From contig CAMZKT010000053.1 in the NCBI GenBank assembly GCA_947311435.1, positions 1-44,910 on the forward strand: a stretch of DNA of 44,910 nt. Direction: 5' to 3'. Shown here piece after piece: positions 1 to 44,910 of this stretch; within the stretch, counting starts at the first letter, position 1, and each line of letters begins with the position of its first letter. Below the pieces are notes generated by a model. That model ran no database searches, was not told the DNA's origin, and worked only from the letters and a program-made list of their open reading frames with translations. The stretch is from an uncultured Desulfocapsa sp. (GTDB taxonomy: Bacteria > Desulfobacterota > Desulfobulbia > Desulfobulbales > Desulfocapsaceae). A program made the position numbers and the translations under genes.

Positions 1-110
1 AGGTGCGTATTTTTGGTTTTATTTCGGCAGCTAAGGTACGTCGTAATTAAACAATAAATACAGCAACGAAGCAGGTGAAGAGTTTTTACTCTACTACACC
101 GTCATTTTTA
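1..110 (+). repeat. Family C dispersed repeat, copy 1 (partial at window edge)
   Basis: This AT-rich stretch matches the region 38036-38142 along most of its length, including the nearly identical core CAGCAACGAAGCAGGTGAAG followed by AGTTTTTA. A third copy lies in reverse orientation at the right end of the window. The element is cut by the window edge. No protein is encoded. The rest of the interval up to 532 holds only an 86-codon open frame (128-388) without a ribosome binding site or recognisable family, so I regard 111-532 as a long leader/promoter region for the hydrogenase operon, although no clear promoter motif is seen. Confidence 0.7.
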
Positions 111-532
111 TATCTTACCTGACATTAATGATCTTACGCCTGGAGCAGTGCAGGAGCAAGGCAGTATTATTGACAGCGGTACTTCATTATGTTAAGCATA
201 TCGCCAGAAACCTTAACCATGTCTGTAGTAAAAGCAAGTTGATTAGTTTCGTTGCCGAGTGGAAATTTGGTGTGGTTTGTCTTGTCTTGGGTATTATTGG
301 ATCGTTTATACACAAAGATATAAAAAAGTATTTTACTGACACTGTCAATTGTCGTCACTTTCTGAAAGAGTTTGTGAGAGTAGGCTAACACTGGGGACAC
401 CACAGTTTCTTATGGAATCCTACTGGAAATGGAAAAGACACATTACATGTATAGATATATGGCTGGATGGCAGGGGAGCCCGAAGAGGGTTAAAAATAAA
501 ACAAAGAAGCTAAATAGAGGAGTAGGGAACCG

Positions 533-811
533 ATGAATGTAGCTAATGTTACAATCCTTGTAATGATGGGCCTGGTTCTTATCACGGGAGGGTGTTCTTC
601 AGGGGACGGGTGTCGTCAGATCGTTGAGGAAAAATGTTCAAGTTGTCACTCTATACAGAAATCTTGTGACGCAACAGGCAGGAGCAAGGCGTATTGGAGT
701 AGAACTGTGGACCATATGATTCAAATGCGAGCACCGTTAAACGACGGAGAGAGAGATGCTGTCGTGAATTGTCTGGCTAAAACCAATGAAGCAGTGTGTG
801 GTGAACAGTAA
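533..811 (+). CDS. Small monoheme c-type cytochrome lipoprotein
   Basis: The 92-residue product has a hydrophobic signal segment (about residues 3-18) ending in LITGGC, which fits a lipobox with the lipidated cysteine at about residue 21. A single CSSCH heme c motif follows at about residues 35-39. The C-terminal half (MIQMRAPLNDGERDAVVNCL) resembles class I cytochromes, where a methionine is the distal ligand and the last helix packs on the heme. The start has a good Shine-Dalgarno (AGAGGAGTAGGG). It lies 85 bp upstream of hybO on the same strand and is probably co-transcribed, so it may accept electrons from the periplasmic hydrogenase or pass them on. That role is inference; the heme motif is seen directly. 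Confidence 0.75.
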   Translation: MNVANVTILVMMGLVLITGGCSSGDGCRQIVEEKCSSCHSIQKSCDATGRSKAYWSRTVDHMIQMRAPLNDGERDAVVNCLAKTNEAVCGEQ

Positions 812-861
812 GACGAGATATGTTCAGCAATAATTGATCTCGTTTTTTTTTAAACAACATA

Positions 862-876
862 GGCTCCAGAGGAGCC
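862..876 (+). promoter_or_regulatory. Small hairpin in the hybO leader
   Basis: GGCTCC and GGAGCC form a 6-bp stem with a 4-base loop just upstream of the hybO Shine-Dalgarno (AGAAGGAGAAG). It has no T-tract, so it is not a terminator; it may affect mRNA processing or relative expression of the cytochrome and the hydrogenase. Confidence 0.35.
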
Positions 877-896
877 AGAACTCAGAAGGAGAAGTT

Positions 897-2030
897 ATGA
901 ACCAAAAGGACTTTGAAAGTGTCCAGGAAAAATTGGGAGGAGTATCGCGTCGGGACTTTATGAAAATATGTTCTGCACTGGCGGCTACTATGGCTTTGTC
1001 GGAAGTTGCAGTTCCGAAAATTGCTAACGCCATCACCGACCCGTCCAGACCTCCTGTTATCTGGCTCCATGGTTCGGAATGTACCGGTTGTACGATGTCT
1101 CTGCTTAAAACCGAGCATCCTTCGCTGGAAGAGCTTATTCTCAATGTAATATCTCTTGAATTTCATGAGACCGTTTCTGCTGGAGCCGGGCATCAGGCCC
1201 TGGAAGCACTGGAACATGCGATGGAAGAATATGCAGGGAAATATGTCCTTGTTATTGAGGGTGCCATACCTTTGAAAGATGAAGGTGTCTACTGCCGGGT
1301 AGGCGGGAAAAATTTCGTTGATGAAGTACATCATGTGGCTGAAAAAGCTGCTGCCGTTATAGCCACCGGTTCATGCGCTGCATGGGGCGGGGTTGCCGCC
1401 ATGGAACCTAATCCTACGGGGTGTGTTGGGGTTAAGGATGTTGTGAAAGATAAACCGGTTGTAAATATTCCCGGTTGTCCTCCAAATCCCTATAATCTTC
1501 TATCCACAGTGGTACATTATTTAACATTTGGCAGATTGCCTTCTCTGGATTCTGAAAATCGACCCAAGTTTGCTTATGGTCGTCTTATTCATGAGCATTG
1601 TGAACGTAGGCCTCATTTTGATAATGGTCGCTTTGCCCGTGCCTTTGGTGACGAGGGGCATCGACAGGGGTACTGTTTATATTATCTAGGCTGTAAGGGA
1701 CCAGTGACTTATGCGAACTGTTCTACCTTGAATTTTGGTGATGCTGGTTCAGGTTGCTGGCCTGTGGGAATCGGTCATCCATGTTTTGGTTGTGCAGAAG
1801 CTGGTGTCGGCTTCAATATTCCACAGTTTGAAGTTTCTCCGGTTCTTCATAAAACTCCAGGAGCTGCACATGCTCCAATTGACAAAGAGCAGGAGCGTGG
1901 AGGAAAGGCATCTGGTGCTGAGATTGCACTGATGGCAGGGCTTGGCGGAGCAGCAATTGGTGCAGGCGCTGTTTTTAGCAAAAAACTTGGGGGAAAGGAG
2001 AGTGACCATGCAAAAAATAAAGAGGCGTGA
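897..2030 (+). CDS. hybO: [NiFe] hydrogenase small subunit, Hyb type
   Basis: The 377-residue product is the electron-transferring small subunit of a periplasm-facing group 1 uptake hydrogenase. It begins with a twin-arginine signal (SRRDFMK, residues 17-23, then a hydrophobic stretch ending near NA). Iron-sulfur ligands are visible: ECTGC for the proximal cluster, GSCAAWGG, IPGCPPNPYN, then a cysteine-rich C-terminal half (GCKGP, NCSTLN, CWPVG, CFGCAE) for the medial and distal clusters. A hydrophobic segment (GAEIALMAGLGGAAIGAGAV) near the C-terminus is the membrane anchor. I chose the ATG at 897 because of the Shine-Dalgarno AAGGAGAAG and the placement of the Tat motif. It overlaps hybA by 23 bp, which indicates translational coupling. 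Confidence 0.95.
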   Translation: MNQKDFESVQEKLGGVSRRDFMKICSALAATMALSEVAVPKIANAITDPSRPPVIWLHGSECTGCTMSLLKTEHPSLEELILNVISLEFHETVSAGAGHQALEALEHAMEEYAGKYVLVIEGAIPLKDEGVYCRVGGKNFVDEVHHVAEKAAAVIATGSCAAWGGVAAMEPNPTGCVGVKDVVKDKPVVNIPGCPPNPYNLLSTVVHYLTFGRLPSLDSENRPKFAYGRLIHEHCERRPHFDNGRFARAFGDEGHRQGYCLYYLGCKGPVTYANCSTLNFGDAGSGCWPVGIGHPCFGCAEAGVGFNIPQFEVSPVLHKTPGAAHAPIDKEQERGGKASGAEIALMAGLGGAAIGAGAVFSKKLGGKESDHAKNKEA

Positions 2031-3015
2031 TTTCCTTAAAGGTGCCGCGGGAAGCGTTGCCCTTTTAAGCGTTGGCGTTCAGTCACAGTCTGCTGAAGCG
2101 TCCACCGCAGCGGAACGCGGCTCTGAGCACGTGGGAATTCTTTATGATTCAACTCTGTGTGTCGGGTGTAATGCCTGTATGTCCGCCTGCAAAGAGGCAA
2201 ATGACATGCCGCCTGATCCGACAGGAGGGTCAATTACACTTGATAATGCAGATGATCTAAGTGAGAATACACTGAATGTCATTAAGATGTTCGTCGATGG
2301 AAACGGAGAGACAAAGGATTCTGCCGTTGATGGCTACGCCTTTATTAAACGCCAGTGCCTGCATTGTGTCGACCCTGGCTGTGCTTCGGCCTGTCCGGTG
2401 TCTGCTCTGTATAAAGACGAGCATACTGGAATCGTAAAGTATAATAAAAATGCGTGTATTGGTTGTCGCTATTGTCAGGTTGCCTGTCCGTATCTCATTC
2501 CAAAATTTGAGTGGAATGACTGGTATCCTCAAATCGTTAAATGCCAGCTTTGTGACCATCTAATTGAGAAGGGTGGGGTGAGTGCCTGTTGTTCAGCATG
2601 TCCTACAGGTGCAGCGTTGTTTGGAAAAGTTGATGATCTGCTTAAGGAAAGTGCGCGACGTCTGACCATGGAACCCGGAGTGGAATATGCTTTCCCGGTG
2701 AGTTCCATTGATGCCGGAACAGTTCAAACCCACAAGGCATCTGAGTATGTACCTCATGTCTATGGCGAGCATGAACTTGGAGGCACTCAGGTTATGTATA
2801 TGTCTGGAGTTCCGTTCGATAAATTCGGCCTGCCCGACGTTCCCAAACATTCCTATGCGGCGATAGCCAATGGCATACAGGGAACCCTCTATAAGAGTAT
2901 GGTGTTGCCCGCAATAGTATTTTCCGGGCTGGCTTATTTTATTAATAAGCATAAAAAAATGGAAGAAGCGGAACACGATACTACTAATTCAAATGAGGAT
3001 GGAGGGAAATCATGA
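2008..3015 (+). CDS. hybA: Hydrogenase iron-sulfur subunit HybA
   Basis: HybA (335 residues) relays electrons from the hydrogenase small subunit to the membrane protein HybB. It has its own twin-arginine signal (KRRDFLKG, residues 5-12). Four [4Fe-4S] cluster motifs are visible in the usual ferredoxin-like order: CVGCNACMSAC, CLHCVDPGCASACP, CIGCRYCQVACP and CQLCDHL...CCSACP. A single hydrophobic segment (MVLPAIVFSGLAYFI) near the C-terminus anchors it to the membrane, followed by a charged tail. The ATG at 2008 is preceded by GGGGGAAAGGAG and lies inside the end of hybO; the stop overlaps the hybB start as ATGA. The order small subunit-HybA-HybB-large subunit is the classical hyb order. Confidence 0.94.
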   Translation: MQKIKRRDFLKGAAGSVALLSVGVQSQSAEASTAAERGSEHVGILYDSTLCVGCNACMSACKEANDMPPDPTGGSITLDNADDLSENTLNVIKMFVDGNGETKDSAVDGYAFIKRQCLHCVDPGCASACPVSALYKDEHTGIVKYNKNACIGCRYCQVACPYLIPKFEWNDWYPQIVKCQLCDHLIEKGGVSACCSACPTGAALFGKVDDLLKESARRLTMEPGVEYAFPVSSIDAGTVQTHKASEYVPHVYGEHELGGTQVMYMSGVPFDKFGLPDVPKHSYAAIANGIQGTLYKSMVLPAIVFSGLAYFINKHKKMEEAEHDTTNSNEDGGKS

Positions 3016-4160
3016 GTGAAGCCAAACCGTTAGGTGGCAGAATTTTTACTCCCACCGTTTTTGTTTGCCTGCTTTTTATTGGTGTAGCAGGATTTGTGCT
3101 CGTAAAGAGATTTATTTACGGCCTTGGACCGGTATCCAATATGAGTGACGGCTATCCATGGGGAATATGGATTGCCTATGATGTCGTGGTAGGTTCAGCC
3201 TTTGCCTGTGGTGGCTACGTTATGGCTCTTATGGTCTATGTGCTGAACAAGGGGCAGTATCATCCTCTGGTGAGACCAGCGCTTCTGGCCTCGGCTTTCG
3301 GTTATACTCTTGCCGGTGTTTCGGTATTTTTTGATATCGGCAGATACGCGCATGCCTATAATCTTTATCTGCCCTGGCAGATGAATGTGCATTCAGTCAT
3401 GTTTGAAGTTGCCATGTGTATCGGTACATACATTTTTGTGCTCTGGCTTGAGTTTACCCCTGCCTTTCTTGAAAGATGGAAACAAAAAGGGCTGAATAAA
3501 CTGCTGAATAAAGTAATATTTTTATTGATTGCACTTGGCGTACTTCTGCCCACAATGCATCAATCATCCCTTGGATCAATGATGATCCTTGCAGGATACA
3601 AGCTTGATCCTCTTTGGCAGACCCCCCTTCTTCCGTTGCTCTTTCTCGGAACCGCTCTGTTTATGGGCTTTGCTATGGTTATTTTTGAGGGCACTATTTC
3701 TTCTCGAGTCTATAATCTTGGTGATGAAACATCAATGTTTGCAAAAGTGTCCCGTATTCTCTATTGGGTTATTGCGGTGTGGATGATTGTTCGACTGCAT
3801 AACGTTTTTGTTAACGGCCATCTTGGAGATGCTTTTTCAGGGAGTTTTCTTGGAAATATGTTCCTGCTCGAGAATTTGTTTCTTGTCGTAGGGATGACTA
3901 TTATAGGCTCTTCCAAGTTTCGCAGTAGTGCCAGGATGCTTTTTATAGCTGCTGTTCTGATTCTGTGCGCAGGAGCCTTGTATCGTTTCAATGTGTATTT
4001 AATTGCTTTCAAACCTGGCGCAGGGTTCAGTTATTTTCCATCCTGGGGAGAGCAGATGGTTACCTATGCATTGATTGCCACCGAGATAGCTGCCTATACG
4101 TTTTTCGTGAAATACTTCCCGGTATTTGAAGTTCACGAACCAGTCGAATCTAATAGTTAA
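3012..4160 (+). CDS. hybB: Hydrogenase integral membrane subunit HybB (NrfD family)
   Basis: The 382-residue polytopic protein belongs to the NrfD/HybB family of heme-free quinone-interacting membrane subunits. About ten hydrophobic segments can be traced, starting with TVFVCLLFIGVAGFVLV and ending with YALIATEIAAYTFFVKYF. The family-typical region SDGYPWGIWIAYDVVVGSAF follows the first helix. In Hyb systems it passes electrons to menaquinone, and in E. coli HybB may also allow energy-driven H2 release (family knowledge). It overlaps hybA by 4 bp and is 11 bp from hybC, so it is part of one operon. Length and sequence appear complete. Confidence 0.94.
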   Translation: MSEAKPLGGRIFTPTVFVCLLFIGVAGFVLVKRFIYGLGPVSNMSDGYPWGIWIAYDVVVGSAFACGGYVMALMVYVLNKGQYHPLVRPALLASAFGYTLAGVSVFFDIGRYAHAYNLYLPWQMNVHSVMFEVAMCIGTYIFVLWLEFTPAFLERWKQKGLNKLLNKVIFLLIALGVLLPTMHQSSLGSMMILAGYKLDPLWQTPLLPLLFLGTALFMGFAMVIFEGTISSRVYNLGDETSMFAKVSRILYWVIAVWMIVRLHNVFVNGHLGDAFSGSFLGNMFLLENLFLVVGMTIIGSSKFRSSARMLFIAAVLILCAGALYRFNVYLIAFKPGAGFSYFPSWGEQMVTYALIATEIAAYTFFVKYFPVFEVHEPVESNS

Positions 4161-4171
4161 GGAGATATATA

Positions 4172-5875
4172 ATGTCACAAAAGATTGTCGTTGATCCAGT
4201 AACCCGTATTGAGGGGCATCTTCGTATTGAATGCGATGTCGCTGATGGGAAAATTAGCAGTGCCCGTTCAATTGGAACCATGTGGCGTGGCCTGGAAGTC
4301 ATGCTGAGAGGTCGGGATCCACGTGAGGCATGGTTGATTGCCCAGAGGATTTGTGGTGTTTGTACCACGGTTCATGCCATGGCCTCTGTTCGTGCCGTAG
4401 AGAATGCGCTTGATATGGAAATTCCAAAAAATGCCCAATATATCAGGAATATGATTGTCGGTGCTCATTGCCTTGCTGACAATATCGTTCATTTTTATGT
4501 TCTTTCTGCGATGGACTGGATTGATATTGCATCGGCCGCATTGCATGCTGATGCGAAAAAGGCATCTGCCCTCGCACAAAAGCTTTCTCCGTGGAAGCGA
4601 AACAGCTATCAAGAGTTCAAGCAGGTTCAGGACAAACTGAAAGCGCTTATTGATTCAGGTCAGTTGGGACCCTTTTCCAGCGGATACTGGGGACATCCTG
4701 CCATGACACTTGAGCCGGAAGTTAATCTGCTGGCAGCGGTGCACTATTTTCAGGCACTTGAATATCAAAGAACCATTAATAAAGTTGTAACCATTCTTGG
4801 TTCAAAGACGCCTCATATTCAGAATCTTGCTGTTGGTGGTGTTGCCAATCCAATTAACCTGGATAGTCCTGCAACACTGACCATGGAGAGGTTACTTTAT
4901 ATTAAGGATATGATAGACGAAGTTAAAGACTTTGTTCATCAGGTCTATACAACTGATGTAGCTGCTATTGGTGCAATGTACCCAGAGTGGTGTGAGTTAG
5001 GTAAGGGGAATGGTAAATTTCTTTCTCATCCAGAAATGCCGATGGATACCATGGGAACTGAATTCCTTATGCCCGGTGGTTATATTACCGAAGATGATTT
5101 CAAGGTAGAACAGGAAATTACATCCTTTCATGACTCATTCTTTGAAGATAATGTAACGGAAGGAATCAAACATTCTTACTATAAGGGTGACTGGGACAGG
5201 CATCCCTATGTTCAGGACACCGAGCCTGATTACAGACCTGATGATAAAGATGATAAATATTCATGGATTAAGTCACCAAACTTCAAAGGTGCTCCCGCTG
5301 AAGTTGGTCCCGTTGCCAGTGTTTTGGCAATGAACAAACTTGGTTATGAGCCTGCGATAAAATACACCAATAGAATGCTGGGTATCATCGATTCAATAAA
5401 TGGATCCAAGCCAACACTTGACATCCTCCCTTCCACCATGGGACGTCATATCTCTCGTTGTATACGTTCTGCAGTTGTGCATGACGCCCTTGAGATGCAG
5501 TGGACCGCACTTGTCGAGAACATTAACTCCGGCGATATGGAAACCTGCAACCAGCCGGTTTTCCCCAAGGGAGAACAACGTGGAGTCGGTACCCATGAAG
5601 CACCAAGAGGAACACTGTCCCATTGGGTGGTTATTAAGAATGGTAAACTTACTAACTATCAGGCCGTTGTTCCATCTACCTGGCTTGCAGGTCCCATGGA
5701 TGGTAAAGGGGAACCTGGATATTATGAGCGATGTCTGGTTGGTAACCCAATTGCTGATCCCGAAAAACCTTTGGAGGTTTTGAGAACAGTTCACTCCTTC
5801 GATCCGTGCCTTGCTTGTGCTGTACAGATGCTCGATCCTGAAGGAAACGAATATTCAACAGTTAAGGTTCTGTAA
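4172..5875 (+). CDS. hybC: [NiFe] hydrogenase large subunit, Hyb type
   Basis: The 567-residue catalytic subunit carries both active-site cysteine pairs: RICGVC (C61, C64) near the N-terminus and DPCLAC (C546, C549) near the C-terminus. The residue at the usual processing point, normally histidine, is glutamine here (Q552, codon CAG), followed by a 15-residue tail of the length found in HybC. The start is preceded by AAGGAGATATATA. It heterodimerises with HybO, is exported with it by the Tat pathway after maturation, and oxidises H2 on the periplasmic side. HybD downstream is the likely protease. Everything else in the protein looks normal, so I expect an active enzyme. Confidence 0.95.
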   Translation: MSQKIVVDPVTRIEGHLRIECDVADGKISSARSIGTMWRGLEVMLRGRDPREAWLIAQRICGVCTTVHAMASVRAVENALDMEIPKNAQYIRNMIVGAHCLADNIVHFYVLSAMDWIDIASAALHADAKKASALAQKLSPWKRNSYQEFKQVQDKLKALIDSGQLGPFSSGYWGHPAMTLEPEVNLLAAVHYFQALEYQRTINKVVTILGSKTPHIQNLAVGGVANPINLDSPATLTMERLLYIKDMIDEVKDFVHQVYTTDVAAIGAMYPEWCELGKGNGKFLSHPEMPMDTMGTEFLMPGGYITEDDFKVEQEITSFHDSFFEDNVTEGIKHSYYKGDWDRHPYVQDTEPDYRPDDKDDKYSWIKSPNFKGAPAEVGPVASVLAMNKLGYEPAIKYTNRMLGIIDSINGSKPTLDILPSTMGRHISRCIRSAVVHDALEMQWTALVENINSGDMETCNQPVFPKGEQRGVGTHEAPRGTLSHWVVIKNGKLTNYQAVVPSTWLAGPMDGKGEPGYYERCLVGNPIADPEKPLEVLRTVHSFDPCLACAVQMLDPEGNEYSTVKVL

Positions 5876-5898
5876 AGAAAAGTATGCATACCTAACGA

Positions 5899-5936
5899 AG
5901 CTCTTCTGTTCCTGATCTGGCTGACACAGAAGAGCT
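5899..5936 (+). promoter_or_regulatory. Perfect 11-bp inverted repeat after hybC
   Basis: AGCTCTTCTGT and ACAGAAGAGCT form a perfect stem with a 16-base loop, 24 bp after the hybC stop and immediately before a second hairpin. With no T-tract of its own it probably stabilises the 3' end of the hyb mRNA rather than ending transcription. Confidence 0.6.
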
Positions 5937-5945
5937 GTAAAGTAT

Positions 5946-5985
5946 CCCAAAGGTAGTTTTGTGCTACTTTTGGGCTATTTTTTTT
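5946..5985 (+). terminator. Rho-independent terminator of the hyb operon
   Basis: CCCAAAGGTAG pairs with CTACTTTTGGG across a 7-base loop, followed at once by CTA and a run of eight to nine T. It separates the structural genes from the maturation genes hybD-hypA-hypB. Confidence 0.88.
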
Positions 5986-6083
5986 GAGATTCATAGGCAT
6001 TATTGAATTTAATAATTATTTGATTAGGCACTGATTTTGTCAGCTTAAATAGTTCCTGGTTGAACTGGTTTTATTATAAAGAT

Positions 6084-6617
6084 ATGGAAAACAAAAATAT
6101 AGGAATTCTCGGTATCGGGAACCTGCTGATGAAAGATGACGGGTTTGGCGTTCGATGTCTGGAGGAATTGGAAAACAAATATGTTTTCCCTGATACAGTA
6201 GCCCTGCTCGACGGTGGTACTTCTGGGCTGATGCTTGCTCCGTATCTTGAGGATATGGACATCATTTATATGATTGATATTGTGAATCTTAAAGATGAGC
6301 CAGGATCAATCCACTGTTTCTCTGATGAAGATGTTAAATCTGGTGATATTCAGACCAGGTTGTCACCCCATCAGGTCGGGTTGATGGAGATTCTCGAATT
6401 ATGTAAACTTCGTGGAAAGGCACCGGATAGAATAGAAATGATTACTGTAGTACCAGAGGAACTTGTCATGGAATTGGGTTTAACGCCACTTCTTGAGTCA
6501 AAGATTGACAGTGTCATTGAGATATTACTTGAGCGTCTTTCCCAGGATGGCGTAAAATGGAAAGTAAAAGACATGGATAACCAATGCACGAACTCTCTCT
6601 TGCCCAGGGCCTGTTAA
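6084..6617 (+). CDS. hybD: Hydrogenase maturation protease
   Basis: The 177-residue product belongs to the HyaD/HybD endopeptidase family that removes the C-terminal tail of the large subunit after nickel insertion. The N-terminal motif GIGNLLMKDDGFGV corresponds to the family signature; the usual acidic metal ligand position carries aspartate. DGGTSG and a histidine (SPHQVG) further on are also typical. I placed the start at the ATG at 6084, because the frame upstream begins only with TTG and adds eight poorly supported residues. It overlaps hypA by 34 bp. Its position after hybC indicates HybC as its substrate. Confidence 0.88.
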   Translation: MENKNIGILGIGNLLMKDDGFGVRCLEELENKYVFPDTVALLDGGTSGLMLAPYLEDMDIIYMIDIVNLKDEPGSIHCFSDEDVKSGDIQTRLSPHQVGLMEILELCKLRGKAPDRIEMITVVPEELVMELGLTPLLESKIDSVIEILLERLSQDGVKWKVKDMDNQCTNSLLPRAC

Positions 6618-6829
6618 ACCAACTTACCGGGTTGATCGAATCTCATCAGGCTGTTAGAATATTGACTGTACGTGTTACAATAGGTACTATGGCTGGGATT
6701 GTTGTTTATTCTTTTGTTTTTGGTTTTGATGCAATTAAAATGGAAAACGAGTCTACCAAATCTGCAGTGCTTGAAATAGAGGAAGTCGCTGGCGATGAAC
6801 TGGTTTTGGCTCAGGTTGTAATGGAATAG
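6584..6829 (+). CDS. hypA: HypA-like nickel chaperone lacking the zinc domain
   Basis: The 81-residue product starts with MHELSLAQGLL, the HypA signature with the nickel-binding His2, and continues through the conserved core (VRVTIGTMAGIVVYSF, FGFDAIK). It ends with GDELVLAQVVME, the normal HypA C-terminus. The roughly 30-residue zinc ribbon with two CxxC motifs, which normally lies between EIEEV and GDEL, is absent, yet the reading frame is preserved across the join. HypA proteins are usually about 113-118 residues. HypA passes nickel to the hydrogenase large subunit together with HypB. The product may be impaired, or this may be a deletion in the sequence. It overlaps hybD and precedes hypB by 97 bp. 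Confidence 0.85.
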   Translation: MHELSLAQGLLNQLTGLIESHQAVRILTVRVTIGTMAGIVVYSFVFGFDAIKMENESTKSAVLEIEEVAGDELVLAQVVME

Positions 6830-6926
6830 TCAATATATCTTTTTTCATGTGAAATCTCTCACTTGAACAGTGGTCTTGTTACTTGTTCTACAATGACTTT
6901 AACTTTTTATATTTGGAATTGAAATA

Positions 6927-7637
6927 ATGTGTGATTCATGCGGATGTCATCTTCCTAAAGAAGCAACTGGAAAAATTGTAGAGGTTCATCAAAATCTGTT
7001 AGCTGCAAATCTCAAGCAGGCCAAACAAAATCGGCAACACATTGAAAATATGGGGGCTGTTGCAGTTAATATGATTTCAAGTCCTGGATCCGGGAAAACA
7101 ACCTTGCTTGAGCACACCATCGATTTGGTTGGAGATGTGATACGCATTGGAGTCATCGAAGGAGATATCGAGACAGAGCGTGATGCTGATAGAATACGAA
7201 AAAAGGGAGTGCCAGTAGTACAGTTGACGACCGGTGGCGCTTGTCATCTCGATGCGCAGCTTGTTCACAAGGGACTCCATGCGTTGGAGAAGCAGAGTAA
7301 AGACGGAAAATTTGATATCATATTTATTGAGAATGTGGGTAACCTTGTGTGTCCAGCCTCTTTTGATCTTGGTGAACATGTCCGTATAATATTAATATCT
7401 GTTCCCGAGGGATCTGATAAACCTGCAAAATATCCAACTACCTTTAATGGCGCTCAAACCTTGGTTATTACCAAGACCGATCTTCTTTCCTATTTTGACT
7501 TTTCAATGGAAGAGGCCAGAAAAGAGGCCCTTCGGTTAAAGCCAGATTTGAAAATTCTTGAAACAGCTGCGCCCAAGGGGTCAGGGATGGATGAATGGAT
7601 CGTCTATCTGGATGAGATACTGCTGGGAAAATATTGA
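6927..7637 (+). CDS. hypB: Hydrogenase nickel incorporation GTPase HypB
   Basis: HypB (236 residues) is the SIMIBI-class GTPase that helps load nickel into [NiFe] hydrogenases. The N-terminus MCDSCGC contains the CxxCGC high-affinity nickel motif. The P-loop SSPGSGKTTL, the EGDIETERDADR switch region, TTGGACHLDA, ENVGNLVCPASFDLGE and the guanine-specificity motif TKTD are all present, including the metal-binding Cys-His of the G domain. There is no His-rich nickel storage stretch. It is the last gene of the maturation group; hypC, hypD, hypE and hypF are not in the window and must be elsewhere. Confidence 0.95.
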   Translation: MCDSCGCHLPKEATGKIVEVHQNLLAANLKQAKQNRQHIENMGAVAVNMISSPGSGKTTLLEHTIDLVGDVIRIGVIEGDIETERDADRIRKKGVPVVQLTTGGACHLDAQLVHKGLHALEKQSKDGKFDIIFIENVGNLVCPASFDLGEHVRIILISVPEGSDKPAKYPTTFNGAQTLVITKTDLLSYFDFSMEEARKEALRLKPDLKILETAAPKGSGMDEWIVYLDEILLGKY

Positions 7638-7740
7638 TAGAAAGCTCATTGCTATCTATGTGATATCTTCTCTGTGTACTACTCGTAAACAAGATATGTA
7701 AATCACTCATTGTTCAACTTGTTGTTTCTTTACATTTTTT

Positions 7741-7770
7741 ATACTGCCGCCTCAATGGAAGTGGCAGTAT
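7741..7770. terminator. Hairpin after hypB, possible terminator
   Basis: ATACTGCCGC and GTGGCAGTAT form a 10-bp stem (one mismatch) with a 10-base loop about 100 bp after hypB. A run of T precedes it on this strand and there is only AAAAG after it, so it may act better in the other direction. It is the only clear end-of-operon structure after hypB. Confidence 0.5.
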
Positions 7771-7928
7771 AAAAGATTCATTTTCAAAGTATCTCTCCTC
7801 TGCTATTCTTCTTAAGTAGTTTTGTTGTTGCTTTTTGTAGTTTCATTCTACCCCTCCCTTCTATTTCCCGAGAAAATAAACATTCCGTTCTGTTTTGAGA
7901 TATTTTTGCAATGATATAATCAATTCCT

Positions 7929-8081
7929 GTAACTATTCAGGTGAAATTACAAAATCAGCAAAAACTTCGAACTGTAACTGTTCAGTAGTGCTTTATATGT
8001 GTTCAAGCAGGCTTGCGAACTAGAGTAGTCCTCTGTGAGTAAGCCTAATCGAACACAGATGAAGTGCTATTGAACAGTTAC
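7929..8081. repeat. Family A palindromic repeat, copy A2
   Basis: An imperfect palindrome with arms 7974-8014 and 8041-8081, both starting with GTAACTGTTCA when read inward. The segment before it (7929-7973, starting TGTAACTATTCAGGTGAAAT) occurs in reverse complement right next to copy A1 (25422-25466). It has the look of a small non-autonomous element without a coding frame. The gap 7638-8564 holds this element, the hairpin above and repeat B1, and no gene. Confidence 0.7.
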
Positions 8082-8110
8082 CAATTCCTTAAAATATTCA
8101 GGTATTGACT

Positions 8111-8350
8111 GTCAAACTCTTCAGTACCTTACTCCTGAACCCCTGTCACCAAAAACAAGAAAATCAAATTACGTAACTTACTGATATTCAACTAGAATAC
8201 ATTAATTGAGAAGTGGAAATGGATGATTGAGAATTAAGGCGCTTTGATTTAATAGAGGCTGTAAAAACTGTCCCGCTACCACCTTGCGGTTATATAAAAG
8301 ACAAGTAGCATAATTCTCCATTCTCAATTTGCCGAAGGCATTAGTTATCA
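8111..8350 (-). repeat. Family B ~240-bp repeat, copy B1
   Basis: The reverse complement of this stretch aligns with 21902-22135 over nearly the whole length. Shared blocks include TAATGCCTTCGG, GAGAATGGAGAATTA, TCTTTTATATAACCGCAAG, CAGCCTCTATTAAATCAA and AAGGTACTGA. It lies upstream of the cooM-like gene. Both copies are non-coding and may be miniature transposable elements or decayed insertion-sequence ends. Confidence 0.8.
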
Positions 8351-8564
8351 TGGCTTGAGTATCCATAAAAACATCCCTTAGCATTGTTTTTAGGAAAAAT
8401 TATTTACTTTCCACGACTATTGGGTTAAGTACATTTGATGCAATGGCTAAGTGAATTTGATGCTCGGCATATGGTATTAATGTATTTTCGTAAAAATAGG
8501 TACATAGTATTTATTCCGTAGCAGAAATTTATCAACGAATAAAAATTAACAACAAGGACAGCTT

Positions 8565-10955
8565 ATGGATGTTACGGCTTTAGATGGAAACATGGCATTA
8601 GTTCAAGGGCATTCTTCGGAGATCATCCATCTCCTAAGTACCGCCATATTGATCTATTGTGGGGTGAAAGCTCTTTATCATAAAGAGTTGCGAAAGGTAT
8701 TGATCTATGCCTTTGTTGGTATGGTCGTTGATGCCCGTACGCTATTGGATCTTGGTTCATCACAGGCAGTCCCCGCATTTCTTTCGCAGATCTTTGTTTT
8801 TTCAATCAGTATAGGGATGATGTATCTTGCTGTTAAGGCAATTTCAGCCAAAACCGGTAGTGACAATTTAGACGATCTTCAGGGGATAGGGAGAGTGATG
8901 CCAAAAGTTGCGATCCCCTTGGGCGCTGGGTTGTTCGCGATGATGGGTATGCCGCCTTTTGCCACATTTTTCAGTAAACTTCTTATGGTCTCTGCATTTA
9001 TTGATTCAGGCAAGATCGTGAGTTCGCTTATACAGGGTGGGGCTGAGATACTCTATTTTCTTGTTTTCTTACGTGTTTTGAAGATTATTTTTCTTCGACA
9101 GTATGAAGGTGAGGCCCGCACTGATTGCAGTAACGCAGTTTTGGTTCCTCTATACGTTTTACTTGTGTTCAATATAATTGGTGGTGTTTTTCCTGCTGTT
9201 GCTATCAAACCATTTGTAGGCTTAGCCAAAATGTTTGGGGCGGTATCTGTAGATGTCCCTCTTTTTAATCTTAGCTGGCCTCTTCCTGTGCTTTGCCTTA
9301 GCGTAGGGGCTCTCATTGTGTACTTTTATGGTCGTAAGTCCAATAAAGTCGCAGGTCTGATGGCCTCGGGATTTTGTGTGTTATCCATGCTTTTTCTCAC
9401 CGTTACCGATCGAAGCGGAGTTGGAAATTATGGTATAGGATTTGCTATCCTCATTCTTTTTATGGGCGCATTGCAGTTCTTTTATTCTGTAAGTTACATG
9501 GATCACTCTCATAAGCAGTATCGATTTTATACTTTTTTTATGCTTATGATAGCAGGCTTACTCGGAGTAAGTCTTACAGGGGATCTGTTTAGCATGTTCT
9601 TTTTCTGGGAGGTTATGAGTGGTTGGGTGCTTTACCTCGCACTTGTTCATGAAGAAGATGACTTTTCTATACAGGAAGCAAGCAAGTATTTCCTCTTTAA
9701 TTATTTAGGTGCTGTTTTTCTTACCATCGGCGTTCTTGTAATGTACAAAATCTCAGGTTCCTGGGCGTACGAGGGAATAGTTGAGAATTTTTCTTATACT
9801 CAGCCAGCTGCGATTGGTATAGCAATGCTTTCCTTGGGATTTTTAATGAAAGCTGCCCAACTTCCATTCCGTATCGATTTTCAGATGCATCCAAAACCTG
9901 CTCCAACGCCCATTAGTGGATATATTTCTTCTACAATGCTGAAAAGTGGGCCGTTTATGATGGTTAAAATATTTTTTATTGGTGCAGCAGGATATTCTGC
10001 CACCAGTTTTCTTCCTCTCGAAACAATCATGTATGTCAGTGCCTGGATAGGGGCGTTGACTATTGTTATGGCCGCGTCTTTTGCAATGCTGACGAACAGT
10101 ATGAAGAGATTACTTATCTACCATACAGTAAGCCAACTTGGTTATGTAGTTGTTGGTTGTGCACTTATGACAAGCTTTGGGCTTGCAGGAGGGTTACTCC
10201 ATTTCGCTAACCATATGTTTTTCAAAAATCTCCTCTTTCTCTGTGCTGGTGCGGTCTTTATTTCGACCTCCACAGATCGAATGGACGAATTAGGTGGTTT
10301 AGCCAAGAAAATGCCTGTTACATTTTTCTGTTTTATGATCGGCGTGTTTGCGATTTCCGGTGTACCGTTATTCAGTGGCTTTGTTTCCAAATGGATGATC
10401 TATCACGCTGTAATGGATAAAGGTTTTGTTGGTATTGCTGTCCTTTCCCTTTTTGGAAGTGTTTTGACTCTTGCTTCATTTATTAAATTTATGCATTCAG
10501 CATACCTTGGACAGATACAGGAAAAGGTGGAGAATGCGAAAGAAGCATCCTGGTACATGCTGGCCCCCATGTTGATTTTGACAGCACTCTGCGTTTTGCT
10601 CGGAATTTTTCCAAGTATTGCGCTTGTCCCAATCAATTCCATGTTGTCAGAGTTTAACCTTCAACCTTTGTCCGTAGGTGTAAATACAGTCACGCATGGG
10701 GCAGATTCCCTGAATATGTTGTATCTGACGGTTATCCTTCTTCTTGGCTGTGCAATGGTTGTCGCAGCATATTTTATGATGAAAACAAAAACCCGTTCGA
10801 CACATGTTTACGCCTGTGGAGCTGGGGATTTAACAGCAAAAGATTCTCATGTAGCGTCTGACAATTTCTATGAGGATTCGAAGGGCTTTATTAAAGGAAC
10901 TGTAAAGTTTATTAAAAAAATCTCAGGTATGAAGGGTGGTTATGTTGAGCGCTAG
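8565..10955 (+). CDS. cooM: CooM-like membrane subunit of group 4 hydrogenase (N-terminally short)
   Basis: The 796-residue integral membrane protein is built from antiporter-like (NuoL/NuoM/MrpD) modules that translocate ions in energy-converting hydrogenases. Residues from about 300 to 690 form a full module with the typical lysine helix and broken-helix region (MKAAQLPF, APTPISGYISSTMLKSGPF). Residues 1-170 cover only the second half of a first module, starting near its central broken helix (KVLIYAFVGMVV) and running through MGMPPFATFFSK. Known CooM proteins are about 1200 residues or more, so the front helices appear to be missing. The ATG has a fair Shine-Dalgarno (CAAGGACAG). It overlaps cooK by 14 bp. 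The order M-K-L-X-U-H matches the coo hydrogenase operon of Rhodospirillum. Confidence 0.8.
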   Translation: MDVTALDGNMALVQGHSSEIIHLLSTAILIYCGVKALYHKELRKVLIYAFVGMVVDARTLLDLGSSQAVPAFLSQIFVFSISIGMMYLAVKAISAKTGSDNLDDLQGIGRVMPKVAIPLGAGLFAMMGMPPFATFFSKLLMVSAFIDSGKIVSSLIQGGAEILYFLVFLRVLKIIFLRQYEGEARTDCSNAVLVPLYVLLVFNIIGGVFPAVAIKPFVGLAKMFGAVSVDVPLFNLSWPLPVLCLSVGALIVYFYGRKSNKVAGLMASGFCVLSMLFLTVTDRSGVGNYGIGFAILILFMGALQFFYSVSYMDHSHKQYRFYTFFMLMIAGLLGVSLTGDLFSMFFFWEVMSGWVLYLALVHEEDDFSIQEASKYFLFNYLGAVFLTIGVLVMYKISGSWAYEGIVENFSYTQPAAIGIAMLSLGFLMKAAQLPFRIDFQMHPKPAPTPISGYISSTMLKSGPFMMVKIFFIGAAGYSATSFLPLETIMYVSAWIGALTIVMAASFAMLTNSMKRLLIYHTVSQLGYVVVGCALMTSFGLAGGLLHFANHMFFKNLLFLCAGAVFISTSTDRMDELGGLAKKMPVTFFCFMIGVFAISGVPLFSGFVSKWMIYHAVMDKGFVGIAVLSLFGSVLTLASFIKFMHSAYLGQIQEKVENAKEASWYMLAPMLILTALCVLLGIFPSIALVPINSMLSEFNLQPLSVGVNTVTHGADSLNMLYLTVILLLGCAMVVAAYFMMKTKTRSTHVYACGAGDLTAKDSHVASDNFYEDSKGFIKGTVKFIKKISGMKGGYVER

Positions 10956-11895
10956 TGATATATTGACTTATCTTGTATTTCCCGGTGGACTGTTTGCTGT
11001 ACTTTTTGGCTTATTGTTGCTTGGCTTTGAACGAATAGCCGTTGCCAGATTTCAAGGACGTGTTGGTCCGCCTCTTTTACAAAACGTATTCGACGCCTTT
11101 AAGTTACGTGGTAAGGAAGTACTTATTCCAAAAGATGCTACCAATAAGATATTTTTCTGTATCGCGCCAGTGCTTGGATTTGTTGGAATGATGGCTGCCA
11201 TCTCTATTCTGCCCATCAGTGGTGTGTATGGTGGAACAGGAGCAAATAGTGACCTTATCGTTTTAATATATTTACTTGCTCTTCCTGCCGTGTCCAATGT
11301 GATGGGTGGAAGTGCATCTGGTTCCACGTATTCTGCGATATCGGTTTCGCGTGAGGTGGTCTTGATGTTCGCCTATGAGATTACCTTTATTATTGTTCTT
11401 TTTACGGTTGCCTTAAATGCAGGCGCAGGTGAGGGAGCAGTATTTTCACTGAAGGGTATCGTAGACTATCAAGTTGTTAACGGGTCTTTTATTGCAGATC
11501 CGAAAATGATTCCAGCCTTTCTTGGTTTCGTTATTTTTCTTCTCGCCACACTTGAGGTGCCCCCTTTTCACATCGCTGAGAATAGCGCAGACGTGATGAG
11601 TGGTTATCTTATGGAATATAGTGGTATGCCACTGGCTCTATTTGAGATGACTCATGCTTTGAAGCTCCTGGTTCTTATTACTGTATTACAAATATTTTTC
11701 ATGCCTGGAGTGGCAGGTGACAGTATTATCTTCAACCTATTCTGGTATCTTGTAAAATCTGTTGGAATAGTTGCCGTGATTTCTCTTATCCATGCTTCCT
11801 TGGCTAGTTTTAGGGTAGACCAGGCGTTGAAATTTCTCATGACTGTACCAATCGCGCTCTCACTTGTGAGCCTGTTTCTGGTCATATTCGCATAG
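10942..11895 (+). CDS. cooK: Group 4 hydrogenase membrane subunit, NuoH-like (CooK-like)
   Basis: The 317-residue protein has about eight hydrophobic segments and belongs to the NuoH/HycD/EchB family, which links the soluble Fe-S arm to the membrane arm. Family-typical stretches are ARFQGRVGPPLLQN in the first cytoplasmic loop, SREVVLMFAYE, and the acidic loop LATLEVPPFHIAENSADVMSGYLMEYSG (positions 187-215 or so), which is the usual quinone/charge-transfer loop region. I chose the ATG at 10942 over the GTG two codons upstream, because it follows GGGTGG. It overlaps the end of cooM and is followed by cooL after 9 bp. Confidence 0.9.
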   Translation: MLSASDILTYLVFPGGLFAVLFGLLLLGFERIAVARFQGRVGPPLLQNVFDAFKLRGKEVLIPKDATNKIFFCIAPVLGFVGMMAAISILPISGVYGGTGANSDLIVLIYLLALPAVSNVMGGSASGSTYSAISVSREVVLMFAYEITFIIVLFTVALNAGAGEGAVFSLKGIVDYQVVNGSFIADPKMIPAFLGFVIFLLATLEVPPFHIAENSADVMSGYLMEYSGMPLALFEMTHALKLLVLITVLQIFFMPGVAGDSIIFNLFWYLVKSVGIVAVISLIHASLASFRVDQALKFLMTVPIALSLVSLFLVIFA

Positions 11896-11904
11896 GAGTT
11901 TATT

Positions 11905-12345
11905 ATGTTATCAAAATTTGCCACCAGGTCACCCTGGTTGTTTAGAATTAATACGGGATCCTGCAATGGTTGTGATGTTGAGTTGGCAACAACGGCCATG
12001 ATTCCAAGATATGATGTCGAACGTCTGGGTTGTAAGTACATAGGATCACCTAAACATGCTGATATAGTACTTGTTACCGGTTCAATAACTGCAAGGTCAG
12101 AGCCTTATCTGAAACGTCTTTTGGAAGAAATTCCTGACCCGAAAGTTGTAGTTGCTATAGGCATCTGTCCCATAAGTGGAGGAGTTTTTAGAGACAGCTA
12201 TTCCATCAGAGGGCCTTTGGATAAATTTGTAGATGTTGATGTCAATGTCGCAGGCTGCCCGGTACGGCCACAGTCAATAATTGATGGTGTGGCTGAGGCT
12301 ATAGGGATCTGGAAAGAAAAAATAAAAAATTGGGAAGAGGAATAA
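11905..12345 (+). CDS. cooL: Group 4 hydrogenase small subunit, NuoB-like (CooL-like)
   Basis: The 146-residue product carries one [4Fe-4S] cluster, as in NuoB, EchC and CooL. Its ligands are seen in GSCNGCDVE (two cysteines), AIGICPISGG and VAGCPVRPQ. It has no signal peptide, so the enzyme faces the cytoplasm. It passes electrons between the ferredoxin-like subunits and the [NiFe] site of the large subunit. GGAG precedes the start by 7 bases and the next gene starts directly after its stop. The length is normal for the family. Confidence 0.92.
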   Translation: MLSKFATRSPWLFRINTGSCNGCDVELATTAMIPRYDVERLGCKYIGSPKHADIVLVTGSITARSEPYLKRLLEEIPDPKVVVAIGICPISGGVFRDSYSIRGPLDKFVDVDVNVAGCPVRPQSIIDGVAEAIGIWKEKIKNWEEE

Positions 12346-12346
12346 T

Positions 12347-12856
12347 ATGTCTGGTTTTTTTAAAATAGCAATCAGAAATCTTTTACAGGGACCCACGACT
12401 GATCCTTATCCTTTTGGCGAAACGTTTCTTCCCGATGAGTACCGTGGAGTAGTCGGATGGGATAAGGATACCTGTATTGGCTGTAACACATGTGAGCACG
12501 TCTGCCCTACTGGAGCGATTAAGGTTCGGGAGAAGGAAGATAAAAGTGGATTTACTTTTTCATATTGGATGAACACTTGTACTTTCTGTGGGAATTGTGC
12601 CCATTTTTGTCCAACAGGTGCCGTTGCTCAGACTACAAATTTTCATACTGCAACCGTACAGAAAGATAAATATAAAATGACTGTCCAAGGTGAGGTTTTA
12701 TATGTTCCCTGTACATCCTGCGGAAAACAGGTAAGGCCTTCGGTTAAAGAACTCCTGGAACATACCTATGGTGAGTTTGATGAGGAAAAGAGTGAGCAGA
12801 CAAAGGTTTGTCCTGAGTGCAGAAGAATGCAAAATTTTGAGAGGTTATATACATGA
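12347..12856 (+). CDS. cooX: Group 4 hydrogenase 2[4Fe-4S] subunit (CooX-like, NuoI family)
   Basis: The 169-residue product contains two classical [4Fe-4S] motifs, CIGCNTCEHVCPTG and CTFCGNCAHFCPTG, placed as in NuoI, HycF and CooX. A second cysteine group near the C-terminus (CTSCGKQ and CPECRR) looks like a small zinc-ribbon-like pair, which is also seen in some HycF-type proteins. It takes electrons from reduced ferredoxin and passes them to the NuoB-like subunit. The stop overlaps the start of the next gene (ATGA). Confidence 0.9.
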   Translation: MSGFFKIAIRNLLQGPTTDPYPFGETFLPDEYRGVVGWDKDTCIGCNTCEHVCPTGAIKVREKEDKSGFTFSYWMNTCTFCGNCAHFCPTGAVAQTTNFHTATVQKDKYKMTVQGEVLYVPCTSCGKQVRPSVKELLEHTYGEFDEEKSEQTKVCPECRRMQNFERLYT

Positions 12857-13383
12857 AAACGAACAAACAGGAGCTCGCTTCGACTCTTTTGTCAGAGCTG
12901 AAGCTCTATATAAATGCTGGGATTGCCAGTATGCATACCTTTTCCGGCCCCCTTGGTAATGAAGATATTTTTGTCAGACTTAACAATAAAGAAGATATAG
13001 CATCTGTTGCTACTATGGTTAAAAAGCATCAGGGAAGATGTGTTACCGTCACGCCTAACGGTGTGGAGGGTGGAGACGAGGTGGCCTACCATTTTTGCAT
13101 CGAAGGAGTAATGCTTAATGCAATTTCGTTTACCGATGACAAAACTGTTCCATCTATTACCCCGATATTAAAGAGTGCCGACTGGACAGAACGTGAAATG
13201 AATGATCTGTTTGCGATTAAGCCTGTTGGACACCCTAATCCGAAGCGACTCATACTCGATGAAAGTATAGCTGAGGGAGTCTTCAAAGAGTATGTCTCTC
13301 TTTCTGAAGCTATGGCCGGGGCCGCAACCTGTTCATTATGGGAAAACCTAAATGAAGCAAAACAAGGAGAAAGCCATGAGTAA
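12853..13383 (+). CDS. cooU: Group 4 hydrogenase NuoC-like subunit (CooU-like)
   Basis: The 176-residue product matches the NuoC 30-kDa family. The C-terminal half has the recognisable pattern PSITPILKSADWTEREMNDLFAI followed by GHPNPKRLIL, the signature region of this subunit (usually W-x-ER-E-x-x-D-x-x-G-I-x-F-x-G-HP). The N-terminal part is the less conserved alpha/beta domain. It has no cofactor; its role is structural, packing against the large subunit. It is coupled to cooX by a 4-bp overlap and overlaps the Shine-Dalgarno region of cooH. Confidence 0.88.
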   Translation: MKTNKQELASTLLSELKLYINAGIASMHTFSGPLGNEDIFVRLNNKEDIASVATMVKKHQGRCVTVTPNGVEGGDEVAYHFCIEGVMLNAISFTDDKTVPSITPILKSADWTEREMNDLFAIKPVGHPNPKRLILDESIAEGVFKEYVSLSEAMAGAATCSLWENLNEAKQGESHE

Positions 13384-14461
13384 AGCATATAAACTCCCCA
13401 TAGGGCCTGTCCACATTGCCTTGGAGGAGCCAGTCTATTTTAAAGTTCACCTTGAAGGTGAAACTATAGTTGATGTAGATATCCTCAGTGGGTTTGTGCA
13501 TCGTGGAATGGAAGCCTTGGTACTGCGTAAAAATTTTCTGCAAAACATGATTATTACAGAACGAACCTGCTCTTTATGTTCGAATAATCACCCCTTCACT
13601 TATATTATGGCGGTTGAAAAAATAGCTGGGATTGAGATACCCAAAAGGGCTGAGTATCTCCGGGTTATTGCTGATGAGATAAAACGAGCTGCTTCCCATC
13701 TTTTCACCATTGCTATGCAGGCGCATCTCATCGGCTTTCATTCTTTGATGACTCAAACCATGGAAACCAGAGAAATTCTTCAGGATGTGAAGGAAACAAT
13801 ATGGGGTAGCAGAATGGATTTGAGTGCCAATACCATTGGTGGCACAAAATATGACTTGGATGCTGCAAAAACCAAATACTTGTTTGATAAGCTTGAAGAA
13901 TTGAAAAAACCTCTTCGTGAATTATTTGAGATATTTAGGGAAAATAAGCTCGTTATGGCCAGGACAAAAGGGGTAGGGATGCTTCCAACCGAGGATGCGT
14001 TACGTTTAGGAGTTGTCGGGCCTACTGCCAGGGGCAGTAATGTGAACAATGATATCCGCGATATCTATCCATATGTTGCCTATAATAAACTGGATTGGAA
14101 TGTTGTCCTTGAAGAGGGCTGTGATGTCAGGTCGAGGACTTTGGTGAGACTTAGAGAAGCTGAGCAGGCAATCAGTCTTGTTGAACAATGCCTCAGGGAA
14201 ATGCCAGAAGGGCCCATAGCACTTAAGGGGTTGCCACGAATAGTTGCTGGAGAAGCTGTGGCCAGAACAGAAGCACCACGAGGTGAATTGTTCTATTATG
14301 TTAAATCAAATGGTACAGATAAGCCTGAAAGGTTGAAGTGGCGTGTACCCACATATATGCACTGGGAGGCTTTACGGGTGATGATGCCAGGAAACAAGAC
14401 AGCCGATACAGCATTGATTTTTAACAGCATTGATCCCTGTATCTCTTGCACGGAACGATAA
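13376..14461 (+). CDS. cooH: Group 4 [NiFe] hydrogenase large subunit (CooH-like)
   Basis: The 361-residue catalytic subunit belongs to the NuoD/HycE/CooH family. It keeps the [NiFe] cysteines that distinguish hydrogenases from complex I: RTCSLC near the N-terminus and DPCISC at the very end. The protein stops three residues after the last pair (TER), so there is no C-terminal extension to be cleaved, as known for CooH-type enzymes. The ATG at 13376 follows AAGGAGAAAGCC; an upstream in-frame start would lack this. An intact catalytic subunit argues that the complex can be active, whatever the state of cooM. Confidence 0.92.
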   Translation: MSKAYKLPIGPVHIALEEPVYFKVHLEGETIVDVDILSGFVHRGMEALVLRKNFLQNMIITERTCSLCSNNHPFTYIMAVEKIAGIEIPKRAEYLRVIADEIKRAASHLFTIAMQAHLIGFHSLMTQTMETREILQDVKETIWGSRMDLSANTIGGTKYDLDAAKTKYLFDKLEELKKPLRELFEIFRENKLVMARTKGVGMLPTEDALRLGVVGPTARGSNVNNDIRDIYPYVAYNKLDWNVVLEEGCDVRSRTLVRLREAEQAISLVEQCLREMPEGPIALKGLPRIVAGEAVARTEAPRGELFYYVKSNGTDKPERLKWRVPTYMHWEALRVMMPGNKTADTALIFNSIDPCISCTER

Positions 14462-14472
14462 GGAGTAATTTC

Positions 14473-15027
14473 ATGGAAAAATTAGTTCACAGTTTTGTTT
14501 TGTGCGATTCTAATGTTTGCGTTGGGTGTGGGATGTGTATGATTAAATGTTCCACCGGTCATTTTGGTATTACTAAAAAAGAAGCGAAAGTTGCAGGTAT
14601 TACGCTTATTCCACGGAATCATGTAATCAAGATAAAAGAAACAAAAACAAATGCTGTTATGCAGTGTATGCATTGCGAGGATACCCCTTGTGCCAATGCC
14701 TGTCCAATTGGTGTAATTTCTGTAGACAATGGTATTGTTCGAGTAAATGAAGAGGATTGCAGTGGATGTGGGACGTGTGAGATGGTTTGCCCTTATGGTG
14801 CCATAGAGGTTCATGAAGTAGAAAACCCGGTTACAGGTTTAAAGCGCATGACAGCCCTCAAGTGCGATCTGTGCTATGATAAAGAGACCCAGGCTTGCAT
14901 TGCTGGGTGCAAATTCAAGGCAATATCTCTGGTGACATGGGATGAGTTTCGTGAAAATGGTTATCGTCCCGCACCAACGCCACCTAAGGAAGAGCCGAAG
15001 AAAAAAGTCGCATCTTCATCAGCTTAA
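14473..15027 (+). CDS. cooF: Four-cluster ferredoxin-like electron carrier (CooF/HycB type)
   Basis: The 184-residue product has four [4Fe-4S] cysteine groups: CVGCGMCMIKC, CMHCEDTPCANACP, CSGCGTCEMVCP and CDLCYDKETQACIAGC. This is the layout of CooF, HycB and HydN, soluble carriers that link a dehydrogenase (CO or formate) to the group 4 hydrogenase. A lysine- and proline-rich tail follows. The start has AAGGAGTAATTTC and lies 11 bp after cooH, so it is in the same operon. In coo systems the next gene is the CO dehydrogenase; none is here, so the true electron donor is unknown. Confidence 0.8.
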   Translation: MEKLVHSFVLCDSNVCVGCGMCMIKCSTGHFGITKKEAKVAGITLIPRNHVIKIKETKTNAVMQCMHCEDTPCANACPIGVISVDNGIVRVNEEDCSGCGTCEMVCPYGAIEVHEVENPVTGLKRMTALKCDLCYDKETQACIAGCKFKAISLVTWDEFRENGYRPAPTPPKEEPKKKVASSSA

Positions 15028-15087
15028 GAAACTGCTTAGGTTGGTGAAACCTCACAATAGCTTTTAAACCATAGTAACTGTGTAGGT

Positions 15088-15141
15088 ATGCTTGCATTGA
15101 ACTGTACTGAAAAAGAAAAAAGTACGGTTTAATGTAAGCAT
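15088..15141 (+). terminator. Long imperfect hairpin after the coo-like operon
   Basis: ATGCTTGCATTGAACTGTAC pairs with GTACGGTTTAATGTAAGCAT (about 16 of 20 positions) across an A-rich loop, followed by TTAGGCTTTTCC. It is the probable end of the coo-like transcript. The remaining gap up to 15467 shows no gene; it should hold the promoter of the OmpW gene but I see no clear motif. Confidence 0.6.
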
Positions 15142-15467
15142 TTAGGCTTTTCCTTGTGGCTATAGAATATGTTATGTCAGGAAAAAGTCTGACTTTTGTG
15201 TTTTATGCATTCTCGCAATTATTTGTGAATGCCGTATTTGTCGTTAGCACATTCACTGGTAGTATCACTTCCGAATTTTTCTAAACAACTCATAAGTAAA
15301 GCGTAGTATTCAAAGGTTGCGCAGGTACTGTTTCTTTTATTGTGGAGCGGACGTAGGTATAAGGCTGTTTTGGGCGGAGCTGTATACTGGACGGCATTAA
15401 TCTATCCGAATTGTAGCGCAATAACTCAGCGATGTTATGCGTGAAAATCAAAAGGGGAGAAGTTGTT

Positions 15468-16124
15468 ATGAGTGTTTCAAAATGTACAAAGATTGTGTTG
15501 GCGATGGGGATTTCGGCACTAGTTACTGCCGGAGTTCTTCCCGTAAACACGTATGCCGATGATGGGGCTGGTACCTTTATCATGAGAGCACGTTTGCTGG
15601 GAGTTGTGCCAGAAGATAGTAGTACAAATATAACCGTAATCGGTGGAAATGCAGAAGTTGATAGTAACCTTTCTCTTGATCTTGATTTTACGTATTTTAT
15701 AACAAATAACATTGCCGCAGAGCTCACTCTTGCACTGACCAGGCATGATGTGGATGCCATGAATACTGCTGCTGGTAATCTTAACCTTGGTGATGTGTAT
15801 CTTTTGCCGCCAACGCTGACAATGCAGTATCATTTTATTCCTGGCGGGACGTTTCATCCATACATTGGCGCAGGTGTGAATTATACAATATTTTTTGATG
15901 GAGATTCCGGTGTAGCAGCTGATCTTGACTATGATAATTCGTTTGGTTTGGCAATTCAGGCAGGATTTGATATGGAATTCGATGAAAATTGGGCTCTGAA
16001 TTTTGATGTGAAAAAAATATGGTTGAACACAGATGTTACTGTTCGGGCACTTGGAACCACTGTGGAGACAGAAGTTGATATAGATCCATGGCTCTTTGGG
16101 ATCGGTGTAGCGTATCGTTTTTAG
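15468..16124 (+). CDS. ompW: OmpW family outer membrane protein
   Basis: The 218-residue product has a signal peptide (hydrophobic core at residues 8-25, likely cleaved after NTYA). The mature part shows alternating beta-strand patterns and typical OmpW segments: FIMRARLLGVVPEDSS at the start, NIAAELTLAL, PPTLTMQYHF, FHPYIGAGVNYTIFF, SFGLAIQAGFDME, and a C-terminal strand ending in YRF with the terminal aromatic residue expected for barrel assembly. OmpW proteins form eight-stranded barrels for small hydrophobic molecules. The start follows AAAGGGGAGAAG. It is monocistronic, with a terminator behind it, and has no evident link to the hydrogenases beside it. Confidence 0.9.
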   Translation: MSVSKCTKIVLAMGISALVTAGVLPVNTYADDGAGTFIMRARLLGVVPEDSSTNITVIGGNAEVDSNLSLDLDFTYFITNNIAAELTLALTRHDVDAMNTAAGNLNLGDVYLLPPTLTMQYHFIPGGTFHPYIGAGVNYTIFFDGDSGVAADLDYDNSFGLAIQAGFDMEFDENWALNFDVKKIWLNTDVTVRALGTTVETEVDIDPWLFGIGVAYRF

Positions 16125-16161
16125 TTTCACATGTTGTTTGTTGAACCATTTTAAAATTGTT

Positions 16162-16200
16162 AACGGGTTATACGATGTGTATAACCCGTTATTTGTTTTT
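16162..16200 (+). terminator. Rho-independent terminator of ompW
   Basis: AACGGGTTATAC and GTATAACCCGTT form a perfect 12-bp stem with a 5-base loop, followed by ATTTGTTTTT, 38 bp after the ompW stop. Confidence 0.9.
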
Positions 16201-16405
16201 CCTACTCAGATTGGTTCTTTTTAATTCTCTTCTTCTGTACTTTCCTCTCAGTGGCCTTTAGCTCCATCCTTTCGATTTTCACTATTTTTTTTTAAGCATT
16301 GATTTTTAACTCCTTTTAGGGTGATAATGTAGTTAAGCATGACTACGCATATTCGCTGCCAAATAAGCCTATTCAAAATATAAGAATCATTCTGCATAAG
16401 ATATA

Positions 16406-16906
16406 ATGAAAGATACAATCGGAGTTGTAGGTGTAGGGAATACCATTTTACAGGATGAAGGTGCTGCAGTTCATCTGATAAAACGCTTTAAGGATCACTG
16501 GTGCCCTTGTTCCAATGTCGATTTTATTGGTGCAGAAACTGCCGGCATTGGTGTTGCAGATATTATAACAGAATATGATGCTGTTATTCTTCTGGATACC
16601 ATATTAACAAAAGAAGAACCAGGCTCAATCATTGTCAAAGAAAAAGATGAATTGGTAAAAAAAAACGGGTCATCCGTAACCGCCGGTCATGCATTAGGGC
16701 TTCGTCAAGCGATCGAATTTGCTGCCTTGACCGATAGCATACCTGAAAAGCTTATTTTGATAGGTATCGTACCTGCTGTCATACATTTTGGAGAAACACT
16801 TTCCAGGCAAGTGGAAGAAGCAATGGCATCTTATGAAATTGCAGTTATTCGACAACTTGCGATTTGGGGTGTTGAACTGAATAGAATCCAACAAGAAAAG
16901 GTTTAA
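16406..16906 (+). CDS. Hydrogenase maturation protease (group 3-type)
   Basis: The 166-residue product is of the HycI/HoxW/FrcD endopeptidase superfamily. GVGNTILQDEGAAVHL at the N-terminus contains the glutamate expected to touch nickel; D61-region LLDTILTKEEPGSI and a histidine in TAGHALGL are the other expected ligand regions. It cleaves the C-terminal tail of a hydrogenase large subunit. The closest processed substrate is the MvhA-like subunit in the same gene group, whose tail is 15 residues. It is followed after one base by the next gene, so it opens the operon of the group 3-like hydrogenase. Confidence 0.88.
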   Translation: MKDTIGVVGVGNTILQDEGAAVHLIKRFKDHWCPCSNVDFIGAETAGIGVADIITEYDAVILLDTILTKEEPGSIIVKEKDELVKKNGSSVTAGHALGLRQAIEFAALTDSIPEKLILIGIVPAVIHFGETLSRQVEEAMASYEIAVIRQLAIWGVELNRIQQEKV

Positions 16907-16907
16907 A

Positions 16908-17213
16908 ATGAGACAAGGTCACAAAGGGGATGAGGTTGAATTAATTAAAAACAGACTCTACCAGGGAGGAAAAATCTCTCAACTCTGGAAGATGTTTGTC
17001 GCAGCACAACTAACTGGAGAATTTTCTTTTTTGGGAAGAGAGCAGTCAACCGCCATTCGCCTTATGAACGGAAGGGTTAAGGATCTTACTTTCAGGGGGC
17101 GGCATATTACAATCACGGGCATGGCCGGATTGAACGCATTTAAAACTTTTATACGACAAGATGCGACCGTCCGGTTTTCTATCATGGTTACTGAAACAGA
17201 GGGGCAGGAATGA
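16908..17213 (+). CDS. Small DUF4388-like (PATAN-like) protein in hydrogenase operon
   Basis: The 101-residue product is not a standard hydrogenase component. Its pattern, LWKMFVAAQLTGEFSFLG, then AIRLMNGRVKDLTFRG, then GLNAFKTFIRQDATVRFSI, resembles the DUF4388/PATAN fold, in which a short helix, a 'TG.L.l' strand and an 'i.f..G.i..a' strand pair are followed by a final 'F.f' strand. That resemblance is weak and from pattern only. It has no cysteines, signal peptide or membrane segment. It starts 1 bp after the maturation protease and its stop overlaps the next start (ATGA), so it is tightly coupled to the electron-transfer subunit. It could be a regulatory or assembly factor. Confidence 0.6.
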   Translation: MRQGHKGDEVELIKNRLYQGGKISQLWKMFVAAQLTGEFSFLGREQSTAIRLMNGRVKDLTFRGRHITITGMAGLNAFKTFIRQDATVRFSIMVTETEGQE

Positions 17214-18682
17214 ATATTATCTTTTTGTCGAATGAAATAAAAGAAATGATAGACAAACCTGATACTGTTACCTCAATTGAGGGGGTGGATAAGGTTGTAC
17301 CCTTTGATCCTCCATTAACGATTGACAGGTGCAAGGTGATTGTCGATCAACAGGAGGACTTGTTTATTGTTGTGGCCAGAAACCCCCAGCAGTCTTCGTC
17401 GGTGCAACACACTTTTTTCCCGGTTGAGCTAGCCAATATGGGGACGAACCCTGGTCATGTAGGCTTTGTTGATTTAAATCATATTTTCCTTGCAAGTGCC
17501 AACAGTGAAGCAGCTGTCAACAGGTTACAAATTCATATTCGCTTAACGTTTGTTAAGCTCTCTCATACTAAAGATAACCCGAGAGAAATTATTAGTCCTC
17601 TGAAGAAAATATTTGTAGTCGGTTCGCCACAAGGAGAATCATTTATAGAAGACTTGCAAAAAAAAGGTGTCAAAATTAGCGGGTTGTGGACTGGCAGGGA
17701 ATTTGACCTTGATGGTATCCCGGTCGGTCTTTCGGGACTGCCGGGGAAATATACAATAACGCTACAACAGGAAAGTGGTGAGAAAATAACACATGAAGCA
17801 GGAGCGATGGTTGTTTTTAACGAAGGTCTTGATGACCAACAAAAGAAACATTTGCTAGATGGTTTTCTGTTGACTGTTAAAGACCATCGCCTGCATATTC
17901 AACCCACACATCTCCGTTTGTCACAAGGTATAAAAGTTGTCTATTCAGAAACGGAGTACAGACAAGTTGCTGACTTTTTCTGCTCGTTTCTGAGTTTGAG
18001 TAAAATTTCACATTTTGTTGAAGACCCACACATTGATCATGAAAAATGCGGCTTATGTGGTACCTGCGTAAAAACATGTTTGTTTCATGCTAGCACTGTG
18101 AGCTATTCTGGTTCCACTGGCGTTTCAGAAATTGATCCTGATTTTTGTGTCGGCTGTGGAAACTGTGTTACAGCCTGTCCAACCCAGGCCCGTGATCTTC
18201 CTGCATATTCCTATGATTTCTTTTCTTCTTCCTGGAAAGAATTACGTGAATTCCACGGAGGAACTGATGGCCTCAAAATCCTTGTTATCTATTGTGAATC
18301 CAATGGCCATGATGCCATAGCGTATCTCTCGGAGAATAAGATCAAGGTTCCATCATCCTGTCTGTTTTTCAGGATTCGTTGTGGAGCAAGAGTGGATACG
18401 CAGTTTGTTCCTGATAGTTTTCAGGCAGGTTTTGATGGTGTAGCGATTCTTGTCTGCTCCAGGGATGAGTGTAACAATATCGTTGGCAGTCTGGATCTTG
18501 AAAGACGTCTTAATCTTTACAGGAAGGTTATGCAGGCTACAGGAATCGAAACCGGCAGAATGCGTATTATGCCGGTGGCCTCTGATAAACTGGAGACCGT
18601 TGGTGAATCTCTCCAGCAGTTTGCTGATTTTCTCAACAGTGTGAAACAGGATAAACAACTATTCACTACCATGGCAACATAA
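17210..18682 (+). CDS. HdrA-like/MvhD fusion iron-sulfur protein with degenerate flavin domain
   Basis: The 490-residue product has three parts. Residues 1-215 look like the front of HdrA: FIVVARNP...NPGHVGFVDLNH...A.NRLQIHIRL resembles the HdrA 'vvAacSPr...glNpy...aniReqcswvh' region, and KKIFVVGSPQGE (from residue 132) followed by GKYTITLQQESGEK..HEAGAMVVFNEG resembles the start and end of the HdrA FAD domain, but the GxGxxG signature and the bulk of the flavin domain are missing. Residues about 275-330 hold two [4Fe-4S] motifs, CGLCGTCVKTC and CVGCGNCVTACP. Residues about 345-485 are an MvhD-type domain with cysteines (YCESN, PSSCLFFRIRCGARVD, CSRDECNN). It probably links the MvhGA-like hydrogenase to a partner. 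The family relation is inference from patterns. Confidence 0.7.
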   Translation: MNIIFLSNEIKEMIDKPDTVTSIEGVDKVVPFDPPLTIDRCKVIVDQQEDLFIVVARNPQQSSSVQHTFFPVELANMGTNPGHVGFVDLNHIFLASANSEAAVNRLQIHIRLTFVKLSHTKDNPREIISPLKKIFVVGSPQGESFIEDLQKKGVKISGLWTGREFDLDGIPVGLSGLPGKYTITLQQESGEKITHEAGAMVVFNEGLDDQQKKHLLDGFLLTVKDHRLHIQPTHLRLSQGIKVVYSETEYRQVADFFCSFLSLSKISHFVEDPHIDHEKCGLCGTCVKTCLFHASTVSYSGSTGVSEIDPDFCVGCGNCVTACPTQARDLPAYSYDFFSSSWKELREFHGGTDGLKILVIYCESNGHDAIAYLSENKIKVPSSCLFFRIRCGARVDTQFVPDSFQAGFDGVAILVCSRDECNNIVGSLDLERRLNLYRKVMQATGIETGRMRIMPVASDKLETVGESLQQFADFLNSVKQDKQLFTTMAT

Positions 18683-18755
18683 GCTTTGTTTTTCACAAAC
18701 GCTACTGAAGAGTATGAACAACGCCATCAATGCAACCCGATAAGTGAGGGAAATA

Positions 18756-19625
18756 ATGCCAGATAAACCAACAGTTGCCATCGGTCTTTTAAGTGGATGT
18801 TTCGGATGTCTTATGAGCCTTTTAGACATGGCAGATGATCTGCCAGATTTTCTGGATAAAGTAGAACTGCGCCGGACACCCTTCAATGATGTTAAGGAGA
18901 TTGAAGAAGTAAATATAGGAATACTTGAAGGAGCCGTTTCCACAGACGAAAATCTGGAACTCGTAAAAGAGATGAGGGAAAAATCGGAGATACTTATTTC
19001 TCTCGGAGCCTGTTCATGCTTTGGTGGAATCCCAGGTTTACGAAACTTTCATGACAGCACAGTTCTTAAAGAATCAATTTATGCCAATAAGGTTCCCGAT
19101 GATGAACTCCCGGCACTTCTTGATAAAGTAATTCCGGCATCACAGGTGGTGAAGGTTGATGTTGAAATTCCCGGCTGCCCACCAACCTCAAAAACGATTA
19201 AAGATGCTTTATATTCATTGCTTGATGGAAAGAAACCTGACAGATATAAAAAGAATTTGTGCGTGGAATGTCCCCGAACAAAACAAAAAATACTTACTCC
19301 TCAGAGAGGATTCCTTGCAGAAGGGGTGAGGTCAGTGATGGAGCTTGATTCCATCGATCCCAACACCTGTTTTCTGGAACAGGGAGTCCTCTGCATGGGG
19401 ATTGCAACTGCCGCAGGGTGTGCTGCCCGTTGCACACGGAATAATATTCCCTGCCGGGGATGTAATGGCCCGGTTCCTGGTGTCGCCAGTCAGGGGAATA
19501 AGGCCATTGATACTCTGGCTTCTCTGATTCCACCGGGAGCATTGATGTTTTTTGAAGATTGCGTTGGTATGGGCTATCGGTATACCGCAGCATATGACAC
19601 AACTCTCAAAGTGGAGAACAAATAA
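18756..19625 (+). CDS. Group 3-like [NiFe] hydrogenase small subunit (MvhG-like)
   Basis: The 289-residue product lacks a signal peptide, so it is cytoplasmic. Proximal cluster ligands are seen in SGCFGCLMSL, GACSCFGG and IPGCPPT. The C-terminal third is cysteine-rich (LCVECPRTK, CFLEQGVLCMG, GCAARCTRNNIPCRGCNGP), so it should bind further [4Fe-4S] clusters, as in MvhG-type subunits and unlike the short HoxY. It passes electrons from the [NiFe] site to the HdrA-like/MvhD protein encoded just upstream. The ATG at 18756 was chosen because the N-terminus then starts directly before the first beta strand of the family. It ends 1 bp before the large-subunit gene. Confidence 0.9.
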   Translation: MPDKPTVAIGLLSGCFGCLMSLLDMADDLPDFLDKVELRRTPFNDVKEIEEVNIGILEGAVSTDENLELVKEMREKSEILISLGACSCFGGIPGLRNFHDSTVLKESIYANKVPDDELPALLDKVIPASQVVKVDVEIPGCPPTSKTIKDALYSLLDGKKPDRYKKNLCVECPRTKQKILTPQRGFLAEGVRSVMELDSIDPNTCFLEQGVLCMGIATAAGCAARCTRNNIPCRGCNGPVPGVASQGNKAIDTLASLIPPGALMFFEDCVGMGYRYTAAYDTTLKVENK

Positions 19626-19626
19626 G

Positions 19627-21015
19627 ATGGCAAAGATTGTAATAAATCCAATCAGCCGGATAGAGGGTGATGGCAAGGTCAGCATATACCTTGACGACAA
19701 AGGGCGCGTTGACAAAGCCAGTTTTCAGATTCTGGAGTTCAGAGGGTTTGAAGAGTTTGTTAAAGGACGTCTTCTCTGGGAAATGCCACAGATAACCAGT
19801 AAAATTTGTGGTATCTGCCCCATCCCCCATCATCTGGCTGCAGTGAAGGCGGTAGAGGCAGCTCTGGGGGTGCAGGAAATTCCTCCCGTGGCTTTGAAGC
19901 TGCGTAAAATGCTTCTTGATGCTGCAAATATCCAGGACCATACACTTCATTTTCTCTATCTGGCATTTCCTGATTTTATTTATTCAAGTTCCACTCCACC
20001 GGAAAAACGGGGTATAACCGGCCTGCTTGCCGATAAGCCTGACCTTGTAAAGAAAGCAATATTTTTGCGAAAAAGCGGTGTGTTACTTGCAGAAAAAATT
20101 GCTGCTCATTCCATCTACCCGGTCACTCCCATTCCGGGTGGGATGAGCAGAGCGCTTCCTGCTCAGTGTGTGGGGGAGATGGTGTCCATGATGGAGCAAT
20201 CGCTGGTTTACGCACAAGAAATAGTAGGGTTGGCCTGGAAGGTCTCCAGCAGTCTTCCTGAAAAAATTGTAACACAAATGGAAAGCAAGTTTATGTGTCT
20301 TACTGCTGCGGACGGACAGGCTTCTCATTACGATGGACAGGTAAAAGTAATGGATCGTGACAGGCGCACCGTTCATGATTTCCGAGTGGCAGATTATCAG
20401 GAGTTTATCGAAGAAGAGATCAGTCGGGATACATGGAGTAAGTTTCCTTATCTTAAAAAACTAGGTACCCGTGACGGCATGTACAGGGTTGGCCCGCTTG
20501 CCCGCTGTAATGTTACCGAACATTTGCATACTCCCATTGCAGAGAAGTGGTTGCGGAAGCTCAAAACGTTGGCAGCCGATAAGCCATTGCAGTCGATCTT
20601 TTATTATCACATCTGTCGGTGCATTGAACTGATCCATCATATAGAGTCTGTTATCAATACACTCTCAGATCCGGAAATATGCAGCAAGGATGTCCGAATC
20701 CCGGTACAGAGAACTGCAGGTGAGGGGGTCGGGGCAGTGGAAGCAGCAAGAGGAACCCTCTTTCATCATTATCGTTGTCGTGCAAACGGAGAGGTCGAGT
20801 TTGCCAACATGATTGTACCCACAACGCACAATAACATGGCTTTGAACAGAACCGTCAAAGAGGTGGCATCCTTATATGTTAAAGATGGAAGTATTGGTGA
20901 AGAGGGGAAACTTCGTATTGAGATGGCGGTCCGATCTTATGATCCCTGTCTAAGTTGTGCTACCCATTCATGGAATACTCCCGAAGGTTTGAGCATCGAA
21001 ATAATTAAAAAATGA
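19627..21015 (+). CDS. Group 3-like [NiFe] hydrogenase large subunit (MvhA-like)
   Basis: The 462-residue catalytic subunit starts with INPISRIEGDGKVSIYL and carries both [NiFe] cysteine pairs: KICGIC (C61, C64) and DPCLSC (C441, C444), with the usual histidine (H447) at the cleavage point and a 15-residue tail after it. FRGFEEFVKGRLLWEMPQI before the first pair is typical for group 3 (Mvh/Hox) enzymes. No Tat signal is present in its small subunit, so the dimer is cytoplasmic. The tail implies cleavage by a maturation protease, most likely the one at 16406. Group 3c enzymes couple H2 to heterodisulfide-reductase-type partners. Confidence 0.92.
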   Translation: MAKIVINPISRIEGDGKVSIYLDDKGRVDKASFQILEFRGFEEFVKGRLLWEMPQITSKICGICPIPHHLAAVKAVEAALGVQEIPPVALKLRKMLLDAANIQDHTLHFLYLAFPDFIYSSSTPPEKRGITGLLADKPDLVKKAIFLRKSGVLLAEKIAAHSIYPVTPIPGGMSRALPAQCVGEMVSMMEQSLVYAQEIVGLAWKVSSSLPEKIVTQMESKFMCLTAADGQASHYDGQVKVMDRDRRTVHDFRVADYQEFIEEEISRDTWSKFPYLKKLGTRDGMYRVGPLARCNVTEHLHTPIAEKWLRKLKTLAADKPLQSIFYYHICRCIELIHHIESVINTLSDPEICSKDVRIPVQRTAGEGVGAVEAARGTLFHHYRCRANGEVEFANMIVPTTHNNMALNRTVKEVASLYVKDGSIGEEGKLRIEMAVRSYDPCLSCATHSWNTPEGLSIEIIKK

Positions 21016-21027
21016 GGAATTGCTGAG

Positions 21028-21861
21028 ATGGATCTTGCAAATACCAAACAGCTGTATCGAGAGCATGTCGCTCATTTCCTGAAATACAGGCTTGGCAGTA
21101 AGTTGTCAAATCGTATTACAAATCATGTTCTTTCACTGGATCTCTGCAACACTGGGGATAGCCGTGAAGCCTTCAAAGAATTGCTTACGGCCACTGTTCA
21201 GTTTGCTGTTGACGATAGGTATGAGGTTCTTCCTCTGGTTTTTGATATGGAGGAACTGCTAAAGTTTGAAAACAACTTTCTTTCCATCTACGATGATGCA
21301 CAAAAAGAAGATGGAGTTGACTCTTTTGATGATATATTTGACTCACTGCTTGCAAAGGAATTAGGAGATATTTTAGGGCAGGAACTGGTTGACACGGTAA
21401 GAAAAGTGTTTATGAAAGCAGTACTGGCAATTCCTGAACAAACCATAAATACAAGATTTTTTACTGGTATGCATGCAGTATATACCTTTATTCCAGATGT
21501 CTGGAGCGAGCTTGAGTTTTCCGAAAAGGTGAAAAGTCTTTCAGAGTTACTTCCGAAAGAAGTAGCCGAAGAAGCGAGTGCTGAATCTGAAGAAGGGCTC
21601 TATGAAAAACTTGTTGAACAGATTGTCGTGGCAGATCTGGCCGATATTATGGGTCAGGGTATTGTTTTACAGACAGTTTTGAAAAATGCTCAAACGAAAA
21701 CAAGCGGTGTTTTTGTTGGAGACCTGGAACGCTTCACCGTTTTTTGTTCACATATTCTGGAGGATGATATGGTTACACAGTTATTTGATACCTTCTGGGT
21801 CGATGAGCGACGTAGCGTATGGAAGAAGGAAGCGGAATTGATGTGCCGGTATGGTTCCTGA
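21028..21861 (+). CDS. Unrecognised acidic protein at the end of the group 3-like hydrogenase operon
   Basis: I do not recognise this 277-residue protein. It is acidic and predicted to be mainly alpha-helical (for example YREHVAHFLKYRLGSKLSNRI, EELLKFENNFLSIYDDAQKE, EGLYEKLVEQIVVADLADI). It has only three widely separated cysteines, no signal peptide and no membrane segment. It starts 12 bp after the MvhA-like gene with GAGGAATTGCTGAG as ribosome binding site, on the same strand, so it is very likely part of the operon. It may be an assembly chaperone or a specific partner of this hydrogenase. Nothing in the sequence identifies a catalytic site. Confidence 0.7.
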   Translation: MDLANTKQLYREHVAHFLKYRLGSKLSNRITNHVLSLDLCNTGDSREAFKELLTATVQFAVDDRYEVLPLVFDMEELLKFENNFLSIYDDAQKEDGVDSFDDIFDSLLAKELGDILGQELVDTVRKVFMKAVLAIPEQTINTRFFTGMHAVYTFIPDVWSELEFSEKVKSLSELLPKEVAEEASAESEEGLYEKLVEQIVVADLADIMGQGIVLQTVLKNAQTKTSGVFVGDLERFTVFCSHILEDDMVTQLFDTFWVDERRSVWKKEAELMCRYGS

Positions 21862-21901
21862 TGGTTCGTGTACTGTGTGCAAGTCGACAAATGAATAGAA
21901 C

Positions 21902-22135
21902 TGATTATACTAATGCCTTCGGAAATGGAGAATGGAGAATTACGGTACGTGTCTTTTATATAACCGCAAGCTGGCAACGGGGCAGTTTTTTCAGCCTCTA
22001 TTAAATCAAGGCATCTTAATTCTCAATTATCAATTTTTAATTCTCAATTAAAGAAAATATAGCTGAATATCAAGGGGATACGCTATTGAATCTTCTTGTT
22101 TTTTTTATTACTTAAGTTCAGGGGTAAGGTACTGA
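21902..22135 (+). repeat. Family B ~240-bp repeat, copy B2
   Basis: This copy aligns with the reverse complement of 8111-8350; see the blocks listed there. It ends with GTTCAGGGGTAAGGTACTGA directly upstream of the VKOR gene and starts soon after the group 3-like hydrogenase operon. Together with B1 it brackets about 13.6 kb in inverted orientation. Confidence 0.8.
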
Positions 22136-22153
22136 CACGCCTGTAAGCAAAAC

Positions 22154-23128
22154 ATGAATACTATACCAAAAAGAACAACTTGGATTTCCATACTGGCGCT
22201 GGTAGGACTGGCGGTAATAATGACTCAGGTCGGGAACTTGTTGATGAGCGGTCGTATTCTTTGTGTGAATCAGGGATGCGCTGTGGTTGAAAGCACCCTC
22301 GTTATTCCACCGATATGGTTTAATGCTGTAGGTGCTGTTTATTTTTTCACAGTGTTGTTTGCAGGAATGGTTACCAGGCATAAAAACCATGGGGACATTT
22401 CGATAGTGCTGTTGCGAGTATTGCTGCTTTGCGGAATAAGTGCTGAGGGAGTACTGGTCTCCTACCAGATATTTGTTGTCCAGACTTTTTGTTCTTACTG
22501 TCTGTTTATCTGTGCTCTTATTCTGTGCATGAACGTCTTGGTCGGGTGGCGGCAGACATTTTGTGCCTTGTTGACATTTTCCACCGTGGTAACTGTTTTT
22601 TCACTTCTACAGTTTCAGAATCCCGTCCGAGGGGTGGCAGCATCCGGGCTTGACCAAGGAACCTATGCTCTTAAAAATGGTTCCTCAGCACAAAGATCAT
22701 TCTATTTGCTTTTCTCAGAAGAGTGCCCACATTGCCACCGGGTGATGGAAATGCTGGACAGCAGTGACGCTCGGTGCGAAGTCAGGTATAATCCTATTAA
22801 GGAAATGAGAGCCGAGGGACTTCCTTTTGCCCATATGACAGCGACCGCCTCCTATGATCCCGCAATCAACATGTCGCTCCTGAAGGTGCTGGGACTAAAA
22901 ACGGTACCGATACTCATTGAAAAGTCTTCAGGTAATGTTCGTTTTATCAGTGGTGGCGATGCTATTGCGGAATACTTGAAGCGATACTGTTTTACTCAAA
23001 AAGAAAATAAACCTATCAGTGGTGGATTGCAATCCTTGTTTCAGGAGAGCAATAACCAGGACGAGTGTAAGGTTGATACAGACTGTGGTAGCGCTCCTGT
23101 CGACCAATCACTGGAACAATCTCTCTGA
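22154..23128 (+). CDS. VKOR family disulfide-forming membrane protein with thioredoxin-like domain
   Basis: The 324-residue product fuses a vitamin K epoxide reductase (VKOR) domain to a thioredoxin-like domain. Four to five hydrophobic segments occupy about residues 10-165. The VKOR cysteines are visible: CVNQGC in the first periplasmic loop and the catalytic FCSYC in a later helix. The thioredoxin-like part (about 180-285) has SEECPHCHRVME as redox motif and a TVPIL cis-proline region. Such fusions replace DsbB and DsbA: the VKOR part passes electrons from cysteines to quinone. A short cysteine-containing tail follows. It is monocistronic and lies between repeat B2 and the cobalamin riboswitch. 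Confidence 0.9.
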   Translation: MNTIPKRTTWISILALVGLAVIMTQVGNLLMSGRILCVNQGCAVVESTLVIPPIWFNAVGAVYFFTVLFAGMVTRHKNHGDISIVLLRVLLLCGISAEGVLVSYQIFVVQTFCSYCLFICALILCMNVLVGWRQTFCALLTFSTVVTVFSLLQFQNPVRGVAASGLDQGTYALKNGSSAQRSFYLLFSEECPHCHRVMEMLDSSDARCEVRYNPIKEMRAEGLPFAHMTATASYDPAINMSLLKVLGLKTVPILIEKSSGNVRFISGGDAIAEYLKRYCFTQKENKPISGGLQSLFQESNNQDECKVDTDCGSAPVDQSLEQSL

Positions 23129-23224
23129 GGCTTATCCGAGAACTTTTTTTAAAAATCCTTCATACTTGAGCTGCTATTATTTCGATTGACTTTACCAGAA
23201 CGAATCGAGTATCTTTTGGGGATT

Positions 23225-23415
23225 CTTCAGATGCTCTTTCCAGAGCTTAATAGGGAATCCGGTGCAAATCCGGAGCGGGCCCGCCGCTGTGACCGGGGAC
23301 AACCTTTGCATACCAAGGCTGATGGTAAAGAATCAGCCCTGTAGTCACTGACTTTTCAGGAGTTGGGAAGGCGCAAGGGAAGGGTGATCCGGGAGTCAGA
23401 AGACCTGTCTGAGGT
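23225..23415 (+). promoter_or_regulatory. Cobalamin (B12) riboswitch
   Basis: The leader of cbiK contains the conserved cobalamin riboswitch elements in order: GGGAATCCGGTG, AATCCGGAGCGGGCCCGCCG and CTGTGA, then GTCACTG, GGGAAGGCGCAAGGGAAGG, and the closing GATCCGGGAGTCAGAAGACCTG. It senses adenosylcobalamin and turns off the downstream gene at high concentration. A terminator-like hairpin stands between it and cbiK, which points to transcriptional control. The whole gap 23129-23585 is thus leader. Confidence 0.93.
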
Positions 23416-23511
23416 AAGTGCACATGTCCGGGAAGAAAGGCGTGTGACATCTGCCCCTTTTGTGGATAAGGAAGGGGAAAGTGGATATTGCGTTCGTGGA
23501 AAATCAGGGAT

Positions 23512-23552
23512 CCTCGAATCTATTTTTAATAGGTTCGGGGCTTTTTTTTGTC
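23512..23552 (+). terminator. Expression-platform terminator of the cobalamin riboswitch
   Basis: CCTCGAATCTATT pairs with AATAGGTTCGGGG (with G-T pairs) across a short loop and is followed by CTTTTTTTTG. It lies 34 bp before cbiK. As part of a riboswitch leader it should form when cobalamin is bound. Confidence 0.8.
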
Positions 23553-23585
23553 TTGCCGAACCGTATATATTTTGGAGGCGTTTCA

Positions 23586-24578
23586 ATGAAGTTGCAAACG
23601 GTAGTAGGTGTAATGATTGCAGGACTCTATTTTTGTATGACGACTAGTGTTCAGGCAAGTGGTCATTATAAGGTAGAGCATAAGAATGCCATAGTGCTTG
23701 CCATGTTTGGCACCACGGTAGAACCTGCATTACAGAATTTATTGAATATTCGTGAGAAAGTTATGAAAGAATATCCCGGTACTGCGGTACGGGTCTCTTT
23801 TACATCAAATATCATTCGAAAAATTTGGCAGAAACGTGCTGAGGATCCTGCATACAGCAAGAAACATTCGGAAATACCAAATGATATCCTTCATGTCAAA
23901 ACCACATTGGCAACCATTGCAGATCTGCAGAATGAAGGTTATGACACCATCATCCTTCAACCTACCCATGTGGCCATGGGTGAAGAATTTCTTGATCTGC
24001 ATACATATGTGAAGGGTTTGATGGACATGGGGACTGTGAAAAAGCCAAAATACAAACCTTTCCATAAGGTTGTTCTTGGACGTCCATTGCTTGGCACCTA
24101 CGGAACAACTCATCCATATTTTGAAGATATTGAAGCAACTGCCAGGGCTTTGGCTGGAGATGCGGAGTTTGCAGCTAAAAAGAAGGCAGCACTCGTGTAC
24201 ATGGGACATGGAAATGAGTTTATGGCCACTGGTGGTTCGATCATTGAGCTTGCAGTAAAGATGCGAGCCATGTATCCAGAGGTTATCACCACCATTGGTT
24301 CCGTTGAAGGGTTTCCTTCCCTTGAGGATGTTATTGAATATCTGAGGCTGCGTGGCGTAGAAAAAGTTATTCTTAAGCCATTGATGATTGTTGCCGGAGA
24401 TCATGCCATGAATGATATGGCAAGTGATGAAAAAGACTCCTGGAAAAGCGTTCTTAAAGCAGAAGGTTTTGAAGTTGAGTATGTTGTGGAAGGACTCGGA
24501 ATAAAGAATCAAATTGCTGAAAGGTTTGTCACTTTTATTGGCGATGCAGCAAAAGACAATCATATTACACTAAAGTAG
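23586..24578 (+). CDS. cbiK: Sirohydrochlorin cobaltochelatase, periplasmic type
   Basis: The 330-residue product belongs to the CbiK class II chelatases that insert cobalt into sirohydrochlorin in the anaerobic B12 pathway. The N-terminus is a signal peptide (residues 1-23, cleavage after VQA), so it resembles the periplasmic CbiK(P) of Desulfovibrio vulgaris rather than the cytoplasmic form. Family blocks are IVLAMFGTTVEPALQ, FTSNIIRKIW, LQPTHVAMGEEF, YMGHGNEF and IVAGDHAMNDMA, with the expected active-site histidines in the last two. A GGAGG Shine-Dalgarno precedes the ATG. Control by the riboswitch fits B12 or cobalt function; the exact periplasmic role is unsettled in the family. Confidence 0.92.
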   Translation: MKLQTVVGVMIAGLYFCMTTSVQASGHYKVEHKNAIVLAMFGTTVEPALQNLLNIREKVMKEYPGTAVRVSFTSNIIRKIWQKRAEDPAYSKKHSEIPNDILHVKTTLATIADLQNEGYDTIILQPTHVAMGEEFLDLHTYVKGLMDMGTVKKPKYKPFHKVVLGRPLLGTYGTTHPYFEDIEATARALAGDAEFAAKKKAALVYMGHGNEFMATGGSIIELAVKMRAMYPEVITTIGSVEGFPSLEDVIEYLRLRGVEKVILKPLMIVAGDHAMNDMASDEKDSWKSVLKAEGFEVEYVVEGLGIKNQIAERFVTFIGDAAKDNHITLK

Positions 24579-24637
24579 GATCACCTTGATCGAATCTGGT
24601 GCGTCCCGATTGTGTTCCCCATAATAGATATAGTATT

Positions 24638-24676
24638 CACCCGCTCAGGGCTTCTTTTGAGCGGGTGTTTTTTTTT
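24638..24676 (+). terminator. Rho-independent terminator of cbiK
   Basis: CACCCGCTCA and TGAGCGGGTG form a perfect 10-bp stem with a 10-base loop, followed by nine T. It lies 60 bp after the cbiK stop. Confidence 0.93.
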
Positions 24677-24810
24677 AGATGTTTGCATATCAGGGAGAAG
24701 TTGTGTTAAATTGCCTGATTTTATGTATGGACTAAGGTGCTTATTTGAAGCAATCATCAAAACCATCGAGATGTTACGTACGTCCCGGTAAAACAAGGAG
24801 AGAGGAGAGA

Positions 24811-25257
24811 ATGGAAAGAACATTTGTTATGATAAAGCCAGATGCAGTGCAGCGTGGACTGGTTGGGGAAATAATCGGTAGATTCGAGAGACGTGGAATT
24901 AAAATTGCGGCGATGAAGTTTATGCAGGTTTCCGATGAGTTGGCAGGCGAACACTATGAAGCTCTTAAGGATAAACCTTTTTACAAAGACCTGGTCAGTT
25001 ATATAATATCAGGGCCTGTTGTGGCCATGGTTCTTGAAGGAAGCGATGTGATAAAGATCGCACGGAATACAATGGGTATCACTAATCCTGCGGATGCGGC
25101 ACCAGGGACAATTCGAGCTGATTTGGCTCTGGAAATAGGCCGTAATGTTGTGCATGGTTCCGATAGTGTGGAAAGTGCTGCAAAAGAAATTGAGTTGTGG
25201 TTTGGCAAAGATGCCTTTGCCTGGCAGAGAGATGTCGATACGTGGATTTTTGAATGA
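24811..25257 (+). CDS. ndk: Nucleoside diphosphate kinase
   Basis: The 148-residue enzyme transfers the gamma-phosphate between nucleoside triphosphates and diphosphates. It starts with ERTFVMIKPDAVQRGLVGEI, and has the catalytic NVVHGSDS histidine (near residue 116), plus RNTMGITNPADAAPGTIR for nucleotide binding. The length fits bacterial Ndk (about 140 residues). The start at 24811 follows AAGGAGAGAGGAGAG; the open frame further upstream lacks family similarity. It is a single housekeeping gene between the cbiK terminator and palindromic repeat A1. Confidence 0.96.
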   Translation: MERTFVMIKPDAVQRGLVGEIIGRFERRGIKIAAMKFMQVSDELAGEHYEALKDKPFYKDLVSYIISGPVVAMVLEGSDVIKIARNTMGITNPADAAPGTIRADLALEIGRNVVHGSDSVESAAKEIELWFGKDAFAWQRDVDTWIFE

Positions 25258-25306
25258 TGATTTTTGGTAGGTTACTTCCTTATAAATGTAAAACGTTGAA
25301 ATAAAA

Positions 25307-25421
25307 GTAACTACTCACAGGGGATTGTATCTTTTCGCGGTCATGCTGGCTTGTGTCTGAAACTCATTAATACACGGTACCAGCCTGCCTGCGAAAACCT
25401 GTAGGCCCTGTAAGTAGTTAC
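25307..25421. repeat. Family A palindromic repeat, copy A1
   Basis: Both ends read GTAACTACT(C/T)ACAGGG inward, and the arms (about 50 bp each) share TTTTCGC and GCTGG blocks. The outer segment 25422-25466 is the reverse complement of the segment beside A2. With the T-poor spacer it looks like a small hairpin element between ndk and the chemoreceptor gene rather than a simple terminator, though it may serve as one. Confidence 0.75.
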
Positions 25422-25517
25422 AGCTCGATGTTTTGCTGATTTTTCAATTTCACCTGAATAGTTACAAATAAAGTATGAACCTTCTTAGGAGCACTGTATT
25501 TCTTTTTTATGATCGTT

Positions 25518-27519
25518 TTAAACTTTAAAGCGATCTGTTAATTTAAAGAGTGTGTCAGCAAGATTTTTCAGCTCTTCTGCTTTGGCATTAACCTGCTCGC
25601 TTCCTTCTGCAATCCCGTCACCTGCCACCTTCACTTCCGAGACATGTCCTGCGATGGTACGGGAAGTTGTGGAGCTGTTGGTTACTCTTTCGGCCACCTC
25701 AGTTATACCTTCTCCTGTCTGACGAATAGTGCTGCTGAGTTCATCCATGGTTCCCGCTTGCTCTTCAAGCGCAAGGGATATATCGCTTACGATACGATCT
25801 ATCTCAGAGATTATTTCTGTGATGTTGTTGATACCGCCCACAGTTGATGTGGTGGCATTTCTTATGGAATCAATTCGGTTTTTTATCTCCTCCGTTGCTC
25901 CTGCGGTCTGTTTTGCAAGATCCTTGATCTCATTGGCCACAACGGCGAATCCTTTGCCTGCTTCACCGGCACGGGCTGCTTCAATGGTGGCATTCAGAGC
26001 GAGGAGGTTTGTTTGAGAGGATATCTCGTTTATGGTTTCAGTAACCTTTCCAATGTCCCGGGCTGACGACCCAAGATCGCCAACTTTTACTGAAATATCA
26101 TCAGCTTCCTGTACTGCCTGTCCTGTAATACTCTTGGCCTTAGCCGTTGATTGACGAATGTCGTTTACCGTGGAACTAATTGCTTCTGTGGCTGCTGTCA
26201 TCATACCGACATTTGCTGCGGCCTGCTCTGTGGCTGCGGCGACATCCGACATATCCGAGCTCATCTCTTCTGCGGAGGCAGAAACCTGCTCTGAACGATT
26301 GGCCGTGTTGACTGCACTGTCAGTCATTTGCTGGGAAAGATTTGTTAGCACTGTGGATGACTTGTTCAGCAGTATACTTTTCTGTACTATTGCACCGATC
26401 ATTCTGCGGATTTGATCCATAAAAATACTTATATTGACAGTGAGTTCTGAGAATTCATCCTGACTTCCCAAAACTCGCGATTTTTTGGCTGTTTCACGGA
26501 CAGCAGGTTGGTTGAGCTCCGCTTTTTCCGGCCTTCTCCAAGATATTTTGTATTTGAGCCAGTGGCTTGTCAATAAAAAAACGAAAGACAGCGAAGAGCA
26601 ATACCTGTGCTCCCACAAGTCCGGCTGTGGCAGCAAGAAAGAAATAGAAGATCTGTTCCTTGAGATCGTTTAACCCGGTGGTAACATCATAAGGAACGGC
26701 AAGAATGCCGACGGGATTTCCAGAATAGTCCTCCAGGGGCATATAAGCGGTAAGGAGTTTGCGATTGTTTATTTCATTTTTTTTGATAACTGTTTTCTTA
26801 GCCGACATGATTCGTTTGAGGAATGGTATTTGTTTGTCCGGTATGGTGAGGTTATGGGTTTTCGCCTGATATTTGAACCCGGCTCCATCCGGGATTAAAA
26901 CTGAAATGTCATAACCTGTTTTTGCTTTAACTCTCAAAGCTAATGCATTATTGATGGGAGCGCCAAATTCCACAGAACCCACATGCCTGCTCTGATTAAA
27001 GACAGGGCTGACGGAACGGATTGAAATTCCTGCTTTTCCTACTTCCAATCCGGAAGCATCCAGCTTTTGCTGGTTGACGAAGTTGACGGTGTGACGGAAA
27101 CTCGAAAGGTCATCTCCAAACTTTTGTGGCTTCTGTAGACGTAAAAATGAAATGGCTGGCGGAAGATGGAAGTGGAACACATTAATGTCCAGCTCTGATT
27201 GAAGTTTTTTATATATGGGCATGGTAAATTCGAGAAGGTGCTCCCTGTCTTTTCTTTGCATGTCCCACTGCACAGGAGTGAGTAATGCCATTGTATGAGA
27301 GAGGAGTTTTAGCTTTTCCAGAGGGAGCGTTATGAGTTCTGAATTTATGATTTCGAGTGTATTCGTAAGCGGCTTCTGTTGGACAGAGTAAAAATTTTCC
27401 CTGGCAAAGTAATTGGCAGCTGGCATTCCTGCACCCAGAACAAGCACAATAAGCAGTCCAAGGGCTGCGATTAGCCGGGTTTTTAGCTTTTTAGGGAGAT
27501 GCTTTTGCAGAAATGTCAT
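25518..27519 (-). pseudogene. Methyl-accepting chemotaxis protein, split by a 1-base frameshift
   Basis: Two minus-strand frames make one chemoreceptor. The front part (to about 26500) has a transmembrane helix (residues ~14-35), a large periplasmic dCache_3-like sensor (NVFHFHLPPAISFLR, KFGDDLSSFRHTVNFVN, GKAGISIRSVSPVF, VGSVEFGAPI) and a second helix, then enters the HAMP linker ([14 protein letters not shown]). The rear part carries the rest of HAMP and the signalling domain with the hairpin tip [20 protein letters not shown]. An extra base near 26529-26532 (in GGCCGGAAAAAG on the minus strand) explains the break; removing one G gives a continuous EKAEKAEL. I placed the start at 27519. Without repair the receptor is non-functional. 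Confidence 0.85.
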
Positions 27520-27549
27520 TATTTGCCCCAATGGAAAAGTTTAGAGTTT

Positions 27550-27634
27550 AAAGAAGGCTTCAAGATATGATAATGTAAGGGTATCAAACAGAATTGCCGA
27601 TTGTCAAAAAAAATATGTCTGGTAAGCCTTCTTT
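27550..27634. promoter_or_regulatory. Widely spaced 11-bp inverted repeat in a divergent promoter region
   Basis: AAAGAAGGCTT (27550-27560) and AAGCCTTCTTT (27624-27634) are perfect inverted copies 63 bp apart. They sit between the divergent chemoreceptor and DAC-domain genes and could be paired operator sites for a common regulator, or foldback structure. No regulator gene is adjacent. Confidence 0.45.
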
Positions 27635-27681
27635 GTATAGTCCTTCCTGGAAAACTGAAGTTTGAACTCAAGGAGTTTGCT

Positions 27682-29130
27682 ATGAATGTACACAAATCAA
27701 GTGATGTTTTTGTTCGTCGTTGTGTCAGTGATATTCTCAATGGCCTGAGTGAAGGACTTTCGCATTTTTCAGGTTTTAGTCGATGTGCGGTTATTTATCG
27801 TATAACAAAGGACAGCCCGCTGATGATCTGTGATCCTCAAAACCTTCTTTTGGGGCATAAACCAAAGATAAAGAGAGTATTGGTTGAAGAGTCTTCAAGG
27901 ATGTTGGTTGGAACTGCGGAGCTTGATCGGGCGAAGGTCAACAGAATGTTTTCTGTCCGGGATCTTGAACTTACTGGAATCGTAGAGTATGGCGGCCAGT
28001 CCGCTGCAGTGTATTATCAGGTTTGGTTTACGGAACAGCACCCTGATCTTTGTTCCAAAGGCCCCGTGCATCGTTGGTTGGAGCATGCTGTGTGGTGCTT
28101 TTCCCATGATATTGCCAATGGAGAGGAAATGTACACTGGTATTGCAGGTGCTTTTTTGCGGGATTATTCTTTTCACGCTGTCCGGGATCATATAGTTGAT
28201 GAAATGAATATTCATCTGGGGCTGGATTCACAGATCCGTGTCTATCCTCTGCTTGATGCTGTGCTCGCTGTTTCACATACCCCTGAAGAGGGCGCATGGC
28301 CTTTTGGGGAGCTGGTGATTGTTGATCCACGGCTTCTTTACAGAGTAAAGTTTGTCGCAAGGTTTATGCAGGATGAACGGCCACAGCTCAAAAACAGCAA
28401 GCATGTCCGAAAACTTCTTCTTACCGTTGAACGGTCTGACCATAAACTGATTTCTGATGGGAAGGCTATTATTGGTATAGCAGAGAATGACTTGCCGAGC
28501 TTTGTGATCTGTGCTGACTTTCGCGGCCGGCATGGTTTTATGAAAATCAATGAAAAGAAGATATGTAGTTTTTCGGAGGGGAGATTCAGCTCCTCCACCA
28601 GACGGGCCCAGTTGGTTCAGGTGGAGGAAGCACTTTTGGACACATCTCTTCCCGCCAAAGAAAAGAGCAGCCTTTTCCAGATTGTTACCAGCCTTACACA
28701 TCATGCACAGCATAGGAAACATGGTTGTACGCTGGTTGTTGACCTCAATTATGAACCAGTGTACATGCCTGGCCAGAGGCTTGATCCACCCCTGGATTTA
28801 AGAAAAGCTGAGCTGCTTCAAATGAGCTCTGCATTGACCAAAGTTGATGGGGCCTTGCATATAGGAGCCGATCAACACCTCCATGGTTTTGCCTGTCTCC
28901 TCGATGGCCGAAGTATAATGGCGGAAGATCGTGCACGGGGTGCCCGTTATAATTCAGCACTGCGTTTTACGGCAGAACATGCCAATATCATTGTTGTTGT
29001 GGTCTCTTCAGATCGTCCTGCCTCCGTTATTCAGGGTGGAGTGGAGCGCAGTGGAATTTGCCACTGGCGGCCGGAAAGCGGCTGTGTTCTTGCTCCGGAA
29101 ATTCTACAGGAGTGGTGCTCCAAAGGATAG
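27682..29130 (+). CDS. DAC (DisA_N)-domain protein, putative diadenylate cyclase of non-canonical type
   Basis: The 482-residue product ends in a DAC-like domain (about residues 350-480). DGALHIG (D389) corresponds to the conserved DGA motif, and RGARYNSAL (R419-R422-Y423) stands in place of the canonical RHRAA motif; IIVVVVSSDRPASVIQGG matches the final 'IVVSEE.G.I.....G' strand region. The rest, residues 1-350, is of unknown fold with no membrane segments, so it differs from CdaA, CdaS and DisA. I chose the ATG at 27682 with CAAGGAG six bases upstream. If active, it makes c-di-AMP; the altered motif makes this uncertain. It converges on the histidine kinase gene with 76 bp between. Confidence 0.65.
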   Translation: MNVHKSSDVFVRRCVSDILNGLSEGLSHFSGFSRCAVIYRITKDSPLMICDPQNLLLGHKPKIKRVLVEESSRMLVGTAELDRAKVNRMFSVRDLELTGIVEYGGQSAAVYYQVWFTEQHPDLCSKGPVHRWLEHAVWCFSHDIANGEEMYTGIAGAFLRDYSFHAVRDHIVDEMNIHLGLDSQIRVYPLLDAVLAVSHTPEEGAWPFGELVIVDPRLLYRVKFVARFMQDERPQLKNSKHVRKLLLTVERSDHKLISDGKAIIGIAENDLPSFVICADFRGRHGFMKINEKKICSFSEGRFSSSTRRAQLVQVEEALLDTSLPAKEKSSLFQIVTSLTHHAQHRKHGCTLVVDLNYEPVYMPGQRLDPPLDLRKAELLQMSSALTKVDGALHIGADQHLHGFACLLDGRSIMAEDRARGARYNSALRFTAEHANIIVVVVSSDRPASVIQGGVERSGICHWRPESGCVLAPEILQEWCSKG

Positions 29131-29206
29131 GTTTTGCGTTCTGTTCGCCCCAATTTCGTCAATTTGAGGGCAGTAAAGCATACATTTGCAGTTTGTCGTG
29201 GTATTG

Positions 29207-30301
29207 TTATTCTTTCTGTTGGTCATGGCCAAATGATATCGGGATGCTGAGCGTTACCGTAACACCACCTCTGGCGTTGTTCCAGATCTCCATACACCCC
29301 TTATGATCCAATATGATCTGACGACAGATGGATAAACCTAAACCCATTCGACCGGACTTCGTGGAGACAAAGGGATCTAAGGCGAGCTGTGTGGAAATGC
29401 CGGAAATGCCACCACTTCCATCTTCAATCTGGATGAGCAGGCAATCATAACAGAGTAAAACCCGTAACCGGATCGTTGCGTCGTTCTCTGTATCAGCATC
29501 AAAACAGTTTTCAAGTATGTGCCACATGGCTTGGCGTAAAAGTGATGGGTCGATGACGATTGCAGGGAGCTCTTCTTCCACGTCGCAAGAAAAGGTCGAG
29601 TTGACAAATCGTGCCTCAAGCCCTGCACCTCTGCAGAAGTCCAGGAAAAAAGGTACGAGTTCAACGAGACTGAACTTCGGGTTCAGGGGGCGTACCACAT
29701 CGCAGATGTCAGATAACATGATTTCCATTTCCTGGATGTGCCCGGCAACTCTTTTCAGGTGCTTTCTTACTTTGTGTGGCAAATCCACCCTGGTCATGGT
29801 GCGTCGGATTGTTCCGCCGGCGATCATAAGAGGGTTCCTGATCTCATGGGTCAGTCGATAGGCCATTTCTCCGACGGCGGTCATTGTGTCCAGTGCAGCG
29901 ACCCGCTGTTCCAGTTGGAGTTTTTCTTCCTGTATTCCTATGATTTCCCATAAAAACAGGGCTCCCAAGTGATCCAGAACCTTTGTCTTGGCTGCTTTGT
30001 TACTGAAAATCTGGTCAAGTACCGTGTCCTTGCCTGTGAGCTCAATAACAAGATCAAGATCGGGGAATTGTAAAAGTGTTGTCAGGTCGTCAAAGGTGGA
30101 AATATTCAGGTGTTCAGCATATAAGCGGCCTATGGCGTCACAGGAAGGGTCTGCCACACCAATTACACTGACATTCATGTGAGATGGACGGTAGCTGTGG
30201 AAGAGTTTCAGCAGTTCGTAGCATCCTTTGCCTCCTCCAACTATAACTGCGCGTAATACTCGACGTTTAGTCGTCGTTGGAATGCCATTGTCAGATGCCA
30301 T
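29207..30301 (-). CDS. Histidine kinase with N-terminal Rossmann-like domain
   Basis: The 364-residue protein has no membrane segments. Residues about 12-120 read like a nucleotide-binding Rossmann domain: [25 protein letters not shown], and [16 protein letters not shown] short coiled segment leads into a HisKA domain with [10 protein letters not shown] (phospho-accepting histidine), then HATPase: [10 protein letters not shown] (N box), IEDGSGGIS (G1) and [10 protein letters not shown] (G2). The ATG at 30301 (minus strand) was chosen because GGAGGAGG stands before it. This architecture suggests a cytoplasmic kinase that senses NAD(P)(H) or a similar metabolite; the ligand is inference. No response regulator gene is adjacent. 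Confidence 0.85.
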
Positions 30302-30476
30302 TTCTATTCCTCCTCCATGGGCGTGTCTGTGCATGATATCAGTTAAGAATACTTATCTCAATAGTAAAAGGCTTGACTTCGTTTTAATGAAAGGTATACA
30401 CTGTAGTAGGAGGATAACTCTGATTGTCAAGTTCCCTGGAATAAAGAATAATACTTCACAAGAGGTCAAAAACAAC

Positions 30477-32525
30477 ATGCTGTCAACAATCCGACTTACC
30501 ACCAAGCTCTTCTGTTCCATTCTGCTTATAACAATTATTGCGATAGTGGTTTCATCCGGCCTGGCGGTGAAAAACGCAGAAGATGGTCTTTATCTTCTTG
30601 GTGAGGATACCCTTATTTCTACCAGTACGGTATTGAATAATAGTTTTAGTATGTACAGCGAAACTCTTCAGAAAACTTTGAGCAGCGCTTTGATTATTTT
30701 GCAACAGAAGGTTTCGGCAATGGGAGGCGCGTCTCTGGATCATGATAACTTACGAACGGAAACCATAGTCAACCAGGTGACACAAGATGGAATGAAGGTC
30801 GTTATCCCTGAAATGAAGATTGGAAAACGATCTCTTTTCGGAAAGTATGAAATTGTAGATGATCTTCAGAGACAAGTTGGGAGCAAGGTAACAATATTCC
30901 AACTGGTTGATGATAAACTCCTGCGTATTTCAACAAATATTCAAAAAAATGACGGTAATAGAGCCATAGGTACTTATATTCCTTCGGAAAGTCCGGTGTA
31001 CCAAACCATAGTATCGGGGAATACGTTTCGTGGAAGAGCATTCGTGGTGGATGACTGGTATGTCACTGCTTACACTCCTCTGCGTGATAGCAACCAGAAA
31101 ATTATTGGGGCTCTTTTTGTGGGTGAGTTAATGCTCGGGCCAGAACTCACCCGTTTTGTCAATGAAGTGAAGGTAGGCGAGGAAGGCTATGCTTTTCTTT
31201 ATAAAAAAACAGGAGAGATGCTTGTTCACCCAACACTTGATGGGAGCAGTAACTTTTTCGATATGGTTCCTGCTTTTAAAGATCACGAGGATGGCCTGGT
31301 ACGGTACACCTGGAACGGAGAAAAGAAGGTTACAGCCATAAAATACTTTTCTGATTTCGAGCTGTTTATCGCTATTGGAGTGACCTATAATGACCTGTTG
31401 CGTGGCCTTTCAGAAAAAATGGTACGCAGCTCACTTATGGCAGGTGGTGTAACTCTGTTTTTTGCTATTATTGCCATATTATTGCTAACACGATCCATAA
31501 ATATGCCACTCCGGCAACTTGCCGAAAAGGCCGAGAAAGTCGGAGGAGGTGATTACCGCGTTACTTTTCAGCCAGGTGCTGATGACGCCATCGGCAAGCT
31601 GACCGAAGCAATGCAAAATATGGTGGCAAAAACCAGGAGTATGCTTGAGGATATCAGTATGTCTTCGCAGTCCATGTCCGCCGCATCAACGGAGCTTGCT
31701 GCTATTTCAGGGCAAATGCTTGAAAATGCCGACGGCACGACCACCCTTACCACTGAAGCCACAGGACACGCACGTGAGGTTACGGAAAATATGGCCTCAA
31801 TCGGAAGTTCCATGGAAGAATCTACTCAAAATCTGAACATCATTGCTGCAGCTTCGGAAGAGATGGGAGTTACCATCAAAAATATAGCAGAAAACAGTTC
31901 CAAGGCCAGTGAAATTACTGAAAAGGCCGTGCAGACCGCTGAGAAGTCCCATGAAGGAGTTCAGGGTCTTGGCAAAGCTGCTCAATCCATTGGTGTGGTA
32001 ACGGAAAGTATTACTGAAATCTCGGAACAGACAAATCTTCTGGCTCTGAACGCTACCATTGAAGCAGCAAGAGCAGGAGAAGCCGGAAAGGGATTTGCCG
32101 TGGTCGCCAATGAAATCAAGGAGCTTGCAAAGGAAACCGCACTGGCTACAGAAAAGATAAAAACAGCCGTGGGCGACATCCAGCAACAGACAGGGGAAAC
32201 GGTTAATGATATTCAGTCCATTTCTACAATTATTGGCGAGATAGACGAAATAGTTGGCTCCATTGTGGTGGCGGTTGAGGAACAGTCTGTAACCACGGAT
32301 GAAATCGTGAGCAACGTGTCGCGGGTATCACAGGGGGTGAGCGAAATTAATGACAATGTCGCTGAAAGCAGTCGTATGACTGAAAAGGTTACCGAACAGA
32401 TAAGTACGGTTCAGGAAGGATCGCTGGAAGTTACTACCAATAGTCAGCATGTACGTGACTCAGCTGATGAACTGTCACAGTTGTCGGAAAAACTGACCCA
32501 CCTTCTGTCGAAGTTTACAATATGA
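30477..32525 (+). CDS. Methyl-accepting chemotaxis protein with Cache domain
   Basis: The 682-residue receptor has a first membrane helix (about residues 8-30), a periplasmic sensor of the Cache_3-Cache_2 type ([50 protein letters not shown]), a second helix ([18 protein letters not shown], about 318-336), HAMP ([22 protein letters not shown]) and a signalling domain with the hairpin tip [20 protein letters not shown]. The ATG at 30477 is preceded by AAGAGGT; the long upstream frame overlaps the divergent kinase gene and is not supported. Cache receptors bind small organic ligands. There are no che genes nearby. Confidence 0.92.
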
Positions 32526-32658
32526 TGATGGTCTCGTCGTTCACGTTTCCTGTCTGCGTAGTGTTGGGGGGAGCGAATGAAATCAGGAGTGTGAAATAGA
32601 ATGATTTTGAAAGAGAGGACTTATAGTGTATAGTCTGATATGACTACTAGGGCCCGAG

Positions 32659-32710
32659 TGCAATACAATAAAGTGATAAATCGAGAAAGCATGGTATATC
32701 TTGATTTAAC
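32659..32710 (+). repeat. Family D short repeat, copy 1
   Basis: GTGCAATACAATAAAGTGATAAATCGAGAAAGCATGGTAT matches 38777-38815 with a few differences, same strand. It lies in the 340-bp gap between the chemoreceptor and the substrate-binding protein gene; nothing else was recognised there. Confidence 0.6.
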
Positions 32711-32864
32711 GTTGTCGATATTCGACATTCTCTTTTTAAAACCTGCCCGGAAGGCATCATGTTCAGTCGTACAATGTGCCATTCTTAGCAATTCAAAAAT
32801 TCGTTTGACTGTTCATGGGGAATTGTTATGTGTTTTTGATTTATAATGGAGTCGTCCACCAGTT

Positions 32865-34042
32865 ATGAGAAGAACATTTTTTTCTTTTTTCTGCATCGTG
32901 TTCCTAGCGGGGATGCTTCTCTTTTCTCTCGTGCTTTGTCCCGTAAAAGCTGCTGACAGGGCGCAGAATAATTCTTCTTCCTCTGTGGTGCTTGGTACCT
33001 CCGTACCGCTCACTGGTCATGCCTCATATCTTGGCCATTCCATTGTTGCCGGCATGAAGGCATATTTTAAGCACGTTAACAGTCAAGGTGGGGTTCATGG
33101 ACGTTCAGTAGAGCTCATCGTGTATGATGACGCCTATAATCCTCCTCTTATGATCAGCAATGTGCAAAGCTTGATTGTAGAAGATAAGGTTGATGCTCTT
33201 ATTAGCCTTATTGGGACACCTACCACCCTGGCAGTGGTGAGAAAAAGTCAAAAATATGAAGTTCCGCTTCTCTTTCCTTTTACTGGAGCTGTTGAACTTC
33301 GGTATCCCTCCAGAGAGAATGTGGTGAACCTTCGTCCTGGTTATCGAATGGAGTGTGCAGCATCCGTAGATTATTTTATTAAAAAAGGTCGGAAACGTGT
33401 AGCTGTTTTTTATCAGAATGATGCCTATGGTTTGAATGGTCGTAATGGGGTTGAACGCCGACTGATAAAGTATGATCTGGATCTTGTGGCAGAGGCTTCA
33501 TTCTCCCGTGGAGTTGTTGATGTCGATACGAAGGTACTGGAAATTGTAGAACAAAAGCCCGATGTTATCTTTTTAATTGGTACGGCAGATGTATGTGCAG
33601 CATTCATAAAGAGGGCCATTGCTATCGGTAAGGATGATATCTGGTTCTCTGCTGTTTCTTTCGTGGATGCTGGGGAGTTGATGAGAACGCTTGGGGGGAT
33701 AGACGTAACTGTCTATGTGACGGAGGTGTTCCCCTCTGTTTCCGACATTTCTTTACCGGCAGTCAGGGAGTACAGACAGTTATTGAACAGATTTTATCCG
33801 GACATGGAGCCGGGGCAGATTTCCTTTGAAGGTATCTTAATGCAAAAACTCTGGTTCATGCTTTGCGGGAGGCTGGTGAGAATGTCGAAGGGAAAAGTCT
33901 TGTCATGCTCCTGGAAGAAATGGGAGTTGTAGACCTCGGTATTGGAGAAGATGTAAATTTTCAGCAGACAGACCACAAAGGATTGAAACAAGTATATATA
34001 ACAAGGATAAAAGATGGAAAAATCATTCCTGTCCAGGATTAA
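32865..34042 (+). pseudogene. Periplasmic substrate-binding protein (Peripla_BP_6/LivK family), 1-base frameshift
   Basis: The product has a signal peptide (residues 1-30) and the LivK-type fold: VVLGTSVPLTGHASYLG, GIKAY-like GMKAYFKHVNSQGGVHGRSVELIVYDD, SLIGTPTTLAV, PFTGAVELR and YGLNGRNGVERRL. The frame breaks at about 33838: GGTATCTTAATGCA should read GGT-TAT-CTT-AAT-GCA, giving the family motif FEGYLNAK, so one T is missing. The other frame then continues from NAKTLVHAL to IIPVQD and stops at 34042. The C-terminus overlaps the kinase gene by 29 bp. No permease or ATPase follows, so it probably serves as a sensor for the kinase. As read, the product ends early with a nonsense tail at 33932. 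Confidence 0.85.
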
Positions 34043-36170
34043 GATCCTCTTCTCTGGGGATGAGTCCTATCAGATTAGCCGGCGTTTTGCCGCAGGGATG
34101 CTTCCCCTTTCATTTCTAGCAGGTATCTTTATTTGTGCCGCTGTTCCATCCAGCTATTATTACTTGGAGAGGATTGATGCGTTAAAGTATGCAGAACTCT
34201 ATGCTGTGGATATCGCTTCATCTTTCAGAGAGGTTCTTGAAACCAATCCTTTAAACTGGGAGGACGAACTGCATGAAAAGCTTATCGCCTCCTCCATAGG
34301 TTGTGTGGAAATAGCCGACCGGGACTGGAATCTTGTGGCACAACTTGCCTCGTGTGATACTTATCAACCCTCCTTGCTGCCCGTAATGGCAGAAAGGTAT
34401 GTATCGTCTGTTACTGGAATCTATGCGGTGGTTCGGGTCTCCATGGCCATGGCGCCAATAGAAAAACATGCTCTTATTTTGTTGTTGACTTCTCTGCTTA
34501 GTGGCACATTTGTGGGTGTTGCGCTGTTTTTACATCCTGTATTTAAAGTCCAGGACGTAGAGGATGAGGTCACGAATTCATACCAAAAACTCCATAATGA
34601 ACAGCAGAAACTTAAGATTTCCGAAGAGCAGTTTAAGACATTTTTTGAATCTTCTCCCGACGGAATAGCCATAGCAACGGAAGATGGTGTGATCCTCTCT
34701 GCAAACCTGAGTTTTCGTGAGATGTTTCAGTTGAGAATGGAAGATATCCGGAAGATAAAGGCTTATGAACTGTATGATCGTCCCCCCGAAAGAGATGCGC
34801 TTCTGGCTACATTGTTTGAGGTTGGGATGGTTCGAAATGAAGAAATTGTGTTTAATAAAAAGGATGGTACGAAAATGTCCGCTCTGATTTCAATGAATCT
34901 GATTCGCAAAGGTGTAATGGGTGAAGATGATGCGTTGAAGCAAGAAACCGTCCTTATACTGGCTGTTATAAAGGACATAAGCGACAAGAAAGCAGTTGAA
35001 AAACAGTTGGTTCAGGCTCAGAAGATGGAAAGTATAGGTATGCTTGCAGGCGGTGTTGCTCATGACTTTAATAATTTGTTGACCGGTGTCATGGGATATG
35101 CCAATCTGATCGAAATAGAAACCCCGGGCGAGACTACCGTAAACGGGTATGCACAGGTTATAAAAAAGACGGCGGCCAGGGGTTCTGAATTGACCGGAAA
35201 ACTCCTGGCTTTTGCCCGTGGCGGCAAGTATCAGCCTGAAGAGATGGATGTTAATGCCACGGTAGAAGAAGTACTCTCTATCCTCAAGCATACCATTGAT
35301 AAGAAGATTGCTATTGTGAGAGAGTTGGCTCAGGATCTCCATGCAGTGAAAGCCGATGCAGGTCAGCTGAACCAGGTTTTACTCAATCTTTGTGTCAACG
35401 CACGAGATTCCATGGCGGCTGCTGAAAGCTGCACACTTACAGTTAGAACCTATAACATCCGTCTTGATGAAAAACATTTTGTGACTGGAGATATCAGTAT
35501 TCCAGGTGAATACACTGTTGTGTCTGTTGCAGATACCGGAACAGGAATTGATCAGGCACTTCTTTCAAAAATATTTGATCCTTTTTTCAGCACCAAAAAA
35601 CAAGGTGAAGGAACAGGCTTGGGGCTTTCCATGGTGTATGGAATCGTGAAAAGTCATAATGGCTATATCGATATCGTCAGCGAACCAGGAAACGGCAGCT
35701 CCTTTGACGTGTATCTGCCTTCTTTGTGCCATCGGCACGACAGGGGGGATATTGTCTCTGTTGCAGAGACCTGTCTAAATCCGGAGGAGCTGCGGGGTGG
35801 TTCAGAAACAATCCTGCTTATTGAAGATGAAGAGCTGATCAGGAATTTTTGTAGTACTCTTCTCAAACAAACAGGATATAATGTACTACAGGCTGAGGAT
35901 GGGGTGTCGGCTGTTTCTCTGTATGGCGAACTCAGGGAGGACATTGACCTTGTTCTTCTTGATATGATCCTGCCCAACAAAAATGGGCCTGAAGTCTTTT
36001 ATGAGCTTATGGCGATGAATCCCGATGTCAAGGTCATTTTGGTAAGCGGCTATTGTATAGACAGCCGGTCGGAGCAGTTGTTGAAAGACGGTGCTATAAC
36101 CTTTGTCCAGAAGCCATATGAAATTGAAAAGTTGCTGGATGTTATACGAGCAACTTTGTTTACTGCTTAG
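34014..36170 (+). CDS. Hybrid histidine kinase with PAS and receiver domains
   Basis: The 718-residue membrane kinase has two helices (about 26-48 and 153-173) enclosing a periplasmic loop of about 100 residues, a coiled segment, a PAS domain (about 205-320), HisKA with GGVAHDFNNLLTG (H350), HATPase with NLCVNARDSM, VADTGTGID and GEGTGLGLSMV, and a C-terminal receiver (about 595-715) with LLIEDEE, the phospho-acceptor in VLLDMILP (D650), VSGY and the lysine in QKPYE. It overlaps the substrate-binding protein gene, which suggests that the binding protein docks to the small periplasmic loop. An output protein downstream in the relay is not found. Confidence 0.92.
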   Translation: MEKSFLSRIKILFSGDESYQISRRFAAGMLPLSFLAGIFICAAVPSSYYYLERIDALKYAELYAVDIASSFREVLETNPLNWEDELHEKLIASSIGCVEIADRDWNLVAQLASCDTYQPSLLPVMAERYVSSVTGIYAVVRVSMAMAPIEKHALILLLTSLLSGTFVGVALFLHPVFKVQDVEDEVTNSYQKLHNEQQKLKISEEQFKTFFESSPDGIAIATEDGVILSANLSFREMFQLRMEDIRKIKAYELYDRPPERDALLATLFEVGMVRNEEIVFNKKDGTKMSALISMNLIRKGVMGEDDALKQETVLILAVIKDISDKKAVEKQLVQAQKMESIGMLAGGVAHDFNNLLTGVMGYANLIEIETPGETTVNGYAQVIKKTAARGSELTGKLLAFARGGKYQPEEMDVNATVEEVLSILKHTIDKKIAIVRELAQDLHAVKADAGQLNQVLLNLCVNARDSMAAAESCTLTVRTYNIRLDEKHFVTGDISIPGEYTVVSVADTGTGIDQALLSKIFDPFFSTKKQGEGTGLGLSMVYGIVKSHNGYIDIVSEPGNGSSFDVYLPSLCHRHDRGDIVSVAETCLNPEELRGGSETILLIEDEELIRNFCSTLLKQTGYNVLQAEDGVSAVSLYGELREDIDLVLLDMILPNKNGPEVFYELMAMNPDVKVILVSGYCIDSRSEQLLKDGAITFVQKPYEIEKLLDVIRATLFTA

Positions 36171-36443
36171 TTCTACTCCAATAATTTTAGTTACGCAAAA
36201 TCTTGTGTGCATGCCGGAATATTCCTGAAAAGTTACGTTTCCTGTGGTCTTTTGGTTTGCAGAAAAACTATCTGCATTGTATTGTGATTGCTCAGTGTTA
36301 TCCTGAAGAAGGTCGCTGGTTTTTTGAGTTTTTTTTGTTAATAGTGCTTCAACAGAACGTGTCTCTTGTTAAATGACGAACTGAGTCCTTTTGTCATTGC
36401 ATGACATACTGAAGATACTGCAAACTTCACTTCACAGGAACAC

Positions 36444-37181
36444 ATGATGATTCTCTTTGCTATCGTGAAAAAGTTGAGAGATGCCTGCCTTGATTTACTT
36501 CCTATTGTACTGGTTATCGCATTTTTCCAGATTGTGGTGATTCAGCAGCCGTTGCCTCATATAAGAGAAGTCCTGTTTGGTAGCCTCTTGATTGTTCTTG
36601 GGCTCAGCCTTTTTATTCAGGGGTTGGAAATGGGCTTGTTTCCCATAGGAGAGGCCATGGCCCAGGCTTTGGCCAGAAAGGGCAGCCTGTTCTGGCTTCT
36701 TACCTTTGCTTTTGCCCTTGGATTCTCTACCACTGTTGCAGAACCTGCTCTCATTGCCGTTGCTGCAAAGGCTGCTGATATTGCCTGGAGTGGCGGGCTG
36801 ATAGATTCTACTCCAGAATCTCTCAAGCAATACGCATTCGGACTTCGCATGTCGGTCGCCTTTTCTGTGGGGTTGGCCATTCTGATAGGTGTTATGCGCA
36901 TTATTCGTGGTTGGCCCATCCATTATCTAATTGTTGGCGGATATGTGCTTGTCATGTTAATGACTATTATTGCACCCAGGGAAATTGTCGGTATCGCCTA
37001 TGATGCCGGCGGCGTTACCACTTCAACCATCACCGTACCCCTTGTGGCGGCTTTGGGCGTTGGGCTTGCGTCAACAATCCGGGGCAGAAGCCCTTTGACT
37101 GATGGCTTTGGCTTAATTGCATTTGCCTCTCTGCTTCCCATGATTTTCGTCATGGGGTATGGTTTGATTGTCTTCAGATAA
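36444..37181 (+). CDS. DUF1538 family integral membrane protein, complete copy
   Basis: The 245-residue product is a membrane protein with about seven hydrophobic segments and belongs to the DUF1538 family. Family-typical parts are [70 protein letters not shown] and [14 protein letters not shown]. The glycine/threonine-rich GGVTTSTITVP stretch resembles re-entrant loops of transporters. The function is unknown; location beside a P-II gene indicates a transporter under P-II control. It starts with ACAGGAACAC upstream of ATG. No gene was recognised in the 273 bp before it. Confidence 0.88.
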   Translation: MMILFAIVKKLRDACLDLLPIVLVIAFFQIVVIQQPLPHIREVLFGSLLIVLGLSLFIQGLEMGLFPIGEAMAQALARKGSLFWLLTFAFALGFSTTVAEPALIAVAAKAADIAWSGGLIDSTPESLKQYAFGLRMSVAFSVGLAILIGVMRIIRGWPIHYLIVGGYVLVMLMTIIAPREIVGIAYDAGGVTTSTITVPLVAALGVGLASTIRGRSPLTDGFGLIAFASLLPMIFVMGYGLIVFR

Positions 37182-37197
37182 CGTATCGTTGAACCTC

Positions 37198-37637
37198 ATG
37201 GAATTCATAAAAGATTTTAGTGGAATACTGCTGGGAACATTTCTACCTGGGGATTACGGATTACTGTGGCCATCGGTGTGGGGTTTGGAATCAGCCTGGG
37301 AACATTTCGCATAGTCAGCGGCACACCGCATTATCTCTATATCCTTGCAGGGTATTTGGTAGTTATCGTACAAACAATTTTTGCCCCAAAAAGTATTGTC
37401 GCGTTGGCCTATGATTCCGGCGGGGTAACAACATCTACCGTTACAGTACCGCTTGTCGCGGCATTAGGACTTGGCCTGGCAAGTTCTGTGCCCGGCAGGA
37501 ATCCTGCGTTGGACGGTTTCGGGCTCATCGCTTTTGCCAGCCTTTTTCCGATAATTGCAGTGATGGGCTACGCTCAGCTCATGGAATGGAAAACACATCA
37601 TCGCAAACAAAGCAAACCTATTAATGGAGAAAGATAA
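37198..37637 (+). pseudogene. Second DUF1538 gene, internally deleted and frameshifted
   Basis: An ATG at 37198 begins [15 protein letters not shown], a plausible DUF1538 N-terminus, then the frame runs into a stop at about 37312. From about 37250 another frame reads [17 protein letters not shown] and continues to 37637 with the C-terminal half of DUF1538 ([34 protein letters not shown]). Relative to the first copy about 120 residues are missing, including the AEPAL region. Only a GTG at 37266 could start the rear part. It is 16 bp after the first copy and overlaps the P-II gene by one base, so the operon is otherwise intact. DUF1538 genes commonly occur in two copies. Confidence 0.8.
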
Positions 37638-37984
37638 TGCGCTTCAAACTCATTTTGTCTTCGGTGAAACCAGACATTACAGACACCGTCGTTGATGCTG
37701 CAAAAGCAGCAGGAGCCACCGGAGCAACAATCATTCCGGCTCGAGGAACAGGTATACACGAAGCAAAAAGTTTTTTCGGCCTTTCACTTGAGGCTCAAAC
37801 GGACATTATAATGCTTCTTGTCGAGGAACATCGTGCTAAAAAGATCCTTGATGCCATTCAGGAAGGCGGTGAGTTTCTCAAACCTGGAACCGGTATTGCC
37901 TTTGTACTTCCTGTGGAGCATGTGGTGGGTCTTGAAAGTCAAATTGAGCGATTTAAACAGGATGTTCGAGAAAGCTATTTCTGA
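37637..37984 (+). CDS. P-II family regulatory protein
   Basis: The 115-residue protein has the ferredoxin-like fold pattern of P-II proteins: RFKLILSSVKPDITDTVVDAAKAAGATGATIIPARGTG, a T-loop (IHEAKSFFGLSLEAQ) shorter than in GlnB/GlnK and without the uridylylated tyrosine, then DIIMLLVEEHRAKKILDAI and the C-terminal GTGIAFVLPVE. P-II proteins bind ATP/ADP and gate membrane transporters. The start overlaps the stop of the DUF1538 gene (TAATG), so it is translationally coupled to the membrane protein as in amtB-glnK, though with a different partner. Confidence 0.9.
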   Translation: MRFKLILSSVKPDITDTVVDAAKAAGATGATIIPARGTGIHEAKSFFGLSLEAQTDIIMLLVEEHRAKKILDAIQEGGEFLKPGTGIAFVLPVEHVVGLESQIERFKQDVRESYF

Positions 37985-38142
37985 TAAACTCGTAAAAAGG
38001 TCAATTGAGAGATGGGTAAGTGAAAAAAACTTCAGATGCGGGGCGCATTTTTTTGTTCGATTTTGGCGTATTAGAGTGCGTCGTAATGAAGCGGAAATCC
38101 AGCAACGAAGCAGGTGAAGAGTTTTTATAACGCCATCATTTC
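37984..38142 (+). repeat. Family C dispersed repeat, copy 2 (fullest copy)
   Basis: The element begins right after the P-II stop with AAACTCGTAAAAAGG and ends with GAAGCAGGTGAAGAGTTTTTA. Its right part matches the window start (1-110); its outer ends are loosely inverted copies (ACTCGTAAAAA / TTTTTATAACG...). No coding potential. It may act as a 3' hairpin of the DUF1538/P-II operon. Confidence 0.7.
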
Positions 38143-38274
38143 TAAGCATATCGTAACTGCTGATTGTGACAAACGTCTTACATTCGAAAAGCACTGAATT
38201 TGTAACTGCTCATAAGCTGCCGTATCTTTCATCGGTCCTGCTGTGAGCAATCCATCATGTTCTGGGAGAGAAAC

Positions 38275-38679
38275 ATGGAAACTAAGAGAAAAAAAATAAT
38301 TAGGGCAAGAGATATTGTAGAGAAAAAGATTGTAACTATTGATGGAATGGCCACAACCGAGGAGGCTGCAGCTCTTATGCGTGCCGAGCAGTGTCTGTAT
38401 CTGTTGGTAGAAAAACGGCACGAAGATGATGCCTGGGGGATTGTGGGGGTGACGGATTTTATTAAAGGGGTATTAGTTGCCGGACGTTCACCATCTGAGG
38501 TAAACATTTATGAAGTCATGACGAAACCTGTTATTTCGGTACCTGCAGATATGGATATTCGTTATGTCGCCCGTTTGTTGCATAACGCTGGTATACGACG
38601 AGCGCCAGTGGAGGAGAATGGCCAATTTATCGGTGTTATTTCTTTGTCGGCACTGATTATTGAGAATGACTTTTTCTAG
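38275..38679 (+). CDS. CBS-domain pair protein
   Basis: The 134-residue cytoplasmic protein consists of two CBS motifs (Bateman module): ARDIVEKKIVTIDGMATTEEAAALMR...IVGVTDFIKGVL, then VMTKPVISVPADMDIRYVARLLHNAGIRRAPV..GQFIGVISLSAL. Such modules bind adenine nucleotides and regulate transporters or enzymes in trans. The ATG at 38275 fits the Shine-Dalgarno GGGAGAG; an in-frame ATG six codons upstream is less likely. It follows the DUF1538/P-II group across repeat C on the same strand, so a related role in transporter control is possible but unproven. Confidence 0.88.
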   Translation: METKRKKIIRARDIVEKKIVTIDGMATTEEAAALMRAEQCLYLLVEKRHEDDAWGIVGVTDFIKGVLVAGRSPSEVNIYEVMTKPVISVPADMDIRYVARLLHNAGIRRAPVEENGQFIGVISLSALIIENDFF

Positions 38680-38776
38680 AACCTGGATCCTGAAATTGAA
38701 GCTCAGTATTTAGGCCCAATGTCTTATGTATTGAAACTCGCATCTCCTGTAGGTAAGGTATAGACTCCGAACTGGG

Positions 38777-38830
38777 TGCACTATAATAAAGTGACAAATC
38801 GAGAAAGCATGTTATGTGCAGATTTGACGA
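38777..38830 (+). repeat. Family D short repeat, copy 2
   Basis: See copy 1 at 32659. It is followed by TTTCGAATGTCGAAC and GGAATATCGAATGAAGAAGG, two short related motifs. The 426-bp gap 38680-39105 otherwise shows no gene, terminator or clear promoter. Confidence 0.6.
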
Positions 38831-39105
38831 TGTAATTTGGATTTCGAATGTCGAACAAGGAATATCGAATGAAGAAGGAAAAGGGAAAATTTGCACCCGA
38901 AGATTGGTTGATTAATTTCGCGGTCTGAATCGAACTAATGGATTGCAGGGGGGGAGCAGGAAATGGCTTAATGTGTACTGTTTTTACCCAATCGCAATGT
39001 GTCTGTTAATGTCCAGTTATTAAGAAAGATTGCTTGTTAGAGAGGTTACATGCCAGTTGACATGTATCCGGTGAAAAATGATTCTGTCCCCCCAATGATA
39101 AATCC

Positions 39106-40740
39106 ATGAAAAGAGATATTCAAAAACTTGTTAATAATAAATATGATGTTCTTGTGTTGGGTGCTGGTATACATGGTGCGTCCATAGCGTCTTCCTGTGC
39201 TCAATCCGGATTACGCACTGCACTAATCGAAAAAAAAGATTTTGGACATGCTACATCTGCTAATAGTTTGAAGATTATACATGGAGGACTGCGATATCTT
39301 CAGCATCTAAACATCAAGCGAATGCGTGATTCCATTGCATCGCGTAAACTGATGATGAAGCAGGCGCCACATTGTGTCCGTCCTCTTTCCTGCCTGATCC
39401 CAAATCATGGTAAAGGGTTACACAGTAATTTTCTGATGCGGATTGCACTTTCTGCAAATGATCTGGTGGGGTATGATCGTAATGCTGATATCCCGGATTC
39501 CCATAAGTTAGAGCGGGGGAAGGTGATTTGCAGAAGCAAACTTCAAAAGTTATTCCCTACTATCGTAAAAGCGCAGACTACAGGTGCTAGTATCTGGCAT
39601 GATGTGCTTGCTGTAAACTCTGAACGTCTCACTTTTTCTTTTGTGGAAGAGGCAGAAAAACAGGGAGCAGTTGTTGCCAATTATCTTGAAGTCATGCAGA
39701 TACTTTCCCCTAGTAAAGAGAACAAAAGTATTAGGGTTAGGGACTCTCTGACAGGAGATTTGTTCTCCATTCGTACAAAGAGCGTTGTCAACGCATGCGG
39801 GCCTTGGGGGGAATTACTCCCCGGGGTTCCTTCTGCTTCAGCGCCCACGTCCTGGGCAAAGGCCGTGAATATAGTAGTTAAGCGAGAACTCTTTCCTGGG
39901 TATGCCGTTGGGTTAACGGGGGAACCACAGTTTTCAGATGATGATTCTGTGTTGAAAAAGAAAGGGCGATTTTTCTTTTTTGTCCCCTGGCGTGGTTACA
40001 CAATGATCGGAACAACCTACAAACCATACCGATTCTCTCCGGACAATGTTCGTGCTGATGCCGCCGATGTGGATGAAATGATTGCTTTGGTTATGGAAAT
40101 CTATCCGGAGGCACAGTTGACAAGGGATGATGTGAGTTTTGCCCATGCAGGACTGGTTCCCATGGTAAAAGCCATAAGTGGAGACGAGTCAGAAGTTCAG
40201 TTGACTAAGGAATCGCTGATCATTGATCATGGCCTGGGTAAGGATAAGACGACTGGTGTCTACACTATAAAAGGGGTGAAATACACTACGGCCCCTAAGG
40301 TGGCATCTGAATTAACGGACAAAATTTGTTCATTGCTCCAATGTACAGAAAAGAGTGCTAAAACTAATAAAAGCGGAAGTTGCCACACTCCACAAACCAA
40401 TTTGGAGGCAGGTCTTATTCCTGTAGCGTTTTCCTATCTTGAGCAGCGTTACGGAACTTCAGCAGTTCAAGTTCTGCCATATGTTGAAAAGTCTGACAGA
40501 CTTCTTTCCGAAGTCCCATTGTTTCGGGCAGGGGAAGTTATATATATGGTGGAGGAAGAGATGGCTTGTACTCTCTCCGACATCGTTTTCAGACGCTGTG
40601 GACTGGCCACTGCTGAATGCCCGCCTGTAGCTGTTTTGAATGAAATCGCCGTTGTCATGGGAAAACTTTTGCATTGGAATGCTGACCAGCAGGATACTGA
40701 AGTGAAGAAGGTACTCGCTTTTTTTGCAGCCTGGCAATAG
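39106..40740 (+). CDS. FAD-dependent glycerol-3-phosphate dehydrogenase family protein (GlpD-like)
   Basis: The 544-residue flavoprotein oxidises glycerol-3-phosphate to dihydroxyacetone phosphate in its best-known family members and passes electrons to quinone. YDVLVLGAGIHGASIA is the FAD-binding Rossmann motif; TSANSLKIIHGGLRYLQHL is the GlpD signature region; RFFFFVPWRGYTMIGTT and the late GVYTIKGVKYTTAPKVA region are also typical. A C-terminal domain (about 420-544) matches the accessory DAO_C part. Its length is normal for GlpD. It stands alone, without glpK or glpF. Another related oxidoreductase activity cannot be excluded because some substrate residues were not checked. Confidence 0.85.
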   Translation: MKRDIQKLVNNKYDVLVLGAGIHGASIASSCAQSGLRTALIEKKDFGHATSANSLKIIHGGLRYLQHLNIKRMRDSIASRKLMMKQAPHCVRPLSCLIPNHGKGLHSNFLMRIALSANDLVGYDRNADIPDSHKLERGKVICRSKLQKLFPTIVKAQTTGASIWHDVLAVNSERLTFSFVEEAEKQGAVVANYLEVMQILSPSKENKSIRVRDSLTGDLFSIRTKSVVNACGPWGELLPGVPSASAPTSWAKAVNIVVKRELFPGYAVGLTGEPQFSDDDSVLKKKGRFFFFVPWRGYTMIGTTYKPYRFSPDNVRADAADVDEMIALVMEIYPEAQLTRDDVSFAHAGLVPMVKAISGDESEVQLTKESLIIDHGLGKDKTTGVYTIKGVKYTTAPKVASELTDKICSLLQCTEKSAKTNKSGSCHTPQTNLEAGLIPVAFSYLEQRYGTSAVQVLPYVEKSDRLLSEVPLFRAGEVIYMVEEEMACTLSDIVFRRCGLATAECPPVAVLNEIAVVMGKLLHWNADQQDTEVKKVLAFFAAWQ

Positions 40741-41091
40741 CTCGATTAATTGAGATTTGAAAGAACTCTATCGTGACGGAAGGGGTGCAAAACAGAATCA
40801 AAAAGGTGTGGTGTCCTGAGTCCATGACCATGGAACCTAACTGTTGGGTGGCCTGTGTCTTTCCACGGTGAGGCCTGTTTAAGGAAAGCTGTTTCATCTG
40901 TAAGTGCTCACTTTTTTGCTTGCGCCCGTTCTCCTTCCTACCTATGAAAAAGCGGAGGTATTCGTTAGAATAGTTACCTTTTTAAATGAGTTTATCGTGC
41001 TTGACATTGTTTGTTCTTTAAAGTAGAAATACTGCGTTTTTCCGCTTATTTTTCTTATTCAATATGATTACTGAACATTTTTTCCGCACCC

Positions 41092-41334
41092 ATGAATACA
41101 ATCAATCTTAGAAAAATGACAAAAAACCAAACCGGTACAATCGTGGCGGTGAAGATTGGTGGAGAGTTGGGTTTAAGAATTAGGGAAATGGGGCTTGTCC
41201 CCGGTACAAAAATCACTATCCAGGGAAGAGCTCCACTTTATGACCCTGTTGCTCTTCGAGTTTTAGGTGGAACCCTTACTCTTCGAAATAATGAGGCTGA
41301 TTACATCATGGTTGATTTGTCCGGTGATGAGTGA
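41092..41334 (+). CDS. feoA: FeoA ferrous iron transport protein A (first copy)
   Basis: The 80-residue product is a stand-alone FeoA SH3-like domain: INLRKMTKNQTGTIVAVKIGGELGLRIREMGL, then VPGTKITIQGRAPLYDPVALRVLGGTLTLRNNEAD. FeoA binds FeoB on the cytoplasmic side and modulates Fe2+ uptake. No clear Shine-Dalgarno is visible. It is separated from the second feoA by 571 bp full of palindromic repeats, so the two may be on different transcripts. The 351 bp before it hold the putative promoter (AT-rich, TTGACATTGT at 41001-41010 region) but no gene. Confidence 0.93.
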   Translation: MNTINLRKMTKNQTGTIVAVKIGGELGLRIREMGLVPGTKITIQGRAPLYDPVALRVLGGTLTLRNNEADYIMVDLSGDE

Positions 41335-41420
41335 TTTCTTTTTCAGCTACTGTAAGTAGGCTCTTTACGTCCTGTCCCTTCTGCTCTTCCAACAACTGAC
41401 CATAAGAATTGTTTTGCCTT

Positions 41421-41533
41421 GTAAGTGCTCACAGGGCACCGCAGCTGTCTACGATCGCATTGACTTAGGTGAGCGCTCCGTTTATGCCGGGGTTGATATA
41501 CCTGCGAAAAGCTAAGGCACCCTGTAAACGACA
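41421..41533. repeat. Family A palindromic repeat, copy A3
   Basis: The left end GTAAGTGCTCACAGGGCACC and the right end (reverse complement GTCGTTTACAGGGTGCC) are related to those of A1 and A4, and the right arm keeps CCTGCGAAAAGC. The arms are more diverged than in other copies. Confidence 0.6.
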
Positions 41534-41727
41534 GGTATGTCCGAAGGTTTGTAGAATGTGTAATATACCCCGAAAGTAGTGATTTTGATCCCATGTTTTG
41601 CTGAATATTTCGAGGCACCCTTGATAAATCTGTTGACAGCGCATATTGTTTGGGGTACCTAAAAGTTTCCTCTCGAAGAGGACACTATAATGGTGTAGGG
41701 AAAGGAATCTCGGTACTAAACAAAAAA

Positions 41728-41837
41728 GTGACTACTCACAAGGCAGCGCATCTTTTCGCAGTCACACTGGCTTGTGTGTGACGAATACATGGCACTAGCC
41801 TGCCTGCGAAAACCTGCAGTCCCTTGAAAGCAGATAC
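41728..41837. repeat. Family A palindromic repeat, copy A4
   Basis: This copy closely resembles A1: the left arm runs GTGACTACTCACAAGGC, GCATCTTTTCGCAGTCA, CTGGCTTGTGTG, and the right arm has AGCCTGCCTGCGAAAACCTGCAG. It lies between the two feoA genes, 69 bp before the second. Confidence 0.75.
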
Positions 41838-41905
41838 AGATTCGGTGGTTGCCGAATGTAAGTCGCTTCCCCCTATGAATAGTTATACAGAAAAAATAAT
41901 TCAAA

Positions 41906-42220
41906 ATGTTTAGAAAAAAACGTAGTGAGGGCGGATGTTTCTTTTCCGGAAAGACTTTGAAGTCTCGGCGGGGGAAGTGTTGTAAACGTAAATATCGACC
42001 ACTTTCTGAAAATCGCCGTACCGGAAAGGTGAAGATTTGTAAAGTTACCGGTGACAGGAAGGTGTGTGCACGAATGGCGGCTCTTGGAGTACGGCCAGGC
42101 GAGGAAGCTGAGTTGTTGTGTTCAAGGGGTGGAACTCAATGCCTTTTGAAAATTCATGGCGGGATTCTCAGTCTGGATGAGTTATCTTCCGAGAATATTA
42201 TGGTTACTTCAATGGAGTGA
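41906..42220 (+). CDS. feoA: FeoA ferrous iron transport protein A (second copy, basic N-terminal extension)
   Basis: The 104-residue product has an FeoA domain from about residue 33 (RRTGKVKICKVTGDRKVCARMAALGVRPG...LLKIHGGILSLDELSSENIMV). In front is a strongly basic, cysteine-containing extension (KKRSEGGCFFSGKTLKSRRGKCCKRKYR) that ordinary FeoA proteins lack. The ATG has only a weak ribosome binding site, but no later start preserves the domain. It is followed by the small Cys-rich gene after 6 bp and by feoB, so this copy is the one co-transcribed with feoB. Confidence 0.88.
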   Translation: MFRKKRSEGGCFFSGKTLKSRRGKCCKRKYRPLSENRRTGKVKICKVTGDRKVCARMAALGVRPGEEAELLCSRGGTQCLLKIHGGILSLDELSSENIMVTSME

Positions 42221-42226
42221 ACAGTG

Positions 42227-42391
42227 ATGTGGCAGGCTTTCGTAATCTCAATTATTGTTGGTCTTGCTTTTGTCTTCATCTCTATACGAGTGTATCGTGC
42301 AATTCGTCAGGCTATTGATCCTTCCCGGAGTGCTTCTTCCTGTAGCAGCTGTAGCTCCTGTTCGTCAGGAACCTGTAAAAAAAAAGACTAG
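42227..42391 (+). CDS. FeoB-associated Cys-rich membrane protein
   Basis: This 54-residue protein has an N-terminal membrane helix (AFVISIIVGLAFVFISI) followed by a short arginine-rich stretch and a tail with four cysteines in CSSCSSCSSGTC. This is the layout of the small FeoB-associated Cys-rich membrane proteins that usually follow feoB. Here it precedes feoB by 27 bp and follows feoA by 6 bp. It may bind iron or stabilise FeoB; the function is not proven in the family. Confidence 0.85.
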   Translation: MWQAFVISIIVGLAFVFISIRVYRAIRQAIDPSRSASSCSSCSSCSSGTCKKKD

Positions 42392-42418
42392 GACGGCCGG
42401 TCTCAGTGCCTTAATTAT

Positions 42419-44643
42419 ATGGACAAAAAAGCTATTACCATGGCTCTTGTTGAAATCCAAACTCCGGCAAAACCACCCTTTTTAATAAACTAACCGGTGC
42501 CAGGCAGCATGTTGGGAACTATCCCGGCATAACTGTCGATCATAAGGAAGGATATTTTATTCATCAGGAACGGAAGGTTACCATAACCGACCTTCCCGGT
42601 ACGTATTCTTTAACGGCGTATTCTGTGGAAGAGGTTGTTGCCCGAGATTTTTTGGCGGAACAGTCTCCCGATGTTGTCATCAATATAGTCGATGCCTCCA
42701 ATTTAGAACGCAACCTCTATCTCACCACACAGTTTCTTGAGATGGGGGTACCGATTGTTCTTGCCCTGAACATGATGGATGTTGCAAAGGATCGCGGAAT
42801 TGAAATTGATGCGTGCAAACTTAGCGAGCTTTTGGGTGTCCCCGTTGTCCCTATTATTGCAAGAACGGGAGAGGGGACGGGTCAACTCATAGAACAGGCC
42901 ATTCACCTTGCTGACTCTGACAGAGAGTGGTTGCCCAGGGACATATCATACGGAGAGGATCTTGATGAAGTGCTGATGGAGATGATTCCCGTTATAGAGA
43001 ACAGCACCCCCCCCCTTCTGATAAATTATTATCATCCACGCTTTACCGCCATCAAGTATCTTGAAAACGATGAACGTATACTTTCCAGAGGGAGGAGCGA
43101 AGATGATACCGTTGCCGAAAAACTTGAAAAAATTGTTGATACAGTCTCCATACACCTGAAGAAAACTCTGGATGCGTATCCTGAAGCCATTATCGCAGAC
43201 CATCGCTATGGTTTCATCAAGTCCATTGCTCGTCAGGGTGTTGTAAGCCACCATATTGACAGTGACAGGCTTTACGCCTCGGATAAAATAGATAAAGTTC
43301 TCACTAATCGATTCGCCGGGCCGGTTATAATGCTTGCGATTCTGTTTGCCTTGTATCAGTTCACTTTTTCCTGGAGTGAACTGCCGGTAGCCTGGGTTGA
43401 AACTGGCTTTGGCTGGCTTGGTTCCATGGTGGATCAATTCCTCCCCGACGGAATGGTCAAATCTTTAATTATTGCAGGAGCCATCGACGGGGTGGGGAGT
43501 GTTCTTGGTTTTGTTCCTCTTATCATGTTTATGTTTTTTGGTATCGCTGTCCTTGAAGATTCCGGCTATCTCGCAAGGGTTGCTTTTATGATGGATCGCA
43601 TATTTCGCTTTTTTGGCCTCCATGGCTCAAGTGTCATGCCGTTTATTGTTTCTGGGGGAATCGCCGGGGGATGTGCTGTTCCCGGTGTTATGGCCACAAG
43701 AACCCTCCGCTCACCTAAAGAGCGAATTGCAACCTTACTTACGGTTCCTTTTATGAATTGCGGAGCAAAGGTTCCGGTTCTTGTGTTGTTGATAGGTGCT
43801 TTTTTTGCAGATCACCAGGCATTATACATGTTCCTCTTTACTATGCTGGCTTGGCTGGTAGCTCTTGTTACTGCAAAATTTCTTCGCACAACAGTTCTAA
43901 GAGGCGATGCGACTCCTTTTGTTATGGAACTTCCGCCTTATCGATTTCCGACTCTGCAGGGTCTTTTTATTCATACATGGGAGCGTACTTGGCAGTATAT
44001 CAAGAAAGCAGGAACCGTAATTCTTGGTATTTCCATCCTGTTGTGGGCACTGATGACATTTCCAGGCCTCTCCAGTGATGAAGAAACTGCTTTTAGTGAG
44101 GCACGAAATTCTCTATTGGACAGCTACCCGATTTTAGTTGTACAGGAGATCGAAAGAGATGGTGTAGGATCAGAGCCTCTGTCCGCAAAAGCGATGGAAT
44201 TAAAGACGAAAATATTTGAAATGGAAGGAGAAAAAGCTGGCACTGCTCTTAAAAGGTCCATCGCTGGAAGTATTGGCCTGTTTTTTGAGCCTCTCTCGAC
44301 TTATGCCGGTTTTGATTGGAGAACAAACATCGCTATGCTAGGTGGATTTGCGGCAAAGGAAATCATTATTTCAACTCTGGGAACCGTCTATTCCCTTGGT
44401 GATATTGGTGTAGATGACACTGCTTCTCTTGGTGAACGACTTGTCAATGACCCTGGATGGAACAGCGTCGTGGCGGTTTCTGCACTTATTTTTATTATGT
44501 TTTATGCCCCATGTTTTGTTACGGTTGTATGTATTGCGAAAGAGGCATCCTGGAAATGGGCTTTTTTTTCCATGGCATTTAATACAGTCTTTGCTTTTCT
44601 GGCTTCCGTGGCTGTTTTTCAGATTGGTAGCCTCTTCAATTGA
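42419..44643 (+). pseudogene. feoB: FeoB ferrous iron transporter, 1-base frameshift in the G1 motif
   Basis: FeoB is the GTPase-linked Fe2+ permease. The ATG at 42419 gives MDKKAITMALV, then the frame breaks: GTTGAAATCC should read GTT-GGA-AAT-CC, so one G is missing at about 42451-42453. With it restored the sequence reads GNPNSGKTTLFNKLTG, NYPGITVDHKEG, DLPGTYSLTAYS, and joins the long frame (from at least 42625) with NMMD, the Gate-type membrane segments (SVMPFIVSGGIAGGCAVPG, MNCGAKVPVLVLLIGAFF) and about ten helices. The repaired length is 741 residues, normal for FeoB. As read, the product starting later would lack the GTPase P-loop. Confidence 0.9.
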
Positions 44644-44647
44644 TTTA

Positions 44648-44819
44648 GGTACTTAGTTTAAAAGGCACCGCATTCTTCCCCGGTCATGTTGGCTTAGGAG
44701 CCGTCCGAAAATAACTTGAACATCTCGTATCTCATCTTCAATCACAAAATCCTCAGCGTATACGTCATACGTAAGCCAGCGTGACCGGAAAAAATGCGGT
44801 GTCCTGTAAGCAGTTACCT
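44648..44819. repeat. Family A palindromic repeat, copy A5
   Basis: The arms 44648-44697 and 44772-44819 are imperfect inverted copies: GGCACCGCATTCTTCCCCGG, TCATGTTGGCTTA against the reverse complement with GACACCGCATTTTTTCCGG, TCACGCTGGCTTA. It starts 4 bp after the feoB stop and may double as a transcript end. Confidence 0.75.
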
Positions 44820-44842
44820 ATTTACTAAAATTTGATGGACTC

Positions 44843-44910
44843 GTAAAAACTCTTCATCTTCTTCGTTACTGCAAATTTATTTTTCTGTGGCGTATCTCAT
44901 GGAGAATAAT
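44843..44910 (-). repeat. Family C dispersed repeat, copy 3 (partial at window edge)
   Basis: The reverse complement contains GCAGTAACGAAGAAGATGAA followed by GAGTTTTTACGAGT, corresponding to the core of copies 1 and 2. It directly follows repeat A5, so two families are stacked here. It is cut by the window edge. Confidence 0.7.

Follow-up and report, generated by a model that had tools for sequence, protein, structure and literature searches.

A shortened HdrA-like protein fused to MvhD, predicted to lack flavin, in a hydrogenase operon of an uncultured Desulfocapsa species

We analyzed a stretch of 44,910 nucleotides (here called the window) from an uncultured Desulfocapsa sp. (contig CAMZKT010000053.1 of assembly GCA_947311435.1). 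It contains an operon in which a protein combining a shortened HdrA-like region with an MvhD domain is encoded next to the subunits of a [NiFe] hydrogenase (Table 1). Both subunits matched the corresponding NCBIfam models (NF045875, VhuG, E value of 9.4e-63; NF041785, VhuA, E value of 2.4e-105), in each case under the curated cut-off. The L1 and L2 cysteine motifs of the large subunit were read directly as KICGIC and DPCLSC, with the start set at the ATG at 19627 (the ORF listing starts at a TTG at 19552). The 101-aa protein preceding the fusion, which has relatives at three other loci (L012, L013, and L038), matched no Pfam or NCBIfam family at cut-off. The 277-aa protein closes the operon in all four loci that extend that far; its model, built from four sequences (pLDDT 78.4, pTM 0.43), gave no fold match in the PDB at an E value of ≤0.001, and the best E value in a phmmer search with the protein was only 0.46. 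No electron-acceptor gene was recognized in the operon, and the 277-aa protein offers no hint of what the acceptor might be.

Table 1 Features of the operon and domains of the fusion protein
Feature	Position	Strand	Evidence
Hydrogenase maturation protease, HycI/HyaD type	16406..16906	+	PF01750, E 2.3e-16; TIGR00072 above cut-off
101-aa operon protein	16908..17213	+	4-base overlap with fusion gene
490-aa HdrA-like/MvhD fusion ORF	17210-18682	+	ATG start
Residues 1-131, HdrA N-terminal-domain fold without cluster cysteines	17210..17602	+	hhalign
Residues 132-271, reduced remnant of HdrA thioredoxin-reductase-like FAD domain	17603..18022	+	Secondary-structure order, fold, motif, length
GSPQGE (residues 138-143) at GxGxxG position	17621..17638	+	Alignment with HdrA
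Residues 272-345, HdrA-type C-terminal ferredoxin domain	18023..18244	+	Pfam Fer4, NF040770
Residues 346-490, MvhD/FlpD domain, likely [2Fe-2S] (inferred)	18245..18679	+	PF02662
Group-3-type [NiFe] hydrogenase small subunit, MvhG/VhuG-like	18744..19625	+	PF01058, E 1.1e-26
[NiFe] hydrogenase large subunit, MvhA/VhuA-like	19627..21015	+	PF00374, E 1.5e-33
277-aa all-helical protein, last operon gene	21028..21861	+	Predicted model

The fusion family is rare, being present in 4 of the 257 genomes of the source order (Desulfobulbales). These four genomes span two families, and the full-length members (n = 4) are nearly identical in length (486 to 491 aa) and architecture; a single-protein scan of the genome contigs with the 490-aa fusion returned one relative, L012. 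Against its nearest relative, the fusion gene had a pN/pS ratio of 0.23 overall and of 0.25 and 0.31 in two N-terminal parts, with synonymous sites near or at saturation, a constraint unlike that of a decaying pseudogene. Hydrogenase genes accompany the fusion in every member locus of sufficient length. In unrooted trees of MvhA (43 rows) and MvhG (42 rows), the family grouped with HdrA-linked rows against the remainder (SH-aLRT of 96 and 75, respectively), which, the trees being unrooted, places it between the HdrA-linked rows and the rest. The rows were MvhA relatives with retrieved regions, a subset of 123 matching genomes, and one of the nine HdrA-linked rows (L162), in whose stretch HdrA was not seen, was grouped according to a first tree. 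As in the Mvh/Vhu group 3c [NiFe] hydrogenase of the Mvh-Hdr complex, MvhA- and MvhG-like subunits occur here with an MvhD partner. In contrast to that system, however, the curated VhuA and VhuG cut-offs are missed, the subunits form a separate deep lineage in the (unrooted) trees, the partner has no FAD core, and an HdrB-type gene is absent from the member contigs.

The C-terminal part of the fusion is the most readily recognized. Pfam Fer4 models cover ca. residues 274 to 330, where two CxxCxxCxxxC motifs (C280 to C290 and C313 to C323) supply eight cysteines, all invariant across the four full-length members, as in the C-terminal ferredoxin of HdrA. The FlpD/MvhD model PF02662 matched residues 357 to 475 (E value of 4.7e-22; 78.7 bits against a gathering cut-off of 22.3) and scored above its cut-off in relatives as well (71.9 bits in L021 and 65.4 in L011), and the MvhD chain 9sw2_D matched the fusion at an E value of 1.2e-10. 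Cysteines 362, 391, 416, and 421 are invariant in all four members and align with cysteines of MvhD, which makes them candidate ligands; the CCxxC motif is without its final cysteine, as it is in a QmoB-like protein. The NCBIfam model of HdrA2 (NF040770) covered the fusion only with profile positions 571 to 774 of 777, that is, the C-terminal ferredoxin and MvhD, and the score of 100.3 bits is below the curated cut-off of 1100. MvhD is fused at the C terminus, as in HdrA2 (type Ia HdrA).

For residues 1 to 271, no Pfam or NCBIfam model matched, and a sequence profile of the four members found nothing among PDB chains at an E value of ≤10. Profile comparison of the family with 24 HdrA proteins by hhalign gave an E value of 2.2e-5 and a score of 47.9 (maximum of 100 column shuffles, 26.3; reversed, 17.8), with collinearity at profile positions 37 to 192, a stretch that takes in the N-terminal domain, the first Rossmann strands, and the beta-meander. 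The match to the C-terminal part of 20 HdrL-like proteins was better still (E value of 1.1e-6; score of 53.9; maximum of 100 shuffles, 21.8; reversed, 18.1). Taken alone, residues 1 to 131 scored 35.2 against HdrA (maximum of 60 column shuffles, 19.3), while residues 132 to 271 scored 27.9, barely exceeding the shuffle maximum of 26.1 (n = 60), and these are assigned to HdrA because of collinearity and fold. AlphaFold models of residues 1 to 271 were built from an alignment of five family sequences and no HdrA; the best of five had a pLDDT of 75.5 and a pTM of 0.59 (pLDDT of 57.2 to 70.8 in the other four). All seven PDB fold matches at an E value of ≤1e-3 were HdrA (best, 5odh, 5.7e-8), although they were loose (TM by query of 0.38 to 0.49, rmsd of 6.0 to 16.5, identity of 10 to 15%), and the first non-HdrA match was dihydrolipoyl dehydrogenase (E value of 6.7e-3, probability of 0.20). 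Scanning 395 genomes gave four weak matches outside the family, of which three were HdrA-type proteins and one was a PAS kinase. Together, the profiles and the predicted fold support descent of residues 1 to 271 from HdrA. The four cysteine columns of the N-terminal cluster, present in 23 of the 24 HdrA proteins, have no counterpart in the family, and no cysteine within this region is common to more than two of the four members.

The region in which HdrA binds FAD is truncated. The place of GxGxxG is taken by GEPAEE, GDILDN, and GQPPDK in the other three full-length members, so that the motif is degenerate in all four, and the distance from this position to the C-terminal ferredoxin is 142 to 145 aa in the family versus 424 to 450 aa in the 24 HdrA proteins. 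The latter were selected from 30 loci by length (at least 640 aa) and by the GxGxxG pattern itself, which makes its presence among them circular; of the six left out, L053 (GGGISG) and L064 (GGGIAG) do carry GxGxxG, and L045, L046, L050, and L069 are all shorter than 640 aa, with the GxGxxG region not found. Between the equivalents of the ATG and FLAG strands, the fusion has 37 residues (204 to 240) versus ca. 205 in 5odc_A. Both K409 and E356, named as FAD-stabilizing residues in a survey of HdrA (PMC12054007), lie within this stretch of 5odc_A and are gone from the fusion, as judged by alignment rather than superposition. Their loss is not unique to the fusion, since 61 and 87 of 401 archaeal HdrA proteins are without K409 and E356, respectively, according to the same text (PMC12054007). 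The losses further include the inserted ferredoxin and the cluster close to CVGSR. The model of residues 1 to 271 retains a Rossmann-like order (strand-helix-strand, beta-meander, strand), and one member, L021, keeps an aspartate close to where the acidic residue following strand 2 would be. The Pfam models of FAD domains, Pyr_redox included, gave no match to the 490-aa protein at an E value of ≤1, and we predict that flavin is absent from it. The preliminary description of the ORF had noted two [4Fe-4S] motifs, an MvhD part, and a FAD domain shrunk to a degenerate stub, all of which the searches bear out; the HdrA origin that it proposed, with a match expected over about residues 1 to 215, agrees with the collinear profile alignment and with a predicted fold that matches HdrA, if loosely, rather than an unrelated protein.

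Among known systems, HdrA2 (type Ia HdrA; Methanosarcina acetivorans HdrA2, NF040770) shares with the fusion the C-terminal 2x[4Fe-4S] ferredoxin followed by a fused MvhD, as well as the N-terminal-domain fold, with the Rossmann remnant in the same order. The fusion differs in having no FAD module, inserted ferredoxin, CVGSR-near cluster, or N-terminal cluster cysteines and in its length (490 aa versus 777 profile positions). In 22 of the 198 genomes of the phylum (Desulfobacterota), an HdrA module shortened in a similar way forms the C terminus of longer, HdrL-like proteins. HdrL was named in Desulfobacterium autotrophicum (PMC2702500), and we use "HdrL-like" by architecture, for HdrA/GltD fusions beside MvhD, rather than by comparison with named HdrL sequences; 20 of the 22 loci (L073 to L094) made up the set, L076 and L093 being left out for length. 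Like the fusion, the HdrL-like C-terminal module consists of the HdrA N-terminal domain, a shortened Rossmann region (167 to 181 aa), and the C-terminal ferredoxin, has lost GxGxxG (in 18 of 20), and is a better profile match to the fusion than intact HdrA. Unlike the fusion, the modules keep the N-terminal cysteines (20 of 20), MvhD is separate at their loci (read by eye), and the one protein examined whole (L040, 1119 aa) has a GltD-type Pyr_redox_2 domain. In a Pfam search of ten HdrL-like modules, seven had no Pyr_redox-type match at an E value of ≤0.1 and three (L040, L074, and L081) had weak ones below cut-off, so that flavin loss is less certain in these modules. QmoB, the HdrA-MvhD-type subunit of the Qmo complex, resembles the fusion in that its MvhD is likewise fused and has a cysteine pattern reduced in a similar manner. 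One protein of the source genome, which we take to be QmoB-like because of its layout next to a QmoC-like protein, still has GGGIAG and a Pyr_redox_2 match, whereas the fusion has neither. In a 12-row tree of ferredoxin plus MvhD, the single QmoB-like row was nearest to the family (SH-aLRT of 90), which may hint at an origin from QmoB rather than HdrA2, but the family branch amounts to 3.48 changes per column.

Our computations thus support the descent from HdrA, the losses, the conservation of the cysteines, and the operon. The flavin-binding core has apparently been lost and, therefore, the fusion probably just relays electrons; we favor, with reasonable confidence, a role as a non-bifurcating electron conduit that joins the two subunits of the neighboring [NiFe] hydrogenase as a third. 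We infer its cofactors, the order of electron transfer, and the partner and direction as follows. The protein would have shed the catalytic core of HdrA (the FAD site, inserted ferredoxin, CVGSR-near cluster, and N-terminal cluster) and retained the electron-entry arm (the N-terminal-domain fold, the C-terminal 2x[4Fe-4S] ferredoxin domain, and MvhD), with the small Rossmann remnant serving as a spacer. Electrons would move between H2 and the ferredoxin domain by way of the large subunit, the small subunit, and MvhD, and the ferredoxin domain may exchange them, without bifurcation, with a one-electron partner, e.g., soluble ferredoxin or some reductase. In the current model, FAD hands electrons to the C-terminal ferredoxin of HdrA, which acts as a shuttle cluster (PMC12350162), and a linear route from MvhD to ferredoxin is therefore an assumption.

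It is possible, if rather unlikely, that the fusion instead makes up one half, without flavin, of an asymmetric heterodimer of HdrA, with its MvhD and ferredoxin arm docking on a separate FAD-bearing HdrA that bifurcates the electrons of this hydrogenase. A recent cryo-EM study describes a donor arm in which an MvhD-type subunit is combined with the N- and C-terminal HdrA domains, and electrons of the MvhD-type subunit are presumed there to reach FAD in the other protomer of HdrA (PMC12350162), so that bifurcation could take place in trans on a flavin-bearing partner. Asymmetric pairs of HdrA whose losses complement each other have been proposed (PMC9012536), but the fusion is without the cysteines from which such pairs build the N-terminal cluster. 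The source genome elsewhere holds HdrA matches covering the FAD region, and genomes G004 and G011 each have another locus with HdrB-like, HdrA, MvhD, MvhG, and MvhA frames (HdrA is divided between two frames in both genomes, and MvhA is in three pieces in G011); flavin-bearing loci, however, already encode their own MvhD. Moreover, the scanned member loci (the window, L013, L037, and L038) hold no second HdrA above ferredoxin level, and the PF02754 (HdrB-type) matches of member genomes lie on contigs other than that of the fusion. The earlier statement that this version cannot bifurcate in the usual way thus holds, as a prediction, for the polypeptide alone but not as a general claim.

We consider it very unlikely that the Rossmann remnant still has an unusual mode of binding FAD or some other nucleotide, making the fusion a simple flavoprotein: the strand order in the model and the aspartate of L021 near the end of strand 2 would fit, but GxGxxG occurs in none of the four members, the stretch between the ATG and FLAG equivalents is a fraction of that in 5odc_A, and no FAD-domain model matched at an E value of ≤1. 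Still more improbable is an N-terminal region that is an unrelated scaffold joined to the ferredoxin and MvhD domains, as its lack of family matches and the low identity and loose superposition on the matched structures might suggest; profile and fold evidence, which are independent, each point to HdrA, as do most of the weak matches in the 395 genomes. The gene can hardly be a pseudogene or an assembly artefact of an ordinary HdrA-MvhD gene, for although the source genome is a draft (134 contigs, 88.84% complete), near-equal length and architecture recur in four genomes of two families, the window copy has no stops, and its pN/pS ratio is low.

An HdrA in a genome is commonly read as indicating flavin-based electron bifurcation. 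One survey of 1,152 archaeal HdrA proteins arranges its 28 classes in four types according to the thioredoxin reductase domain (PMC12054007), and in another all HdrA proteins of the set appeared to retain FAD residues (PMC9012536). Among the listings and passages of open-access papers that our search covered, we found no HdrA described as being without FAD. A more tentative and doubtful extension of our results is that flavin-less HdrA modules are a recurrent class, bacteria of the phylum having kept the donor arm without the bifurcating core at least twice, in the HdrL-like C terminus and in the hydrogenase subunit, as plug-in arms that deliver electrons directly to ferredoxin or to the flavin of another protein. 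If this were true, the partner, and not the HdrA homologue, would decide on bifurcation. A homologue that has the arm but not the flavin core would show that the combination of HdrA-like plus MvhD plus hydrogenase does not imply bifurcation. The fusion is a natural construct with which to ask what the arm does alone, and the shuttle role of the C-terminal ferredoxin would be testable in it without FAD.

The MvhD part and the two [4Fe-4S] motifs named in the preliminary description were both recovered by Pfam in the product of the fusion gene (see the table). No FAD-domain family was detected by Pfam at an E value of ≤1, residues 1 to 271 had no family match in Pfam or NCBIfam, and the NCBIfam HdrA2 model covered the protein by its final quarter only (profile positions 571 to 774 of 777). 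GSPQGE does stand in place of GxGxxG, which is likewise absent from the other full-length members of the family (486 to 491 aa); in the four members, the dinucleotide-motif region reads GSPQGE, GEPAEE, GDILDN, and GQPPDK. Between the window and locus L012 (contig JAJRQL010000078.1, probably the same contig as C78 of genome G011), whose fusion is 70% identical, the pN/pS ratios were 0.25 (residues 1 to 131), 0.31 (132 to 271), 0.16 (272 to 345), and 0.17 (346 to 490); these values show constraint on every part of the protein, synonymous sites being near or at saturation.

Features of the fusion gene, its operon and neighborhood, and locus L040
Feature	Position	Strand	Remarks
Group-1-type hydrogenase set	window 834-5875		with NrfD and FeS subunit; group name is our reading
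Group-4-type hydrogenase set	window 8565-15027		complex-I-like membrane subunits; large subunit keeps CSLC and CISC; group name is our reading
Hydrogenase maturation protease	window 16406-16906	+	
101-aa protein	window 16908-17213	+	without family; overlaps fusion start by 4 bases; between protease and fusion in four loci
Fusion ORF	window 17210-18682	+	490 aa
GSPQGE	fusion residues 138-143		
4Fe-4S models	fusion residues ca. 274-330		Pfam
FlpD/MvhD domain	fusion residues 357-475		Pfam, E 4.7e-22
Hydrogenase small subunit, VhuG-like	window 18744-19625	+	E 9.4e-63, under curated cutoff
Hydrogenase large subunit, VhuA-like	window 19627-21015	+	E 2.4e-105, under curated cutoff; start (ATG 19627) picked by us
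277-aa all-helical orphan protein	window 21028-21861	+	final operon gene in the four loci extending that far
L040 protein	L040 1961-5320		1119 aa; GltD-like Pyr_redox_2 match at 247-538

Both profile and fold comparisons support a derivation of the fusion from HdrA. In hhalign, the four-member alignment of residues 1 to 271 matched 24 HdrA sequences of the phylum with a score of 47.9 (probability, 76.4; E value, 2.2e-5 for one comparison), family profile positions 37 to 192 being collinear with HdrA positions 57 to 245. The reversed family scored 17.8, and 100 column shuffles had a mean of 16.4 and a maximum of 26.3. Residues 1 to 131 alone scored 35.2 (maximum of 60 shuffles, 19.3), and residues 131 to 271 scored 27.9 (maximum of 60 shuffles, 26.1), a value unconvincing in isolation. 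The fold was modeled with AlphaFold2 for residues 1 to 271 from five family sequences (one of them a fragment), with HdrA left out of the input; the best of five models had a pLDDT of 75.5 and a pTM of 0.59 (the remaining four, pLDDT of 57.2 to 70.8). All seven Foldseek matches in the PDB at an E value of ≤1e-3 were HdrA (5odh, 5odi, 8rvy, 5odc, 7bkb, 8rvu, and 7bkd; E values of 5.7e-8 to 6.3e-6; probability, 1.00), with TM scores by query of 0.38 to 0.49, rmsd of 6.0 to 16.5, and identities of 10 to 15%; the eighth was a dihydrolipoyl dehydrogenase (E value, 6.7e-3; probability, 0.20). The identification of the predicted fold as HdrA is clear, while the superposition is loose. The HdrA origin proposed earlier is supported both by the profile comparison, well above its shuffles, and by the HdrA-only fold matches. 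Past the N-terminal domain, the model has a strand (133 to 137), a helix (144 to 151), a strand (155 to 160), a three-strand meander (170 to 197), two strands (199 to 203 and 241 to 244), and a helix (247 to 261), which suggests a thioredoxin-reductase-type FAD domain that lacks its inserted second domain.

The distance between the dinucleotide-motif position and the leading cysteine of the C-terminal ferredoxin is 424 to 450 residues in 24 HdrA proteins, 167 to 181 in 20 HdrL-like proteins, and 142 to 145 in the four members. In the 24 HdrA proteins, 25 cysteine columns reach a conservation of 80% or more; of these, the family retains eight, those of the C-terminal ferredoxin, and within residues 1 to 271 any one cysteine is common to at most two of four members. 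Three members lack an equivalent of the acidic residue with which strand 2 of HdrA ends, and L021 has an aspartate near that place. In 5odc_A (HdrA of M. thermolithotrophicus), E356 and K409 lie, as counted on the alignment, in a stretch of ca. 205 residues between the strands ending at G329 and G539, to which 37 residues (204 to 240) of the window protein correspond. By the count of the survey in which these two residues are named, K409 and E356 are absent from 61 and 87 of 401 HdrA proteins, respectively (PMC12054007).

With residues 1 to 265 as the query, 3 of 56 near genomes matched, the window's own included, and across the order, a three-row profile matched 4 of 257 genomes (the window's own, G004, G011, and G071). 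G071 carries two different copies, one whole within its operon (contig C146, locus L037) and one ended by the contig edge 3' of the protease and 101-aa genes (C350, L038). In an even sample of 395 phylum genomes, the same profile matched the window's own genome and gave four weak matches (E values of 3.3e-5 to 6.9e-4), namely, a 563-aa HdrA, an HdrA adjoining a hydrogenase large subunit, the HdrA/GltD-type protein of L040, and a PAS kinase; the first three are HdrA-type.

The C-terminal module of the L040 protein combines an HdrA N-terminal domain with a short Rossmann and a ferredoxin, and an MvhD-like frame, read by eye, lies 3' of the L040 frame. This layout resembles HdrL of Desulfobacterium autotrophicum, a heterodisulfide reductase/glutamate synthase fusion adjoining mvhD (PMC2702500); we name such proteins HdrL-like by architecture, L040 alone having been examined at full length. 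The module gave near-full-length matches in 22 of 198 phylum genomes (L073 to L094; C-terminal 420 aa; open frames of 767 to 1,321 aa; L093 matching module positions 5 to 229 only), and with ordinary HdrA, the search reached 166 genomes altogether. By hhalign (E value, 1.7e-33; score, 259), the module reads plainly as HdrA. GxGxxG is gone in 18 of 20 modules (L079 and L080 retain GGGDIG), and the N-terminal cysteines are retained in all 20. Seven of the 10 modules scanned had no FAD- or NAD-Rossmann model at an E value of ≤0.1; since the other three (L040, L074, and L081) gave Pyr_redox-type matches of 13.1 to 21 bits, under the cutoffs, flavin loss is less certain here than in the fusion family. 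The family matched this module (E value, 1.1e-6; score, 53.9) better than it matched HdrA, which may reflect a closer common origin.

The operon genes are codirectional, with small gaps or overlaps between neighbors. Protease, 101-aa protein, and fusion follow in this order in the window, L012, L013, and the fragment L038, and fusion, small subunit, large subunit, and 277-aa protein do so in the window, L012, L013, and L037; within the L037 contig, the search 5' of the fusion revealed neither a protease nor a 101-aa gene. The 277-aa protein had no PDB fold match at an E value of ≤0.001. The window large subunit has both nickel-ligand motifs, KICGIC and DPCLSC. In L012 (3564 to 4970), which is the nearest relative, a TGA stands at the last nickel-motif cysteine (DPCLS-TGA-ATH versus DPCLSCATH in the window); its large subunit may be a selenocysteine [NiFeSe] version. 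With the fusion's operon, group 3 type in our reading, three different [NiFe] hydrogenase sets lie inside 21 kb (window 834 to 21861). Elsewhere in the window (27601 to 29130), one protein combines a DisA/diadenylate-cyclase-type domain with DACND and DACNH sensor domains.

Quick, unrooted trees were built from 43 large-subunit and 42 small-subunit sequences. The family, represented by three rows, formed one group in each (SH-aLRT of 100 and 99, respectively), and family plus HdrA-linked hydrogenases separated from the rest with values of 96 and 75; the trees being unrooted, the family is placed between the HdrA-linked hydrogenases and the rest. In searches of the open PMC literature, we encountered no HdrA described as lacking FAD. 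Of two broad surveys, one sorts HdrA by thioredoxin reductase domains (PMC12054007) and the other describes the FAD residues as retained (PMC9012536). As the fusion fails the defining features of HdrA, the HdrA label should not be applied to it.

In the main rival reading, which we consider unlikely, bifurcation would take place in trans on a flavin-bearing HdrA whose gene lies elsewhere. The idea is conceivable because electrons are presumed to pass to the FAD in the partner HdrA protomer (PMC12350162) and because pairs of asymmetric HdrA have been proposed for ANME archaea (PMC9012536). In its favor, the window's genome holds HdrA matches spanning the FAD region, and G004 and G011 each have a second locus with HdrB-like, HdrA, MvhD, MvhG, and MvhA frames (HdrA in two frames in both; MvhA in three pieces in G011), so that the flavin-less hydrogenase there comes on top of this set and does not replace it. 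The window's genome is 88.84% complete; the 14 kb read at its second MvhA (contig C3) contain no HdrA, and the stretches read at the HdrA locus of C7 show neither MvhG nor MvhA. HdrA genes on C7 (L017, 3859 to 7347) contain in-frame TGA, possibly encoding a selenocysteine HdrA and MvhD.

We regard it as probable, if well short of certain, that the fusion conducts electrons without bifurcating them, linking H2 to a one-electron partner that would in the simplest case be ferredoxin. It would consist of the HdrA donor arm with an attached MvhD, hydrogenase electrons reaching MvhD and then the 2x[4Fe-4S] ferredoxin domain, where they would leave or enter because the fusion lacks the FAD site and the exit clusters. 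At low H2, it is downhill to make H2 from reduced ferredoxin; the opposite direction requires high H2.
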